DNA from: Deltaproteobacteria bacterium
Lineage (GTDB): Bacteria > Myxococcota_A > UBA9160 > PR03
NCBI GenBank assembly: GCA_035063765.1
Contig: JAPSFT010000002.1
Span: 62,001 to 126,000 of the forward strand
Reading direction: 5' to 3'
Length of the DNA stretch: 64,000 nucleotides
Made by a program: the position numbers and the translations under genes. Positions 1 to 64,000 of this stretch are shown piece by piece. Below the pieces are notes generated by a model. That model ran no database searches and was not told the origin of the DNA. It saw only the letters and a program-made list of their open reading frames with translations. Positions within the stretch are counted from its first letter, which is position 1, and each line of letters begins with the position of its first letter.

Positions 1-1
1 A

Positions 2-196
2 GAGGACGCCCGCGCCGAGGTGGACATGAACGTCGTCGCGACCGGCCGCGGGCGCTTCGTCGAGGTGCAGGGGACCGCCGAGCAGGGAAGCTTCTCGCCC
101 GAGCAGCTCGCCGAGCTCACGCGGCTCGCGCTGGCGGGCATCGCGGAGCTCGGCCGGGCGCAGGCCGAGGCGGTGGCCCGCGCGCGCATCGGCTAG
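2..196 (+). CDS. rph: Ribonuclease PH, C-terminal fragment
   Basis: The window opens inside this gene; only the last 64 codons and a TAG stop are present. The visible protein reads [20 protein letters not shown], then [10 protein letters not shown] and a helical tail, which matches the end of RNase PH, the phosphorolytic exoribonuclease that trims tRNA 3' ends. The catalytic core lies upstream of the window. It is followed after 6 bp by rdgB; rph-rdgB is a common bacterial pair, which supports both calls. Confidence 0.9.
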
Positions 197-202
197 CGCG
201 CG

Positions 203-796
203 GTGCCGCGCGTCGTGCTCGCGAGCGGCAATCCCGGCAAGCTGCGCGAGGTGCGCGCGCTGCTCGCCGCCCCGGCGCTCGAGATCGTGGGGCTCGATGC
301 GATCGGCGCGCCCGCGCTGCCCGCGGAGGGTGACGACTACGAAGCCAACGCCGCGGCGAAGGCGCTTGCGGCCGCCCGCGCCTCGGGGCTCGTCGCGCTC
401 GGCGACGACTCGGGGCTCGAGGTCGAGGCGCTCGGCGGCGCGCCGGGGCCGCGCTCGGCGCGCTTCGGCGGCCCCGGCCTCGACGACGCCGGCCGCATCC
501 GCGCGCTCCTCGCCGCCCTGGCCGGGGTGCCGCCGGAGCGCCGCGGCGCCCGCTTCGTGTGCGTGGCGGCGCTCGCGGACCCGGACGGCGCGGTCGTCAC
601 GGCGCGCGGCGAGTGCCCGGGCCGGATCGCGGCGGCCCCGCGCGGGACGGCCGGCTTCGGCTACGACCCGGTCTTCGAGGTGGAGCCCGGGGGGCCGACG
701 ATGGCCGAGCTCCCGGCCGCCGAGAAGGAGCGGATCTCCCACCGGGGCCACGCCTTCCGCGCGCTCCGGGAGGCCCTGCGGGCCCGAGTGGGTTGA
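203..796 (+). CDS. rdgB: XTP/dITP diphosphatase (RdgB/HAM1 family)
   Basis: The predicted 197-residue protein begins with a GTG codon 6 bp after rph. The N-terminal motif VLASGNPGKLREVR is the family's substrate and metal-binding signature, and GDDSGLEVEALGG and GFGYDPVFEV are the other conserved blocks. The enzyme hydrolyses non-canonical purine nucleoside triphosphates (ITP, dITP, XTP) to monophosphates and pyrophosphate, keeping deaminated bases out of nucleic acids. Length is normal for the family (about 190-200 residues). It probably shares a transcript with rph and with the hydrolase gene that follows. Confidence 0.95.
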   Translation: MPRVVLASGNPGKLREVRALLAAPALEIVGLDAIGAPALPAEGDDYEANAAAKALAAARASGLVALGDDSGLEVEALGGAPGPRSARFGGPGLDDAGRIRALLAALAGVPPERRGARFVCVAALADPDGAVVTARGECPGRIAAAPRGTAGFGYDPVFEVEPGGPTMAELPAAEKERISHRGHAFRALREALRARVG

Positions 797-828
797 GCGC
801 GGCGGGACTCCGTTACGTTTCCGCCCCG

Positions 829-2121
829 ATGGACCCCCGAGACCCGATCGACTGGATCGGCCTGCCGCTGCGGCCCTGGAAGCGCATCTGCCCGGTGCCC
901 GCCGACCTCGAGAGCGTGACCGTGCGCGGCGCCGAGCTGCGGCCGCGCGAGCTCGGCCTCACCCGGGCCGCGATGGAGCGCGTCTGGGCGCGCGTCGAGG
1001 CGCTCTACCGCACGGGGCTCCACCCGGCGATCCAGGTCTGCATCCGCCACCGCGGCGCCGTCGTCCTCGACCGCGCGATCGGCTACGCGGCGGGCAATGC
1101 GCCGGGCGAGGGGCCCGAGACCCCGAAGACCCGCGTCGGGCTCGACACGCCCTTCCGGCTCTACTCCGCCTCGAAGGCCGTCACCGCGATGGTGATCCAC
1201 AAGCTCGACGACCTCGGCGTGCTGCACATCGACGACCGCGTCGCAGACTACCTGCCGGCCTTCGGGCGCGGCGCGCGGCGCCACATCACGATCGCCCACG
1301 TGCTCTGCCATCGCGCCGGGATCCCGGCGCTGCCGCCGGAGGCGATGGACCTCGACCTGCTCGAGCACCCGGACGAGATCGTCGAGCAGCTCGCCAAGGT
1401 GCCGCTGCGCCTGCGGCCCGGGCGGCGGCTCGCCTACCACGCCGTGACGGGCGGCTTCGTGCTCGGCGAGGTGGTGCGCGCCGCCACCGGCCAGGACATC
1501 CGCAGCGTGCTGCGCAAGGAGATCCGCGAGCCGCTCGGGCTGCGCTGGCTCGACTACGGCGTGGCGCCCGAGGACGTCGCCTCCGTGGCGCGCGACGCGC
1601 TCACGGGCCTGCCGCCGCTGCCGCCCGTGACCCAGGTGCTCGAGCGCGCGCTCGGCGCGAACGTCGAGCGCGTCCTCGCGATCGCCCACGACCCGCGCTT
1701 CCTGGCCGGGATCCTGCCCGCCGCGAACGTGGTCTCGAACGCGCGCGACCTCTCCGCCTTCTACGAGTGCCTGCGGGCCGAGGGCGAGCTCGGCGGGGTG
1801 CGCGTCTTCGAGCCGCGCACGGTGCGGCGCGCGACCAGCGAGCAGAGCTTCTGGGAGGTGGACTTCACGCTCGGCGCGCCGGTCCGCTACGGGCTCGGCT
1901 TCATGCTCGGCGGCGAGTGGCTCTCGCTCTTCGGGCCGGGCACGCCCCACGCCTTCGGCCACGTGGGCTTCACGAACGTCTTCGGCTGGGCCGACCCCGA
2001 CCGCGCGCTGGCGGCCGCCGTCGTGACCAACGGCAAGCCCTTCGTGGACGTCCAGGTGCTGCGGCTCGTCCAGCTCCTCCTCGCGATCGGCCGCGAGTTT
2101 CCGCGGGTGCGCGCGGCTTGA
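829..2121 (+). CDS. Serine hydrolase, beta-lactamase/EstB-like family
   Basis: The 430-residue protein belongs to the class C beta-lactamase-like serine hydrolases (esterases, D-aminopeptidases, penicillin-binding relatives). The SxxK motif is visible as LYSASKAV, a Tyr motif as LAYHAVTGG, and a C-terminal HVGFTN block occupies the position of the third active-site motif. No signal peptide is apparent, so a cytosolic esterase-like role is more likely than cell-wall cleavage; the substrate cannot be told. I chose ATG 829; an in-frame TTG at 793 overlapping the rdgB stop is an alternative that adds 12 residues. It is followed by an overlapping phosphatase gene. Confidence 0.8.
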   Translation: MDPRDPIDWIGLPLRPWKRICPVPADLESVTVRGAELRPRELGLTRAAMERVWARVEALYRTGLHPAIQVCIRHRGAVVLDRAIGYAAGNAPGEGPETPKTRVGLDTPFRLYSASKAVTAMVIHKLDDLGVLHIDDRVADYLPAFGRGARRHITIAHVLCHRAGIPALPPEAMDLDLLEHPDEIVEQLAKVPLRLRPGRRLAYHAVTGGFVLGEVVRAATGQDIRSVLRKEIREPLGLRWLDYGVAPEDVASVARDALTGLPPLPPVTQVLERALGANVERVLAIAHDPRFLAGILPAANVVSNARDLSAFYECLRAEGELGGVRVFEPRTVRRATSEQSFWEVDFTLGAPVRYGLGFMLGGEWLSLFGPGTPHAFGHVGFTNVFGWADPDRALAAAVVTNGKPFVDVQVLRLVQLLLAIGREFPRVRAA

Positions 2122-2735
2122 CCCGCGCGCGCCGCGAGCTCTGGCTGATCCGGCACGCGGAGAGCGCCTGGAACGCGATGGGGCTCTGGCAGGGCCACGC
2201 GGACCCCGCGCTCTCGGCGCGCGGCGTGGCCCAGGCGGAGGCGCTCGCCGAGGCGCTGGCCGGCGCCGGCATCGGGGCCGTGATCGCGAGCGACCTGCGC
2301 CGCGCGCGCGACACGGCCCGCATCCTGGCGCGGGCGCTCGGGCTCGAAGCGCTCCACGACCCGCGCCTGCGCGAGCGCGACCTCGGCTCCTGGTCCGGGC
2401 TCAGCACGCCGCAGATCGCCGGGCGCTGGCCCGGCGAGCTGGCGCGCGTGCGCGCGCGCGACCCCGAGTTCCGGCCGGGCGGGGGGGAGTCGATCCGCGA
2501 CGTACGCCGCCGCGCGGGGGCCTTCTTCCGCGAGCTCGCCGGGCGCGCCGGCCCGGCAAGCTGGGCCGTCGTGACCCACGGTGGCCTGATCCGCGCGCTG
2601 CGCCCGCCCGGCGCGCCGCCGATCGCCAACACCGAGACGCTGCGGGTGGGCCTCGACGAGCTCCTCGCGGAGCTGGCCCGCGACGAGGGGGTGCCGCCCG
2701 TCCAGCCCGCGGAGCCCGACGCCGAACGGGTGTAG
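2118..2735 (+). CDS. Histidine phosphatase (phosphoglycerate mutase-like) family protein
   Basis: The 205-residue protein starts with TTG overlapping the previous stop codon (TTGA). It carries the phosphohistidine motif as LIRHAESAWN (RHA rather than the usual RHG), the acidic motif RERDLGSWSG, and the second catalytic histidine in VVTHGGLIR. These define the histidine phosphatase superfamily, which includes cofactor-dependent phosphoglycerate mutases, alpha-ribazole phosphatases and other small-molecule phosphatases. The exact substrate is not evident. Translation is probably coupled to the upstream hydrolase, and the gene ends just before a hairpin between convergent genes. Confidence 0.85.
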   Translation: MTRARRELWLIRHAESAWNAMGLWQGHADPALSARGVAQAEALAEALAGAGIGAVIASDLRRARDTARILARALGLEALHDPRLRERDLGSWSGLSTPQIAGRWPGELARVRARDPEFRPGGGESIRDVRRRAGAFFRELAGRAGPASWAVVTHGGLIRALRPPGAPPIANTETLRVGLDELLAELARDEGVPPVQPAEPDAERV

Positions 2736-2737
2736 TC

Positions 2738-2762
2738 GAGCGGCCCGGGTGCCGGGCGGCTC
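2738..2762. terminator. Imperfect hairpin between convergent genes
   Basis: GAGCGGCCCGG and CCGGGCGGCTC form an 11-bp stem with one central mismatch and a 3-base loop. It fills the short gap between the convergent histidine phosphatase and AbgT-like transporter genes, so a bidirectional terminator is plausible. There is no T-tract. Confidence 0.45.
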
Positions 2763-4421
2763 TCAGGGCAGCGGGGCGGCGGCCGGGTAGTGGAGCGGGC
2801 CGGCCGGGCCGAGCGGCAGCCCGAGCGCCACCCAGAGCAGCAGCAGGGCCGTCCACGCCACCCCGAAGGCGGCCGCGTAGGGCAGCATGAGCGCGACCAG
2901 CGTGCCGATCCCCGCTCCGGGCTGGTAGCGCTGCACGACCACCAGCAGGATCACGAGGTAGGGGTTGAGCGGCGCCACCGTGTTCGCGACCGAGTCGCCC
3001 ACCCGGTAGGCGGCCTGGGTGAGCTCGGGGCTCACCCCGACCTGCATGAACATCGGCACGAAGACGGGCGCCAGGAAGGCGTACTTCGCCGACATCGAGG
3101 CCATCGCGAGGTCGAGCCCGGCGACGCCGACGACGAAGAGCGCGAGCAGGAGCGCGGTGGGCAGCGCGGCGCGCGCGAGCAGCTCGCCGCCGGCCACGGC
3201 GAGCATCTCGCCGAGCCGCGAGTGGCCGAAGCTCGCCACGAACTGCCCCGCGAAGAACGCGAGCACGACGTAGGGGCCCATGGCCGCCATCGTCTCCCCG
3301 AGCATGCGCGCCGCGTCGCGGTCGCTGCGCACGCTGCCGGCGGCGACCCCGTGCGCGAGCCCGGGCAGGGCGGTGGCGAGGAACATCAGGGGCACGATCG
3401 CGGCCACCCAGCGCGGGGTGGCGCCGTCGGCGCCGTGGAGCGGGGCGCCCGGCACGAGCACCGCGAGCGCGATCGCGGCCACGGTGAGCACGAGCGCGAG
3501 GAGCCCCGCGCGCAGGCCGCGCCGCTCCTCGCGCGAGAGGCCGCCGGGGGCCGCAGCGGGCTCGGCGGGCGTGGCGGGCGTGGCGGCTGGCTCGGCGGGT
3601 GCGGAGGCGGCGCGCGCCGTGCGTGGCTCGACGACGCGATCGGCGACCGCCCAGCCCACCCCCGTCAGCAGGAAGGTCGAGGCGATCATCAGCCACCAGT
3701 TGCTCGTGGCCGCCACCCGGTAGGCGGGATCGACGAGGCGCGCGCCGCTCTCGGTGAGGCCTGCGAGCAGCGGGTCGAGCCCCGTGATCACGAGGTTCGC
3801 GCCGAAGCCGCCCGCCACGCCCGCGAACGCGGCGGCGGCGCCCGCGACCGGTGAGCGTCCGGCGGCCAGGAAGAGGGCGGCCGCGATCGGCGGGAGCACG
3901 ACGTAGCCGGCATCGGTCGCGAGCGAGGAGTTCACGCCCACGAAGACGACGAGCGGCGAGAGCCAGCGGGCGGGCACCCGCGCGAGCGACGCGCGCAGCA
4001 GCGCGGGCAGGAAGCCCGAGCGCTCGGCGAGGCCGATGCCGAGCATGCCGACCAGCACGATCGCGAGCGGCGGGAAGTCGCGGAAGTTCACGACCAGGCT
4101 CGACACCAGCCAGTGGAGGCCCTCGGAGGAGAGCAGGGAGACCGGCTCGACCCGCGTCGTGATGGGCCCGCCGGGCCCGAGCGTCGTCTTCTCGACCGAC
4201 CAGCCGAGGCTCGCCGCGAGCTGCGAGAAGACGAGGACGAGGCCGGTCGCGAGCAGGAAGAGCGTGGCGGGGTCCGGCAGCCGGTTGCCGAGGCGCTCGA
4301 TCGCGCCGAGCGCGCCGCCCGTCGCGGCGCTGCCCGCGCCGCCCTTCGCAGCGCCGCCCGCACCGCCCTTCGCACCGCCGCCCGCACCGCCCGCGCCGCC
4401 CGTCTCGCCCGCTCCCTGCAC
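2763..4421 (-). CDS. AbgT family transporter
   Basis: A 552-residue polytopic membrane protein. Blocks such as ERLGNRLPDPATLFL, SSLATDAGYVVLPP and GDSVANTVAPLNPYL, with about a dozen hydrophobic segments, match the AbgT (p-aminobenzoyl-glutamate transporter) family; members import aminobenzoyl-glutamate or export antimetabolites such as sulfonamides. The GTG start at 4421 is preceded by an AGGAAGGAG ribosome-binding site. The N-terminus has an unusual Gly/Ala/Lys repeat of about 30 residues before the first conserved segment, and a Pro/Ala-rich linker divides the molecule. It is divergent, over 81 bp, from the ATP-grasp/KamA pair, which hints at a shared amino-acid or peptide role (inference). 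Confidence 0.88.
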   Translation of the reverse strand: MQGAGETGGAGGAGGGAKGGAGGAAKGGAGSAATGGALGAIERLGNRLPDPATLFLLATGLVLVFSQLAASLGWSVEKTTLGPGGPITTRVEPVSLLSSEGLHWLVSSLVVNFRDFPPLAIVLVGMLGIGLAERSGFLPALLRASLARVPARWLSPLVVFVGVNSSLATDAGYVVLPPIAAALFLAAGRSPVAGAAAAFAGVAGGFGANLVITGLDPLLAGLTESGARLVDPAYRVAATSNWWLMIASTFLLTGVGWAVADRVVEPRTARAASAPAEPAATPATPAEPAAAPGGLSREERRGLRAGLLALVLTVAAIALAVLVPGAPLHGADGATPRWVAAIVPLMFLATALPGLAHGVAAGSVRSDRDAARMLGETMAAMGPYVVLAFFAGQFVASFGHSRLGEMLAVAGGELLARAALPTALLLALFVVGVAGLDLAMASMSAKYAFLAPVFVPMFMQVGVSPELTQAAYRVGDSVANTVAPLNPYLVILLVVVQRYQPGAGIGTLVALMLPYAAAFGVAWTALLLLWVALGLPLGPAGPLHYPAAAPLP

Positions 4422-4502
4422 GCGCCGCTCCTTCCTGCGGGGGTCGCGGCCGGCGAGTGTCGCACAGGCGGCGGGAGGGGCGGCCACTATCCTCGCCGGC
4501 CC

Positions 4503-5525
4503 ATGGCCTCCCGCCCGATCGGCATCGTCTACGAGCTCTTCGGCGCCTACGCGCAGCGGCCCGGCGACCCGCCCGACGCGCAGGTCGAGTACGAGCCCGA
4601 GGCGACCCTGCTCGCGCTCGAGGCCGCGCTCGTCCGGCTCGGGCAGCGGCCGGTCCGCCTCGGCCGCCCGCACGATCTCCTGGCGGCCGGCGCCAAGGGC
4701 GCCGTGGCGGTCGATGCCGCGCTCACGATCGCCGAGGGCTACGGGACGCGGAACCGCGAGGCATGGGCCCCCGTCCTGCTCGAGATGCTGGGGATCCCGC
4801 AGCTCGGCTCCGACGCGCTCACGCTCTCGCTCTCGCTCGACAAGGCCTGGACCCGCGCGGTCGTGGCCGAGGCGGGCGTGCGCGTGGCGGCCGGGCGCGT
4901 GATCCGCTCGGAAACCGAGCTCCAGGAAGGAGATGGCATCCCGGGGCTCCCGTGCTTCGTGAAGCCGCGCTGGGAGGGCTCGTCGAAGGGCATCGGGCTC
5001 GCCTCGCGGGCCGACGACCGGGCCGCGCTCGCCGCGGCCGTGGCCCGCGTGCGGGCCGGCTACGGCCAGCCCGCGCTGGTCGAGCGCTTCCTCCCGGGGC
5101 CCGAGTACACGGTGACGCTCTTCGACAACGACCCGCCGCGCGCGCTGCCCGTCCTGCAGCGGGCGCTCGAGGCGACGACGCGGATCGGCCTCCACGCGGT
5201 CGAGCCGAAGCCCGGCGAGCCAGCCGCTCCTGGCGCGCCGGCTGCCTTCGCGCACGTCGTGCCCGGCGCGCTCGCCCCGGCTCTCGAAGACGAGCTCGTC
5301 GAGCAGGCCGTGCGCGCCTTCCGCGCGCTCGAGTGCCGCGACTTCGCGCGTGCCGACTTCAAGTGCGACGAGGCCGGGCGACCCTGCTTCCTCGAGATCA
5401 ACCCGCTCCCCTCCTTTGCGCCCGAGGGCTCCTTCGGCGTCCACGCTGCGCTGCTCGGCCGCCCGCTCGACGACCTGCTCGCGGAGGTGCTCGGCGCGGG
5501 TCTCCGCCGGCTCGGGCTCGCCTGA
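4503..5525 (+). CDS. D-alanine--D-alanine ligase-like ATP-grasp protein
   Basis: The 340-residue protein has the ATP-grasp fold of D-Ala-D-Ala ligases: the glycine-rich loop is seen in WEGSSKGIGLAS and the metal-binding strand in CFLEINPLPSFAPEGSF. The family forms an amide bond between two amino-acid-like substrates through an acyl phosphate. It is unlikely to be the housekeeping cell-wall ligase: it lies outside any mur/dcw cluster and overlaps (TGATG) a lysine-2,3-aminomutase-like gene. That arrangement suggests a ligase for a beta-amino acid or a related peptide (inference). The start at ATG 4503 leaves 81 bp to the divergent transporter. Confidence 0.8.
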   Translation: MASRPIGIVYELFGAYAQRPGDPPDAQVEYEPEATLLALEAALVRLGQRPVRLGRPHDLLAAGAKGAVAVDAALTIAEGYGTRNREAWAPVLLEMLGIPQLGSDALTLSLSLDKAWTRAVVAEAGVRVAAGRVIRSETELQEGDGIPGLPCFVKPRWEGSSKGIGLASRADDRAALAAAVARVRAGYGQPALVERFLPGPEYTVTLFDNDPPRALPVLQRALEATTRIGLHAVEPKPGEPAAPGAPAAFAHVVPGALAPALEDELVEQAVRAFRALECRDFARADFKCDEAGRPCFLEINPLPSFAPEGSFGVHAALLGRPLDDLLAEVLGAGLRRLGLA

Positions 5526-6682
5526 TGGCGGCGCCGCGCTGGCCTGCCGCGCCGCGCCCGGCCGGCGTCGCGCCCGCCGACTGGCGCGACTGGACCTGGC
5601 AGATGCAGCACCGCATCCGCAGCGCCGGCGCGCTGGCCGCCTGGGTGCGCCCGACCGGCGACGAGCGGCGCGCGATCGACGCGCTCGCCGAGCGCTTCCG
5701 CTTCGTGATCACGCCCTACTACGCCTCGCTGATGGATCCCGAGGACCCGGCCTGCCCCGTGCGCCGGCAGGTGGTCCCGCGCCTCGCGGAGCTCGACGAC
5801 CCGGCCGGCCTCGCGGACCCGCTCGACGAGGTCGCCCACTCGCCGGTCAAGAACGTGGTGCGCGTCTACCCGGACCGGATCGCCTTCTGCGTGAACAACG
5901 AGTGCGCGCTCTACTGCCGCTTCTGCCTGCGCAAGCGCATGGTGGGCGAGCCCGAGTGGGCGATGAAGAAGCGCGAGCTCGAGGCGGCGCTCGCGTGGAT
6001 CCGCGCGACGCCCGCGATCCGCGACGTGCTGCTGACCGGCGGCGACCCGCTCGTGTTCTCGGACGACAAGCTCGCCTGGCTGCTCGGCGAGCTGCGCGCG
6101 ATCCCGCACGTCGAGATCGTGCGGCTCGGGACGCGGCTGCCCGTGACCCTGCCGTTCCGCGTCACCGACGCGCTGTGCCGCCTCCTCGCCGAGCACCACC
6201 CGATCTGGGTCAACACGCACTTCAACCACCCGAAGGAGCTCACCGCCGAGGCCGCCGAGGCCTGCGACCGCCTGCTGCGCGCGGGCTGCCCGGTGGGCAA
6301 CCAGTCCGTGCTCCTGCGCGGCGTGAACGACGACCTGGCCACGATGAAGGCGCTCTGCGAGGGGCTCGTGCGGATGCGCGTGCGCCCCTACTACTGCTAC
6401 CAGGCGCAGCTCCTCGAGGGCACCGCCCACTTCCGGGTGCCGATCGAGCGCGGCCTCGACCTCTTCGAGGCCCTGCGCGGGCGCACGAGCGGCTTCGCGA
6501 TCCCGACCTACCTGCTCGACACGCCGCACGGCAAGGTCCCGCTCGCGCGCACGCGGCTGCGGGGGCGCGAGGGGGACGCGGTCGTGGTCGAGGCCTGGAA
6601 CGGGGCGCTCTGGCGCGAGCCGAACCCGCTCGACGAGCCCGCCGCCGGCGCCCGTGCGCCCGGTGCGCGCCCGGGCTCCTGA
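5525..6682 (+). CDS. KamA/lysine-2,3-aminomutase-like radical SAM enzyme
   Basis: The 385-residue protein has a radical SAM cluster motif CALYCRFC (Cys127, Cys131, Cys134) and LLTGGDPL in the core. The PLP-lysine region reads LLDTPHGKVPL, so Lys337 is the likely Schiff-base lysine. KamA enzymes move an amino group from C2 to C3 of lysine using 4Fe-4S, SAM and PLP. By eye, the carboxylate that grips the substrate's second amino group in authentic KamA (YQCDLS) is replaced here by Gln295 (YQAQLL), while Asp332 is kept; the substrate may therefore not be lysine. The start codon overlaps the stop of the ATP-grasp gene, so the two are translationally coupled. Confidence 0.85.
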   Translation: MAAPRWPAAPRPAGVAPADWRDWTWQMQHRIRSAGALAAWVRPTGDERRAIDALAERFRFVITPYYASLMDPEDPACPVRRQVVPRLAELDDPAGLADPLDEVAHSPVKNVVRVYPDRIAFCVNNECALYCRFCLRKRMVGEPEWAMKKRELEAALAWIRATPAIRDVLLTGGDPLVFSDDKLAWLLGELRAIPHVEIVRLGTRLPVTLPFRVTDALCRLLAEHHPIWVNTHFNHPKELTAEAAEACDRLLRAGCPVGNQSVLLRGVNDDLATMKALCEGLVRMRVRPYYCYQAQLLEGTAHFRVPIERGLDLFEALRGRTSGFAIPTYLLDTPHGKVPLARTRLRGREGDAVVVEAWNGALWREPNPLDEPAAGARAPGARPGS

Positions 6683-6710
6683 CGCATACTCCGGCGCGGG
6701 TGGGGGAGAC

Positions 6711-8312
6711 GTGGAGCCGATCCGCAGCGCCGAGGCCGATGCCGCCGCGCGCCGCGAGCGCGCGGAGGCCGCCGGGGTGCCGGCGGCGGCGGCGCTGCTC
6801 GCGGGCAGCGTCCTGCTCTCGCGCGCGCTCGGCTTCGTCCGCGAGGCGCTGCTCGCCTACCAGGTGGGCGCTACCGGGAGCGCCGACGCCTACTACGCCG
6901 CTTTCACCCTGCCCGACCTCCTGAACCACCTGCTCGCCGCCGGCGCGCTCTCGATCGCCTTCCTGCCGCTCTACACGCAGGTGCGCGAGCGCGGCGAGGC
7001 CGAGGCCGAGCGCCTGCTCGCCACGATGATCGGCACGCTCGGGCTCGTGGCGCTCGCGGGCACGGCGCTCCTGTGGCTCGTCGCCGGGCCGCTCACGAGC
7101 CTGCAGTACCCGGCCTTCGACGCCGCGAAGCACGCGCTCACGACCCGCCTCACGCGGATCGTGCTGCCCGGCCAGGTCTTCTTCCTGGTGGGCGGCGTCG
7201 TGCAGGCGGCCCTGCTGGCGCGCGGCCGTTTCCTCGCGGCCGCCCTGGCGCCGCTCGTCTACAACCTCGGGATCGTGGCCGGTGGCCTCCTCCTCGGCCC
7301 CTGGCTCGGGGTCGAGGGCTTCGCCTGGGGCGCCCTCGCCGGGGCCGTCCTCGGCCCCTTCGGCTGCCCGTGGCTCGACGCGCGGCGGCGCCTGCGGCTC
7401 GGCTGGCGAGTGGCGCCGCGCGCGCCCGAGTTCCGCCGCTACCTCTGGCTCGCGATCCCGGTCGTGGCCGGCTTCTCGCTGCTCACCGTGGACGAGTGGT
7501 ACGGGAAGTGGTTCGCGCCGGCCTCGGCCGGCGCCATCGCGCTCCTGAGCTTCGCGCGGCGGCTGATGCAGGCGCCGGTCGCCGTGATCGGGCAGGCGGT
7601 GGCGGCGGCGGCGCAGCCGGCGCTCGCGAACCTGTGGGCCGCCGGGCGCGGCGACGAGCTCGACCGGGTGCTCACGGCGACCCTGCGCTCCGCGTTCGCG
7701 CTCGGCGTGCTGGCGGGTGCCGTGACCTTCGCGCTGGCCGAGCCGCTGGTGGCCGTCGTCTACGAGCGCGGCGCCTTCGACGCGAAGGCAGCGGCCGAGA
7801 CGGCGCGCCTGCTCGCCATCTTCAGCGCGACCGTGCCGGCCTGGGTGCTGCAGCAGATCAGCGTGCGGGCCTTCTACGCCCGCTCCGAGACCTGGCGCCC
7901 GATGCTCCTCGGTACCGCCTTCGTGCTGGCGGCGATCCCGCTCTACCTGGTCCTCGGGCGGCGTCACGGGATCGAGGGCGTGGCCGCGGCCGGCGTCGTC
8001 GCGATGTGGGCGAACGCGCTCGCGACGCTCCTCTACGCGCGCGTCCACTACGGGGGGCCGGCCCTCCTGCCGCTCGCCGCGAGCGCGGCGCGCGCCTTCG
8101 CGATCGCGGCGCTCGCGGCGCCGGCCGCCGCGTTCGTGATCGCGGGGCGCAGCGGCACGCTCGGGGCGCTCGCGGACCTCGCGCTCGGAGGCCTCGTCTT
8201 CGCCGTGGTGGCGGCGCTCGGCGTGGCCCTGCTCGGTGACGCGGCGCTGCGCGACGCCCTGCGCCGGCTCGCCCGCCGCGTGCCCGCCCGCCGCACCCCG
8301 GCACCCGGCTGA
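6711..8312 (+). CDS. murJ: Lipid II flippase MurJ
   Basis: A 533-residue, strongly hydrophobic protein with about 14 predicted membrane spans. The N-terminal LSRALGFVREALLAY segment and the region ADAYYAAFTLPDLLNHLLAAGALSIAF-type block (only partly quoted here: PDLLNHLLAAGALS) are the MurJ/MviN signature. It flips undecaprenyl-linked peptidoglycan precursor across the inner membrane. GTG 6711 with an upstream GGGGGAG is used as start; an ATG at 6654 would overlap the aminomutase gene. It follows the aminomutase gene by 28 bp and may be co-transcribed. Confidence 0.92.
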   Translation: MEPIRSAEADAAARRERAEAAGVPAAAALLAGSVLLSRALGFVREALLAYQVGATGSADAYYAAFTLPDLLNHLLAAGALSIAFLPLYTQVRERGEAEAERLLATMIGTLGLVALAGTALLWLVAGPLTSLQYPAFDAAKHALTTRLTRIVLPGQVFFLVGGVVQAALLARGRFLAAALAPLVYNLGIVAGGLLLGPWLGVEGFAWGALAGAVLGPFGCPWLDARRRLRLGWRVAPRAPEFRRYLWLAIPVVAGFSLLTVDEWYGKWFAPASAGAIALLSFARRLMQAPVAVIGQAVAAAAQPALANLWAAGRGDELDRVLTATLRSAFALGVLAGAVTFALAEPLVAVVYERGAFDAKAAAETARLLAIFSATVPAWVLQQISVRAFYARSETWRPMLLGTAFVLAAIPLYLVLGRRHGIEGVAAAGVVAMWANALATLLYARVHYGGPALLPLAASAARAFAIAALAAPAAAFVIAGRSGTLGALADLALGGLVFAVVAALGVALLGDAALRDALRRLARRVPARRTPAPG

Positions 8313-8340
8313 CGGGTCCCCGCCGCCGCCCGGCGCATGC

Positions 8341-8369
8341 TTGCCGGCCCCGAGGGTGGGCCCTAGCTT
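8341..8369 (+). promoter_or_regulatory. Predicted sigma-70-type promoter for tRNA-Lys
   Basis: TTGCCG at 8341 and TAGCTT at 8364 are separated by 17 bp, and the tRNA gene begins 6 bp after the -10 box, so transcription could start at or near the mature 5' end. This is a match by eye only. Confidence 0.45.
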
Positions 8370-8375
8370 CCGCCC

Positions 8376-8451
8376 GGGCGCGTAGCTCAACTGGTAGAGC
8401 AAGGGACTCTTAATCCCTAGGTTCTGGGTTCGAGCCCCAGCGCGCTCACCA
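8376..8451 (+). tRNA. tRNA-Lys (CTT)
   Basis: The 76-nt cloverleaf has an acceptor stem GGGCGCG/CGCGCTC (one G-U pair), a five-pair anticodon stem AGGGA/TCCCT, loop CTCTTAA giving anticodon CTT, T-arm with GGTTCGAGCC, and an encoded CCA end. It lies between murJ and tRNA-Leu. Confidence 0.97.
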
Positions 8452-8546
8452 CACGCCGCATGCCTCGTGACCCGCGGCCCGATCGATCGTCGAACGAGCC
8501 GGAGGGATCTCCGGGTCGGGCCGCCGGGACGCACGTCGGGTACCGG

Positions 8547-8633
8547 GCCGGGGTGGCGGAACTGGCAGACGCAGTGGCCTTAGGAGCCACCGTCCGAGAG
8601 GACGTGCAGGTTCGAGTCCTGTCCCCGGCACCA
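8547..8633 (+). tRNA. tRNA-Leu (TAG)
   Basis: This 87-nt tRNA has the long variable arm expected for leucine, acceptor stem GCCGGGG/CCCCGGC, anticodon stem GTGGC/GCCAC with loop CTTAGGA (anticodon TAG), and an encoded CCA. It is 44 bp upstream of tig and may share its transcript. Confidence 0.97.
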
Positions 8634-8677
8634 GATCCGCGCCCGAGCCGCCCGAGCGAGCGCAACCAGAGGAACGC

Positions 8678-10015
8678 ATGAGCGAAGGAACGCAGCCCGG
8701 GACGCCGGGAGACCGGGAGGGGTTCGCCCTCGCGGTGCAGGAGGAGGGAGCCGTCACGCGCTGGCTCGAGGTCGAGGTGCCTCCGGCGCAGGTGGACGCG
8801 GCGTTCGCGCGCGCCTACCGCGGGCTCGCCCGTTCGGCGCGCGTGCGCGGCTTCCGCCCCGGCAAGGCGCCCGTCTCCGTGCTGCGCCGGCTCTACGGGG
8901 CGGCCGTCGCCGAGGACGTCGAGCGCGAGCTGGTCTCGGGGACGCTGCCGGCGGCGCTCGAGCGCAGCGCGCTCGAGCCCGTGAGCGAGCCCGCGGTGGA
9001 CGCGAGCCCGCCCGCCGAAGGCGGCGCCTTCGCCTACCGGGCGCGCGTCGAGGTGAAGCCCCCGATCGAGCTCGGGGAGGTGGCGGGCCTGCGTGCGCAG
9101 CGGCCCTCGGCCGCCGTCCGCGAGGAGGACGTCGAGCGCGAGCTCGAGACGCTGCGCCAGCGCCACGCGACGCTCGTCGAGGAGCCGGAGGACACGGCCG
9201 CGGCCACCGGCCACTTCCTCACCGTGGACTTCGTGGGCCGCATCGACGGCGAGCCCTTCGAGGGCGGCCGCGCGAGCGACCACACGGTCGAGCTCGGCCA
9301 GGGCCGGCTCGTCCCGGGCTTCGAGGAGCAGCTCGCAGGCGCCCGCGCCGGCGAGGAGCGGATCGTCCGCGTTCGCTTCCCGGACGACTACGCAAGCCCC
9401 GTGCTGGCCGGCAAGGACGCCGAGTTCACGGTCCAGGTCCGCGCGATCCGGCGCCGCGAGGTGCCGGCGCTCGACGACGAGTTCGCGAAGGACCTGGGCG
9501 AGTTCGCGAGCCTCGACGAGGTGCGCGCGCGTGTGCGCGAGACGCTCCAGGCGTCGCGCGAGCGGCGCGCGCGGGTCGAGCTCCGGCGCTCGCTCCTCGG
9601 TGCGCTGATCGAGCGCGTGCCCGTCGAGGTGCCCGCCAACCTGCTGCGCGAGCGCCTCCACCGCCGCCTCCACTCCGCGTCCCACGACCTGCGCGAGCGC
9701 GGCGTGCGGGCCGAGCTCGTGGAGCGCCAGCTCGCCCAGTGGGAGGAGGAGTGGCGTCCGGCCGTGGAGCGGGAGATCCGCGAGGAGTGGCTGCTCCGGG
9801 AGCTGGCGCGCCGCGAGGGCCTGTCGCTCGACGACGCCGAGCTCGACGAGCGGATCGGGCGGCTCGCGGAGGAGCAGGGCGCCGACCCGGCGCGGCTGCG
9901 CAAGGTCTACCGCGAGCACGACCTGCTCGAGGCCGTGCGCGCGCAGTGCCTCGAGGACAAGGCCTTTGAATTCCTGCTGGCCACGGCTAGCGTCGAAGAG
10001 GTTGCGGAGCCCTAG
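8678..10015 (+). CDS. tig: Trigger factor
   Basis: A 445-residue ribosome-associated chaperone and peptidyl-prolyl isomerase. The ribosome-docking motif is visible as VRGFRPGKAPVSVLRR near residue 55, followed by a FKBP-like domain (VDFVGRIDGEPFEGG, PGFEEQLAGARAG) around residues 175-255 and a helical C-terminal chaperone domain rich in Arg and Glu. ATG 8678 has AGAGGA upstream. The order tig-clpP-clpX-lon is the classic proteostasis cluster. Confidence 0.96.
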   Translation: MSEGTQPGTPGDREGFALAVQEEGAVTRWLEVEVPPAQVDAAFARAYRGLARSARVRGFRPGKAPVSVLRRLYGAAVAEDVERELVSGTLPAALERSALEPVSEPAVDASPPAEGGAFAYRARVEVKPPIELGEVAGLRAQRPSAAVREEDVERELETLRQRHATLVEEPEDTAAATGHFLTVDFVGRIDGEPFEGGRASDHTVELGQGRLVPGFEEQLAGARAGEERIVRVRFPDDYASPVLAGKDAEFTVQVRAIRRREVPALDDEFAKDLGEFASLDEVRARVRETLQASRERRARVELRRSLLGALIERVPVEVPANLLRERLHRRLHSASHDLRERGVRAELVERQLAQWEEEWRPAVEREIREEWLLRELARREGLSLDDAELDERIGRLAEEQGADPARLRKVYREHDLLEAVRAQCLEDKAFEFLLATASVEEVAEP

Positions 10016-10078
10016 CGGACCCCCGCGGCCGCCCCCCGAACCACAGCCCCGGCGCCGGCGCACCAGGAGCGGAGCCCC

Positions 10079-10687
10079 ATGCCCCTGATCCCGATGGTGA
10101 TCGAGCAGAGCCCGCGCGGCGAGCGGGCCTACGACATCTACTCGCGCCTGCTCAAGGAGCGGATCGTCTTCCTGGGCAGCCCGATCGACGACGACGTCGC
10201 CAACCTGATCATCGCCCAGCTCCTCTTCTGCGAGGCCGAGGACCCCGAGAAGCCGATCAACCTCTACATCAACTCACCCGGGGGGTCCGTCACGGCCGGG
10301 ATGGCCATCTACGATACGATGCAGTACGTGCGGCCCGAGGTGGCCACGATCTGCCTGGGGCAGGCTGCCTCGATGGGGGCCTGGCTGCTCGCCGCGGGCG
10401 CCCCGGGCAAGCGGATGGCGCTGCCGAACTCACGGATCATGATCCACCAGCCGATGGGTGGGTTCCAGGGGCAGGCAACCGACGTGGACATCCAGGCGCG
10501 CGAGATCCTGAAGCTCCGCCAGCGCATGAACGAGATCCTGGCCGAGCACGTCGGCAAGTCGGTGGAGCAGATCGCCAAGGACACCGAGCGCGATTACTAT
10601 CTCTCCGGTGAAGAGGCGCTCGCCTACGGCGTCATCGACCAGGTGGTGACGCGGCGCTCGCCGGGAGACGAGGCCGTACGATCGTGA
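10079..10687 (+). CDS. clpP: ATP-dependent Clp protease proteolytic subunit
   Basis: The 202-residue peptidase contains the catalytic Ser in [11 protein letters not shown] and the catalytic His in MIHQPMGG, with the oxyanion segment [12 protein letters not shown]. It forms the tetradecameric barrel into which ClpX threads unfolded substrates. The gene is 63 bp after tig and 28 bp before clpX, with an upstream GGAG. Confidence 0.97.
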
Positions 10688-10715
10688 AGCGCTCGAGCAC
10701 GAAGGGCCGGAGATC

Positions 10716-11966
<1,251 letters not shown>

Positions 11967-11971
11967 CGCCG

Positions 11972-14440
<2,469 letters not shown>

Positions 14441-14488
14441 GGGCAGGGGCCGCGCGCGGGCGCGGGGCCGCAGGCGGCAAGCAGTTCG

Positions 14489-14564
14489 GGGCGTGTAGCT
14501 CAGCCGGGAGAGCGCCTGGCTTACACCCAGGAGGTCGGCGGTTCGATCCCGTCCGCGCCCACCA
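14489..14564 (+). tRNA. tRNA-Val (TAC)
   Basis: The 76-nt cloverleaf has acceptor stem GGGCGTG/CGCGCCC, anticodon stem CCTGG/CCAGG, loop CTTACAC giving anticodon TAC, and an encoded CCA end. It follows lon by 48 bp. Confidence 0.96.
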
Positions 14565-14636
14565 GTCGCCCGGCGCCGGGCGCGGCGGTACGCTCGCGCC
14601 CGCGCCCGTGGGCGCCCTCCGGAGGTCCCGCCCGCC

Positions 14637-15278
14637 ATGTCGCCGCTTCCCCCCGCCGGCACGTCCGCCCAGGAGTTCTTCGAGGTCCACGTCCCCCGCG
14701 CCTACCAGGGCGCCGAGCTCCCCGCCGAGGCGAAGCAGGTCGAGGTGACGCTCGGCGTGAAGCTCGACGGCGCGGGCGGCGGCGAGTGGCGCATCCAGCT
14801 CGGAGGCGGCGCGATGAGCGTCGCGCCGGGCTCCGTCGAGGACGCCGCGTTCGCGATCCTCCAGAGCGTCGAGGACTGGCGCGGCGCGCTCTGGGAGGGG
14901 CGCGGCGGCGCCTTCGGCAAGCAGTCGCGCGCGCTCTTCGAGCCGGGCGCCGGGGGCGGCGCCGCGGGCGGCATGGGGGCGGGCGCGCTCCAGCAGCTCC
15001 AGGCCCTGCGCGGCGTCATCCGGATGGTGGTCGGCGGCGGCCCGGGCGGGGACTGGGTGGTCGCCTTCAAGCTCGGCCCCGGCCCGATCCCCGCGGAGCC
15101 CACCACCACCGTCACCATCACCGCCGAGGACGCCGACGCCCTCGAGCGCGGCACGCTCGACCCGATGCAGGCCTTCCTGTCCGGCCGCATCCAGATCGCC
15201 GGCGACATGACGCTCCTCATGCAGATGCAGGCGATCCAGATGCAGGCCGCCGCGGCGGCGGCCGGCAAGCCGAGCTGA
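14637..15278 (+). CDS. SCP2 sterol-binding domain-like protein
   Basis: A 213-residue protein without a signal peptide. The C-terminal half ([20 protein letters not shown], then [20 protein letters not shown]) matches the end of the SCP2 fold, where the segment around GRIQIAGD is typical of lipid-binding SCP2 domains. The middle contains a Gly/Ala-rich linker. SCP2-like proteins bind lipids or acyl-CoA; no enzymatic role can be read from the sequence. ATG 14637 has GGAGG upstream. A perfect hairpin follows the stop codon immediately. Confidence 0.75.
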
Positions 15279-15299
15279 GGCGCCGCGCGCCGCGGCGCC
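15279..15299 (+). terminator. Perfect GC hairpin after the SCP2-like gene
   Basis: GGCGCCGCG pairs with CGCGGCGCC over 9 bp with a 3-base loop, starting at the base after the stop codon. It lacks a T-tract but is placed where a terminator would be. Confidence 0.5.
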
Positions 15300-15358
15300 A
15301 CGCAGCGCGGCGCCGGCGAGCGCAGCCCACCGGGCCCCCACGGCTCGCCGTAGACCTT

Positions 15359-15387
15359 TTGCAGGCCCCCCCCGGATCGGCTACCCA
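15359..15387 (+). promoter_or_regulatory. Predicted promoter of tRNA-Asp
   Basis: TTGCAG at 15359 and TACCCA at 15382 have a 17-bp spacer; the tRNA starts 25 bp after the -10 box. Confidence 0.4.
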
Positions 15388-15411
15388 ACCGCCGCTCGGC
15401 GCCTGGATTCC

Positions 15412-15488
15412 GGGGCGGTAGTTCAATCGGTTAGAGCACCGGCCTGTCACGCCGGAAGTTGCGGGTTCGAGTCCCGTCCGCCCCGCCA
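15412..15488 (+). tRNA. tRNA-Asp (GTC); island integration site
   Basis: The 77-nt cloverleaf has acceptor stem GGGGCGG/CCGCCCC, anticodon stem CCGGC/GCCGG with loop CTGTCAC (anticodon GTC), discriminator G and encoded CCA. The 22 bp from 15462 to 15483 recur at 30537-30558, so its 3' end appears to be the attachment site of the following island. The integrase frame on the other strand ends inside it. Confidence 0.97.
15462..15483 (+). repeat. Left att core (tRNA copy), 22 bp
   Basis: The sequence from CGGGTTCGAG to CCGTCCGCCC is part of the tRNA-Asp T-arm and acceptor stem and is identical to 30537-30558. Identity stops one base on either side. Confidence 0.8.
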
Positions 15489-15532
15489 GTTTCCCTTGCC
15501 GATCGTGGGGTTTGCGAAGCCGGTTTCGCCGC

Positions 15533-15551
15533 GGATCCACAGCGGATCCAC
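15533..15551 (+). repeat. Tandem GGATCCAC pair, putative left arm-type integrase sites
   Basis: GGATCCAC at 15533-15540 and 15544-15551 is separated by AGC. The same 8-bp pair with a 3-bp spacer lies at the opposite island end. The left pair falls within the integrase 3' coding region. Confidence 0.6.
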
Positions 15552-16951
15552 ATTCGGTCGGTTCCGCGGTCGGATCACGTCCACCAGCGCTAGGTCGCCG
15601 AGCTTCGCGTAGCGCTCCGTCGACCGGCTATCCGCATGGCGCAGCATGCGCTGGATCATCTGGAGAGAGGAGCCCTGGGCCAGCCAGGCCGTGGCGCTCG
15701 AATGCTTCGTGCCCTCGTACATCCGGACCCGCACGCCCACCCGAGCGGCGGCCCGGTTCCACTCCTCGCGCAGCGCGTTGGCGATCCAGCGCCTGTCGCG
15801 GTTGCGAGCCGTCGGGTTCGGGAAGAGGGCGATGCGTTGGCGGAGCATCCCCTCCTTTGAGAGCTGGAAGAGCCGCCACTCGATCCAGCGCTGAAGCTCC
15901 TCGTCCACCGGGATCCAGGCCGCGTTGCGGCCCTTGGTGCCGTGGGTCGGCGCGTTGGCGTTAGGGCCCTTCACGGCGCGGGAGATCGTGAGACCCGGGA
16001 CGTCCTCGATGACCCGGTAGTCGGTCACGTCGGCGGCGCGAATCTCGCCGGGACGGATGCCGAGGCGCGCCGCCAGGAACGCGCCGCGACGGTCCCAGGC
16101 GATCTCCTCGAGGATCCCGCGCTGCACGCGCGCGGAGATCAGCCTCGGGGCATATTCGTCGACGGGGACCTCCGGAAAGCTCGGGATCGTGTCGATCAGC
16201 TCGCGCCGCTTGAGCCAGGTCACGAACGAGCGGAGCCCGCCCAGCACGTTGCGGCGCGTCTTGGCCGCGATCCCGCGCTTCGCGAGCCAGTGCGACCAGT
16301 CCTCGACCGCGCCGGCGCGGATCTCGTAGATGCTCTTCCCGCGCCACCAATCGAAGTGTCCGCCGGGCTTCGCCCAGCGCTCGAGCTCGCGCAGGTAGGT
16401 CGGCGAGCGCTCCCCCATGGCGGTACGCTCCCGCATGATCTCGAGCCAGCGGTCGAGCCACCGCTCGACGCGGTGCGCGCGCGACGTCTCCGGCATCAGC
16501 CGCTCGATCGCGCGCGGCGTCCAGACCCTCCGCCACCTGGACCCGGATCGACGCCAGGAAGTGCTCGGCCATCGCGCGGTCCTTGAAGCGCGTGCCGCGC
16601 GCGCTGTAGAGCTTCCCGCGCCGTCCGAAGTCGATGTACCAGCGGAGCTGGCCGTCCCTCGCGCGCCGGCAGCGGACCTTTCCGAGCCCCTCGGCCACGT
16701 CCCATCGCATACCACAGGCGCGGGCGGAAGTGTCGCCGGCCGGAAGGAGCGGTGCGCCCATGGGTCCTCCGGGCCATCCGGAGGGGGCGACGGGAAGGGG
16801 ATGGAGCAAGCGCCGTGCCGGCGGAAGCGAGCCGCGCGTGGCGTGCAGCTTCGCCGGGGCGTGGCGCAGCCGGTCGCTTGGAGGCGTGCCGGCAACCAGG
16901 CGCCGCCAACGCGCCGACGTCAGGGGCCGGCGCGCGCGCCGCGGGGCGCGA

Positions 16952-17191
16952 CTACGGCGCCTTTGCGAACAGTCGCTCGAAGAGCTCGCGCGACCGAGCC
17001 GCGCCTTCCTCGGTCAGCACTACCGACTTTGCCGTGCTCCTCGGGTTGCCGATCAGCCCGCGCTCGTGCAGCCGATTCAGTGCGTCCCAGTCGTGACTCT
17101 TCCAGGCGCGCTGCACCCCGTGCTCCTCGAAGCTCGTGAGGTAGAGGAGCGCGAGAACGGCGTCGTCGATCCGGTCGGTGTCGTGATCCAT
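16952..17191 (-). CDS. DUF6429-like small protein
   Basis: The 79-residue protein MDHDTDRIDDAVLALLYLTS, with AWKSHDWDALNRLHERGLI and KSVVLTEEGAARSRELFE, resembles the family of small bacterial proteins named DUF6429. It has a winged-helix-like pattern (helices followed by a VVLTEEG strand), but no function is established. It lies within the island between the integrase and a toxin-antitoxin pair, a common place for such accessory genes. The ATG at 17191 has GGGGA upstream. Confidence 0.7.
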   Translation of the reverse strand: MDHDTDRIDDAVLALLYLTSFEEHGVQRAWKSHDWDALNRLHERGLIGNPRSTAKSVVLTEEGAARSRELFERLFAKAP

Positions 17192-17571
17192 GCTCGATCC
17201 CCACGCGGGCAGCGCCCGTCTTGGCGCAGCCAGCCTACCTCAACCGTGCCGCGCCCTTGCTACGGAGCGTCAGTGGAGCGCCCGTCCGTGTGCAGGCGAG
17301 CTGCCGGCGGACCGCCGCTCCGGTGTACGCACCGCAGCTTCACGGCACGCGCGCCGGCGAGTCGACGGCGGATTGGCGGCGACTCCGGTGCAGCAGCGGC
17401 GACACGGCGGCAGCGATGCGAGGAGGGATCAGGCATCCACCAACATGCGACAGCAGGACAAAGAGCGGTCCACTTCTCCAGGACCGCCCGCCGGTGCTCG
17501 GCATTTCGTGGCCCATCCTGCGGCTTGTGGGCCAAAGGTGGGCCACGCCAACTCCGCCTCGGCGCGGTCAG
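17192..17571. other. Gene-free stretch within the island
   Basis: No reading frame with recognisable homology, no tRNA and no strong hairpin is seen here. It separates the DUF6429-like gene from the toxin-antitoxin pair, both leftward. Confidence 0.5.
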
Positions 17572-17862
17572 CTAAGGGTCGAAGACTCGCGGTCGTCGGC
17601 GGCCGTGGTACACCGCCAGCACGTCGATCCGGTCCTCCCTCACGACGTAGAAGACGCCGTACGGGAAGCGCCGGAGCGCGGCTCGCCGGACCTGGCCCTG
17701 CACCTGAGGGTACGCCTCGGCATGCCGGGCAATGCGCACGAAGCACGCCGTGACGGAGCGCAGGAAAGCCTCTCCGAGCCCGGGCACCTGCGCCTCGTAC
17801 CAGCCGAACGCCTCGTCGAGATCGGCCTCGGCCCGCGACCGGACCGTCAGCGGGCGCGTCAC
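17572..17862 (-). CDS. RelE/ParE-type toxin
   Basis: The 96-residue protein has the fold signature of RelE/ParE toxins: EADLDEAFGWYEAQVPGLGE at the N-terminus, RRFPYGVFYVVREDRIDVLA in the centre and VYHGRRRPRVF at the end. RelE members cleave mRNA on the ribosome, while ParE members poison gyrase; sequence alone does not decide which. The GTG start overlaps the stop of the antitoxin gene (GTGA), typical of a coupled toxin-antitoxin operon. A decayed relative occurs at 28254-28570. Confidence 0.88.
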   Translation of the reverse strand: MTRPLTVRSRAEADLDEAFGWYEAQVPGLGEAFLRSVTACFVRIARHAEAYPQVQGQVRRAALRRFPYGVFYVVREDRIDVLAVYHGRRRPRVFDP

Positions 17863-18092
17863 CTCGGACGTTGCCGAATGCGCTCCAGCACCTCTTCCCA
17901 GGGCGCTCCACCTGCCGGGTCCGCGTCCGCCTCGGCCAGCCTCCGCTCCAGGTCCTCGCGCTGCTCGGCGGTCAGGGAGAGGGGCTCGCGCTCGCACTCG
18001 GCGGCGATGCTGTCCCAGAGCTCTTCCACGAGCTCCAGTCGCTCGACCAGCGTGAGCTTGAGGAGTTCCTCTTGGAGGGCGGCCTTGGTCAT
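17859..18092 (-). CDS. Addiction-module antitoxin component
   Basis: A 77-residue acidic helical protein (MTKAALQEELLKLTLVERLE then LVEELWDSIAAE and LTAEQREDLERRLAEADADP, ending PWEEVLERI) that matches the putative addiction-module component family found upstream of RelE/ParE toxins. It precedes the toxin with a 4-bp overlap. It is expected to bind and neutralise the toxin and to repress the operon. ATG 18092 is used; an upstream in-frame TTG at 18128 would add 12 residues. Confidence 0.85.
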   Translation of the reverse strand: MTKAALQEELLKLTLVERLELVEELWDSIAAECEREPLSLTAEQREDLERRLAEADADPAGGAPWEEVLERIRQRPR

Positions 18093-18439
18093 GTCGAGGA
18101 GGGTGCCGCCGGGCCCGAGGAGCGGCAAGCCCAGCGTCGCTTCGCCGGCGCCGGGACGGCAGGTTCTGGCAGCGCTTTGGATGGATCAACGGCAACGGGA
18201 ATGCAGCACCTCGGAAGCGCGGCGGGGCGCGCCGGCGCGGCTCGAGTGCGTGGTCGGTTGGCGAGCAGAGGACCGAAGAGGTGCGAGCTGTGATGCATCA
18301 CCCGCGACAGCAAGATAAGGGGCGGAGGAATTCCTGGAAATCGCCGCGCCTCTTCAGGAATTCGAGGGAGTACCCACGTCGTGGCGGAGGAATCCTCCGC
18401 CCAGGATGCGGCGCTGCTGGCGGGCGTGGGCGCGTCCGA
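18093..18439. other. Intergenic stretch between antitoxin and secreted-protein gene
   Basis: Apart from the palindrome at 18383-18401, I see nothing of recognisable function. The promoter of the toxin-antitoxin operon should lie in its left part, but no convincing -35/-10 pair stands out. Confidence 0.4.
18383..18401 (-). terminator. Palindrome GGCGGAGG-AAT-CCTCCGCC
   Basis: A perfect 8-bp stem with a 3-base loop, about 40 bp beyond the stop codon of the leftward secreted-protein gene. It is a plausible terminator, without a T-tract. Confidence 0.4.
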
Positions 18440-18754
18440 TCAGAGCTCGACCGTCCCGCTTTCTTCACAGCGCGCCTCGACCGGCGGGCTCCAGGCGCCG
18501 CGCGCCGCGTCCCACTCCTCGTAGCGGAGCTCCTCGCTGGCGACGCAGACGGGGGCGGTCTGCCCGGGTGTCAGCGTGCCCTCGAAGATCCAGGTGGCGC
18601 ATGGTTCGGCGGCAGCCGGGTCGCAGGCGCGGATCTGGGCGACGGCCGGATCGGAATCGATCTTCCAGAGCTCGCAGCAGGCGGCGCCGGCCGAAGACGG
18701 AGCGAGGCTGGCGAGCCAGCCGGCCCCGAGCAGTGTCGAGAGCGTGCGCTGCAT
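18440..18754 (-). CDS. Small secreted hypothetical protein
   Basis: The 104-residue product starts with a signal peptide (MQRTLSTLLGAGWLASLAPS, cleavage likely after SAGA). The mature part is short, acidic and rich in cysteine: CCELWKID, IRACDPAAAEPCATW, PVCVASEEL and VEARCEESG give seven cysteines if both N-terminal ones remain, so disulfide bonds are likely. I recognise no family. It is divergent from the giant secreted protein gene with a 111-bp gap, so shared control is possible. Confidence 0.6.
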   Translation of the reverse strand: MQRTLSTLLGAGWLASLAPSSAGAACCELWKIDSDPAVAQIRACDPAAAEPCATWIFEGTLTPGQTAPVCVASEELRYEEWDAARGAWSPPVEARCEESGTVEL

Positions 18755-18865
18755 TGCACGCGCATCGTACGCGCCGAGCGCGGCTTGCTGCAACAGCTCT
18801 CCCGTTCCTTGGCGAAAATTTGGATCAGTCGAGCGCCCCCCGATTCGTGGTAGGGTGCGCGCGGC

Positions 18866-19207
18866 ATGGGCCCGAGATGCGCTCCTGTGTTGCGCCGGAT
18901 GAGAATGCTGCGTCGGATGGGAAGCCGGTCGGCAGCCCCGTCGTGGCTCGCACTCCTGCTGTTCGGAGCTGTCGCTCCAGCGAGCGCCGCAACCTTCTCT
19001 TTCGAAGCGAGCACGCCAATCGCGGGCGACTCGGTGCCCGTCACGGTCACGCTGGCGGACGCGCCGGAAGGCGACGCTGTCGACGTTTCGGTGTCGATCC
19101 CGGCGGGAGCCGGTGATCTCTTGGGGCTCTTCGGCAATGTGTCGCCCGAGAGCCTGGCTGGCGCTCTCGCGGTGGCGGATGCCACGGGCGTCGTGACCCA
19201 GTGGTAG
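18866..19207 (+). CDS. N-terminal piece of giant secreted protein, cut by in-frame TAG
   Basis: Reads as 113 residues with a signal peptide (hydrophobic WLALLLFGAVAPASA, cleavage before TFSFEAST), followed by a beta-rich domain (SVPVTVTLADAPEGDAVDVS). It stops at TAG 19205-19207. The same frame continues directly after the stop (AAPNQVWKVGGGNVMSPV) into the long coding region at 19232, and the domain clearly spans the stop. I therefore take this as the 5' end of one gene carrying a nonsense codon. An in-frame ATG at 18899 would give a more usual signal peptide. Confidence 0.7.
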   Translation: MGPRCAPVLRRMRMLRRMGSRSAAPSWLALLLFGAVAPASAATFSFEASTPIAGDSVPVTVTLADAPEGDAVDVSVSIPAGAGDLLGLFGNVSPESLAGALAVADATGVVTQW

Positions 19208-19231
19208 GCCGCACCGAACCAGGTCTGGAAG

Positions 19232-22200
19232 GTGGGCGGCGGCAACGTGATGTCGCCGGTCAAGACCTGGGACTGGGGCGCGCGCTTCGGACAGGCGGGG
19301 AGCGGCGGCGGGGCGATCGAGGCCGCCTCGTTTCGCCTCACGGCGCCGGGTCTCACGGCCGCGAGCCTCGCCGACGCCACCACCCAGGGCTGGCGCCTCG
19401 GCGTGCGGATCCAGGGGACGAGCGGCCCGGAGGGGTCGGCGAAGATCGGCATCGCCGCGAGCCAGCCGCCCGCGGGCCAGGCGCCCACAGTCGCGATCGC
19501 GGCGCCGACCGACGGGGCGCTTCTCGCCGCCAGCGAGGTTCCGGTCTCGGGCAGCTTCACGGGCACGGCACCGGTGGCCGTAGCCGTCAACGGCATCGCC
19601 GCCACGCTCTCTGGCCCGAGCTTTGGCGTCACCCTGGCCCTTCTCGACGGCGCCCACACGCTCACCGCCTCGGCGACGAACGCCTCCGGCAGCGCGAGCG
19701 ACGCGGTTGCGATCACGGTCGACACGACGCCGCCCGTCGTCACGATCACGAGCCCGCCAGATGGGACGCTCACAGCAGCCGCGACGGTGACCGTCACGGG
19801 GACGGTCGTGGACGCGGGCCTGATCACGAGCTTCACGCTGAACGGGGTCGCCGCTCCCCTTGCCAACGGGGCCTTCGCCGCCGAGGTTCCGCTCGAGATG
19901 GGCGGAAACCCCATCTCAGCCGTGGCGACTGACGCCGCCGGCCACAGCGGGTCGGACGCGACCTCGGTCGAGCGCGGCGCTCCGCCAACCATCTCGATCA
20001 CAGCTCCTCCCTCAGGGTTCACGACGGCCGAGGCCGAGATCGTCGTGACGGGGCAGGTCAGCGGGAGTGAGCCCCTGACGGTCGTTGTGGGATCCGTGCC
20101 AGCCTCGGTCGCGGCCGGGACTTTCTCCGCGACGGTTCCCCTCTCCGTCGGAACCAACACGATCGCCGCGACGGCCTCGAACACCTTCGGCACGGCCAGC
20201 GCATCCGTCGCGGGCACTCGGACGGAGGCCGCACCGCCGCTCTCGATCACGATCGATTCGCCGCCGAGCGGTGCGCTCGTCTCCTCTCCCTTGGTTGCCG
20301 TGGCGGGTTGGGTGAGCGACGGAGCCGCCGCGGTCGCTGTCGGCGGTGCGACCGCGATCGTGACTGGGAATCGGTACGTGGCGCCGGGCGTCGCACTCGT
20401 CGAGGGCGAGAACACGCTCGTCGCAGTCGCAACGCGCGGTGCGGATTCGGCGCAGGCGGAGACGGTCGTCACGTACAACGCGCCGCCTCGTGTGGTCATC
20501 ACGACGCCTGCGGACGGCAGCGTGGTTCGCTTCCCGCAGACCGACGTCGAGGGCTTCGTCGACGATCCAGCGGCCCTTGTGGACGTGAATGGGCGCGTTG
20601 CCGCCGTGGGGCATGCCGGACGCTTCGTCGCGCGCGACGTCCCGCTCGACCTGGGTTCCAATCTGCTCACGGCGCGCGCCATCGACGTCTACGGAGCGGG
20701 TGGAGAGGACACGGCGCGGGTCACGCGCGAGGATGGCGCCGCAGGAGTCGTCCGGCTGGTGTTCGTTCGGGAGGAGAGATACCCCTTCCTCGGCGATGGC
20801 GAGCCGATCCCTCTCATCGCAGAGACTGTCGAGCAGTTCGGAGAGACGCTCGGCTTCCTCGGGTTCCCACCGGAAGAGTTCACGCCTGCGATAGACCGGA
20901 TCCAGCATACCTATGGCGACGGACACGTATTCGCATTCACGGAGGATCCCGGCTCTCTCACGGTCTTCCAGAACGACGAGCAGGTCGACGACCAGATTCT
21001 GCTGGAGCCGATCGAGCTGCTGCCTGACGACTTCGTCTTCCAGTTCGGCCAGCTCGATCCGACGTTGATCCCGGACATCCTGCCCGTCGGCTTCGACGCA
21101 CGGTACTACGCCGAGCTCGACTTCTCGTTCGAACCGGAGACCATGCCTACCCCCGGTGAGGTCGTGGTGCGAGTCGAAACCGACACGGGCGCCGTGGGCG
21201 CCTTGCCGATCCGCATCGAGACCGGCCTTCCCGCCGTCGAGATCGCCAAGCCCGTCTCCGGGTCGGTCGTTCGCGCCAATGCGGTCACGATCTCCGGCAC
21301 TGCGTCGGATGACGTACACCTGTTCGGTCGAGCCCGCTACTTCCTTTTCAACGACGAGATCGGCGTGATCGGCTCGGGCTCGGTCCCGGTCGTGAACGGA
21401 CGGTTCGTGCTGAGCGATCTCGCCGTCGACGAAGGGCGACAGTGCGTCACGGTGACCGCGCTCGACGCGGCCGGCAACAGCGAAGGGGATCTCACCTGCT
21501 TCACGGTCGACACGAGCGGACGACTGGTCTCACTCGCGTCGCTGCGCGATGGGCAGACCGTCGTGGGCTCGACGCTCGCCGTGAGCCTCGATTTTGCGGT
21601 CCCGCTCACCCTCGTCTCGGTGAACGGAGTCGCGGATGGCCGGGCCTTCGCTGCGGGCCTCGCCGAGCAGGCGATCTCCGTCTCGCTGGCGCCAGGCCCG
21701 AACGTCATAACGCTCGTCGTCGACGACGGGAATGGTCCCAGCAGCTTCGAGTTCGCGCTCTTTCGGCTCGGGTCGCCCGAAGCGATCCGGATCACGAGCC
21801 CAGGCGACGGCGCCGTGCGCAACACGCCGAGCGTGCCGGTCACGGTGCAGGCGCCGCTCGGTACGAGCCACGTCCAGGTCAACGGCGTCGCGGCGACGCC
21901 GCAGCCGGACGGGGTCAGCTTCGTCGCGAGCGTACCGCTGCGGTCCGGCCCGAACCGCATCGAGGCGATCGCGGCGCCGTACGGCCAGACGGCAGCGATC
22001 ACGGTCGAAGGCGACTTCCAGCCGCCCTCCCTGCACTTCGTCCTGCCGCCCGACGGGGCGCGGACGGTCGCCGATTCGTCGGACCTCGTCGGCTTCGTCG
22101 ACGAGCCGGTCTCGGTCGAGCTGGAGGGGCCGGGCGGGAGACGCCGCGGCACGGCCGTCTTCGACGGCTCGCTCAGCGACGTGCTGCTCCGCTCCTTCGT

Positions 22201-25200
22201 CTACCGGTTCGATCTTCCGAGCTTCCCGCTTGCAGAGGGTGTCAACCCGCTGACCCTCCGGCTCCGAGACAGGGCGGGGAACGAGACGACGGAGACCTTC
22301 ACGCTCGAGCGGGCCCTCTCAGCGGTGTCGCTCGTTACTCCCGTCGACGGGGCATCGCTTCCCGAGTCGCGAACTACGATCCATTTGGAGGCTCTCACCG
22401 ACGTGACCATCGATGCCTGGTACGCCGGCGGGCGCCGGCTCGCCGCCTTCGATGGTGTCGGCTTCGGCCCTGGGAGCGCGACCTTCACCGACGTTCCCCT
22501 TGTACCCGGCAGCAACGAGATGCGGATCGCCTACCACGGCCCGGACGGAGCAGCACAGGTCTTGCTCTTCGAGTTGCACTCGACGGCCTCCGCCGGCGCT
22601 GTGGTCACGGGTGTCGTGGAGGATCTGCGTACGGGAGCGCCGGTCGCCGGCGCGCTCGTCCGAGTCTCGGTCAGCGGCATCACGCTCATCGTCGCCACGG
22701 ACGCCGAAGGCCGGTATCGAGCCGAGGTCGAGGCTGGAGACATCGAGATCACGGTCGAACGGGAGGGGTTCCGTGCCGCCACCGCGACAATCGCTGCTCA
22801 AGGCGTGACGAGCCTCGACTTCGCACTCGTTCCCTGGAGGACTTCGAGCGAGGATCTCCCGGGCACGGGGCCGGGCATCGCGACCAGCCGCGTGGAAGGC
22901 GTCGTCACGGACGGGACCTCGGGATCGGCGCTTGCCGGGGTCGCTGTGACGGTTTCGTCGGGCACGACGGAGTTCGTCACCGCGACCGATCTCGACGGCG
23001 CCTACGTCGTGGAGGCGATCCCGGCCGGTCCCTTCACCGTGGCGTTCGAACGCGCGGGCTATCTGCCACAGTTGTTCGAGGTGCCCTTCGATGCCCCGGT
23101 CGACTGGACTCTCGACGCGGCACTCGAGGTGGGGGCCGGCGGTGGGCTCGCAAGCAGCAGCCTGAGCGGCCGGGTCTTCGACGAGGACACGGGCGCAGGC
23201 CTCGGCGGGGCGGCGATCACGGTGGACAGCGGCGGCACGATCCTGACGACGACCTCGGAGCCGAGCGGGAAGTACCTCGTGGAGGCGATCCCGCCGGGCC
23301 CCTTCTCGGTCACCGTGGCGCTGGACGCCTTCGTCACGCGCAGCTTCGAGGTTCCCTTCGAGGAGGCCGCTCCGATCGAGGTCGACGTGCCGCTCGTGGC
23401 GTCCGGCGTATCGGGCGGTGCCGCGGCGAGCGTCGTGCGCGGCACGATCCGGGACGAAGCCACGGGAGCGGCCCTTGCCGGCGCGCTCGTCACGGTGACC
23501 GCGACGGGCGCCACGCTCGCGGCCACGACCGACGCCACCGGCGCGTTCGCCGTGCGGGGCATACCGATCGGCGCCTTCACGATCACCGTGGGCCGGGATG
23601 GCTACGTCCCGCGCGTCTTCGACGCGCCCTACGAGATTGCGGTCGTCCTGCCCCTCGATGCCACGCTCTCGCCGCTCGGGACCACGGTGACCGTCGTCGG
23701 AACGGTTCGCAGCGGCCTCACGGGCCAGCTCGAGCCGGGAGTCACTGTGCGCCTGCTCGGCACCTCGCGCACGGCGACGAGCGACGGCGCGGGCCGCTTC
23801 ACGCTCATGGACGTTCCGCTGGGCACGGCGCAGAGCCTCGTCCTCGCAAAGCCGACCTTCCTCGAGGAGTTCGTGACGTTCACCGCGACGCAGGGGGCTG
23901 CGGGCCACCCCGTGCAGCTCGACCTCACCTATCCCGTCGTGCAGAGCTCGGAACGCTCGCTGACGATCGGAACAGAGGCCGAGGGCACCGTCGTGGACGC
24001 CCTGACCGGCCGCCCGCTGGCCGGTGCGGAGCTGCAGGCGGGGAGCGCGACTACAGTCGCGGACGCCGACGGTCGATTCATCCTCGAGGGCCTTCCGCCC
24101 GAGACAGTGGTGCGCGTGACCGCGACTGCCTCCGACCACGAGGCCCAGGGTTTCGACGCGCTCGTCGTCGCAAACGGCGATGACCCGCTCGACTTCCGCT
24201 TGGCTCCGACGCTCCTCGGCGAGGTGGCGGGCACCGTGACGGATGCCGCGACCGGGGAGCCGGTAGCGTACGCGGAGGTGGGGATCGAGGGCAGCACGTT
24301 CCTCTCGGCCGTGACCGACGGCGACGGGACCTATCGGCTGCTCGCCGTGCCCGCCGGCGCGCACACGATCGTGGCAACCAGCCCCGAGCACTTCCCGCAG
24401 GCGAGCACGGGCTTCTCCGTGAGCGCTGGGGCCACCGCGACCTTCGACGCGGTGCTCCCGCCGCGCCCGAAGGTGGGTGGCCTCGCTGGCCACGTGCTCG
24501 ACGCCGCGACGAGCGCGCCGATCGCGGGGGCCGTCCTCACTCTCGCCGACGGGCGCAGCGAGACCTCCACGTCCGACGGCAGCTACGCATTCGCCGGTGT
24601 CGCCTCGGGCCTGGCGCGGCTCACGATCGAGGCCGCCGGTTACCCGGCGGCGAGCCGGGTTGCGCCCGTCGATGCGGATGTGGATGCCGCAACGCCCACC
24701 GTCACGACCTTCGACTTCCGCCTGGATGCGAGCACGGCTTTCGATCCGAGCGAGGCCAGCGGCCTCATCGAAGCCGCAGAGGGCGGCTCGATCGAGACGC
24801 CCGACGGCCGCATGCGGCTCGACATCCCACCGGGCAGCCTCACGGGCGACGGCGTCATCACGATCCGCCAGTCTCCGGCGCCCGTGGCCGGTCCGGGCGA
24901 GGCGCTGGTCTCGGACCCCGCGCTCGGCCTCCCGCCGGTGACCGCGCTCGCGGACGAGATCGAGATCCTGATCGGTGCGCCACCGGGCGGCGGCGACAAG
25001 CCGCTCCTTGCCGGGCCCGTCTACGTGGTGGCGCGCTACTTCGAGGACTTCGCCGCGGGCGCGAGCGCCGCGGAGGCGAGCGCCTTCCCCTATCTGCACA
25101 CCGGCTCGGACTGGACGGCGCTGCGCATGGTGCCGTACCTGCACGCGGTCGATCGCATCAACAACGTCATCGTTACGGCGTTGATCTTCGAAGAGACGGA

Positions 25201-26848
25201 GACGGGGCGGGACGTCGTGGCGTACCAGACGACGCGGCGGCCGGTGCTGCTCGCGCAGGCCGGTGGCGACCTCGGCGGCATCGTGGTCGATGCGTTTCGC
25301 CTGATCGTCAGCAGCGTAGCCCGGTCGCTGTCGTTCGACCCGGCCGTGGCAGTCGTCGATCTGAGCAACCGCCCTCCCTTCAACGAACAGCAGCCCAGCG
25401 CTCCGTTCTATGCCATCAACACCCACTCGCGGCCACTTCTCGTGACGCACGGGTGGGATCCACTCGCGATCCTGCGCGACGCCTCGCTCATCATGGACCC
25501 CATGGGCCCTGACGGGGCGCGCTATGGGCAGATCGTGAGCGACCTTGTGGAGAGCACGAACGCGATCTATCGCCCGATCTGGCTCACCTACAACTCGCGG
25601 CTCGGCATCGACAAGAACGGACAACGGCTCGTCCGCGCCCTGCGCGAGCAGTTTCCGGAGGGCACGCCCGAAGAGCCGCTCGTCACCGATGCATTCGCAC
25701 CGCCGGGTGCATTCACCAACCCCAAGGCCTTCCGGACCTTCGATTCCTACGGCTTCAGCATGGGCGGCCTCATGAACCGGAGCTTCCAGCTGGGTTCCTA
25801 CTATTCCGATCCACCCATCAGTATTCCCGGCGACAGCGGCCGCCGAGGCCGCATCCAGCGGATGATCGCGATGGGGTCACCCCATCACGGCGCACTCCAG
25901 GTGCTGCGGCTCGCGGTCTCGGTGGCGTCGTCGGTTGCCTACAGGCTTCCGATCGAGACGCTCCTGAACATCTGGTCGCCTGGTACGGCCGATCTGCTGG
26001 ACTACGTCGACGACGATGCCGTGCCGTGCGCGCTCTCTGGCAACCCGACGCTTTGCGCGCTGAACAACGACCGCCGCAGCAGCCCACACGTGGTGGCGTC
26101 ACTCATCGCCGGTACGAAGTCCACCAGACGCCTCGCAGACGGCATTGATCTCGATCTCGGGTATCTCGTCGATCCCTTCCAGAAGAGCGACAGTGTGGTG
26201 CCGGTCTCCAGTGCCCATGGTGAGAGCACCTTCGATCGACGAGTGGTGCCCGCCCTGACCCGTCGGCGCACCAGCGAGCAAGTGTTCGACCACTTCCGGG
26301 CCGGCACCGATGCGACCGCGCAGGGGGAGGGCAACCAGCGGATCACGGCCTTCGTGGGGGAGGACATCCTGCCTGTGCTGCAGGACCACTGGGTGGTTCG
26401 GGAAACCGGCCTGGTCGAGAACCAGCCTCTGGCGCCTGGGGTCCGGATTGTCGACTGCCCCACGCTGACTCAGCGCGGGTTGATCGAGGCCGACTTCTTC
26501 TTCGACTACAAGGCGGCTAACGGCGGCTTGACTGGCATCGCGTTGGTTTCTTACGCCGAGGACCAGAATGGTTCCTGGCAGATCATCTCCGGAGCGGACC
26601 CATCTAGTCTTGAACTCTATTCGACCACGCTCCTCCCTGTCGACGGGAACTCCCGAGGCAAGGATCGTGAAGAGGGAAGACTTAGGTTCGCGGAGCGACC
26701 CGCGGCGGGGATCGACGCACGCCGGGTTCTCACCCTTGTTGCCACGACCGGTACACTCAGCTCGACCGAGGGACGAGCGCAAGCGGCTCCCACCGCCGCG
26801 CAGGTCGAACAGCTTGATGAACTTCAGCGGATCCATACGTGTCCATAG
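19232..26848 (+). CDS. Giant multi-domain surface protein: Ig-like, carboxypeptidase-regulatory repeats, lipase-like domain
   Basis: This 2538-codon frame continues that of 18866-19207; a repaired protein would be about 2660 residues. Residues 85-1110 hold repeated Ig-like domains with the pattern PPVVTITSPPDGTLTAAATV. Residues 1120-1840 contain about eight carboxypeptidase-regulatory-like repeats (GVVTDGTSGSALAGVAVTV, then DLDGAYVVEAIPAGPFTV). Around 1848 a ZU5-like segment (GGSIETPDGRMRLDIPPGSL) follows. The C-terminus is an alpha/beta-hydrolase: LLVTHGWDP, nucleophile elbow YGFSMGGLMN, MGSPHHG, and candidate acid and histidine in SDSVVPVSSAHG and FDHFRAG. A secreted adhesive lipase or acyltransferase is likely; the substrate is unknown. 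The 3' end overlaps the kelch gene. Confidence 0.75.
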   Translation: MGGGNVMSPVKTWDWGARFGQAGSGGGAIEAASFRLTAPGLTAASLADATTQGWRLGVRIQGTSGPEGSAKIGIAASQPPAGQAPTVAIAAPTDGALLAASEVPVSGSFTGTAPVAVAVNGIAATLSGPSFGVTLALLDGAHTLTASATNASGSASDAVAITVDTTPPVVTITSPPDGTLTAAATVTVTGTVVDAGLITSFTLNGVAAPLANGAFAAEVPLEMGGNPISAVATDAAGHSGSDATSVERGAPPTISITAPPSGFTTAEAEIVVTGQVSGSEPLTVVVGSVPASVAAGTFSATVPLSVGTNTIAATASNTFGTASASVAGTRTEAAPPLSITIDSPPSGALVSSPLVAVAGWVSDGAAAVAVGGATAIVTGNRYVAPGVALVEGENTLVAVATRGADSAQAETVVTYNAPPRVVITTPADGSVVRFPQTDVEGFVDDPAALVDVNGRVAAVGHAGRFVARDVPLDLGSNLLTARAIDVYGAGGEDTARVTREDGAAGVVRLVFVREERYPFLGDGEPIPLIAETVEQFGETLGFLGFPPEEFTPAIDRIQHTYGDGHVFAFTEDPGSLTVFQNDEQVDDQILLEPIELLPDDFVFQFGQLDPTLIPDILPVGFDARYYAELDFSFEPETMPTPGEVVVRVETDTGAVGALPIRIETGLPAVEIAKPVSGSVVRANAVTISGTASDDVHLFGRARYFLFNDEIGVIGSGSVPVVNGRFVLSDLAVDEGRQCVTVTALDAAGNSEGDLTCFTVDTSGRLVSLASLRDGQTVVGSTLAVSLDFAVPLTLVSVNGVADGRAFAAGLAEQAISVSLAPGPNVITLVVDDGNGPSSFEFALFRLGSPEAIRITSPGDGAVRNTPSVPVTVQAPLGTSHVQVNGVAATPQPDGVSFVASVPLRSGPNRIEAIAAPYGQTAAITVEGDFQPPSLHFVLPPDGARTVADSSDLVGFVDEPVSVELEGPGGRRRGTAVFDGSLSDVLLRSFVYRFDLPSFPLAEGVNPLTLRLRDRAGNETTETFTLERALSAVSLVTPVDGASLPESRTTIHLEALTDVTIDAWYAGGRRLAAFDGVGFGPGSATFTDVPLVPGSNEMRIAYHGPDGAAQVLLFELHSTASAGAVVTGVVEDLRTGAPVAGALVRVSVSGITLIVATDAEGRYRAEVEAGDIEITVEREGFRAATATIAAQGVTSLDFALVPWRTSSEDLPGTGPGIATSRVEGVVTDGTSGSALAGVAVTVSSGTTEFVTATDLDGAYVVEAIPAGPFTVAFERAGYLPQLFEVPFDAPVDWTLDAALEVGAGGGLASSSLSGRVFDEDTGAGLGGAAITVDSGGTILTTTSEPSGKYLVEAIPPGPFSVTVALDAFVTRSFEVPFEEAAPIEVDVPLVASGVSGGAAASVVRGTIRDEATGAALAGALVTVTATGATLAATTDATGAFAVRGIPIGAFTITVGRDGYVPRVFDAPYEIAVVLPLDATLSPLGTTVTVVGTVRSGLTGQLEPGVTVRLLGTSRTATSDGAGRFTLMDVPLGTAQSLVLAKPTFLEEFVTFTATQGAAGHPVQLDLTYPVVQSSERSLTIGTEAEGTVVDALTGRPLAGAELQAGSATTVADADGRFILEGLPPETVVRVTATASDHEAQGFDALVVANGDDPLDFRLAPTLLGEVAGTVTDAATGEPVAYAEVGIEGSTFLSAVTDGDGTYRLLAVPAGAHTIVATSPEHFPQASTGFSVSAGATATFDAVLPPRPKVGGLAGHVLDAATSAPIAGAVLTLADGRSETSTSDGSYAFAGVASGLARLTIEAAGYPAASRVAPVDADVDAATPTVTTFDFRLDASTAFDPSEASGLIEAAEGGSIETPDGRMRLDIPPGSLTGDGVITIRQSPAPVAGPGEALVSDPALGLPPVTALADEIEILIGAPPGGGDKPLLAGPVYVVARYFEDFAAGASAAEASAFPYLHTGSDWTALRMVPYLHAVDRINNVIVTALIFEETETGRDVVAYQTTRRPVLLAQAGGDLGGIVVDAFRLIVSSVARSLSFDPAVAVVDLSNRPPFNEQQPSAPFYAINTHSRPLLVTHGWDPLAILRDASLIMDPMGPDGARYGQIVSDLVESTNAIYRPIWLTYNSRLGIDKNGQRLVRALREQFPEGTPEEPLVTDAFAPPGAFTNPKAFRTFDSYGFSMGGLMNRSFQLGSYYSDPPISIPGDSGRRGRIQRMIAMGSPHHGALQVLRLAVSVASSVAYRLPIETLLNIWSPGTADLLDYVDDDAVPCALSGNPTLCALNNDRRSSPHVVASLIAGTKSTRRLADGIDLDLGYLVDPFQKSDSVVPVSSAHGESTFDRRVVPALTRRRTSEQVFDHFRAGTDATAQGEGNQRITAFVGEDILPVLQDHWVVRETGLVENQPLAPGVRIVDCPTLTQRGLIEADFFFDYKAANGGLTGIALVSYAEDQNGSWQIISGADPSSLELYSTTLLPVDGNSRGKDREEGRLRFAERPAAGIDARRVLTLVATTGTLSSTEGRAQAAPTAAQVEQLDELQRIHTCP
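26510..26599 (+). repeat. 90-bp segment duplicated at 28122-28211 (copy 1)
   Basis: Encodes AANGGLTGIALVSYAEDQNG within the giant protein. The copy downstream of the kelch gene differs at a handful of positions and by one missing base. Confidence 0.8.
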
Positions 26849-28110
26849 TGCTGCTCCTGATCTTGTACTTCGGGTCCTTGGAAGCCCACGCCTCGGCTTC
26901 CAGTGACCTTTGGCAAACTCTCTCGCCAATGCCCGAACCCCGACGCTTTCATCTCGCCGGTGTTGGGCTCGACGGGCGACTCTACGTCTACGGCGGCACT
27001 GTGACGGGGGCGGATGGCGAGGATCGACACGGGCTCGCGGGCACTTCTCTGGTCATCTACGACCCGGAGCGCGAGAGTTGGATTCGGGGCCCAGCACTGC
27101 CCAAGCCGGAATTCAAGACCCTGGGGCAGGTTCGCCATGGATGGTTCGACGAGCAAGGTCGTAGACACGAAGAGATTTCTCTCGAGGAAGTGACTTCAAC
27201 GACTGATCTTTCCCATGAGGTTCCAATGGGTCGAGCAGATCCATTGGGGCGGCCGCGGTGGCCGGGCGGATGGCTCTGGGTCCCATTCGAACCCAGGAAG
27301 GGATCTTGGGGTCCGCCCGACGTTGCGCTCAAGACGCCCAGCAAGAAGCCGGGGGTCCCAGCGTGGGAGTGGCCATGGAAGACGAGCGGGCCGAGCTGGT
27401 CCCGTCATACCCCCACGCTTGCAACGTCTCCTCGCGGCACCGTCTACATCACTGGAGGCCTCGCCAGACCCTACCGGAGGGCTTCCGCCCGCCCCCGTGT
27501 ACATGAGTCCGTTGAGATCTGGAATGCTCGTGACAACTCGTGGCGGGAGCTCTCGCCTATGCGGGAGGCCCGCTTTCTTCATGCAGCTGCGATCGATCGA
27601 AGCGGCCGGCTCTTCGTCTTCGGGGGCTCTGCAGCCGATCCGAGCACGATGCAGGAGAAGGGAGAATCGGCCGAATCGTTTCGCCGGCGCGCCGATGAGA
27701 ACGCCACCGCGGCGAACGCTTCCCTAGCCTCCGTCGAGATGTATGACCCCAAGACCAACACCTGGAGCGCGCGGGCGTCGCTTCCCACGCCGCGCCAGGC
27801 CATGGGCGCCGACCTCGGCGCCGACGGGCGGATCTACGTGGTCGGCGGGGCCCCCTCCTATGCGCACCCGCGTCCGATGGCCGTGGTCGAGATCTACGAC
27901 CCCGTGACCGATACCTGGGAGACCGGGCCCTCGATGAACTACGCGCGGCGTGGCCACGCGGTCGTGGCGACGCCGGACGGCAAGATCTACGCCATCGGGG
28001 GCTTCGTGGGCCGGAGGCAGCGCACTCTACGCGAGCAGCTCGCGGGGGACTTCGTGGATCCGGCGCTCGGGGCGACCGTCGAGGTATTGGACACGAGCAA
28101 GGCGAGATGA
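26839..28110 (+). CDS. Secreted kelch-repeat protein
   Basis: A 423-residue protein with a signal peptide (MSIVLLLILYFGSLEAHASA) and kelch motifs: GRLYVYGGT, GTVYITGGLAR, GRLFVFGGSA, GRIYVVGGAPS and GKIYAIGGFVG, each followed by a Trp-containing segment such as NSWRELSPM, NTWSARASLP or DTWETGPSM. These form a beta-propeller used for protein or glycan binding. The GTG start overlaps the giant gene by 10 bp, so the two are probably translated together. The first half has less GC-rich codons than the chromosome around the island. Confidence 0.85.
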   Translation: MSIVLLLILYFGSLEAHASASSDLWQTLSPMPEPRRFHLAGVGLDGRLYVYGGTVTGADGEDRHGLAGTSLVIYDPERESWIRGPALPKPEFKTLGQVRHGWFDEQGRRHEEISLEEVTSTTDLSHEVPMGRADPLGRPRWPGGWLWVPFEPRKGSWGPPDVALKTPSKKPGVPAWEWPWKTSGPSWSRHTPTLATSPRGTVYITGGLARPYRRASARPRVHESVEIWNARDNSWRELSPMREARFLHAAAIDRSGRLFVFGGSAADPSTMQEKGESAESFRRRADENATAANASLASVEMYDPKTNTWSARASLPTPRQAMGADLGADGRIYVVGGAPSYAHPRPMAVVEIYDPVTDTWETGPSMNYARRGHAVVATPDGKIYAIGGFVGRRQRTLREQLAGDFVDPALGATVEVLDTSKAR

Positions 28111-28121
28111 CCAACGCCTAG

Positions 28122-28211
28122 AAGGCGGGCAACGGCGGTTGACTGGCATCGCGTTGGTGTCATACGCCGAGGACCAGAATGGTTTCTGGCCGATCATCTC
28201 CGGAGCGGATC
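28122..28211 (+). repeat. 90-bp segment duplicated from 26510-26599 (copy 2)
   Basis: Lies just after the kelch stop codon and encodes TGIALVSYAEDQNG in a frame broken by one missing base. It runs into the remnant of a toxin gene. Confidence 0.8.
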
Positions 28212-28253
28212 AAGGGGCCTGGATCCGCACCGGATCCCCATTTCGCCGCGTCC

Positions 28254-28570
28254 GCCAGCCCGTCGATCCGATCCTCCCTCACGACGTAGAAGACGCCGCA
28301 GGGGAAGCGCTGGAGCGAGGCTCGCCGCACCCGCCTCTGCACTTCGGGGTGCGCTTCGGGATGCCGCGCCATGCGCGCGAAGCACGCCCTCGCGGAGCGC
28401 AAGAACGCCTCCCCGAGGCCAGGTCGCTGCGCCTCGTACCAGCCGAAGGCCTCGTCGAGATCGACCTCGGCGCGCGGTCGGACCGCCAGCGGGAACGGCT
28501 CGCGCTCACACCCGGCAGCGATGCGGTCCCGGAGTTCCTCCACGAGCTCCAGCCGCTCGCTGGGGGCGCG
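28254..28570 (-). pseudogene. Decayed toxin-antitoxin module (antitoxin-toxin fusion remnant)
   Basis: Leftward translation gives SERLELVEELRDRIAAGCER, matching the antitoxin at 17859-18092. It continues in the same frame as AVRPRAEVDLDEAFGWYEAQ and FPCGVFYVVREDRIDGLA, matching the toxin at 17572-17862. An internal deletion has joined the two genes, removing the antitoxin C-terminus and the toxin start. The toxin's last 15 residues are replaced by unrelated sequence near 28254. Not expected to be functional. Confidence 0.8.
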
Positions 28571-28646
28571 GAAGGCTCGGACGTGTGTCGCGCGCTTCCG
28601 TTCGCGTGGGGGCTACGTGAAAAAGCGTTCGTTGCGCAGGTTTCTC

Positions 28647-28675
28647 TTGCCCCCCAGGGGGGGTAGGGGTATAAG
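28647..28675 (+). promoter_or_regulatory. Predicted promoter of the PEP-CTERM/FGE-fold gene
   Basis: TTGCCC at 28647 and TATAAG at 28670 with a 17-bp spacer, 52 bp upstream of the start codon. TATAAG is the best -10 box in the island. A G-rich block (CAGGGGGGGTAGGGG) fills the spacer. Confidence 0.55.
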
Positions 28676-28726
28676 CACACCGCTCGGCCGCGCTCCCGCG
28701 GCCGCTCCTGGGAAGGGGACTGGCAG

Positions 28727-29707
28727 ATGCGGCCTCGTGTGTCGTTCTTGCGCTCGCTCTTCGTGCTGGCTGGCGTGGCGCTCCTCGCGACTCCGGCCTC
28801 GGCGGTGACGATCGACTGGGTGACGGTGGGGGATCCGGGCAATGCCGCGGACACCGCCACGAACTGTTACGCAGCCAATTGCGGCTCGGTCGCGTACTCG
28901 TACCAGATTTCGAAGTACGAGGTCACCAATGCGCAGTATGCGGAGTTCCTGAACGCGAAGGCCGCGTCGGATCCGCTGGCGCTCTACAGCACCGCCATGG
29001 CGGGGACCTATGGCGGCATCACCCGGAGCGGCTCCCCGGGCAGCTACACGTACGCGGTGAAGCCCGGCTTCGCGGACAAGCCGGTGAACTGGGTGTCGTT
29101 CTACGACAGCCTGCGCTTCACGAACTGGCTGAACAACGGCCAGGGGAGCGCGGACACGGAGACCGGCGCGTACACGCTCCTCGGCGGGACGCCGGTGCCG
29201 AGCAATGGCCTCACCGTGACGCGCAACCTGGGCGCGAACATCTTCCTGCCGAGCGAGAACGAGTGGTACAAGGCAGCGTACTACGACGGGCTCTCGGCGA
29301 CGTACTTCGACTACCCGGCCGGGACGAACACGCAGACGGTGTGCGCGGCGCCCGGGGCGACGCCGAACACCGCGAACTGTTACTACGCCATTGCCAACGT
29401 GACGGACGTGGGCGCCTACACGGGCTCGGCGAGCCCGTACGGGACGTTCGACCAGGGTGGGAACGTCTGGGAGTGGAACGAGCAGATCGTGAGCGGCTCG
29501 GACCGGGGCATCCGGGGCGGGGGCTGGAGCGTCGACGCCGGCAACCTCGCCGCGTCGTCCCCGAACCACGCCAGCCCGCCCCTCGGGAGCGGCAGCCTCG
29601 GGTTTCGTGTCGCGAGTCTCGTTCCCGAGCCCGGGACGAGCCTGCTCGTGATGATCGGACTCGCGGGACTGGCCGCGCGGCAGGAGCGCCGCAAGCGGAC
29701 CCTCTGA
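28727..29707 (+). CDS. FGE-sulfatase-fold (SUMF1-like) protein with PEP-CTERM signal; candidate DGR target
   Basis: The 326-residue exported protein has a signal peptide (FLRSLFVLAGVALLATPASA), then an FGE-sulfatase domain: YQISKYEVTNAQYAEFLNA, DKPVNWVSFYDSLRFTNWLN, LPSENEWYKAAYYDG and GTFDQGGNVWEWNEQ. It ends in VPEPGTSLLVMIGLAGLAAR plus a basic tail, an exosortase sorting signal. The fold is a C-type-lectin relative that many diversity-generating retroelements diversify; residues 260-297 (RGIRGGGW to GFRVAS) look like such a variable region. A binding role outside the cell is more likely than formylglycine synthesis. It is followed by a hairpin and an Avd-like fragment. Confidence 0.85.
   Translation: MRPRVSFLRSLFVLAGVALLATPASAVTIDWVTVGDPGNAADTATNCYAANCGSVAYSYQISKYEVTNAQYAEFLNAKAASDPLALYSTAMAGTYGGITRSGSPGSYTYAVKPGFADKPVNWVSFYDSLRFTNWLNNGQGSADTETGAYTLLGGTPVPSNGLTVTRNLGANIFLPSENEWYKAAYYDGLSATYFDYPAGTNTQTVCAAPGATPNTANCYYAIANVTDVGAYTGSASPYGTFDQGGNVWEWNEQIVSGSDRGIRGGGWSVDAGNLAASSPNHASPPLGSGSLGFRVASLVPEPGTSLLVMIGLAGLAARQERRKRTL
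29504..29617 (+). other. Putative DGR variable region (VR)
   Basis: Encodes RGIRGGGW, a stretch of small polar residues, then LGFRVAS. Between Trp267 and GFRVAS many codons end in C (AGC GTC GAC, AAC, TCC, AAC CAC GCC AGC, AGC GGC AGC). That is what adenine-directed mutagenesis of AAC codons in a template would give, although the high GC content also favours C-ending codons. No template repeat is seen in the window. Confidence 0.55.
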
Positions 29708-29732
29708 TCTCTGGGCCTTGGACCCTTGTCCG

Positions 29733-29760
29733 GGGCCGCGCGGCCATAGCCGCGCGGCCC
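29733..29760 (+). other. Strong 11-bp hairpin after the FGE-fold gene
   Basis: GGGCCGCGCGG-type arms (GGCCGCGCGG/CCGCGCGGCC plus one more G-C pair) flank a 6-base loop CCATAG, 25 bp after the stop. It could be a terminator, or the hairpin that some DGRs need downstream of the variable region. Confidence 0.5.
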
Positions 29761-29782
29761 GCGCCTCGGGGGGAGCGCGCAC

Positions 29783-29878
29783 ATGGCTCGCGCCAGCGAT
29801 CCGCCGGTGCTGCTCGTCAAGTGGTACGACCTCGCGAAGTGGCTGCTCGAGCGGGTCGAGCAGTTCCCGATCTGCTGA
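29783..29878 (+). pseudogene. Truncated Avd-like (DGR accessory) gene, N-terminal 31 codons
   Basis: ATG 29783, preceded by GGGGGGAG, reads MARASDPPVLLVKWYDLAKW then LLERVEQFPIC and a TGA. This resembles the first helix of Avd-like four-helix-bundle proteins that accompany diversity-generating retroelements, which normally run to about 110-120 residues. The rest is absent; the hicA remnant follows 45 bp later. Its position right after an FGE-fold variable-protein gene is the usual DGR order. Identification rests on recall of the family, not on an alignment. Confidence 0.6.
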
Positions 29879-29922
29879 AGGGCCAGCGGCCGATGCCGCG
29901 CGGGGGGCGGCGGCGGGCTCGG

Positions 29923-30170
29923 TCAGCGCTGCGCGAAGAGCTGTTCCGCGATCGCTTCGCGCGTCGTGCCGGCGTGCCGGGCGACCTCGGCGAGGACGGC
30001 GGCCAGGGTGCCCACGCGCAGCGTGTCGTGGTTCGGGATGGTGAGGTGGTGCTCGCCACCCGTGTGCGTGGTGAGGCGGAGGGGACTCCCGTCTGTCGCG
30101 TGACCTCGTAGCCGAGGCGCCGTAGCGAGCGGGCGAGGGCCGGGCCCGAGAGGTCCCGGGGCAGCCTCAT
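29923..30170 (-). pseudogene. hicA: HicA-type toxin, frameshifted
   Basis: Starts at ATG 30170 with MRLPRDLSGPALARSLRRLG YEVTRQTG-like sequence, then loses one base near 30087-30091. In the shifted frame it continues SPLRLTTHTGGEHHLTIPNH and DTLRVGTLAAVLAEVARHAG to a stop at 29923. HicA toxins are small dsRBD-like mRNA interferases whose key His lies in the segment lost by the frameshift. Corrected length would be 82 residues, normal for the family. The ATGA overlap with hicB is kept. Confidence 0.82.
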
Positions 30171-30373
30171 GCCGGGAGCACTTCCTCGCGGACGAAGTGC
30201 AGGCGGATCAGGGCGGGTGCAGTGGCCTCCTCGAAGTGACACCGCACGGCATCGCGAACCCGCTCGTGCAGCGCCTCCAGCGTGTCCGCTTCCGTGAAGA
30301 TGGCGGCGCCGAGCGCCCGCGCGGTGAAGCCGCCCTCGGGCGCCTCCTCGACGAGGAAGAGGATCTCGTTCAT
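30167..30373 (-). CDS. hicB: HicB-like antitoxin
   Basis: The 68-residue protein MNEILFLVEEAPEGGFTARA, with AIFTEADTLEALHERVRDAV and IRLHFVREEVLPA, matches short HicB-type antitoxins with a partial RNase H-like fold and without a long DNA-binding tail. It lies upstream of hicA with a 4-bp overlap. With the toxin frameshifted, the antitoxin would have no active partner here. Confidence 0.8.
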   Translation of the reverse strand: MNEILFLVEEAPEGGFTARALGAAIFTEADTLEALHERVRDAVRCHFEEATAPALIRLHFVREEVLPA

Positions 30374-30473
30374 GGTGGCCGGGAAGATAGCTCGATCCCG
30401 CGCACGCTCGCGCCTTCCTTCGGCAGTCTGCGGACGGCGGCTCCAGGCGCCGGGTCGCGCAGCCGGAGCGGCT

Positions 30474-30492
30474 GGATCCACACGGGATCCAC
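30474..30492 (+). repeat. Tandem GGATCCAC pair, putative right arm-type integrase sites
   Basis: GGATCCAC at 30474-30481 and 30485-30492 is separated by ACG, mirroring the pair at 15533-15551. It ends 44 bp before the right core. Confidence 0.6.
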
Positions 30493-30536
30493 GACGCGCC
30501 GTGACGAAACCCCAGCGATGCTTCGCCGTCATCCTC

Positions 30537-30558
30537 CGGGTTCGAGTCCCGTCCGCCC
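30537..30558 (+). repeat. Right att core, displaced tRNA-Asp 3' end
   Basis: Identical over 22 bp to 15462-15483 in tRNA-Asp. No tRNA structure surrounds it, so it is a displaced fragment and not a second tRNA gene. Confidence 0.8.
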
Positions 30559-30600
30559 GGATCCCTGCGTCGTAGCTGCAGCCGGCTCTGGCGCGAGTCC

Positions 30601-30700
30601 GTGGGAGCGGAACGAGCAGATCGTGAGCGGCGGCTCGTGCCGGGGCATCCGGGGCGGGAGCTGGCTCGACTTCGCCGGGGGCAGCGCAGCGCAGACCTCG
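30601..30700 (+). pseudogene. Fragment of a second FGE-fold variable-protein gene
   Basis: Reads WERNEQIVSGGSCRGIRGGS then WLDFAGG, close to WEWNEQIVSGSDRGIRGGGW of the protein at 28727-29707. It starts abruptly 42 bp after the right att core. Similarity fades after about 30680; in the next frame RSADLD appears, reminiscent of other DGR targets. No GFRVAS end or PEP-CTERM tail follows. Confidence 0.75.
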
Positions 30701-30708
30701 ACCACGAG

Positions 30709-30729
30709 GCTGACAGCATTGCTGTCAGC
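30709..30729 (+). other. Perfect 8-bp hairpin GCTGACAG-CATTG-CTGTCAGC
   Basis: A perfect inverted repeat with a 5-base loop directly downstream of the FGE-fold gene fragment. It may be a terminator or a DGR-type hairpin left with the fragment. From here to 31146 nothing else is recognised. Confidence 0.5.
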
Positions 30730-31146
30730 GCGCGATCCGCTGGGCCCATGGCCAACGAGACCCGGATGACCGTCCGCCTCGATCCAACTCCACTTGGCAG
30801 CACAGGGCGACGTGTGCCCGCGCGCCGGCAAACGCAGCACCGTACGGGCCGCCGCGCCTTCGAGGCGCTCGCCACCCACCCGCCCACCGCCACGATACCC
30901 CTCACGACCGCCGCCACCACCCGCAACAACCCCCTTGCAACGCTCACCCGGCAGTCGGTGAGAAATCCGGGCTAGGGCCGCCTCGCGTGGCGAACGCCGT
31001 GGACGTGCCTCCGGAAGGACCGGGCGAACCACGAGCCGGCGCGCGGGCCTCTCCGCTCTTCGTGCGGCACTCTCTGGCTCGCCCCGGACTCCCACCGGGG
31101 CTTGCAGGCGCCGGGCGACGAGCGCGGGACGATGGGCGGCGGGACG

Positions 31147-32004
31147 ATGAGCGACTGGATCCGGGACGTCGGCGATGCGGACTTCGAGCGGGAGGTGCTC
31201 GAGCGCTCGGACGAGTTGCCGGTCGTGGTGGACTTCTGGGCACCCTGGTGCGGGCCCTGCCGCACGCTCGGGCCGATCCTCGAGCGGCTCGCCGAGGAGC
31301 ACGCGGGCGGCTTCGTGCTCGCGCGCGTCAACGTGGACGAGGCCCCGGGCCTCGCGCAGGCCTTCCAGGTCCGCAGCATCCCGGCCGTGAAGGCGATCCG
31401 CGGGCGGGCGCTCGCGGGCGCCTTCGAGGGCGCCCAGCCCGAGAGCGTGGTGCGCCGCTTCGTCGAGTCGATCCTGCCGAGCGAGGCGGACCGCAAGGCC
31501 GCTGCGGGCGACGAGCGGGCGGCCGCGGGCGATCCCGCCGGCGCCGAGGCGGCCTGGCAGGAGGCGCTCGCCCTCGACCCGCGCCAGGCGCGGGCGCTCC
31601 TCGGCCTCGGGCGGCTGCGCGGCGAGGCGGGCGACGCCGAGGGGGCGCTCGCGCTGCTCGAGCGGATCGGCCCCGGGACCCGCTGGTCGGAGGAGGCCGA
31701 CCGGATCGCCGCCGTGCTGCGTACCCGGGTCGGGGGCGAGGGCGGCGACGAGGACGAGCTGCGCCGGCGGATCGAGGCCGATCCGGGAGCCCCGGCCCCC
31801 CGGCTGGCCCTCGGCCGGCTGCTGGCCGCCCGCGGCCGGCACCAGGAGGCGCTGGGCACCCTCCTCGAGGCGGTGCGCCGCGATCCGGCCTACGAGGACG
31901 GCGCGGCCCGCCTCGCGATGCTCGACCTCTTCACCGCCCTGGGGCCGGAGCATCCGCTCACCCAGGAGTACCGGCAGGCCCTGGCCCGGACCCTCTTCCG
32001 CTAG
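31147..32004 (+). CDS. Thioredoxin-domain TPR protein (CnoX/YbbN-like)
   Basis: The 285-residue protein begins with a thioredoxin fold containing an intact active site (DFWAPWCGPCRTLGP) and the cis-Pro segment QVRSIPAVKAIRG. The C-terminal half has TPR-like repeats (AEAAWQEALALDPRQARALL, GRHQEALGTLLEAVRRDPAY). Domain order and length fit the CnoX/YbbN family, which combines chaperone and redox activity to protect proteins from bleach damage. Unlike E. coli CnoX, this one keeps both cysteines. The start could also be ATG 31132. Confidence 0.88.
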   Translation: MSDWIRDVGDADFEREVLERSDELPVVVDFWAPWCGPCRTLGPILERLAEEHAGGFVLARVNVDEAPGLAQAFQVRSIPAVKAIRGRALAGAFEGAQPESVVRRFVESILPSEADRKAAAGDERAAAGDPAGAEAAWQEALALDPRQARALLGLGRLRGEAGDAEGALALLERIGPGTRWSEEADRIAAVLRTRVGGEGGDEDELRRRIEADPGAPAPRLALGRLLAARGRHQEALGTLLEAVRRDPAYEDGAARLAMLDLFTALGPEHPLTQEYRQALARTLFR

Positions 32005-32059
32005 CCCGTCTCGAGTCGGCCCGCCGTCCGGCCGAAAGCGCCGAGCGGGGGAGGCCGGC

Positions 32060-32986
32060 TTGACCTCGATCCTGATCATCGACGACTCGACCGCCGCGCG
32101 CGACGAGCTGCGCCGCGCGCTCGAGGCCGCGGGCCGCTACGGGCAGGTGCTCTCCGCGCGCGACGGGATCGAGGGCCTGCGCGTGCTCCTGGCGGAGCCG
32201 GTCGACGCGGTGATCTGCGATCTCGAGATGCCGGGCCTCGACGGCGAGAAGCTCCTCGCGGCGCAGCGCGCGCGCAGCGGGGGCGAGGAGATGCCCTTCC
32301 TGTTCCTGACCGCGCAGCGCGATCCCGAGCGGATGGCGCGGCTCCTGCGCGCGGGCGCCTGCGACATCGTGCAGAAGCCCTTCTACGCGGCCGAGCTCCT
32401 CGCGCGCCTCGACCTCCACCTGCGGCTGCGCCGGCTCCAGGCCGAGCTGCGCGAGAAGAACGCGACGCTGGCCCGGCTCTCGACCACGGATCCGGTGACC
32501 GGGCTCCGCAACCGCCGCTACGCCACCGAGTTCCTGGCGCTCGAGGTGCTGCGCGCAGTCCGGTACCACACGCCGCTGGCCGTCCTGCTCCTCGACCTCG
32601 ACCACTTCAAGCGCGTCAACGACACGCACGGGCACCGCGTCGGCGACGCGGTGCTGCAGGTGGTCGCCGACACCCTGCGCGCGACGCTGCGCTCCACCGA
32701 CGTCGCCGGGCGCTACGGCGGCGAGGAGTTCCTGGTCGTGCTGCCGCAGACCGAGCGTGCCGGCGCCGTCGCGCTCGCCGAGCGCGTGCGCGCGGCGATC
32801 GAGGAGACCGCGATCGACGTGGGCGGCCCGGCGCCGGTGTCGGTGACGGTCAGCATCGGCGTGGCGGCGCTCGACGAGCGCACGGGCAGCGCCGAGCAGC
32901 TCGTCGAGCGCGCCGACGGCGCGCTCTACGCGGCGAAGGACGCCGGCCGCAACCGGGTCGCCGACGGGGCGCCGCGCCGGGCTTGA
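32060..32986 (+). CDS. Response regulator with REC and GGDEF domains
   Basis: A 308-residue cytosolic protein with a TTG start preceded by GGGGAGG. Residues 1-125 are a receiver domain with the phospho-acceptor Asp in VICDLEMPGLDG and Lys in IVQKPFY. Residues 145-300 are a diguanylate cyclase domain with RYGGEEF in the active site and an intact inhibitory I-site (RSTD five residues before GGEEF). It should make cyclic di-GMP when phosphorylated and be feedback-inhibited. No histidine kinase is adjacent. Confidence 0.93.
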   Translation: MTSILIIDDSTAARDELRRALEAAGRYGQVLSARDGIEGLRVLLAEPVDAVICDLEMPGLDGEKLLAAQRARSGGEEMPFLFLTAQRDPERMARLLRAGACDIVQKPFYAAELLARLDLHLRLRRLQAELREKNATLARLSTTDPVTGLRNRRYATEFLALEVLRAVRYHTPLAVLLLDLDHFKRVNDTHGHRVGDAVLQVVADTLRATLRSTDVAGRYGGEEFLVVLPQTERAGAVALAERVRAAIEETAIDVGGPAPVSVTVSIGVAALDERTGSAEQLVERADGALYAAKDAGRNRVADGAPRRA

Positions 32987-33012
32987 CAGCCGAGCGCGGG
33001 GCGCGGTAGACC
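32983..33012 (+). promoter_or_regulatory. Possible promoter of the small membrane protein gene
   Basis: TTGACA at 32983 and TAGACC at 33007 with an 18-bp spacer, 34 bp before the ATG. The -35 box overlaps the preceding stop codon. Confidence 0.35.
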
Positions 33013-33045
33013 CAGCCGCCGGTGCAACGGGGGGCGCGAGAGCCG

Positions 33046-33351
33046 ATGGTGGAGCCGACACAGCACGATCCCGAGCGCGCGGACGAGGCGCGCGCGGGCG
33101 AAGCGCACGAGGACGTGGAGTACGAGGACGAGGAGCCGCGCAACCCCTTCGACAGCCCCTGGTTCCTGCCGCTGATGCTCGGCGCCTTCGCGCTCTGGTG
33201 CGGCTACGACGGCTTCGTGAGCGACCAGTACCTGGACCGCCCGAACACGCTCTGGTTCAACCGGATCACCTTCCTGGTGCTCGGCGCGGTGGCGGTCTGG
33301 CTCGGCCTCCGCGCCCGCCGCGAGGGGCAGGCCGGCCCGGGCGAGGCGTAG
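33046..33351 (+). CDS. Small two-span membrane protein, unknown
   Basis: The 101-residue protein has a strongly acidic N-terminus (HEDVEYEDEEPRNPFDSPWF), one hydrophobic segment LPLMLGAFALWCGYDGF, a loop YLDRPNTLWFNR and a second span ITFLVLGAVAVWLGL with a basic tail. I do not recognise a named family. ATG 33046 is chosen; GTG 33022 is an alternative. It converges with rarA, with only 6 bp between the stops. Confidence 0.65.
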   Translation: MVEPTQHDPERADEARAGEAHEDVEYEDEEPRNPFDSPWFLPLMLGAFALWCGYDGFVSDQYLDRPNTLWFNRITFLVLGAVAVWLGLRARREGQAGPGEA

Positions 33352-33357
33352 GCGCGC

Positions 33358-34752
33358 CTACCCGCCTTCGCGCGCGCGGCGCGCGCGCCAGCCCGCGAGC
33401 CGCCGGGCGATGGCCTCCTCGGCGCCCACCTCCTTCGGCTCGTAGAAGCACGCCCCGAGGAGCGGCGCGGGCAGGTTGGGGTCGGCGACGAAGCCATCGG
33501 GCGCGTCGTGCGGGTAGCGGTAGTCGCGCCCGTGGCCGAGCGCGCGCAGCAGGGCGGTCGGGGCGTTGCGCAGGTGGAGCGGGACGGGCAGGGTGCCGTG
33601 CTCGCGCGCTGCCGCGAGCGCCGCCTCGCCCCCGCGGTACGCGGCGTTGCTCTTCGGCGCGCAGGCGAGGAAGGTGATCGCCTGGGCCAGGGGGATACGC
33701 GCCTCGGGCATCCCGATCCGCTCGATCGCCTGCTGCGCCGCCACCGCGAGCGGCAGCGCCGCCGGCTCGGCGTTGCCGACGTCCTCGGAGGCGAAGATCA
33801 CGAGCCGGCGGGCCACGAAGCGCGGATCCTCGCCGGCCTCGAGCAGGCGCGCCCCCCAGTAGAGCGCCGCGTCCGGGTCGCTCGCGCGCAGGCTCTTGAT
33901 GAAGGCCGACACCACGTCGTAGTGCGCGTCGCGATCGCGGTCGTGGCGGAGCAGGCGGCGGCCGGCGGCCTCGCGCACGGCCGCGAGGTCGAGGCGGCCG
34001 CTGCGCCCCGGCGCGAGGCTCACGGCCGCCTCGAGGAGCCCGAGGCCGCGGCGCGCGTCGCCGTCGGCGAGCGCCGCGAGGGCCCCGAGCGCCTCGGCGT
34101 CGGCCTCGATGCCGGCCGCGCCGAGCCCGCGCTCCGGGTCGGCCAGCGCGCGGCGCAGGAGCCCCTCGATCTCGCCGCTCGCGAGCGGCCGCAACACGAA
34201 GACGCGACAGCGCGAGAGCAGGGGGCCGATCACCTCGAAGGAGGGGTTCTCGGTGGTGGCGCCGACGAGGGTCACGGTCCCGTGCTCGACGTGCGGCAGG
34301 AGGGCGTCCTGCTGGGCGCGGTTGAAGCGGTGGATCTCGTCGAGGAAGAGGAGCGTGCGGCGGCCCGCGCGGGCGTCGCGGGCGGCCTGCTCGACGACGG
34401 CGCGCACCTCCTTGACACCCGCGGTCACCGCCGAGAGCGCGACGAAGCGGTGGCGGGCCGGATCGCCCGCGAGCAGCCGCGCGAGCGTCGTCTTGCCGCA
34501 GCCGGGCGGGCCCCAGAGGAGGAGCGAGGGCAGGGCGCCCGCCTCGGCGAGCGCGCGCAGCGGCGCGCCGGGGCCCACGAGCTCGTCCTGCCCCACCACC
34601 TCGTCGAGCGTGCGCGGGCGCATCCGGTCGGCGAGGGGAGGCGGCGGCGCCGTCGCGCCGCGCGCGGGCGCGGAGCCGTCCTCGCCCGCCCGCCCGGGCG
34701 CGGCGGGCGCCGGAGGGAAGAGCGCGAGCGACTCGTCGTCGCGGGCCGGCAT
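33358..34752 (-). CDS. rarA: Replication-associated recombination protein A (RarA/MgsA)
   Basis: A 464-residue AAA+ ATPase of the clamp-loader clade. After a Pro/Ala-rich N-terminus come [20 protein letters not shown], Walker [10 protein letters not shown], Walker [21 protein letters not shown] and sensor 1 [10 protein letters not shown]. The C-terminal part ([32 protein letters not shown]) is the RarA tetramerisation domain. It acts at stalled replication forks. It is divergent from nadK. Confidence 0.94.
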
Positions 34753-34858
34753 GGGCGGAGCGTCGCCTCCCGGCCGGCGATGCGCTACCTCCGGAGCGGC
34801 CCGCCCCGCCGCCTCCGGACGCAGACGCCTGACGACGAACCTCCGCGAGGATCCCTCC

Positions 34859-35719
34859 GTGGCCGGCACCCGGATCGAGACCGTCGGCGTCGCGATCAAG
34901 CCCGGCGTCCCGCGCGCCGAGGCCGCTGCCCGCGAGCTCGCGAAGTGGCTGGCGCCGCGCGGGGTGACGGCGCTCTTCGGCCCGGCCGCCGCGGCCGCCG
35001 TGGGCGCGCCCGCCTGCAGCCTGGCGGAGCTGGCCCGGCGCGCCGATCTGCTGGTCGTCCTGGGCGGCGACGGGACGCTGCTCTCGATGGCGCGCGCGGC
35101 CGAGGCGCGCGCGGTCCCGATCCTCGGCATCAACCTCGGCACGCTCGGCTTCCTGGCCGAGGTGTCGGTGGACGAGATGGAGCCGGCCCTGGCGCGTGCG
35201 CTCGCCGGGGAGATGCGCGTCGAGCGGCGCCTGCGGCTCACGGTCGAGCACCTGCGCGAAGACCGCGTCGTCGGGCGCTGGCTCGCGCTCAACGACGCGG
35301 TCGTGGCCGCCTCGCTGGCGCGGCTGATCGAGATCGAGACCCGCGCCGACGGCCAGCTCGTCACCACCTATCACGCCGACGGCCTGATCGTGGCGACCCC
35401 CACCGGCTCGACGGCCTACTCGCTCTCCGCGGGCGGGCCGATCCTGCTGCCCGGGCTCGGCGCCTTCGTGCTGACCCCGATCTGCGCGCACACGCTGAGC
35501 CAGCGGCCGCTGGTCGTCCCGGATGCCGCCGTGCTCGAGATCGCGCCCCGCGTGGGCGCGCCCGCGCGCCTCACGGTGGACGGGCAGGAGGGCGTCGAGC
35601 TGGCCCCGGGCGACCGCGTGCGGGTCGAGCGCTCCGAGCACCCGCTGCTCCTGCTGGTGTCGCCCGAGCGCAGCCGCTTCGACGTGCTGCGCGCGAAGCT
35701 GCGCTGGGGGGAGCGGTGA
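34859..35719 (+). CDS. nadK: NAD kinase
   Basis: The 286-residue protein has the GGDGTLL diphosphate-binding motif, [13 protein letters not shown], the NE/D-type motif LALNDAVV and [16 protein letters not shown]. It phosphorylates NAD to NADP. The GTG at 34859 is used, with GAGG upstream. Its stop overlaps the recN start by 4 bp (GTGA); nadK-recN is a common pair. Confidence 0.95.
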
Positions 35720-37488
35720 TCGAGCGGCTGCGGATCCGGGACCTCGCGATCGTCGAGGCGGCCGAGATCGCCTTCGGGCCCGGCCTGAACGCGCTCACCG
35801 GCGAGACCGGCGCGGGCAAGTCGATCGTGCTCGGCGCGCTCGCGCTCCTGGCCGGCGCGCGCGCCGACGCCCGCGCGGTGCGCGAGGGCGCCGAGGAGGC
35901 CCTGGTCGAGGCGGTCTTCCGCACCGACCGCGCCCCCGCGCTCGGGGCGGCGCTGCGCGAGCGCGGGCTCGAGGCCGAGGACGGCGAGCTGATCGTCGCG
36001 CGCAGCGTCTCGCGCACCGGGCGCAGCCGGGCGAGCGTCGCGGGCCGTCTCGTTCCGGTGTCGGTCCTCGCCGAGCTCTTCGGGGAGCGGCTCGAGATCT
36101 CGAGCCAGCACGAGTCCCAGCGCCTGCGCCGGCCCGAGAGCCACGGCCTCCTGCTCGACGCCTTCGGCGGGCTCCTGGCCGAGCGCAGCGCCCTCACGCG
36201 CGGCTACGAGGCCCTGCGCGCGCTGCGCGCCGAGCACGCGGCGCTCGAGGCCGGCGAGGCCGAGCGCGCGCGCCGGCGCGACTTCCTGGCCTTCCAGGTC
36301 GGCGAGATCGACGCCGCCGGGCTCGCGCCCGGGGAGCTCGACGCGCTCGGGGCCGAGCACGTGCGGCTCGCCCACGCCGAGGAGCTGCGCGCCGCCGCGG
36401 CCGCGGCGGCCGCGGGCCTGGCGGGGGACACCGGAGGTGGCGACGCGCCGGCGGCGCTCGATCTCGTCGCCGCGGCGGCGGCCGGGCTCGAGGGCGCGGC
36501 CGGCTTCGATCCGCGCCTCGGCGTGCTCGCCGAGCGCGCGCGCGGCGCCCACGCCGAGCTGGCCGACCTCGCGCGCGAGGTCGAGCGCTACGCCGACGCG
36601 GTCGAGGTCGATCCCGGGCGGCGGGCCGAGCTCGAGGAGCGGCTCGCCACGCTCGAGCGGCTGCGCCGCAAGTACGGGCGCGACGAGGCCGAGATCCTGG
36701 CCCGGCGCGAGGCGCTCGGCGCCGAGCTCGCGGCGGCCGAGGGCGGCGACGCGCGCGAGGCCGCGCTCGCGACCGAGCTGCGGGCGGCGCACGACGCGCT
36801 GGCCGCGCAGGCGGCCGCGCTGGGCCGCGGGCGGGCGGCCGCGGCGGCGCGGCTCGCGCGCGACGTCGAGCAGCGCCTGCGCCGGCTCGAGATGCCGGAC
36901 GCGCGCGTCGAGGTGGCGCTGCTCCCGGTCGCAGCCGGCGAGGGGCTCCCGTGCGGGCCCACCGGCGCCGAGCAGGCGGAGCTCCGGCTCTCGGCCAACC
37001 GCGGGGAGGCGCCGCGCGCGCTGCGCCAGATCGCCTCGGGCGGCGAGCTCTCGCGCGTCTTCCTCGCGATCCAGGGCGCCCTGCGCCGCACCGAGGGCGG
37101 CATGGTGCTGGTCTTCGACGAGGTCGACGCCGGGATCGGCGGCCGCACCGCGGAGCGCGTCGGGCAGGCGCTCGCCGAGCTCGCGAGCGAGCACCAGGTG
37201 CTCTGCATCACCCACCTGCCGCAGGTGGCCGCGCTCGCGGCGACGCAGCTCCGTGTCGTCAAGGAGGTGCGCGGCGGGCGCACGGTGGCCGCCGTCGAGG
37301 CGCTCGACGCCGGGGCCCGCGTGGAGGAGCTGGCGCGGATGGCGGGCGGGGCGCGTGTCACCGAGGCCACCCGCCAGCACGCCCGCGAGCTGCTGCGCGC
37401 GCAGCCCCCGGGAGCGCCCGCGAGCGACCGGGAGCCCGGCACGCCGGGCCGGCGCCCGCGCGGCGCGCCCCCGCCGTCCCCGCGGTAA
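35716..37488 (+). CDS. recN: DNA repair protein RecN
   Basis: A 590-residue SMC-like ATPase. Walker [20 protein letters not shown] is near the N-terminus, a long coiled-coil arm rich in Ala, Arg and Glu fills the middle, and the ABC signature ASGGELSR with Walker [13 protein letters not shown] lies at the C-terminus. RecN organises broken DNA ends for recombination. The final 25 residues are a disordered Pro/Arg/Gly tail. Confidence 0.95.
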
Positions 37489-37546
37489 AGCCTCGCGCCC
37501 GGCCGTCCGATCCGCTTGCTCGATGCAGGAGGGTGAGGGCCGGGCG

Positions 37547-37915
37547 ATGGAGGAGGGCGAGCCGCTTCTCGAGCGCAGCGTCGGCCGCCCGGTGCCGGCC
37601 GGCGCCTACGTGCGGGTGCTCGGCGGCTTCTACGAGGGCCTCGAGCTCCCGATCGACCGCGAGTGGCTGGTGCTCGGCCGCGGCCGTAGCGCCGAGATGA
37701 TGCTGGCCGAGCCGACGCTCTCGCGCGCGCACGCGGCGGTCGGCTACGACGGCGGCGGCTTCTTCGTGCAGGACCTGCGCAGCACGAACGGGACGCTCGT
37801 GAACGGCGAGCGCCGCGAGCGGGCGGGGCTCCGCGACGGGGACGAGATCCAGATCGGCCGCCTGCACCTGCTCGTGCGCCTGCCCGGCTTCGCGACGGCG
37901 GGCGAAGCCCCCTGA
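37547..37915 (+). CDS. FHA domain protein
   Basis: The 122-residue protein is essentially a single forkhead-associated domain: LVLGRGRSAEMMLAEPTLSR, AHAAVGYDGGGFFVQDL and STNGTLVNGERR carry the Gly-Arg, Ser-Arg-His-type and Asn-Gly motifs that bind phosphothreonine. It probably reads out Ser/Thr kinase signals, but no kinase is in the window. ATG 37547 is favoured by the GAGGG upstream; ATG 37523 is an alternative. Confidence 0.88.
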   Translation: MEEGEPLLERSVGRPVPAGAYVRVLGGFYEGLELPIDREWLVLGRGRSAEMMLAEPTLSRAHAAVGYDGGGFFVQDLRSTNGTLVNGERRERAGLRDGDEIQIGRLHLLVRLPGFATAGEAP

Positions 37916-37976
37916 ATCGCGGGCGCGGGCGGCGCGTCTCGCTGGCGGGACGATGACTTCCGGTGCCCGATGCGGT

Positions 37977-38005
37977 TTGCCCACCCCAGGGGGGTGCATT
38001 AGCCT
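37977..38005 (+). promoter_or_regulatory. Predicted secA promoter
   Basis: TTGCCC at 37977 and TAGCCT at 38000 with a 17-bp spacer, 39 bp before the start codon. The spacer has the same CCCCAGGGGGGT core as the promoter at 28647. Confidence 0.45.
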
Positions 38006-38044
38006 GTCGCGCATCCCGCCCCCGGAGACGCCGTCCGGCCATCC

Positions 38045-40846
<2,802 letters not shown>

Positions 40847-40871
40847 GGGCCGGCGCTATCCGTTGCCGCCC

Positions 40872-42065
40872 ATGAAACCTTCCTGCGTCGTGCCGGGCTT
40901 CCGCGCGGCGGGCATCCGCTGCGGGATCAAGCGCCGCGGCCCCGACCTGATGCTGATCGCGAGCGAGGTGCCCGCCGCCGCCGCCGGCGTGTTCACGCGC
41001 TCGACGGTGGTGGGCGCGCCGGTGGCGCTGTCGCGCGAGCGGGTGCGGCGCGGGCGCGCGCACGCGGTCGTCGCGAACAGCGGCTGCTCGAACGTGGCGA
41101 TGGGGGCGCGCGGGCTCGCCGACGCGCGGGCGATGAGCGCGGCGGCGGCGCGCGCGCTCGGCTGCGCGCCGGCCGAGGTGCTGGTCGCCTCGACGGGCGT
41201 GATCGGGCAGCCGCTGCCGCTCGCGCGGATCGAGCGCGGGCTCCCGCAGGCCGCGCGGGCGCTGCGTGCCGACGGCCTCCCGGACGCCGCGCGCGCCATC
41301 ATGACGACCGACACGGTGCCCAAGCTCGCCGCCGTGCGCCTGCGCATCGACGGGCGGCCCGTCACCCTGGCCGGCATCGCCAAGGGCGCCGGCATGATCG
41401 AGCCCGACGTCGCCACCATGCTCTCCTTCCTGCTCACCGACGCCGCGGTCGCCCCCCCGCTGCTGCGGCGCCTGCTCCGGCGCGCGGCGAACCGGAGCTA
41501 CAACCGGGTCACGATCGACGGCGAAGGCTCGACCAGCGACACCGTGCTGCTGCTCGCCAACGGGCGCGCCGGGAACCCGCTGCTGCGCGACCCGGCGAGC
41601 GCCGGCGCCGAGCGGCTGGCGGGCGCGCTCGGCGAGCTGTGCGAGGAGCTGGCCCGCGCGATCGCGCGCGACGGCGAGGGCGCGACCCGGCTCGTCACGG
41701 TGCGCATCACCGGCGCGCGCAGCGCGGCGGAGGCGGAGCGGGCCGCCAAGCGCGTAGCCAACTCGGTGCTCGTGAAGACCGCGCTCTTCGGCGGCGACCC
41801 GAACTGGGGCCGCATCCTCCAGACGATCGGCGCCGGCCGCATCGCGATCCGCCTCGCGCGGGCCGAGGTCCGGCTCGGCGGGGTGCCGGTGTTCCGCGCC
41901 GGCGCCTCCACGGGCCCCGCGGCACGGGCCCGGGCGGGGCGCGCGCTGCGCGCCCCGGAGGTCGATGTGGCGGTGGAGCTCGGCGCCGGCCGCCACGCCG
42001 CCACGGTCTGGACCTGCGACCTCTCCTACGACTACGTGCGCATCAACGCCGAGTACACCACCTGA
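40872..42065 (+). CDS. argJ: Bifunctional glutamate N-acetyltransferase / amino-acid acetyltransferase ArgJ
   Basis: A 397-residue protein. The self-cleavage site is visible as GAGMIEPDVATMLSF, where the Thr of ATML becomes the N-terminal nucleophile of the beta chain. Other blocks are ANSGCSNVAMG, VASTGVIGQPLPL and FGGDPNWGRILQTIG. It recycles the acetyl group from N-acetylornithine to glutamate in arginine synthesis. It lies 25 bp after secA, an unusual neighbour. Confidence 0.95.
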   Translation: MKPSCVVPGFRAAGIRCGIKRRGPDLMLIASEVPAAAAGVFTRSTVVGAPVALSRERVRRGRAHAVVANSGCSNVAMGARGLADARAMSAAAARALGCAPAEVLVASTGVIGQPLPLARIERGLPQAARALRADGLPDAARAIMTTDTVPKLAAVRLRIDGRPVTLAGIAKGAGMIEPDVATMLSFLLTDAAVAPPLLRRLLRRAANRSYNRVTIDGEGSTSDTVLLLANGRAGNPLLRDPASAGAERLAGALGELCEELARAIARDGEGATRLVTVRITGARSAAEAERAAKRVANSVLVKTALFGGDPNWGRILQTIGAGRIAIRLARAEVRLGGVPVFRAGASTGPAARARAGRALRAPEVDVAVELGAGRHAATVWTCDLSYDYVRINAEYTT

Positions 42066-42091
42066 GGCCAACCCTTCGATTTCGCCCGGGT

Positions 42092-42121
42092 TTGACGCTC
42101 GGCCACCCGCTCTGCTATCCG
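42092..42121 (+). promoter_or_regulatory. Predicted promoter of the rpsB-tsf operon
   Basis: TTGACG at 42092 and TATCCG at 42116 with an 18-bp spacer. The leader to the rpsB start is about 155 nt, long enough for translational feedback by S2, but no structured element is recognised. Confidence 0.5.
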
Positions 42122-42281
42122 AAGGCCACTTCACACGCTCCGGTTCGCCCGAGCGGTGCTGCCGGTCCCCGCGGAGGACACGTCCCCCGCGGCCGGCGGG
42201 GTCGGGCGTTGCCACCGGGCGGACGGCGCGGCCGTCCGCCGGCGGGGCCGGCGCGGAGGACGAACCGCAAAGGAGATCCGC

Positions 42282-43319
42282 ATGGCGGAGAGCACTCCGC
42301 CGGGCGCGGTGACGCCCGGCTCCCACCCGAGCCCCGACCCGAATCCCCTCCCGAGCCCGGCCGCCGCTCCCTCGGAGATGGCCGCCGCGATGGCCGACGG
42401 CCTCCAGGTGGCCCCGCTCAGCGTGCGCTCGCTGCTCGAGGCGGGGGCCCACTTCGGGCACCAGACCCATCGCTGGAACCCGCGCATGAAGCCGTTCATC
42501 TTCGGCGAGCGCAACGGGGTCCACATCCTCGACCTCGACCAGACCCTCGAGCGCTTCCGCGAGGCGCTCGAGTTCGTGCGCGAGACGGCGGCCGAGGGTG
42601 GCAAGGTGCTCTTCGTCGGCACCAAGCGGCAGGCGGCGCCGTCGGTGCAGACCGAGGCGGGTCGCGCGAGCCAGCTCTTCGTGAACAACCGCTGGCTCGG
42701 CGGCACGCTCACCAACTTCCGTACCGTCCGCAAATCGCTCGACCGCTTCAAGGAGCTGCTCGAGATCCTCGGCAGCGAGGAGCAGTCCGCCGAGCTCAGC
42801 AAGAAGGAGCGCTCGCGGATCTCGCGCGAGGCGGACCGCCATCGCAAGGGCCTCGACGGCCTGCGCGAGATGAACCGGCTGCCCGCCGCGATGTTCGTCG
42901 TCGACGTGAAGCGCGAGCACATCGCGGTGTCGGAGGCACAGCGCCTCGGCATCCCGATCGTCGCGGTGGTGGACAGCAACTGCGACCCGGACGGGATCGA
43001 CTTCGTGATCCCCGGCAACGACGACGCGACCCGGGCGATCCAGCTCTATTGCCACCACGTGGCGGAGGCCTGTCTCGAGGGCGCCCAGCTCCACGAGGAG
43101 CGGGTGCGCTCGGAGGCCAGTGCGGACTCGGGCGCCCGGCGCGCCGAGGAGGGTGCGGGGCCGGCGACCGGACGCGTGGTCGTGGAGATCAAGCAGCCGC
43201 CGCGGCGCGGGCGCGGCGCCGGCCGCGGCGGGCGCGGCGGCACGCGCAGCGCCGGCGGCGAGCGCAGCGAGAGCGGCACCGCGTCGGCCGGTGGAACCAG
43301 CGAGAGCGACGGCGCCTAG
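42282..43319 (+). CDS. rpsB: 30S ribosomal protein S2, with terminal extensions
   Basis: The core begins at SVRSLLEAGAHFGHQTHRWN and includes NRWLGGTLTNFRTVRKS and PDGIDFVIPGNDDATRAIQL, all typical of S2. The protein is 345 residues against about 240-260 usually. About 47 residues of Pro/Ala-rich sequence precede the core, and a C-terminal tail rich in Arg-Gly and Ser follows (RGRGAGRGGRGGTRS). The perfect AAAGGAG upstream of ATG 42282 supports the long N-terminus. It heads the rpsB-tsf-pyrH-frr order. Confidence 0.95.
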   Translation: MAESTPPGAVTPGSHPSPDPNPLPSPAAAPSEMAAAMADGLQVAPLSVRSLLEAGAHFGHQTHRWNPRMKPFIFGERNGVHILDLDQTLERFREALEFVRETAAEGGKVLFVGTKRQAAPSVQTEAGRASQLFVNNRWLGGTLTNFRTVRKSLDRFKELLEILGSEEQSAELSKKERSRISREADRHRKGLDGLREMNRLPAAMFVVDVKREHIAVSEAQRLGIPIVAVVDSNCDPDGIDFVIPGNDDATRAIQLYCHHVAEACLEGAQLHEERVRSEASADSGARRAEEGAGPATGRVVVEIKQPPRRGRGAGRGGRGGTRSAGGERSESGTASAGGTSESDGA

Positions 43320-43415
43320 CCGCGCGGGCCCTCCGAGCCCACCGGGCGCGAGCCCTCTGGCGCATCGGGGGGAAACCCGCGGGCTCGCCGGCGGAGCCAA
43401 CGAGGAGAACGGAGC

Positions 43416-44288
43416 GTGGCGGAGATCTCGGCGGCGGCGGTGAAGGACCTGCGGGACCGGACCGGCGCGGGCATGATGGACTGCAAGAAGGCCCTGGCGG
43501 ACGCAGCGGGCGACCTCGAGAAGGCGACCACCCTGCTGCGCGAGCGCGGGCTCGCGAAGGCGGCCAAGCGCGAGGGCCGCGAGACGGCCGAGGGCACCGT
43601 GGCGCTGGCGCTCGCGGGCGAGGCCGGCGCGCTCGTCGAGCTCGGCTGCGAGACCGACTTCGTGGCGCGCACCGACGACTTCCAGCGCATCGCGCGTGGG
43701 GTGGCCGAGGCGGCCGCGCGCGACGCCGGGGCCGGCACGGTCGAGGGCCTGTCGGCCGCGGCGCTGGAGGGGGAGACGGTGGCGGCACGGATCGCCGCCG
43801 CCGCCGGCAAGCTCGGAGAGAACGTGGTGCTCAAGCGGGTCGCGCGGCTCGCCGTACCGGGTGGGCTCGTGGGCGGCTACGTGCACGCGGGCGGCAAGCT
43901 CGGGGTCCTGGTGGGTCTCGCCACCGCGGCGCGCGGTGCGGGTGCCGAGGCGCTCGCCAAGGACGTCGCCATGCACGTGGCGGCGGCCGATCCCTCGCCG
44001 GTCGCGGTCGACCGCGCCGGCGTGCCGGCCGATCTGGTGCAGCGCGAGCGCGAGCTGTTCATGAAGCAGGCCGCCCAGAGCGGCAAGCCCGAGAAGGTGA
44101 TCGACAAGATCGTCGAGGGCCGGGTCAACAAGTTCTACGCGGAGGTGGTGCTGCTCGAGCAGCCCTTCGTGAAGGACCCCGACCGGACGATCCGGGAGCT
44201 GCTCGAGCGCAGCGGCAAGGAGCTCGGGGGACCGGTGGCCGTGACCGCCTTCGTGCGGTTCCGGCTGGGGGCGGACGGCCATTCCTGA
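43416..44288 (+). CDS. tsf: Elongation factor Ts
   Basis: A 290-residue nucleotide exchange factor for EF-Tu. The N-terminal [14 protein letters not shown]-type motif (here [16 protein letters not shown]) and the core [15 protein letters not shown] are diagnostic. It starts at GTG 43416 with GAGGAG nearby, 96 bp after rpsB, and precedes pyrH. Confidence 0.96.
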
Positions 44289-44319
44289 CGGGGACGGCAA
44301 GGCGGCCCATCGCCGGATC

Positions 44320-45012
44320 GTGATCAAGCTCTCCGGCGAGGGCCTCGCCGGCGAGAACGGCTTCGGGATCGCCCCGGGCGTGATCCGGGGCATCGCCGAG
44401 GAGATCCGCGACGTCCACGCGCTCGGCGTCGAGATCGCGATCGTGATCGGCGGCGGCAACATCATCCGCGGCGTGTCGGCGGCCTCGCAGGGCATGGACC
44501 GCGCCACCGCCGACTACATGGGCATGCTGGCCGGCGTCATCAACGGCGTGGCGCTCCAGGACGCCCTCGAGCGCGCCGGGGAGGTCCCGACCCGGGTGCT
44601 CTCCGCGCTCGAGATCCAGGAGGTGGCGGAGCCCTACATCCGCCGCCGCGCGATCCGGCACCTCGAGAAGGGCCGCATCGTGATCTTCGCGGCCGGCACC
44701 GGCAACCCCTACTTCACGACCGACACCGCGGCCGCCCTGCGCGCGGCCGAGGTCCACGCCGACCTCATCATGAAGGCGACCCGGGTCGACGGCGTGTACA
44801 GCGCCGACCCCGAGAAGGACGCCGCCGCGACGCGCTACGAGCGGCTCTCCTTCGAGGAGGCGATCCAGCGCAACCTGCAGTTCATGGACCAGACCGCGAT
44901 CCAGCTCTGTCGCGAGAACCGGGTGCCGATCGTGGTGTTCGACATGACCGTGCCCGGCAACATCCGCAAGGTCGTGTGCGGCGAGCGCGTGGGCACGCGC
45001 GTCGGCGACTAG
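44320..45012 (+). CDS. pyrH: UMP kinase
   Basis: The 230-residue protein belongs to the bacterial hexameric UMP kinases: [25 protein letters not shown], and [20 protein letters not shown]. It phosphorylates UMP to UDP. The only standard in-frame start is GTG 44320, which falls within the first conserved strand (RIVIKLSGE); homologues have 5-15 residues before it. Translation may begin upstream at a rare start (ATT 44281), or the N-terminus is really short. Confidence 0.93.
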
Positions 45013-45025
45013 GAGGGGAGCAGCG

Positions 45026-45592
45026 ATGGCCGGTGGCGTCGAAGGCGTGATCGCGCACGCGAAGGACGAGATGGAGAAGTCGGTCCATCACCTGAAGGAG
45101 GACCTGCGCAAGGTCCGTACCGGGCGCGCCAACCCGGCGCTCCTCGACGGGATCCGGGTGGACTACTACGGCACGCCCACGCCGCTCAACAAGCTCGCGA
45201 ACCTGAGCGCGCCCGACCCCCGCACGATCGTGATCTCGCCCTTCGACCGCGGCGTGCTGTCGGCGATCGAGAAGGCGATCCAGGCCTCGGACCTGGGACT
45301 CTCGCCGAACAACGACGGCAAGCTGATCCGCTGCCCCGTGCCGCCGCTCACCGAGCAGCGGCGCAAGGAGCTGGTGAAGCTCGTCAAGAAGACCTCCGAG
45401 CACCACAAGCTCGGCGTGCGCGAGGCGCGCCGGGAGGCGCTCGCGGCGCTCAAGCAGCTGGAGGCGGACGGGGATCTGCCGAGCGACGACCGGGCGCGGG
45501 CCGAGAAGCGGGTCCAGGGCCTGACCGACGACTTCGTGAAGCAGATCGACGGACAGGCCGACCAGAAGGAGCAGGAGATCCTGCAGGTCTGA
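45026..45592 (+). CDS. frr: Ribosome recycling factor
   Basis: The 188-residue protein has [20 protein letters not shown] and the helical end [16 protein letters not shown]. With EF-G it splits post-termination ribosomes. It is 13 bp after pyrH with AGGAGGGGAG-like ribosome-binding sequence, and 11 bp before uppS. Confidence 0.97.
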
Positions 45593-45603
45593 CGGGGCGC
45601 ACC

Positions 45604-46362
45604 ATGCAGGAAGAGCGCATTCGACCCGACGCCGTTCCGCGTCACGTGGCCATCATCATGGATGGCAACGGACGTTGGGCCGAGCGCCGCGGACTCGATC
45701 GCATCGAGGGCCACCGGGCGGGCATCGAATCGGTGCGCGCCGTGGTCCGCGCAGCCCACGAGCTCGGCGTCGGCCAGCTCACCCTGTACGCGTTCTCGAC
45801 CGAGAACTGGAACCGCCCGAAGGGCGAGGTCGACGCGCTGATGGGGCTCCTCGAGCACTACCTCGACGCCGAGCTCGCCGAGCTCCAGCGCAACCGCATC
45901 CGCCTGCGCGCCATGGGCCGGCTCGAGCGGCTCCCGGCGTCCGTGCGGGCGAAGCTCGACCATGCGATCTGCAGCACCCGCGACAACAGCGAGATGGTGG
46001 TGCTCTTCGCACTCTCCTACGGAGGCCGCACGGAGATCGTCGACGCCGCGCGCCGGATCGCCCGCGAGGCCGAGCAGGGCAAGCTCGACCCCGAGCAGAT
46101 CGACGAGAAGGTGTTCGCAGCCTATCTCTACCAGCCGGACCTGCCCGAGCCGGACCTGCTGATCCGCACCGGCGGCGAGTCGCGCATCTCGAACTTCCTG
46201 CTCTGGCAGATCGCCTACTCCGAGATCCACGTGACGGACGTGATGTGGCCGGACTTCCGCAAGAACGACCTGGTCGAGGCGATCCTCTCCTACCAGAACC
46301 GCGAGCGGCGCTACGGGCTCACCTCGGCGCAGGTGCGCCGCGACGGCGGGGGCGAGCCGTGA
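45604..46362 (+). CDS. uppS: Undecaprenyl diphosphate synthase
   Basis: A 252-residue cis-prenyltransferase with [20 protein letters not shown] (catalytic Asp), [10 protein letters not shown] and [20 protein letters not shown]. It makes the C55 carrier for peptidoglycan. Its stop overlaps the dxr start. The cdsA gene usually found between uppS and dxr is absent. Confidence 0.96.
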
Positions 46363-47558
46363 AGCGGCTCGTGGTCCTCGGTGCGACCGGCAGCATCGGC
46401 GAGCGGACGCTGGCCGTGGCGGAGGCGTTCCCGGAGCGCTTCCGCGTGAGCGCCCTTGCCGCGGGTCGCCGGGTCGGGAAGCTCGCCGAGCAGGTGCGCC
46501 GGCTGCGGCCCGAGCTCGTGGCAGTGGCCGACGCCGAGGCGGCCGGCGCGCTGCGCGCAGCGCTCGGCGCCGAGGCGCCGAAGATCGAGTGGGGCGAGGC
46601 GGGCCTCGAGGCGGTCGCCGTCCATGACGCGGACCTGGTGATGTCGGCGCTGGTAGGCGCCGTCGGGCTGCGCCCGACGCTCGCGGCGATCCACGCCGGC
46701 CGCGACGTCGCGCTCGCCAACAAGGAGGTGCTGGTGATGGCCGGCGCGCTGGTGCTGCGCGAGGCACGGGCGCGCGGCGTACGCCTGCTGCCCGTCGACA
46801 GCGAGCACAGCGCGATCTTCCAGGCGCTGGCCGGCCAGCGCCGCGAGGACCTGCGCCGGATCGTGCTGACCGCCTCCGGGGGGCCGTTCCGCACCTGGCC
46901 CGCCGCCCGCATCGCGGCCGCCGGCGTCGAGCAGGCGCTCGCCCACCCGAACTGGACGATGGGCCCGAAGATCAGCATCGATTCGGCGACGCTCATGAAC
47001 AAGGGGCTCGAGGTGATCGAGGCGCGCTGGCTCTTCGACCTGCCGCCCGAGCGGGTGGACGTGGTCGTGCACCCGCAGTCGGTCGTGCACTCCCTGGTCG
47101 AGATGAACGACGGATCCTGGCTCGCCCAGCTCGGGGTGCCCGACATGCGGGCCCCGATCGCGGTCGCGCTCGCGTGGCCCGAGCGCCTGCCGCTGCTCGA
47201 CGCGGGCGGCCCGCTGGCCGATCTCGCGCGCCTCGACCTGGCGGCGGCCGCGCGTCTCGACTTCGAGGCGCCGGACCGCGAGCGCTTCCCGTGCCTCGGC
47301 CTCGCCTACGCGGCGCTCGCCGCCGGCGAGGCCGCACCGGCCGTGCTGAACGCCGCCAACGAGGCGGCGGTCGCCGCCTTCCTGGCCGGCCGGATCGCCT
47401 TTCCCGAGATCGCCGCCACCAACGCGGCCCTCCTCGAGGCGTACGGCGCCCGCTCGAGCGGCGGGGCGCTGCGCGACGTCGGCGACGTGCTCGAGGCCGA
47501 TGCCTGGGCCCGCGCCCGCGCCCGCGAACGCCTTGGTGCAGGAGAGCCCCCCGGATGA
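46359..47558 (+). CDS. dxr: 1-deoxy-D-xylulose 5-phosphate reductoisomerase
   Basis: The 399-residue enzyme of the MEP isoprenoid pathway shows the NADPH motif [15 protein letters not shown], the metal site [13 protein letters not shown] and the loop [20 protein letters not shown]. It converts DXP to MEP. The GTG start overlaps the uppS stop, and the stop overlaps the rseP start (ATGA). Confidence 0.96.
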
Positions 47559-49249
47559 CCGCGCTCAGCTTCGTCTTCGCCTTCGTCCTCATGCTGGGCG
47601 TGCTGATCTTCGTGCACGAGCTCGGCCACTTCCTCGTGGCAAAGCTCTTCGACGTGAAGGTGCTGCGCTTCTCGCTCGGCTTCGGCCCGCCGATCGGCAT
47701 CGGGCCCTGGAAGCTGGCCTTCCGGCGCGGCGAGACCGAGTACCTGGCCGCGTGGTTCCCGCTCGGCGGCTTCGTCAAGATGGTCGGCGAGAGCCCCGAC
47801 CCCGGCGGCGAGGAGGGCGAGGGCGAGGAGGTGCTCGCACCGGGCGAGGAGCATCGCGCCTTCAACCGCAAGCCGGTCTGGCAGCGGCTCCTGATCCTGT
47901 TCGCAGGCCCGGCGATGAACCTGCTCCTCCCGGTGCTGATCTTCGCGACGGTGCTGCTGATCGGCATGCCCCGTCCGGCGGCGGTCGTCGGGACGGTGGA
48001 GGCCGCCTCGCCCGCCGAGCGCGCGGGCATCCAGGTGGGCGACCGCGTGCTCGCGATCGCGGGCGAGCCGGTGCGCTGGTGGGACGGCGTCGAGGAGGCG
48101 GTCCGTACCCGCGCCGGCGAGACCGTGGCGGTCGAGCTCGAGCGCGGCGGCGAGACGATCGAGCTGGCGCTGCCGATCGAGGCGCGCTCGGGGCTCGACG
48201 AGTACGGCAGCTCGGCGCAGGTGGGCTTCGCCGGGCTCGGCCACCTGCGGATGGCCCCCGTGCTCGGGATCCCGGGCGCCGATGCGCCCGCCACGCGCGC
48301 CGGGCTGCGCAGCGGCGACCGCGTCGAGAGCGTGGACGGCGAGCCCGTGGAGGACTGGAGCCAGCTCGCCTCCCGCTATGCGCAGGCGCGGAGCGAGGCG
48401 CGGCTCGAGGTCGAGCGGGCGGGTCCGCCCGACGCCGAGCCGGAGCGGATCGAGCTGCGCGTGCCCGCGCTCGGGAGCCTCGACGCGCTCGGCGTGGTGC
48501 CGGCGACCGTGCTGGTAGCGCAGATCTCGCCGGACTCTCCCGCCGAGCGCGCCGGGCTCCAGCCTGGAGACCTGATCGTCGCGGTGGACGGGCGCCCGGT
48601 CGGGAGCTTCGCGTCGTTCTCGGAGCTGGTGCGCGCGAGCAACGGCCGCCCGCTCGAGATCGTCACCGCGCGCGCCGGCGAGCGCCGCGAGCTGCGCATC
48701 GCGCCCGAGCGCAAGGAGGCCGACACGGGCCTCGGCATTCCCGAGGAGCGCTGGCTGATCGGGATCACCGCCCAGGCGGCCGCGGTACAGGGCACGATGG
48801 GCGTGGACCGCGTGACGAACCCGCTCGGCGCGATCGCACGCGCCGCCGGCATGACCGCGGACCTGACGCGGACCTTCCTGGGCGGCTTCTCGCGCATCGT
48901 GACGGGCGAGGTCTCGCGCAAGCAGCTCGCGGGCCCGATCGGGATCGCCGAGATCGCGCACAGCGCCTTCGAGCGCGGGTGGCAGGCGTACCTCTCGACC
49001 CTGGTCCTGATCAGCATCAACCTCGCCATCCTGAACCTGCTCCCGATCCCCATGCTCGACGGCGGCCAGGCGCTGCTGATCGCGGTCGAAGGGGTCAAGC
49101 GCTCGCCGCTCTCCCTGCGCACGCGCGAGCTCGTGCAGCAGGTCGGGATCACCTTCCTGGTGATGCTGATGGCGCTGGCGTTCTGGAACGACCTCTCCCG
49201 CCACTGGCGGACCTTCGTCGACTGGGTGCGCCAGAGCGCTGGGCTCTGA
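47555..49249 (+). CDS. rseP: Site-2 zinc metalloprotease RseP, three PDZ domains
   Basis: A 564-residue inner-membrane protease: zinc motif HELGH in the first span and [20 protein letters not shown] near the end. Between them I count three PDZ-like modules ([38 protein letters not shown] and [20 protein letters not shown]) where most RseP proteins have one or two, which explains the extra length. It cleaves membrane-bound regulators such as anti-sigma factors. Confidence 0.93.
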
Positions 49250-49254
49250 GCGCG

Positions 49255-49986
49255 TTGCGCGACGCTCCCCCCTGGCTGCTCGCGATCGAGTCGGCGAGCG
49301 AGCGCGCGAGCGTGGCGCTCCTGCGCGACGGTGAGGTCGTGGGCGCGGATCCGGCGCCGCCGGGTCGGCCCGCCTCCGAGACCCTCTTGCCGGCGGTGCT
49401 GGCGCTGCTCGAGTCGCACGGGCTCGCGCCCGGCGCGCTCGGGGGGATCGCGGTCTCGATCGGGCCCGGCTCGTTCACGGGCCTGCGCGTCGGTGCCGCC
49501 ACGGCGAAGGGGCTCGCCTTCGGCAGGAACGCGGGCCTGGCGGCCGTTCCGACCCTCGCCGCGCTCGCCGCGAAGGGGGTGGCGCTGGCGGGGCCGGCCG
49601 CGCCGCCCGAGGTCGTGGCCGTCCTCGACGCCCGGCGCGGCGAGCTCTACGCCGCGGCCCAGCGCGGCGGCGATCCGCTCGCGAGGCCGCTCTGGGGCCC
49701 GCTCGTGATCGGGATCGAGGCGCTCGCGGCGCGGCTCGCCGCTGCGCCGGGACCGCTCCTCGTGGTGGGCGAAGGCGCGGACGCGGTGGCCGCCGCGCTC
49801 GGGACCGACCGGGTGCGCTGCCTGCCGCTCGCGCCCGACGCCGCGTGGGTAGGCCGGCTCGGCGTGCGGCTGCTCGCCGCCGGCGAGGGGCTGGCCGCCG
49901 CCGACCTCACGCCTGCCTACGTACGGCGTGCCGAGGCGGAGGTGCGCCGCCTCGGCCTCTCGGCGGAGCCCTGGGACGTGCTTTGA
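49255..49986 (+). CDS. tsaB: tRNA N6-threonylcarbamoyladenosine biosynthesis protein TsaB
   Basis: The 243-residue protein has the TsaB actin-like fold: LLAIESASERASVALL, SIGPGSFTGLRVGAATAKGL and VVAVLDARRGELYAA. It is the scaffold partner of TsaD in making t6A at position 37 of ANN-decoding tRNAs. The TTG start is 5 bp after rseP. Confidence 0.92.
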   Translation: MRDAPPWLLAIESASERASVALLRDGEVVGADPAPPGRPASETLLPAVLALLESHGLAPGALGGIAVSIGPGSFTGLRVGAATAKGLAFGRNAGLAAVPTLAALAAKGVALAGPAAPPEVVAVLDARRGELYAAAQRGGDPLARPLWGPLVIGIEALAARLAAAPGPLLVVGEGADAVAAALGTDRVRCLPLAPDAAWVGRLGVRLLAAGEGLAAADLTPAYVRRAEAEVRRLGLSAEPWDVL

Positions 49987-50011
49987 CACCGCCGGGGACC
50001 TCTCGTAACTT
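49983..50011 (+). promoter_or_regulatory. Possible promoter of the DUF465-ilvC region
   Basis: TTGACA at 49983 and TAACTT at 50006 with a 17-bp spacer, just after tsaB and 13 bp before the DUF465 start codon. Confidence 0.45.
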
Positions 50012-50024
50012 GGCGCCGATTCTC

Positions 50025-50252
50025 ATGGAGCCGCGAGACCTCGCGCTGATCGAGCGTCTCCTGCCCGCACATCCCGAGCTGCGGGGCCTCTGGGAGGAGC
50101 ACCTGCGCCTCGATCGGGAGCTCGAGGAGCTCCACGACCGCCGCTTCCTGACTTCCGAGGAAGAGGCCCGCCGGCAGGAGCTGCGCAAGACCAAGCTCGC
50201 CGGGCGCGACCGCATCGAGGCGATCCTGCGCGATCATCGGGCGAGCCCCTGA
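50025..50252 (+). CDS. DUF465/YdcH-like small helical protein
   Basis: The 75-residue protein is almost wholly helical and charged: LRGLWEEHLRLDRELEELHD, RRFLTSEEEARRQELRKTKL and RDRIEAILRDH. This is the pattern of DUF465 (YdcH), a small coiled-coil family of unknown function. It sits 96 bp before ilvC. Confidence 0.85.
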   Translation: MEPRDLALIERLLPAHPELRGLWEEHLRLDRELEELHDRRFLTSEEEARRQELRKTKLAGRDRIEAILRDHRASP

Positions 50253-50348
50253 GCAGCCGTCCCGAGCGGAACGAGGGCCGACCCGGGGCACGGCGGACCT
50301 CGCCCGGACCCAGCGAATCCCCAACCCCAACGGAGACCCGACCCGGCC

Positions 50349-51371
50349 ATGGACCTGCGCATCTTCTACGACAAGGACGCCGACCTCGACCGGCTGGCCG
50401 GCAAGACCGTGGCCGTGATCGGATACGGGAGCCAGGGCCACGCCCACGCACTGAACCTGCGGGACTCCGGGGTGAACGTCGTCGTCGGCCTGCGCAAGGA
50501 CTCGGGCTCGCGGCGCAAGGCCGAGGCCAACGGCCTGCGCGTCGTCGAGCCCGCCGAGGCCGCGCGCCTCGCCGACGTGGTGATGCTCGTGGTCCCCGAC
50601 GAGACGGCCGCGCAGATCTACCGCGAGGAGATCGAGCCCGGGCTCGTGCCGGGCAACCACCTGGCCGTCGCGCACGGCTTCAACATCCACTTCCGCCAGA
50701 TCGTGGCGCCCGAGGGCGTGTCGGTCTGGATGGTGGCGCCGAAGGGCCCGGGCCACACCGTGCGCGGCCACTACGCAGAGGGCAAGGGCGTACCGTGCCT
50801 GGTGGCGGTGCACCAGGACCCGAACGGCGACGCGCTGCCGACCGCCCTCGCCTACGCGAAGGCGATCGGCGGCGGGCGGGCGGGCATCCTCGAGACCAGC
50901 TTCCGCGAGGAGACCGAGACCGACCTGTTCGGCGAGCAGTCGGTGCTCTGCGGCGGGCTCACCGCCCTGATGCAGGCCGGCTACGAGACCCTCGTCGAGG
51001 CCGGCTACGCGCCCGAGATGGCCTACTTCGAGTGCATCCACGAGGTCAAGCTGATCGTCGACCTGATCTACGAGGGCGGCATCGCGAACATGCGCTACTC
51101 GGTGTCGAACACCGCCGAGTACGGCGACCTCACGCGCGGCCCGCGGCTCATCGACGAGAGCGTGAAGCAGCGCATGAAGCAGGTGCTCGAGGAGATCCAG
51201 ACCGGCCGCTTCGCGGGGGAGTTCATCCTCGAGAACCGCGCCGGCAAGCCCAGCTTCGAGGCCCTGCGCCGGCGCGGCGCCGAGCATCCCATGGAGCAGG
51301 TCGGCGCGCGGCTGCGCGGCCTCATGCCCTGGCTCCAGGAGAAGCGGCTGGTCGACCGCGCGAAGAACTGA
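50349..51371 (+). CDS. ilvC: Ketol-acid reductoisomerase
   Basis: The 340-residue class I enzyme has the NADPH motif [31 protein letters not shown] and [19 protein letters not shown]. It converts acetolactate or acetohydroxybutyrate to the dihydroxy acid in valine and isoleucine synthesis. It starts the ilvC-psd-pssA-leuA-leuB run. Confidence 0.97.
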
Positions 51372-51380
51372 GGCACGGCC

Positions 51381-52061
51381 ATGGCCGAAGGCCGCCAGGA
51401 CCCGGTCTTCTCCGAGCGCCCGACGGCGCGGGTGATCGGTGACGCCTGGGCGTTCGCGGCGCCGCTCGCCGTCCTCGGAGCGCTCCTCGCGTGGCTCGGA
51501 GCGCCCTGGCCGGGCGCCGCGCTCGGCGCCCTCGCGCTCTTCTGCGTCGCGTTCTTCCGCAACCCCGCGCGCCGCTTCGCAGGCGGGGCGCGCGACGTCG
51601 TGGCGCCGGCCGACGGCCGCGTGCTCGCCGTCGACGAGATCGAGGACGGCCGCGGCGCCAAGGGCCTGCGGATCGGGATCTTCCTGTCGGTCTTCGACGT
51701 GCACGTGAATCGCGCGCCCGTGGCGGGCCGGGTCGTCTCGATCGAGCGCGGCGGTACGCGCTTCCTGGCCGCCTTCGACCCGCGCGGCGAGCACGAGAAC
51801 GTGCGCCTCGCGATGGCGCTCGAGACGGACGCGGGCGAGCGCGTCGTCGTGACGCAGATCACCGGCCTCGTCGCGCGCCGGATCGTCTGTCACCCCCGGG
51901 CCGGCGAGTGGCTCGCGCGCGGGACGCGCTACGGGCTGATCCGCTTCGGCTCGCGCACCGACGTCCTGCTGCCGCCGGGCTCCTCGCCCTGCGTGCGGCG
52001 CGGCGAGCGCGTGCGGGGGGGGGCGACGCGGATCGCGCAGCTCCCGGAGCCGCGGGCGTGA
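51381..52061 (+). CDS. psd: Phosphatidylserine decarboxylase proenzyme
   Basis: A 226-residue short-type decarboxylase with an N-terminal membrane segment (WAFAAPLAVLGALLAWLG), PADGRVLAVDEIE, VFDVHVNRAPVAG and the self-cleavage site RFGSRTDV, where the Ser becomes a pyruvoyl group. It makes phosphatidylethanolamine. It overlaps pssA by 4 bp. Confidence 0.94.
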   Translation: MAEGRQDPVFSERPTARVIGDAWAFAAPLAVLGALLAWLGAPWPGAALGALALFCVAFFRNPARRFAGGARDVVAPADGRVLAVDEIEDGRGAKGLRIGIFLSVFDVHVNRAPVAGRVVSIERGGTRFLAAFDPRGEHENVRLAMALETDAGERVVVTQITGLVARRIVCHPRAGEWLARGTRYGLIRFGSRTDVLLPPGSSPCVRRGERVRGGATRIAQLPEPRA

Positions 52062-52900
52062 GCGCGTCCTGGCAGGAGCCCGACGGCGGGCACGGCCCGC
52101 TCCGGCGTCGTCGCCGCCGGCGCCGGCGGCGCGGCGAGCGCCGCCGCGGCCTCTACCTGCTCCCCCAGCTCTTCACGACCGGCAACCTGTTCTTCGGCTT
52201 CTTCTCGATGATCCAGTCGACCCAGGGCCACTTCGACCGGGCGGCGCTCGGGATCGTGCTGGCCGGCCTGTGCGACGCCCTCGACGGCCGGGTGGCGCGG
52301 CTCGCGCGCTCGACCTCGCGCTTCGGGAGCGAGTACGACTCGCTGGCCGACGTGGTCTCGTTCGGCGTCGCACCCGCCTTCCTGGCCTACATGGCGGGCG
52401 AGCTCTCCGCGCTCCAGCGCACCGGCTGGATCCTCGCCTTCCTGTTCACCGCCTGCGCCGCGCTGCGCCTCGCGCGCTTCAACGTCCAGGCCTCCCGCTA
52501 CGCGGGACGCTTCGAAGGCCTGCCGAGCCCCGCCGCGGCCGGCATGGTCGCTAGCACCCAGTGGTTCGCGTCCTTCCTGCTCGAGCAGGGCCACGACCTG
52601 TTGGTGCCGCCGCTCGTGGTCGGCTCGCTGCTCGCGGGCCTCGGGCTCCTGATGGTGAGCGCGGTGCCCTACCGCAGCTTCAAGGAGATCGACCTGCGCC
52701 ACGGCTTCCGCACGGTGGTGCTGGTGATCGTGGCGCTGGCCGTGATCCTCCAGGAGCCGTCGTTCTGGTTCTTCGCGCTCGGCGCCGCCTACGTCGCGTC
52801 GGGACCGCTCGAGTGGGCGTGGCGTGTGCTCTCCGGCCGCCGCCTCGTGGCGGCGCCGGCTCCCGCGCCGAGCGAACCGATCCAGGAGACCCGGGCATGA
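52058..52900 (+). CDS. pssA: CDP-diacylglycerol--serine O-phosphatidyltransferase
   Basis: The 280-residue membrane enzyme carries the CDP-alcohol phosphatidyltransferase motif across CDALDGRVARLARSTSRFGS and EYDSLADVVSFG, followed by several membrane spans. It makes phosphatidylserine, the substrate of psd. The N-terminus contains a run of ten arginines (LRRRRRRRRRRGERRR), perhaps promoting membrane contact. Both ends overlap neighbours by 4 bp. Confidence 0.94.
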   Translation: MSASWQEPDGGHGPLRRRRRRRRRRGERRRGLYLLPQLFTTGNLFFGFFSMIQSTQGHFDRAALGIVLAGLCDALDGRVARLARSTSRFGSEYDSLADVVSFGVAPAFLAYMAGELSALQRTGWILAFLFTACAALRLARFNVQASRYAGRFEGLPSPAAAGMVASTQWFASFLLEQGHDLLVPPLVVGSLLAGLGLLMVSAVPYRSFKEIDLRHGFRTVVLVIVALAVILQEPSFWFFALGAAYVASGPLEWAWRVLSGRRLVAAPAPAPSEPIQETRA

Positions 52901-54453
52901 GCACAGCGCCCTCCGAACAGGTCCTGCTCTTCGACACCACGCTGCGGGACGGCGAGCAGTCGCCCGGCTGCAGCATGAACCTCCAGGAGAAGCTGACCCT
53001 CGCGCGCCAGCTCGAGCGGCTCGGCGTGGACGTGATCGAGGCGGGCTTCCCGGTCGCGAGCGAGGGCGACTTCGAGGCCGTGAAGGCGATCGCGCGCGAG
53101 GTGCGCGGGCCGGTGATCTGCGGGCTCGCGCGCACCGGCCAGGCCGACGTGGAGCGCGCCGGGCGGGCCCTCGAGGGGGCGGCGCGCCCGCGCATCCACA
53201 CCTTCATCGCCACCAGCGACATCCACCTCGAGCACAAGCTGCGCATGAGCCGCGAACGCGTGCTCGAGGAGATCGATCGCGCCGTGCGCCAGGCGCGCGG
53301 CTTCACCGACGACGTCGAGTTCTCGGCCGAGGACGCGACGCGCTCGGACCAGGCCTTCCTGGTGGAGGCCTTCGGTGTCGCGATCGCGGCGGGCGCCACG
53401 ACGCTGAACGTCCCCGATACGGTCGGCTACACCACGCCCGACGAGTTCGGCGCCCTGATCCGCCACCTGCGCGCGCACGTGCCCGGAATCGCGCGCGCCC
53501 GCCTCTCGGCCCACTGCCACGACGACCTCGGGCTCTCGGTCGCGAACAGCCTGGCGGCCGTTCGGGCCGGCGCGCGCCAGGTGGAGTGCACGGTGAACGG
53601 GATCGGCGAGCGGGCAGGCAACACGGCCATGGAAGAGGTGGTGATGGCGATCCGGACCCGGCCGGAGGTCTTCGCGGGCGTGCACACCGGTGTGCGCAGC
53701 GAGGAGATCTATCCGACCAGCCGGCTGCTCGCCTCGATCATCGGGATCGGCGTCCAGCCGAACAAGGCGATCGTCGGCGCCAACGCCTTCGCGCACGAAG
53801 CCGGCATCCACCAGGACGGCGTGCTGAAGGCCGCCATCACCTACGAGATCATGACGCCGCGCTCGATCGGCCGGCCCTCGAACGAGCTGGTGCTCGGCAA
53901 GCACTCGGGCCGCCACGCCTTCCGCGAGCGCCTGGCCGAGCTCGGCTTCGGCCTCGAGGGCGAGGAGCTCGAGCGCGCCTTCAAGCGCTTCAAGGACCTG
54001 GCGGACAAGAAGAAGAGCATCTTCAACGAGGACCTCGAGGCGATCGTCGCCGACGCGGTGGTCCAGAGCGACGAGCGCTTCGCGTTCCGCCAGCTCACGG
54101 TGCTCTCGGGCAGCTTCCCGCAGCCGACCGCGACGGTCGAGCTCGCGATCGACGGGCGCCCGCGCAAGACCACCGCGAACGGCGTTGGACCCGTGGACGC
54201 GATCTTCAAGGCGGTGGCGGAGCTGACCGAGACCAAGAGCGAGCTCGTGCGCTACCAGGTGAACGCCATCACGGCCGGCCTCGACGCCCAGGGCGAGGTG
54301 GCGGTGACGCTCTCGGAGGGCGGCCGGCGCGTGATCGGCCACGGCGCGCACTACGACGTGCTGGTGGCCAGCGCCAAGGCCTACGTCCACGCGCTCAACA
54401 AGCTCGAGTGGCACAAGCAGCGGCACGCGGTCGCGGAGCCGAAGGGGGTCTAG
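52897..54453 (+). CDS. leuA: 2-isopropylmalate synthase
   Basis: The 518-residue enzyme has LLFDTTLRDGEQSPGCSMN at the start of its TIM barrel, the metal-binding LSAHCHDDLGLSVANSLAAV, and a C-terminal LeuA regulatory domain (about residues 400-510) that binds leucine for feedback inhibition. It condenses acetyl-CoA and 2-oxoisovalerate. ATGA overlap with pssA; 3 bp to leuB. Confidence 0.96.
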   Translation: MSTAPSEQVLLFDTTLRDGEQSPGCSMNLQEKLTLARQLERLGVDVIEAGFPVASEGDFEAVKAIAREVRGPVICGLARTGQADVERAGRALEGAARPRIHTFIATSDIHLEHKLRMSRERVLEEIDRAVRQARGFTDDVEFSAEDATRSDQAFLVEAFGVAIAAGATTLNVPDTVGYTTPDEFGALIRHLRAHVPGIARARLSAHCHDDLGLSVANSLAAVRAGARQVECTVNGIGERAGNTAMEEVVMAIRTRPEVFAGVHTGVRSEEIYPTSRLLASIIGIGVQPNKAIVGANAFAHEAGIHQDGVLKAAITYEIMTPRSIGRPSNELVLGKHSGRHAFRERLAELGFGLEGEELERAFKRFKDLADKKKSIFNEDLEAIVADAVVQSDERFAFRQLTVLSGSFPQPTATVELAIDGRPRKTTANGVGPVDAIFKAVAELTETKSELVRYQVNAITAGLDAQGEVAVTLSEGGRRVIGHGAHYDVLVASAKAYVHALNKLEWHKQRHAVAEPKGV

Positions 54454-54456
54454 CGC

Positions 54457-55554
54457 GTGAACGCTCGGATCGTGGTGCTGGCCGGCGACGGGATCGGCCC
54501 CGAGGTGACGCGCGAGGCGCGCCGCGTGCTCGAGGCGGTGGCGCCGCGCCACGGGCTCGCGCTCGAGTTCGTCGAGGAGGCGATCGGGGGGGCCTCGATC
54601 GACGCGCACGGCACGCCGCTGCGCGACCAGGTGGTGGCGCTCGCGGAGAAGAGCCGGGCGGTGCTGCTGGGTGCCGTCGGCGGCCCGCAGTGGGACGCGC
54701 TCCCGGTCGACGTGCGCCCCGAGAAGGGGCTGCTGCGGATCCGCAAGGCGCTCGGTCTCTACGCGAACCTGCGGCCGGCGAGCGTCTTCCCGGCGCTGGT
54801 CGAGGCGTCGACGCTGCGCCCGGAGATCGTCACGGGCATCGACCTCCTGGTGGTGCGCGAGCTGACCGGCGGGCTCTACTTCGGCGAGCCGCGCGGGCCC
54901 GGCCGGACGACCGGCGGGCGCCGCGAGGCGCGCAACACGATGGTCTACGACGAGGACGAGATCGCCCGCATCACCCGCGTCGCCTTCGAGTCCGCGCGCC
55001 GGCGCCGCAAGCACGTGACCCACGTGCACAAGGCCAACGTGCTCGAGACCTCGCAGCTCTGGGTGCAGGTGGTCGAGGAGGTGGCGAAGGGCTTCCCGGA
55101 GGTGACGCTCGCGCACCAGCTCGTCGACTCGTGCGCGATGCTGCTCGTGCGCGATCCCGGCCGCTTCGACGTGATCGTCACCGAGAACCTCTTCGGCGAC
55201 ATCCTCTCCGACGAGGCCGCCCAGATCACGGGCTCGCTCGGGATGCTGCCCTCGGCGAGCCTCGGTGACGGCGGGATCGGACTCTACGAGCCGGTGCACG
55301 GCTCGGCGCCGGACATCGCCGGCCAGGACCTCGCGAACCCGCTGGCGGCGATCCTGTCGGCCGCGATGCTGCTCGAGCACTCGCTCGAAGCGCCGGCCGC
55401 CGCCGCCGAGGTTCGCGAGGCGGTGACGGCGGTGCTCGCGGCCGGGCACCGCACGCCGGACCTGCTCCTGCCCGGCGAGCGCCGCGCGACCGTCGGCTGC
55501 CGCGCGATGGGGGATCTCGTGGTCGCCCGGCTCGGCGCCCGGGCCCCGGGTTGA
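54457..55554 (+). CDS. leuB: 3-isopropylmalate dehydrogenase
   Basis: The 365-residue NAD-dependent decarboxylating dehydrogenase has VLAGDGIGPEV, VRELTGGLYFGEPRG, ENLFGDILSDEAAQITGSLG and YEPVHGSAPDIAGQDLANP. It starts with GTG 3 bp after leuA and its stop overlaps the next start (TTGA). Confidence 0.96.
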   Translation: MNARIVVLAGDGIGPEVTREARRVLEAVAPRHGLALEFVEEAIGGASIDAHGTPLRDQVVALAEKSRAVLLGAVGGPQWDALPVDVRPEKGLLRIRKALGLYANLRPASVFPALVEASTLRPEIVTGIDLLVVRELTGGLYFGEPRGPGRTTGGRREARNTMVYDEDEIARITRVAFESARRRRKHVTHVHKANVLETSQLWVQVVEEVAKGFPEVTLAHQLVDSCAMLLVRDPGRFDVIVTENLFGDILSDEAAQITGSLGMLPSASLGDGGIGLYEPVHGSAPDIAGQDLANPLAAILSAAMLLEHSLEAPAAAAEVREAVTAVLAAGHRTPDLLLPGERRATVGCRAMGDLVVARLGARAPG

Positions 55555-56552
55555 CGACCCGCGCGCTGCGCGTCGCGGTGGTCGGCGTCACGGGCGCGCT
55601 CGGCGGCGAGGTGCTGGCCGCCCTCGACGCCGCCGGGTTCCCGGTCGCGACGCTGGTGCCGATCGCCACCGACCGCTCGCTCGGGGCCGAGGTCGAGCTC
55701 CGCGGCATCACCGCACCGGTCCTGACCGATGCCGCCGTCCTGGACGGTGCCGACGTCGTGTTCCTGTGTACGCCGCCGGAGGCCGCGCTCGACTGGATCG
55801 CCGAGGCGGTGCGCCGGCGCGTGCTCGCGATCGACCTCTCCGGCGCCCTGCATGCGAGCGAGGAGCTCGCGGCGCACCCCGAGCTGGGAGCGCTGCTCGC
55901 CGCGCCGGAGGCGCCGCTCGTGGCGCCGCCGCCCGGCCTCGCGCTCGCCTGGCTGCGGGTGCTGGCGCCGCTCGCCGAAGGGCTCGGCGGGGTGCGGCGC
56001 GTGGTGGGGACGGCGCTGCTCTCGGCGTCGGGCTCGGGCCGCGCCGGCGTCGACGCGCTCCACGGCGAGACGATCGCGCTCCTCGCCCAGTCCGGCGACG
56101 AGGACGAGCCGCCCGCCCTCGACCACCCGATCGCCTTCGACGCGCTGCCCTGGGCCGGTGCGATCGGCGACGACGGCGCGAGCGCGGCCGAGCGCGCGCT
56201 CGCGGCCTCGCTCCGGCGCGGGCTCGGCGCGGAGGCCGCCGTGGCGGTCACCGTCGTGCGCGTGCCGACCTTCTGCGGCGACGCCGCGAGCCTCGCCGTC
56301 GAGCTCGGCGCGCCGGCCGAGCCCGCGCGCGTGCGCGAGCTCCTGCGCAAGGCGCCGGACGTCGAGCTGGTCGACGACCCGCGCGGACCGACGACGCGCG
56401 CGGCGGCCGGCGGGGACCGCGTGCTGGTCGGCCGCGTGCGGCGGGATCCCTCGAGGGCGGGCGGGGTGCTGCTCTGGCTCGCCGCCGACTCGGCCCGGCT
56501 CGCGGCCGCCGACGCGGTGCGCATCGCGCTCGGCCGTCTCGGGCTTCCCTGA
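55551..56552 (+). CDS. Aspartate-semialdehyde dehydrogenase-like protein lacking the catalytic Cys (USG-1-like)
   Basis: The 333-residue protein has the Rossmann start VAVVGVTGALGGEVLAALDA and the general layout of Asd (FLCTPPEAALDWIAEA, LSGALHAS, FCGDAASLAVELG). Where active Asd has a cysteine in an NPNC-type motif, this one reads VAPPPGLALAWL, so it is probably not a working dehydrogenase. E. coli usg is a comparable paralogue near truA, and here too truA follows. Role unknown. TTG start overlaps leuB. Confidence 0.8.
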   Translation: MTTRALRVAVVGVTGALGGEVLAALDAAGFPVATLVPIATDRSLGAEVELRGITAPVLTDAAVLDGADVVFLCTPPEAALDWIAEAVRRRVLAIDLSGALHASEELAAHPELGALLAAPEAPLVAPPPGLALAWLRVLAPLAEGLGGVRRVVGTALLSASGSGRAGVDALHGETIALLAQSGDEDEPPALDHPIAFDALPWAGAIGDDGASAAERALAASLRRGLGAEAAVAVTVVRVPTFCGDAASLAVELGAPAEPARVRELLRKAPDVELVDDPRGPTTRAAAGGDRVLVGRVRRDPSRAGGVLLWLAADSARLAAADAVRIALGRLGLP

Positions 56553-56566
56553 GTCGACGCGATCCC

Positions 56567-57376
56567 GTGGCGGGCGCGGGCGTGCTCTGCGAGCTCCCGA
56601 ACTGGCGGATCGTCGTCGAGTACGACGGCACCGGCTTCGCGGGCTGGCAGCGCCAGGGCGGCGGCGCGCGCACGGTGCAGGGAGTCCTCGAGGAGGAGCT
56701 CGCGAAGCTCGCCGAGGGCCGCGTCGGCGTGATCGGCGCCGGGCGGACGGATGCCGGCGTGCACGCGGCAGGCCAGGTGGCAAACGCGCGCGCGGCCACC
56801 CGGCTCGCGGCGAAGGATCTCCTGCGCGCGTGGAACGCCCGGCTTCCGCGCGACGTCGCGATCCGCGCGCTCGCGCCCGCGCCCGCCGACTACCACGCGC
56901 GTCGCGCCGCCCGCAGCAAGCTCTACGCGTACCGGCTCTGGACGGGCGCCGAGCGCTCGCCGCTGCGCGAGCGCACGAGCCTCCGCCGCCGCCCCCCGCT
57001 CGACCTCGAGGCCTTGCGGGCCGCCTCGCGCGCCCTCGTCGGCACCCACGACTTCGCGAGCTTCTGCGCGGCCGGCGGTGACGCGCACGGGACGGTGCGC
57101 ACGCTCACGCGCGCCGAGTGGCTCGGCGCCGTCGGGGCGGAGCTGCGCTTCGAGGTCGAGGGCCCGGGCTTCCTGCGCCACATGGTCCGCAACCTGGTCG
57201 GAAGCCTGCTCGAGGTGGGGAGCGGGCGGCGCCCCCCGAGCTGGATCGGGGAGCTTCTCCACGCCCGCGCGCGCTCCGCGGCCGGCCCCACGGCGCCCGC
57301 GCACGGCCTCGTCCTGGTGCGGGTGGACGACGGATTCCCTGTGGGAATCCAGGAGCTTGAGGCGTCTTCGGGTTGA
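56567..57376 (+). CDS. truA: tRNA pseudouridine synthase A
   Basis: The 269-residue enzyme has VVEYDGTGFAGWQRQGGG, the catalytic Asp in GAGRTDAGVHA, and FLRHMVRNLVGSLLEVGSG. It makes pseudouridine at positions 38-40 of the tRNA anticodon arm. GTG 56567 is used (14 bp after the Asd-like gene); GTG 56582 is an alternative. Confidence 0.94.
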   Translation: MAGAGVLCELPNWRIVVEYDGTGFAGWQRQGGGARTVQGVLEEELAKLAEGRVGVIGAGRTDAGVHAAGQVANARAATRLAAKDLLRAWNARLPRDVAIRALAPAPADYHARRAARSKLYAYRLWTGAERSPLRERTSLRRRPPLDLEALRAASRALVGTHDFASFCAAGGDAHGTVRTLTRAEWLGAVGAELRFEVEGPGFLRHMVRNLVGSLLEVGSGRRPPSWIGELLHARARSAAGPTAPAHGLVLVRVDDGFPVGIQELEASSG

Positions 57377-57401
57377 CGCCCCCTGGGCACTCGGTTATCT
57401 A
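57373..57401 (+). promoter_or_regulatory. Predicted promoter of rplM-rpsI
   Basis: TTGACG at 57373 and TATCTA at 57396 with a 17-bp spacer, ending 23 bp before the rplM start. The -35 box overlaps the truA stop codon. Confidence 0.5.
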
Positions 57402-57424
57402 CCGCCGACTTCCAGGAGCCCCGG

Positions 57425-57880
57425 ATGCCCGCCGCCCGCCCGCCGCGCCCGACGCGGTCGATCAAGCCGTCCGAAGTGACCCCGCGCTGGTGGGTCGTGG
57501 ACGCCGCCGATCAGACCCTCGGGCGGCTCTCGACGCGGATCGCGTCGCTGCTGCGCGGCAAGCACCGCGTGCTCTTCACGCCGCACGCCGACAACGGCGA
57601 CTTCGTCGTGGTGGTGAACGCCGCAAAGGTGAAGCTGACCGGGCGCAAGCGCGAGCAGAAGGTCTACTACCGCCACACGGGCTACGTCGGCCACCTGAAG
57701 TCGCGCACCGCGGACCAGGTCCTGCGCGGTGCGCACCCCGAGCGCGTGGTCGAGGAGGCGGTACGCGGCATGCTCCCGCACAACGCGCTCGGCCGGAAGC
57801 TCTACCGGAAGCTCAAGGTCTACGCGGGCCCCGAGCATCCCCACGCCGCACAGAAGCCGGAGGTCCTGAGCGTTGGCTGA
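57425..57880 (+). CDS. rplM: 50S ribosomal protein L13
   Basis: The 151-residue protein shows [37 protein letters not shown] and [20 protein letters not shown], the L13 signature. It overlaps rpsI by 8 bp, the usual rplM-rpsI operon. Confidence 0.97.
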
Positions 57881-58271
57881 ACTCGCCCTCGCCAAGCCGG
57901 CCACGGGCAAGCGCAAGATGGCCGTGGCGCGCGTCCGCATGAAGCCCGGAACGGGCACGATCCTGGTCAACGGCCGCACGCTCGACGACTACTTCGGGCG
58001 CGAGGTGCTGCGCACGGTCGTGAAGCAGCCGCTCGACCTCGTGAACCAGGCGACGCGCTGGGACGTGGCCGCGAGCGTGCACGGCGGCGGCCCCACCGGC
58101 CAGGCCGGCGCGCTGCGCCACGGCATCGCCCGCGCGCTGATCCGGATCGACGAGTCGCTCCGCCCGCAGATCAAGCGCGGCGGCTTCCTCACGCGCGACG
58201 CGCGCAAGAAGGAACGCAAGAAGTACGGCCAGCGCGGCGCCCGGGCGCGCTTCCAGTTCTCGAAGCGCTGA
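57873..58271 (+). CDS. rpsI: 30S ribosomal protein S9
   Basis: The 132-residue protein starts with TTG inside rplM. It has [38 protein letters not shown] and the basic tail ending RARFQFSKR that reaches the P-site tRNA. A strong hairpin follows. Confidence 0.97.
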
Positions 58272-58297
58272 TCGACCCGGCGCGGTCCGACTCGCTC

Positions 58298-58327
58298 CGA
58301 ACGGGAGGCCCGGCGGCCTCCCGTTCG
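58298..58327 (+). terminator. Terminator-like hairpin after rpsI
   Basis: CGAACGGGAGGCC and GGCCTCCCGTTCG pair perfectly over 13 bp around a CGGC loop, 26 bp after the rpsI stop. There is only a weak T-containing tail. Confidence 0.7.
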
Positions 58328-58355
58328 TGCGTTCGGCCGCCGATCGGGAGCCGAT

Positions 58356-58385
58356 TTGACAGGCGGGGAGGCCCGGCGGTACAAC
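58356..58385 (+). promoter_or_regulatory. Predicted promoter of the NUDIX-pyrG region
   Basis: Consensus TTGACA at 58356 and TACAAC at 58380 with an 18-bp spacer, just past the rpsI terminator. The leader to the first gene is about 100 nt. Confidence 0.6.
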
Positions 58386-58488
58386 CTGGGCCGTCCGCAT
58401 CCCCCGTTCCCGTTCTCTCCATTCCAGCCACGCGCCCTCCTCCGGGGCGCCCGCACGCCCCGAGCGTCGCTCGGTGAGGGGAAGGGCG

Positions 58489-58956
58489 GTGACGCGCTAC
58501 CACGCCAGCCACCCGACGGAGATCCGGCTCTCGGTGTCGGCGGTGGTCTGGCGCAGCGAGCGCAGCGGCGGGCGCAGCCTCCTGCTCATGCAGCGCAGCG
58601 ACAACGGCCACTGGGGCCTCCCGGGGGGATACGTCGAGCGGGGGGAGTCCGTCTCGGCGGCGGCCGCGCGGGAGGTCTTCGAGGAGACCGGCGTGCGCGT
58701 TGCGCTCGGGCGCCTCGTCGGGGTCTACTCGGATCCGGGCTCGATGGTGATCGAGTACGCGGCAGGCCGGCGCGTGCACGCGGTGAACCTCTGCTTCGAG
58801 GCGACCGCCGTCGGGCAGGGCGCGCCGACTACGCCGGACGAGGCACTCGCCAGCGGCTACTTTGCCCTCGACGCGCTGCCCGAGCCGCTCGTCCCGATCC
58901 ACCGGGTGCGCATCGAGGACGCTGCCGCCGGCCAGTTGGAGGCCTTGGTCCGATGA
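58489..58956 (+). CDS. NUDIX hydrolase
   Basis: The 155-residue protein contains a full NUDIX box ([20 protein letters not shown] then ETGV) for metal-dependent hydrolysis of nucleoside diphosphate derivatives. The flanks, [14 protein letters not shown] and HAVNLCFEA, fit the ADP-ribose/NTP-type branch, but the substrate is not determined. GTG 58489 is chosen; GTG 58474 is an alternative. It precedes pyrG by 37 bp. Confidence 0.87.
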
Positions 58957-58993
58957 CCGCTCCGGAGACGCACTCGGATCCGAGCAGGGGGGG

Positions 58994-60616
58994 ATGATGG
59001 CCGCTGGTCCGGGCCGCGCGACGAAGTTCATCTTCGTGACCGGCGGCGTGCTCTCGTCGCTCGGCAAGGGGCTCGCCTCGGCGTCGATCGGGGCGCTGCT
59101 CGAGGCCCGCGGCCTGCGCGTCTCCTTCCTCAAGCTCGACCCCTACCTGAACGTCGACCCCGGGACCATGAACCCGTTCCAGCACGGCGAGGTCTACGTC
59201 ACCGAGGACGGCGCCGAGACCGACCTCGACCTCGGCCACTACGAGCGCTTCACCCGCGCGACGATGGGCCGGATCAACAACGTGACCGCCGGCAAGGTCT
59301 ACGAGACGGTCATCACCAAGGAGCGCCACGGCGAGTACCTGGGCGGCACCGTGCAGGTGATCCCGCACGTCACGGACGAGATCAAGCGCCGGATCCACCA
59401 GGCCGCCGAGGGCGGCGTCGACCTGCTGCTGGTCGAGGTGGGCGGCACCGTCGGCGACATCGAGTCGCTGCCCTTCCTGGAGGCGATCCGCCAGTTCCGC
59501 GCCGACGTCGGGCGCGAGAACGTGCTCTATGCCCACGTCGCGCTCGTGCCCTACGTGGCCGCCGCCGGCGAGCTCAAGACCAAGCCCGTCCAGCACTCGG
59601 TGAAGGAGCTCCGCGCGGTCGGCATCTCGCCCGACGTGATCCTGTGCCGCACCGACCGCTTCCTGCCGCGCTCGGTGAAGGAGAAGATCGCGCTCTTCTG
59701 CAACGTGGACGGCGATGCCGTCATCACCGCCAAGGACGTCGAGTCGATCTACGAGGTGCCGCTCGTCCTGCACGACGAGGGCCTCGACGAGAAGATCGTG
59801 AAGCTCCTCAACATCTGGACCGCGCGGCCGGCGCTCGAGAAGTGGCAGGACCTGATGGAGCGGATCCGCCATCCCGAGCGGACGATCACGATCGCGATGG
59901 TCGGCAAGTACGTGGACCTGACCGAGTCCTACAAGAGCCTGAACGAAGCGCTCCACCACGCGGGCTTCGCGCACCGCAGCCGGGTCGTGATCGAGTACAT
60001 CGACTCCGAGAAGCTCGCCGATCCGGCGCAGCTCGCCCCCGTCGACGGGATCCTGGTGCCGCACGGCTTCGGCTCGCGCGGCGTCGAGGGCAAGATCGTG
60101 GCGGTGCGCTACGCGCGCGAGCACGCCGTCCCGTACTTCGGGATCTGCTTCGGGCTGCAGATGGCGGTGATCGAGTACGCGCGCCACGTCGCCGGCCTGG
60201 CGGGCGCCAACTCGACCGAGGTGGACCCCGAGACGCCGTATCCCGTGATCGACTTCCTCCCCGAGCAGCGCGGTCTCAGCGAGAAGGGCGCCACCATGCG
60301 GCTCGGCGCCTGGCCCTGCGTGCTGCGCAAGGGCAGCAAGGCCTTCGCGGCCTACGGCCAGGAGAAGATCCGCGAGCGCCACCGCCACCGCTACGAGGTG
60401 AACCCCGAGCTGCGCGACCAGCTCTCGCGCGCCGGCCTCGTCTTCTCGGGGCTGTCGCCCGACGGGCGCCTCGTCGAGGTGGTCGAGCTCGCGGACCACC
60501 CCTGGTTCGTGGCCTGCCAGTACCACCCCGAGTTCCAGTCGCGCCCCTTCGCGCCCCATCCGCTCTTCGCCGCCTTCGTGCAGGCGGCGATCGCGCACCA
60601 GGGCGCGCGCCGCTAG
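58994..60616 (+). CDS. pyrG: CTP synthase
   Basis: The 540-residue enzyme has an N-terminal synthetase domain ([40 protein letters not shown]) and a C-terminal class I glutamine amidotransferase domain with nucleophile Cys in [12 protein letters not shown] and the His-Glu pair in [11 protein letters not shown]. It converts UTP to CTP. ATG 58994 and 58997 are both possible starts. Confidence 0.97.
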
Positions 60617-60617
60617 C

Positions 60618-60646
60618 TTGCGGCCACAGGGGCCTTTCCCTATTCG
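60618..60646 (+). promoter_or_regulatory. Predicted promoter of tRNA-Val (CAC)
   Basis: TTGCGG at 60618 and TATTCG at 60641 with a 17-bp spacer, 24 bp before the tRNA. Confidence 0.45.
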
Positions 60647-60670
60647 TCGGGGTCTCTCGAAGGGAGTCGC

Positions 60671-60746
60671 GGGGCGTTAGCTCAGCTGGAAGAGCGCCGT
60701 GTTCACACCGCGGAGGTCACTGGTTCGAGCCCAGTACGCCCCACCA
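60671..60746 (+). tRNA. tRNA-Val (CAC)
   Basis: The 76-nt cloverleaf has acceptor stem GGGGCGT/ACGCCCC, anticodon stem CCGTG/CGCGG (one T-G pair), loop TTCACAC with anticodon CAC, and encoded CCA. Confidence 0.95.
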
Positions 60747-60796
60747 TCCTTCGAACGAGCGAAGCCGTCCGGCCGCCGGAGCGGCTTCGACGGATC

Positions 60797-60873
60797 GGCC
60801 CAGTAGCTCAGTTGGATAGAGCGCTTGCCTCCGGAGCAAGAGGTCGCAGGTTCGAATCCTGCCTGGGTCACCA
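60797..60873 (+). tRNA. tRNA-Arg (CCG)
   Basis: The 77-nt cloverleaf has acceptor stem GGCCCAG/CTGGGTC (one G-U pair), anticodon stem CTTGC/GCAAG, loop CTCCGGA with anticodon CCG, and encoded CCA. The convergent gene's stop codon overlaps its 3' end. Confidence 0.96.
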
Positions 60874-61494
60874 TCCCGCCCGGCGTCGCATCCGCCGTCG
60901 CGCGCCGAGCGCGAACACCGTCCACACCGCCACCGTGAGCCCGCCACCGCGCGGCTCGGGCAAGGTGAACCGGATGGTGGCGCTTCCGGCGGTGTTCTCG
61001 AAGTCATCGTGGAAGGTGAGGAGCAGCTCCCCCTGATCGAGGCCGGCGCCGGAGTCGGGCAGGGCGTCTCCCGCGAACGCGCCCGGACCGGCGAGGATCA
61101 GGAACATGCCGTGGGGCCCGTAGCCCTCGATGGGAGGGCCGGTCGTGGCGTCCGTGAGCGCGGTCGCGGTGAGTTGGTCCGTCAGGTCGTAGACCTGGAG
61201 GGTTCCGCCCGCGCCCGCGCTCCAGGTGAAGCCGAGGTCCGGCAGCGTGGCGCTGAGGGACACGAGCGCGCCGAGGTAGTTGCCGGCGGTGGGATCCGGC
61301 TTGTTGTCGGCGACGGTCTCGTCGAAGACGAGCGTGCCCTCGACGCGCTCGACCTCGTCGAAGGAGGTCGCGAAGCTCCCCGAGACGCTCGTCACGTCGC
61401 CGGCGAAGGGGATCGTGACGTCGGCTGCGGCGATCGCCGGCGCAGCCGTGGTCCCGATGGCAAGCAGCAGCGACGCGATCCGCCCGCTCCGCAT
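60868..61494 (-). CDS. Secreted protein with PEP-CTERM-like C-terminus
   Basis: The 208-residue protein has a signal peptide (MRSGRIASLLLAIGTTAAPA, then IAAA), a beta-rich middle (GTLVFDETVADNKP, QVYDLTDQLTATALTDA) and a C-terminus LPEPRGGGLTVAVWTVFALG followed by RRRMRRR. This is a PEP motif, hydrophobic segment and basic tail, as in exosortase substrates, though the hydrophobic segment is short. Function unknown. It is the second such protein in the window. Confidence 0.75.
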   Translation of the reverse strand: MRSGRIASLLLAIGTTAAPAIAAADVTIPFAGDVTSVSGSFATSFDEVERVEGTLVFDETVADNKPDPTAGNYLGALVSLSATLPDLGFTWSAGAGGTLQVYDLTDQLTATALTDATTGPPIEGYGPHGMFLILAGPGAFAGDALPDSGAGLDQGELLLTFHDDFENTAGSATIRFTLPEPRGGGLTVAVWTVFALGARRRMRRRAGW

Positions 61495-61525
61495 CGTCCC
61501 CCCCAGCACGCGTCGACGGGTCGGC

Positions 61526-62056
61526 TCAGGTCTCCGAGATGCCGCGCAGCATCAGGATCTTGCCCGAGCGCACGAGCTCGCGCAATCCGAAGGGGCGCAG
61601 GAGGCCGATGAAGGCGTCGAGCTTGTCGCTGGCGCCGTAGACGCGCAGCATCAGCGACTCCTGGCCGTAGTCGGTGACCTTGGCGCCGAAGTTCTCGGCG
61701 ATCTGGAGGATCTGGGTGCGGTCCTCGAGCGGTGCGCGCAGCTTGACGAGCGCGATCTCGGTCTCGTAGGCGTCGTCGTTGGTGTGGTCGTGGGCGTGGA
61801 CCACGTCGACCAGCTTGTGGAGCTGCTTGATGATCTGCTCGAGGGTGGTGGGGTCCCCGCTCGAGGTGATCGTCATGCGCGAGAAGTCGTCGCCCTCGGC
61901 AGCGGGGCTCACGACCAGGCTCTCGATGTTGTAGGCGCGCCGCGAGAAGACGAGCGCGACGCGCACCAGCACGCCCGGCTTGTTGTTGACGACCAGCGAG
62001 ATCGTGTGGACGCGCGGGCGCCGCGCGGGCGCGGGGGCCGGCTCAGGTGCTGCCAC
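61526..62056 (-). CDS. ilvN: Acetolactate synthase small (regulatory) subunit
   Basis: The 176-residue protein has an ACT domain at the N-terminus (HTISLVVNNKPGVLVRVALV, FSRRAYNIESLVVSP) and the C-terminal small-subunit domain (ELVRSGKILMLRG). It confers valine feedback on IlvB. The GTG start overlaps the end of ilvB by 14 bp. Confidence 0.95.
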   Translation of the reverse strand: MAAPEPAPAPARRPRVHTISLVVNNKPGVLVRVALVFSRRAYNIESLVVSPAAEGDDFSRMTITSSGDPTTLEQIIKQLHKLVDVVHAHDHTNDDAYETEIALVKLRAPLEDRTQILQIAENFGAKVTDYGQESLMLRVYGASDKLDAFIGLLRPFGLRELVRSGKILMLRGISET

Positions 62057-63758
62057 TGGGCTTCTCCAGGCGGTGCTTCGGGGGCTCGATGATCATGTGC
62101 GAGACCGGCGCGCCGGCCGGGATCATCGGGAACACGTTGTCCTCCTTGATCACCTCGGCCACGACCACCGCCGGGCCCTGGACGGCGCGTGCTGCGCGGA
62201 GCTGGCGGTCGATGTCGGCGCCGCGCCGGATCCGGAAGGCCGCGATCCCGTACGCCTCGGCGAGCTTCACGAAGTCGGGGTTGCCCTCGAGGTCCACGCC
62301 CGACAGGCGGTTCTCGTAGAAGAGCTCCTGCCACTGGCGCACCATGCCGAGGTAGTTGTTGTTGATGATCAGGCAGCGGGCGGCGACGCCGTGCACCGCG
62401 GCGGTCGCGAGCTCCGCCATCGTCATCTGGAAGCCGCCGTCGCCGACCACCGCCCACACCTCCGCCTCGGGACGCCCGAGCTTGGCGCCGATCGCGGCCG
62501 GCCAGCCGAAGCCCATCGTGCCCGCCCCGCCGGAGGTGATCCAGTGGCGGTTCGCCGTGGTCTTGCAGAACTGGGCGGCCCACATCTGGTGCTGGCCCAC
62601 GTCGGCGGTGAGGACCGCCTTGCCCTCGGTCAGGTGGTGCAGCCGGTCGAGCACGTGCTGGGCGCGCAGGCCGCCCTTCCTGGCGTACTTGAGGGGATGC
62701 TGCCGGCGCCAGGCCTGGCACTGGCGGAGCCAGGCGACCGTGTGGCCGGGCTCGACCACCGCGAGCAGGTCCTCGAGCACGAGGCGCGCGTCGCCCTCGA
62801 GGCAGACGTCGGGCCGGATCACCTTGTTGAACTCGGCCGGGTCGACGTCGAGGTGGATCTTCTTCGCCGTGGCGCAGAACTCGTCGACCTTGCCGGTCAC
62901 GCGGTCGTCCCAGCGCGCGCCGATCGCGAAGATCAGGTCGCAGTGGACCACGGCCTTGTTGGCGTAGGCCGTTCCGTGCATGCCCATCATGCCGAGGTGG
63001 AGCGGGTGGGTCTCGTCGGCCGCGCCCTTGCCGAGGAGCGTGCTCACGATCGGCGCGCGCAGTCGCTCGGCGAGCTGGGTCACGGCCTTGCCGGCGTCCG
63101 CGATCACGGCGCCGTGGCCGACGTAGAGCAGCGGCCGCTCGGCGGCCTGGAGGAGCCGCGCCGCCTCGGCGATGGCGGCGGCGTCCGCGCGGCCCGGCAC
63201 CTCGTAGCCGGGCAGGTGCACCTCGTCGACGAAGGGCGCGTCGCAGGGGCCCGAGCTCACGTCCTTGGGGATGTCGATCAGGACCGGGCCCGGCCGGCCC
63301 GTGGTCGCGATGTGGAAGGCCTCGCGCAGGATGCGCGGGATGTCGGCCGCGCGCTTCACGAGGTAGCTGTGCTTCACGACCGGGTAGGTGATGCCGGTGA
63401 CGTCCGCCTCCTGGAAGGCGTCCTTGCCGAGGTTCACGGTGTTGGTCTGGCCGGTGAGCACCACGATCGGCGAGGAGTCCATGAGGGCCGTCAGGAGGCC
63501 CGTCACGGTGTTGGTGGCGCCGGGGCCGGAGGTGACCAGGACGACCCCGGGGCGGCCCGTGGCCCGGGCGTACCCGTCGGCCATGTGGGTCGCGCCCTGC
63601 TCGTGGCGGACAAGGATCAGCTCGATCCGGGAGTCGACCAGGGCGTCGAAGATCGGGATCGCGGCCCCGCCGGAGAGGCCGAAGATGTACTCGACCCCCT
63701 CCCGTTCGAGACACTGCACCAACTTCTCGGCGCCGGTGGGCACTTTGGCGTTCGACAT
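62043..63758 (-). CDS. ilvB: Acetolactate synthase large subunit
   Basis: A 571-residue thiamine diphosphate enzyme. The conserved Glu is in EYIFGLSGGA or the nearby VRHEQGATHMADGYARATG, the FAD-type middle domain follows, and the TPP motif is GDGGFQMTMAELATAAVHGV with IINNNYLGMVRQWQ. It makes acetolactate for valine and leucine. ilvC, leuA and leuB lie on the other strand about 10 kb away. Confidence 0.96.
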   Translation of the reverse strand: MSNAKVPTGAEKLVQCLEREGVEYIFGLSGGAAIPIFDALVDSRIELILVRHEQGATHMADGYARATGRPGVVLVTSGPGATNTVTGLLTALMDSSPIVVLTGQTNTVNLGKDAFQEADVTGITYPVVKHSYLVKRAADIPRILREAFHIATTGRPGPVLIDIPKDVSSGPCDAPFVDEVHLPGYEVPGRADAAAIAEAARLLQAAERPLLYVGHGAVIADAGKAVTQLAERLRAPIVSTLLGKGAADETHPLHLGMMGMHGTAYANKAVVHCDLIFAIGARWDDRVTGKVDEFCATAKKIHLDVDPAEFNKVIRPDVCLEGDARLVLEDLLAVVEPGHTVAWLRQCQAWRRQHPLKYARKGGLRAQHVLDRLHHLTEGKAVLTADVGQHQMWAAQFCKTTANRHWITSGGAGTMGFGWPAAIGAKLGRPEAEVWAVVGDGGFQMTMAELATAAVHGVAARCLIINNNYLGMVRQWQELFYENRLSGVDLEGNPDFVKLAEAYGIAAFRIRRGADIDRQLRAARAVQGPAVVVAEVIKEDNVFPMIPAGAPVSHMIIEPPKHRLEKPSGST

Positions 63759-63766
63759 GACATCGC

Positions 63767-63795
63767 ATCCTACAAGGCGTGTCTTTCGAGTGCAA
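63767..63795 (-). promoter_or_regulatory. Predicted promoter of ilvBN
   Basis: On the minus strand TTGCAC (63795-63790) and TAGGAT (63772-63767) have a 17-bp spacer and lie 9 bp before the ilvB ATG, so the transcript would be nearly leaderless. Confidence 0.5.
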
Positions 63796-63853
63796 ATCGA
63801 CCAGGATCTCTTGGAGCTGAACCAGATCAGGCATCAGTTCGGTCGAAATTGGA

Positions 63854-64000
63854 TCACCCGCGGGGAGTACGTCCAGGAGGCGTCGATCCGTCCCCGAGCG
63901 CGGCCCGCAGGTAGCGCCCGGTGTGGGAAGCCTTCACCCGCGCCACCTGCTCCGGGGTTCCCTGCGCGACCAGCCGGCCCCCCTCCGGCCCCCCCTCGGG
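63854..64000 (-). CDS. uvrA: Excinuclease ABC subunit A, C-terminal fragment
   Basis: Only the last 48 codons are in the window: [20 protein letters not shown] then [15 protein letters not shown] match the end of UvrA (normally GPEGG..GG.vva.GTPE.va). UvrA detects bulky DNA damage in nucleotide excision repair. The gene runs out of the window. Confidence 0.9.

What the first reader, a model, noticed from the sequence alone, without database searches (positions are those of the whole stretch)
18866..26848. Giant secreted protein ending in an alpha/beta-hydrolase domain
About 2660 residues when joined: signal peptide, unknown N-terminal domain, Ig-like repeats, about eight carboxypeptidase-regulatory repeats, a ZU5-like segment and a lipase-like domain with GFSMGG. 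I know of no described protein with this exact layout. It may be a cell-surface adhesin that presents a lipase or acyltransferase.
Basis: partly seen in the sequence, partly recalled or inferred. Interest (0 to 1): 0.7.

Follow-up and report, generated by a model that had tools for sequence, protein, structure and literature searches.

The report
Giant secreted repeat protein with lipase
This is a 2,660-codon bacterial gene for a secreted, beam-like protein ending in a lipase-type enzyme; it lies on what looks like a mobile genomic island, joins two parts that a sister species encodes as separate genes, and is interrupted by a stop codon near its start in this assembly.

Summary
18866-26848 encodes a signal peptide, an N-terminal domain, glucodextranase-B/Big Ig-like repeats, eight CarboxypepD_reg repeats, a ZU5-like segment and a divergent PGAP1-like alpha/beta-hydrolase with Ser-Asp-His. 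An in-frame TAG (19205-19207) splits it; the relative has a sense codon there. AlphaFold gave no usable model from two sequences, so the hydrolase call rests on profile-profile homology (probability 98.6-98.7%, E about 1e-15; controls at most 1.1%), aligned Ser and Asp, and a His at identical spacing.

New here: (1) the 'unknown' N-terminal domain is a type found alone in PEP-CTERM proteins. (2) N-terminal domain plus Ig array is a swappable module: fused to a teneurin/Rhs-like protein in another family of the order, and a separate upstream gene in the sister species, whose lipase gene has its own signal peptide. (3) The gene lies on a ~15-kb island between tRNA-Asp and an exact 22-bp copy of its 3' end, beside an integrase, at lower GC (0.695 against 0.74). 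(4) A secreted Kelch gene overlaps its end.

The lipase was found only in this genus. No surface anchor was found, so 'adhesin' is unproven. Best reading: a lineage-restricted exo-lipase on a long beta-domain stalk, possibly recently inactivated here.

The parts
18866..19204 (+). signal peptide (start at 18866 or one of the ATGs at 18899/18905) and first part of N-terminal domain
   Evidence: 74% identical to L007 over 70 codons, dN/dS 0.13
19205..19207 (+). in-frame TAG stop codon; sense codon in relative L007
19208..19480 (+). rest of N-terminal domain (type found in PEP-CTERM proteins)
19481..20743 (+). first Ig-like array (Glucodextran_B / Big_7)
   Evidence: boundaries by eye
20744..21226 (+). 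uncharacterised, poorly conserved segment; region where L007 has the gene A stop and gene B start
21227..22600 (+). second Ig-like array; start of the part that is a separate gene in L007
22601..24742 (+). eight CarboxypepD_reg (transthyretin-like) repeats
   Evidence: 66% identical to L007, dN/dS 0.27
24743..25282 (+). ZU5-like segment, 77% identical to L007
25283..26413 (+). PGAP1-like alpha/beta-hydrolase domain
25757..25759 (+). predicted nucleophile Ser2176 (GFSMGG)
26189..26191 (+). predicted acid Asp2320 (SDSVVP)
26291..26293 (+). predicted His2354 (FDH), 28 residues from SAxG as in the relative in L022
   Evidence: assigned by spacing
26414..26848 (+). C-terminal tail and stop; conserved with L007 up to about 26535, beyond which L007's contig ends
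26839..28110 (+). Kelch-repeat secreted protein, overlapping the end of the giant gene by 10 bases
15412..15488 (+). tRNA-Asp, probable insertion site of the island
15447..16895 (-). tyrosine integrase (frame; true start uncertain)
   Evidence: Phage_integrase E 5.9e-7
15462..15483 (+). left copy of 22-bp attachment-like repeat (3' part of tRNA-Asp)
30537..30558 (+). right copy of the 22-bp repeat, exact, outside any tRNA
18440..18754 (-). small secreted-looking protein gene, the only upstream neighbour conserved in L007

Best explanation
A Sec-exported modular exo-enzyme. A signal peptide directs export (inferred from sequence). An N-terminal domain of the kind found in PEP-CTERM proteins, two arrays of glucodextranase-B-like Ig domains and eight transthyretin-like CarboxypepD_reg repeats form a long beta-rich stalk (inferred). 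The stalk carries a ZU5-like domain and a C-terminal PGAP1-like serine hydrolase (Ser2176, Asp2320, His2354 of the 2,538-aa ORF; homology shown, triad predicted) that most likely cleaves ester bonds of lipids outside the cytoplasm (inferred). A secreted Kelch propeller encoded by an overlapping downstream gene is probably its partner (inferred). The unit rides on an island inserted at tRNA-Asp. Here the N-terminal module and the lipase, separate genes in the sister species, form one frame; whether this is a fusion here or a split there is not settled. A stop codon near the start separates the signal peptide from the rest, so in this assembly the protein is either recently inactivated or misread at one base.
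For: Domains. Hydrolase homology: profile of window plus L007 (A2) against five bacterial PGAP1-like hydrolases, probability 98.7, E 4e-16; repeated at 98.6, with reversed, column-shuffled and ZU5-part controls at 1.1 or below. Two of those relatives were scanned and hit PF07819, and their profile hits solved lipases such as 1cvl. GFSMGG and SDSVVP align with them; the distance from SAxG to the His is 28 residues in both. All three residues are conserved in L007. Purifying selection: dN/dS 0.31 hydrolase, 0.21 ZU5-like, 0.13 before the stop. N-terminal domain in short PEP-CTERM proteins. Same N-module on a teneurin-like protein in another family. Two-gene state with a second signal peptide in L007. 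Island: tRNA-Asp, integrase, 22-bp repeat, GC 0.695 against 0.74. Kelch neighbour with overlapping frames.
Against: Neither AlphaFold run gave a usable model (mean pLDDT 30 and 31), so the fold is not shown directly. The His is assigned by spacing only; the profile alignment ends before it. The stop codon, and an independent frame break in L007's copy in the same domain, leave open that the N-terminal part is decaying. The route across the outer membrane is unknown. Activity is untested.
Confidence: 0.7

Rival explanations
1. Pseudogene: the gene was functional but is now inactivated in this lineage, since the TAG cuts off the signal peptide and the remaining ORF has none.
For: In-frame TAG inside a conserved stretch; L007's copy has its own frame break in the same domain; lipase and toxin-antitoxin remnants nearby and on contig C27 show decay in this neighbourhood.
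Against: Only one stop in 2,660 codons; dN/dS well below 1 on both sides of it. A single base in a metagenome-type assembly may be an error or a strain variant. In L007 the lipase gene is separate, open and has its own signal peptide.
Confidence: 0.35
2. Surface adhesin that displays a lipase.
For: Ig-like and CarboxypepD_reg arrays are common in adhesins and stalks; size; the N-module is shared with a bacterial teneurin-like protein, a class in which N-terminal adhesion domains are described (PMC13018210).
Against: No anchor found in the Pfam scans and none visible at the C-terminus; Sec/SPI-type rather than lipoprotein signal by eye; no ligand known.
Confidence: 0.2
3. Polymorphic-toxin-like effector: the N-terminal module delivers exchangeable payloads, here a lipase attacking membranes of neighbours.
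For: Same N-module on a teneurin/Rhs-like protein in G008; island location; PGAP1-like domains are reported in type VI lipase effectors (literature search).
Against: No recognisable immunity gene (the neighbour is a Kelch protein); no VgrG, PAAR or Hcp domain; the junction is not a sharp constant/variable boundary, since Ig and CarboxypepD_reg repeats intervene.
Confidence: 0.15
4. Nutritional exo-lipase or esterase: scavenges lipids or polyesters, the stalk only holding the enzyme away from the cell or binding substrate.
For: Profile relatives hit solved triacylglycerol lipases; Ig and CarboxypepD_reg repeats are frequent accessory parts of secreted hydrolases (general knowledge); Kelch propeller next door may bind substrate.
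Against: Length of the stalk is far beyond usual exo-lipases; substrate unknown.
Confidence: 0.4

Closest known systems
PGAP1-like alpha/beta-hydrolases (PF07819) and the related bacterial triacylglycerol lipases (e.g. PDB 1cvl)
   Same: HG near the first strand, YNSxLxI..NG motif, GxSMGG, G(S/T)PHHG, (S/G)D.VVP and a His at the same spacing; profile probability 98.7
   Different: No direct Pfam match; inserted loops; sits at the end of a giant exported repeat protein instead of a stand-alone enzyme
Bacterial teneurin-like / Rhs proteins (G008:C283, L086)
   Same: N-terminal domain and Glucodextran_B array, 45% identical over about 600 residues; transthyretin-like domain next
   Different: G008 continues into NHL and YD-shell; the window protein has none of these and ends in a hydrolase
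PEP-CTERM proteins with the same N-terminal domain (G013, G011)
   Same: Homologous domain of about 120 residues after a signal peptide
   Different: Those are 220-280-residue-frame proteins with a VPEP C-terminal sorting tag; the window protein lacks the tag
L007 / G001 two-gene version (CAADGG010000040.1)
   Same: Same domains in the same order, 47-77% identical by domain
   Different: N-module and lipase protein are separate, overlapping genes, the second with its own signal peptide

Membership tests
PGAP1-like alpha/beta-hydrolase | match to PF07819 itself | tested here: not met
   no family at E up to 10 for the domain
PGAP1-like alpha/beta-hydrolase | profile homology to proteins that match PF07819 | tested here: met
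   hhalign 98.7%, E 4e-16; controls at most 1.1%
PGAP1-like alpha/beta-hydrolase | GxSxG nucleophile, Asp, His in order | tested here: met
   Ser and Asp aligned, His by identical spacing, all conserved in L007
PGAP1-like alpha/beta-hydrolase | alpha/beta-hydrolase fold with triad geometry | tested here: inconclusive
   two AlphaFold runs, pLDDT about 30
PGAP1-like alpha/beta-hydrolase | ester hydrolysis | not testable with these tools
   needs an enzyme assay
Surface adhesin | cell-surface anchor (sorting tag, lipobox, autotransporter, S-layer domain) | tested here: not met
   no such domain in Pfam or NCBIfam scans at accepted scores; a weak S-layer hit in NCBIfam is repeat-driven, 111 bits against a cut-off of 1400
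Surface adhesin | binding to cells or surfaces | not testable with these tools
   needs an experiment
Bacterial teneurin-like protein | FN-plug, NHL and YD-shell superfold | tested here: not met
   absent from the window protein, present in G008
Type VI lipase effector | VgrG, PAAR or Hcp fusion or adjacency and no signal peptide | tested here: not met
   no such domain in the protein; signal peptide present; a genome-wide T6SS search was not made
tRNA-integrated genomic island | integrase beside tRNA, direct repeat of tRNA 3' end at the far side, different base composition | tested here: met

The most novel reading that the evidence does not exclude
A lineage-specific, polymorphic-toxin-like exoprotein scheme in which one exported N-terminal module (PEP-CTERM-type domain plus Ig array) is combined with alternative C-terminal payloads: a teneurin/Rhs shell in one family and a stalk-borne PGAP1-like lipase in another, the lipase form being carried by an integrative island.
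Probability: 0.15. Interest if true: 0.65.

Novelty: new variant of a known kind. Interest (0 to 1): 0.42.

Why it matters
Each domain is of a known kind, but the combination was found only in one genus, and it ties together three testable things: a lipase at the end of a very long exported stalk, an N-terminal module shared with a bacterial teneurin-like protein (a class described as polymorphic toxins, PMC13018210), and carriage on a tRNA-Asp island. If the shared module is a delivery platform, it would show how one export module is reused with different enzymatic or toxic ends.

Tried and rejected
Structure prediction: two runs (594 and 350 aa, two sequences each) gave pLDDT about 30 and were not used for fold searches. 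Viral collections: none; one distant PGAP1-like protein (L070); patterns none. Plasmids: none. Direct Pfam, NCBIfam and PDB sequence searches of the hydrolase: none. Reassignment of TAG as a sense codon: not favoured, because the giant gene itself ends in TAG; not tested genome-wide. T6SS lipase effector: rejected for lack of any VgrG, PAAR or Hcp domain and presence of a signal peptide. Other large frames with PGAP1 matches in related genomes were read; L062 is a secreted PEP-CTERM-like hydrolase of a different layout. A dispersed mobile repeat at the 3' end was considered: the 96-bp repeat occurs only twice, locally. Literature searches found no protein of this layout; the library is open-access only. 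In one search two pieces (N-domain, CPD) were in a wrong frame for one sequence and were redone; only the redone values are used.

Full report
What is there. The frame that opens at 18866 on the + strand reads a signal peptide and part of a domain, meets TAG at 19205-19207, and then runs without a stop to TAG at 26846-26848. From GTG 19232 the open part is 2,538 residues; joined, 2,660 codons. Residue numbers below are those of the 2,538-residue ORF. Pfam finds eight CarboxypepD_reg stretches (E 1.9e-84) and seven Glucodextran_B stretches (E 4.8e-52), with Big_7. The C-terminal 720 residues have no Pfam, NCBIfam or plasmid match, and the C-terminal hydrolase part (520 residues) has no PDB match.

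The hydrolase. One clear relative was found, in a genome of the same genus (L007, contig CAADGG010000040.1; 65% identity over 617 residues). A profile of the two hydrolase domains searched in 377 genomes of the phylum gave weak hits, clustered on the GxSxG region, in stand-alone bacterial hydrolases (per-genome E 3e-4 to 9e-3). Two of these, scanned in Pfam, are PGAP1-like. A profile of five of them compared with the window profile gave probability 98.7 and E 4e-16. My own rerun gave 98.6; reversed and column-shuffled versions of the same profile and the neighbouring ZU5-like part gave 1.1 or less. The five-protein profile hits solved lipases such as 1cvl and 1hqd. Aligned motifs: TYNSRLGI..NG, GFSMGG, GSPHHG, SDSVVP. 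The candidate His (FDH, residue 2354) stands 28 residues after SAxG, as in the relative in L022. Ser2176, Asp2320 and His2354 are at 25757, 26189 and 26291 and are all conserved in L007.

The ZU5-like segment. The C-terminal profile matches, over this segment only, four proteins elsewhere in the phylum (best E 2.3e-6); one of them is ZU5 above Pfam's cut-off and another just below it. It is the best conserved part (77% identity, dN/dS 0.21).

The N-terminal domain. It occurs in other genomes of the order, there in short proteins with a signal peptide and a VPEP-type PEP-CTERM tail (L087, L088). In G008, from another family of the order, the same domain and Ig array (45% identity over about 600 residues) begin a 2,607-codon uninterrupted frame that continues into a transthyretin-like domain, NHL and YD-shell: a bacterial teneurin-like protein. 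Such proteins are described as surface-exposed polymorphic toxins with variable N-terminal adhesion domains (PMC13018210). So the front half of the window protein is a module reused with a different back half.

Two genes in the sister species. In L007 the N-module gene ends in a TGA that overlaps an ATG; the second gene starts with a clear signal peptide (MSCPPPEIRCLRALLLVALALVGPPQVRA) and encodes the second Ig array, the eight CarboxypepD_reg repeats and the hydrolase. In the window both parts are one frame. Which state came first is not settled. L007's N-module gene also has a frame break in the N-terminal domain, about 25 codons past the position of the window's TAG.

The stop codon. The relative has a sense codon at the TAG position inside an otherwise alignable stretch. 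dN/dS is 0.13 before it and about 0.35 after it. I infer either a sequence error or strain variant, or a recent inactivation; the tools cannot decide. TAG also ends this gene, so it is unlikely to be a sense codon here.

Surroundings. A secreted Kelch-repeat protein gene overlaps the end of the giant gene (26839-28110). In G001 the contig with the lipase breaks off inside the gene, and another contig begins inside a close Kelch relative (69% identity over its last 39 residues), which suggests, but does not prove, the same order there. Contig C27 of the window's own genome has three Kelch genes, one truncated, and a fragment of the hydrolase between two of them. I read this as traces of duplicated lipase-Kelch pairs.

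The island. tRNA-Asp lies at 15412-15488. A tyrosine integrase frame abuts it. The 22 bases CGGGTTCGAGTCCCGTCCGCCC of its 3' part recur exactly and in direct orientation at 30537-30558, where there is no tRNA. GC is 0.695 between the copies against 0.745 and 0.742 outside. The giant gene is therefore cargo of a roughly 15-kb integrated element. Consistent with this, only one upstream neighbour (18440-18754) is shared with G001.

Distribution. The hydrolase profile or protein was found only in this genus among 60 near relatives, 79 genomes of the order and 377 of the phylum. In the phylum searches only a few candidates per genome were scored, so distant copies may have been missed.

How it most likely works. 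Exported by Sec, extended by two Ig arrays and a transthyretin-like array, and ending in a lipase-type serine hydrolase that acts outside the cytoplasm. Shown: domains, homology, purifying selection, two-gene relative, island signs. Inferred: stalk shape, lipid substrate, partnership with Kelch. Unknown: export through the outer membrane, surface retention. The adhesin idea has no support beyond the domain types. The toxin-like idea is kept as the most novel open reading.

Noticed in passing
15412-30558: Apparent integrative island: tRNA-Asp, abutting tyrosine integrase, exact 22-bp direct repeat of the tRNA 3' part at 30537-30558, lower GC than the flanks.
   Followed up: partly
17572-18128 (-) and 28252-28559: A ParE-type toxin with an Unstab_antitox antitoxin upstream of the giant gene, and a second, decayed copy (85% and 79% identical stretches) about 10.5 kb away on the other side.
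   Followed up: partly
26503-26598 and 28115-28209: A 96-bp direct repeat (91%) formed by the 3' part of the giant gene and a copy just after the Kelch gene; it occurs nowhere else in the genome.
   Followed up: partly
L077 (G000:C27:25000-38000), about 6100-9620: Three Kelch genes, the last truncated, with a fragment of the hydrolase (76% identical over 42 residues) between two of them: a decayed duplicate of the lipase-Kelch pair.
   Followed up: partly
L076 (G001:C33:1-6000): Contig starts inside a Kelch relative, followed by a PpiC-type peptidyl-prolyl isomerase lipoprotein gene (Rotamase_2), a short frame resembling the giant protein's C-terminal tail, and a second Kelch gene.
   Followed up: partly
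L086 (G008:C283): Bacterial teneurin-like protein of 2,607 codons sharing the N-terminal module with the window protein.
   Followed up: partly
28727-29707 (+): FGE-sulfatase (formylglycine-generating-like) domain protein with a PEP-CTERM tail, also inside the island.
   Followed up: no
L062 (G028:C1:347000-354500): Another large secreted PGAP1-like hydrolase, 1,121-residue frame ending in a PEP-CTERM-like tail, in the same order.
   Followed up: no

Follow-up and report, generated by a model that had tools for sequence, protein, structure and literature searches.

A gene in the window, the whole 64,000-nt stretch of DNA analysed here, encodes an exported FGE-sulfatase-fold protein and is followed by a hairpin and a 31-codon open reading frame (ORF), an arrangement that the initial annotation read as a diversity-generating retroelement (DGR) target with a truncated avd. 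Is this gene the target of a DGR, and is there an element that could still act on it? We conclude that it is a real but probably orphaned DGR target with an unusual surface-sorting tail (Table 1).

Table 1. Features in and around the target-avd block (window coordinates).
Feature	Position	Strand	Basis or remark
Direct repeat copy 1, TGGATCCRCACSGGATCC, 18 nt, flanks target-avd block	28220..28237	+	0.04 expected in window
Target gene, exported FGE-sulfatase-fold (C-type-lectin-like) protein with PEP-CTERM tail, 326 aa	28727..29707	+	PF03781, PF07589
DGR-type variable region (VR), 120 nt	29498..29617	+	Position-1/2-biased and A-linked variation; aligns with VR/template pairs of intact DGRs
PEP-CTERM sorting motif, residues 299-322, immediately 3' of VR	29621..29692	+	PF07589
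GC-rich hairpin, perfect 12-bp stem GGGCCGCGCGGC, loop CATA, between target and avd relic	29733..29760		Stem search, alignment
5' avd remnant, 31 codons (homology about 29), frame broken and remainder missing thereafter	29783..29878	+	Homology to Avd and sister relics
Direct repeat copy 2, TGGATCCRCACSGGATCC, 18 nt, flanks target-avd block	30473..30490	+	0.04 expected in window
Decayed second VR-type fragment	30602..30701	+	77 nt 84% identical to target around VR start

A profile search placed the FGE-sulfatase domain PF03781 on residues 53-296 of the target (E 3.5e-23), the N-terminus of the ORF is signal-peptide-like, and a PDB sequence search with the target returned no match. The predicted C-type-lectin/FGE fold carries the VR at the C-terminal end of the domain, as would be expected of a DGR target, and the PEP-CTERM signal proposed for this protein scored above threshold (PF07589, 25.1 bits versus a cut-off of 20.7), giving it the C-terminal motif of a putative exosortase substrate. 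Further PEP-CTERM-like tails were seen in the window genome and in its sister species. Three complete paralogues of the target lie in the same genome, on contigs 37, 42 and 13, the one on contig 37 being 75% identical to it, and homologues were present in 18 of the 41 genomes searched, with the window genome counted. Relatives within the order carry FGE-PEP-CTERM-like targets in tandem, two or three at a time (loci L039 and L024 on G019:C85; L033, L040 and L043 on G039:C782), and a metagenome-assembled genome (MAG) labelled Burkholderiales, G380, encodes a target (L104) 64% identical to that of the window.

The motif RGGSW...GFRVA was rejected as evidence for a DGR by itself, as it is generic to the FGE fold; because FGE-fold proteins outside DGRs carry the same segment, RGGGW...GFRVAS alone is not diagnostic, and the nucleotide pattern decides. 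We compared the RGIRGGGW...LGFRVAS segment, which spans the VR, with the remainder of the gene. Between the window gene and its contig 37 paralogue, the 41 codons of the VR differ at 13, 12 and 2 sites in codon positions 1, 2 and 3, whereas the 225 codons of the body differ at 22, 23 and 50, so that the ratio of position-1/2 to position-3 differences is 25:2 in the VR versus 45:50 in the body (Fisher p=1.5e-5). In terms of substitution rates, the body shows dN 0.10 and dS 0.36, indicating purifying selection, and the VR shows dN 0.44 and dS 0.08. The same positional bias was found between both copies in the sister species (G001) and between species. Against the G001 contig 86 gene, third-position differences number 2 of 40 in the VR versus 84 of 231 in the body (p=3e-5).

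The variation is also linked to adenine. Across five genes, A occupies 1 of 72 invariant VR columns versus 103 of 429 in the body (p=4e-7), and it is among the states in 33 of 40 variable position-1/2 VR columns versus 62 of 128 in the body (p=1e-4); at the variable codon of RG(I/L/V/F)RGG, variation is confined to the A of ATC. As no template is at hand, this A-specificity is read from comparison of one VR with another only, and the position-bias and adenine comparisons are not independent of one another. The paralogues on contigs 42 and 13, which share the fold and have PEP-CTERM-like tails, served as a negative control and exhibited no position bias, with as many or more third-position differences in their C-terminal segments as in their bodies. 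The likeness of VR third positions suggests re-copying from a shared template, since selection on the protein would not yield it, and adenine-free invariant columns together with position bias are the traces expected of template copying in which A is replaced at random. With body and paralogue controls in place, the pattern strongly supports the window gene as a DGR-type target rewritten at A positions. The strain comparison proposed at the outset thus bore out the annotation's central claim, the segment varying between strains at A-linked positions.

Downstream of the target, no stem of at least 12 bp arose when the 167-nt spacer was shuffled 5000 times with its dinucleotide composition kept, and the hairpin is kept in three copies, those of the window, contig 37 (loop GTAA) and the sister species (loop GCAA). 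In the DGR of phage BPP-1, the hairpin is GC-rich with a 4-nt GRNA loop and lies 4-34 nt past the VR (PMC3240598); the window hairpin resembles it in its GC-rich stem, 4-nt loop and position downstream of the VR, but differs in its 12-bp stem, in a loop that does not fit GRNA, and in lying some 115 nt beyond the VR.

Homology identifies the 31-codon ORF (ATG at 29783, TGA at 29876-29878) as the beginning of avd. Residues 1-29 match complete Avd proteins encoded in other genomes of this phylum (best tblastn E 2.3e-6 in a small locus set; 62% identity over 21 residues in the best match), and the Avd family models did not match the 31-residue product alone, which is too short. At the DNA level, the alignment of the remnant with the contig 37 locus runs across the hairpin and takes in both the spacer and the avd relic next to the target there; that relic aligns in turn with the one in G001, whose 68 residues match the NCBIfam model DivGenRetAVD (NF033474; 44.1 bits, E 2.1e-11) and PHROG 3206, 'Avd protein of DGR'. 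The proposal of a truncated avd thus held, by alignment and not by the family-model search of the short ORF. None of these genes encodes a full-length four-helix Avd: about 29 residues remain in the window, and sister copies have 68-78 residues or are frameshifted. The contig 37 copy has a frameshift near codon 39 and loses homology near codon 78, the G001 copy loses homology near codon 78, and sister-species target-avd contigs end abruptly within avd, so that no avd copy seen in the genus is whole, each being interrupted by truncation, a frameshift or the end of a contig. Among 80 genomes of the order, avd was recognisable in the window genus only, in a search with a composite query whose N-terminal two thirds were modelled on the relics; our conclusions on avd rest on natural sequences recovered later.

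Intact DGRs with homologous targets show what such a locus looks like when whole. MAGs labelled Opitutus (L149), Isosphaera (L158) and Prosthecobacter (L172) each carry a target, avd, reverse transcriptase (RT) and template, although the VR frame of L172 is broken in the assembly, and a Verrucomicrobia MAG (L137) carries a target, RT and template. VR-template mismatches fall at template A in 16 of 16 cases for L137, 22 of 24 for L158 and 21 of 22 for L149. These four loci share with the window a homologous target with the VR motif RGLRGGS(W/F)...GFR(V/L), and L149, L158 and L172 also share the presence of avd; unlike the window, all four have an RT and an A-rich template just downstream, the RT of L149, L158 and L172 bearing the motif LPIGNLTSQ. 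PEP-CTERM tails are present on the L137 and L172 targets and a PEP-like tail on that of L158, while L118 and L112 have PEP-CTERM targets with avd, as does L132, whose avd frame is broken by a stop. Both the target-avd order, which the annotation had recognised, and the PEP-CTERM tail thus belong to genuine DGRs with targets of this type. In L149, a PEP-CTERM-like tail at about 10828 is stopped just before the motif (LAPIP*PSTYGAALGVMALGVVMMRRRKARGTL), the DGR being otherwise complete.

DGRs with FGE-sulfatase or C-type-lectin-fold targets have been catalogued previously (DiGReF set, PMC3521204; survey, PMC8144416), and the window gene resembles them in its FGE-fold target, C-terminal VR, adjoining avd, A-linked codon rewriting and multiple paralogous targets. 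It departs from them in that no RT or template was found, avd is a stub, and a PEP-CTERM tail follows the VR. We found no mention of DGRs together with PEP-CTERM or exosortase in the non-subscription literature searched.

We then looked for the missing components and found neither of the two that a complete DGR requires, a DGR-type RT and a template repeat; the annotation had proposed a search of the whole genome for both. No DGR-type RT was detected in the window genome (G000; 96% complete, 57 contigs), in its close relatives G001, G002 and G004, or in the PLA1 genome that holds locus L108. None was seen in 80 genomes of the order either, where RT matches were assessed from their motifs and their weak identity to the RT of a DGR. 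The sole RVT_1 match in the window genome, on contig C22, was rejected as a DGR RT, since a TIGR04416 score of 327.6 bits over a cut-off of 300 and a QGxxxSP motif mark it as a group II intron maturase. The DGR RT of G380 was likewise set aside, as it belongs to that genome's own intact-looking DGR (L214), on a different contig from L104 and with a different FGE target.

No template repeat was found in G000, G001, G002 or G004 with either a VR-core pattern allowing 3 mismatches or an inferred A-rich template query, both of which matched only the VRs and the fragment at 30602. That fragment is not rich in A and takes in target-coding sequence 5' of the VR, and its reading as a decayed template repeat is disfavoured because templates of intact homologues start at the VR, unlike this match; it is more likely the remnant of another target copy. 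The annotation had named two observations that would speak against a DGR, namely the lack of an RT and template repeat and a segment conserved across strains: the first holds for this genome, and the second is contradicted by the A-linked strain variation. An element able to act here now is not supported, given a genome and close relatives in which neither DGR-type RT nor template was found.

The gene is probably a true DGR target, diversified by a DGR whose local element has since decayed. A DGR would once have reverse-transcribed an A-rich template RNA, misincorporating at adenines, and the resulting cDNA would have homed into the 3' VR of the window FGE-fold gene and its sister copies, rewriting, to judge from the pattern, some 15-20 mostly NNC-type codons and leaving other positions as in the template. 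Avd is now cut to 29 codons, and the assembly contains neither a DGR-type RT nor a template repeat; the VR would since be frozen, or rewritten solely by a source elsewhere. The product would be exported, and its PEP-CTERM tail would be expected, from fold and motif, to sort it to the surface, displaying a variable ligand-binding face. Because VR third positions are more alike than gene bodies between species, re-templating appears to have outlasted the divergence of the bodies, which fits either a very recent loss or a source that is present but unassembled; the fresh third positions argue that the loss, if complete, was recent.

The second of these options, a functional DGR (RT, template and full avd) in unassembled or accessory DNA that still diversifies the VR and its sisters in trans, is unlikely. 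VR synonymous sites are near-identical across copies whose bodies stand at dS 0.7, target bodies are under purifying selection, and the near-identical contigs L106 and L108 bear different VRs; the missing RT may moreover be an assembly gap, given the completeness and fragmentation of the genome and sister contigs that stop inside avd. Against it stand the searches above, empty of DGR-type RT and of template, and the damage to every avd copy. It is conceivable, and we put it forward tentatively, that a family of exosortase-sorted, PEP-CTERM surface lectins is diversified in trans by a DGR acting on several scattered genes. Template and RT would then lie on separate, often unassembled DNA, with targets continuing to vary after local avd and RT decay, a scenario that we regard as doubtful.

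Recombination among paralogues of a long-dead DGR might instead have spread the VR differences, shuffling cassettes into a repertoire with no retrohoming involved. Contigs L106 and L108, each from a different MAG, share 99.87% identity over 9.8 kb before diverging within the target: in the VR, 18 of 105 nt differ (9 each at codon positions 1 and 2, and no third positions), and in the remainder of the target 57 of 861 nt differ, with third positions prominent. Because the remainder differs as well, including the 5' half of the gene, some paralogue recombination has occurred there; the upstream sequence resembles the C38 paralogue, and target copies are several per genome. However, each VR bears A-site changes particular to itself and is no mosaic of the others, and the scant divergence of VR third positions between genera points to a recent template in common, making this reading improbable. 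A reading without any DGR, in which diversifying selection acts on the exposed loops of a conventional FGE-fold surface protein and the small ORF alongside is unrelated, would account for the generic RGGSW...GFRVA motif and the lack of RT and template in the genome, but it is hardly credible when selection on protein neither strips A from invariant codons nor spares VR third positions, two FGE-PEP-CTERM paralogues of the same genome lack the pattern, and the adjoining ORF is avd by homology.

A decayed local element at a true target links targeted hypermutation to PEP-CTERM/exosortase surface sorting, with intact examples in Verrucomicrobia and Planctomycetes. Adenine-free invariant columns and spared third positions, with an internal negative control, also offer a sequence-only test for orphaned DGR targets that needs neither template nor RT; such genes will escape any DGR census that takes the RT as its starting point.

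The claim that the block is carried on an island is not established, the flanking 18-nt direct repeat being suggestive only; a weaker copy of this repeat, TGGATCCRCACSGGATCC, lies at 15532. By eye, minus-strand ORFs at 29923-30370 look like a frameshifted HicA with HicB, and one at 28160-28543 like a ParE-like toxin; a toxin-antitoxin reading of these neighbours was rejected for want of Pfam support beyond a sub-threshold DUF1902 match. A 71-nt direct duplication (94% identity; 26528-26598 and 28139-28209) repeats the end of a large adhesin-like ORF just upstream of the target block.
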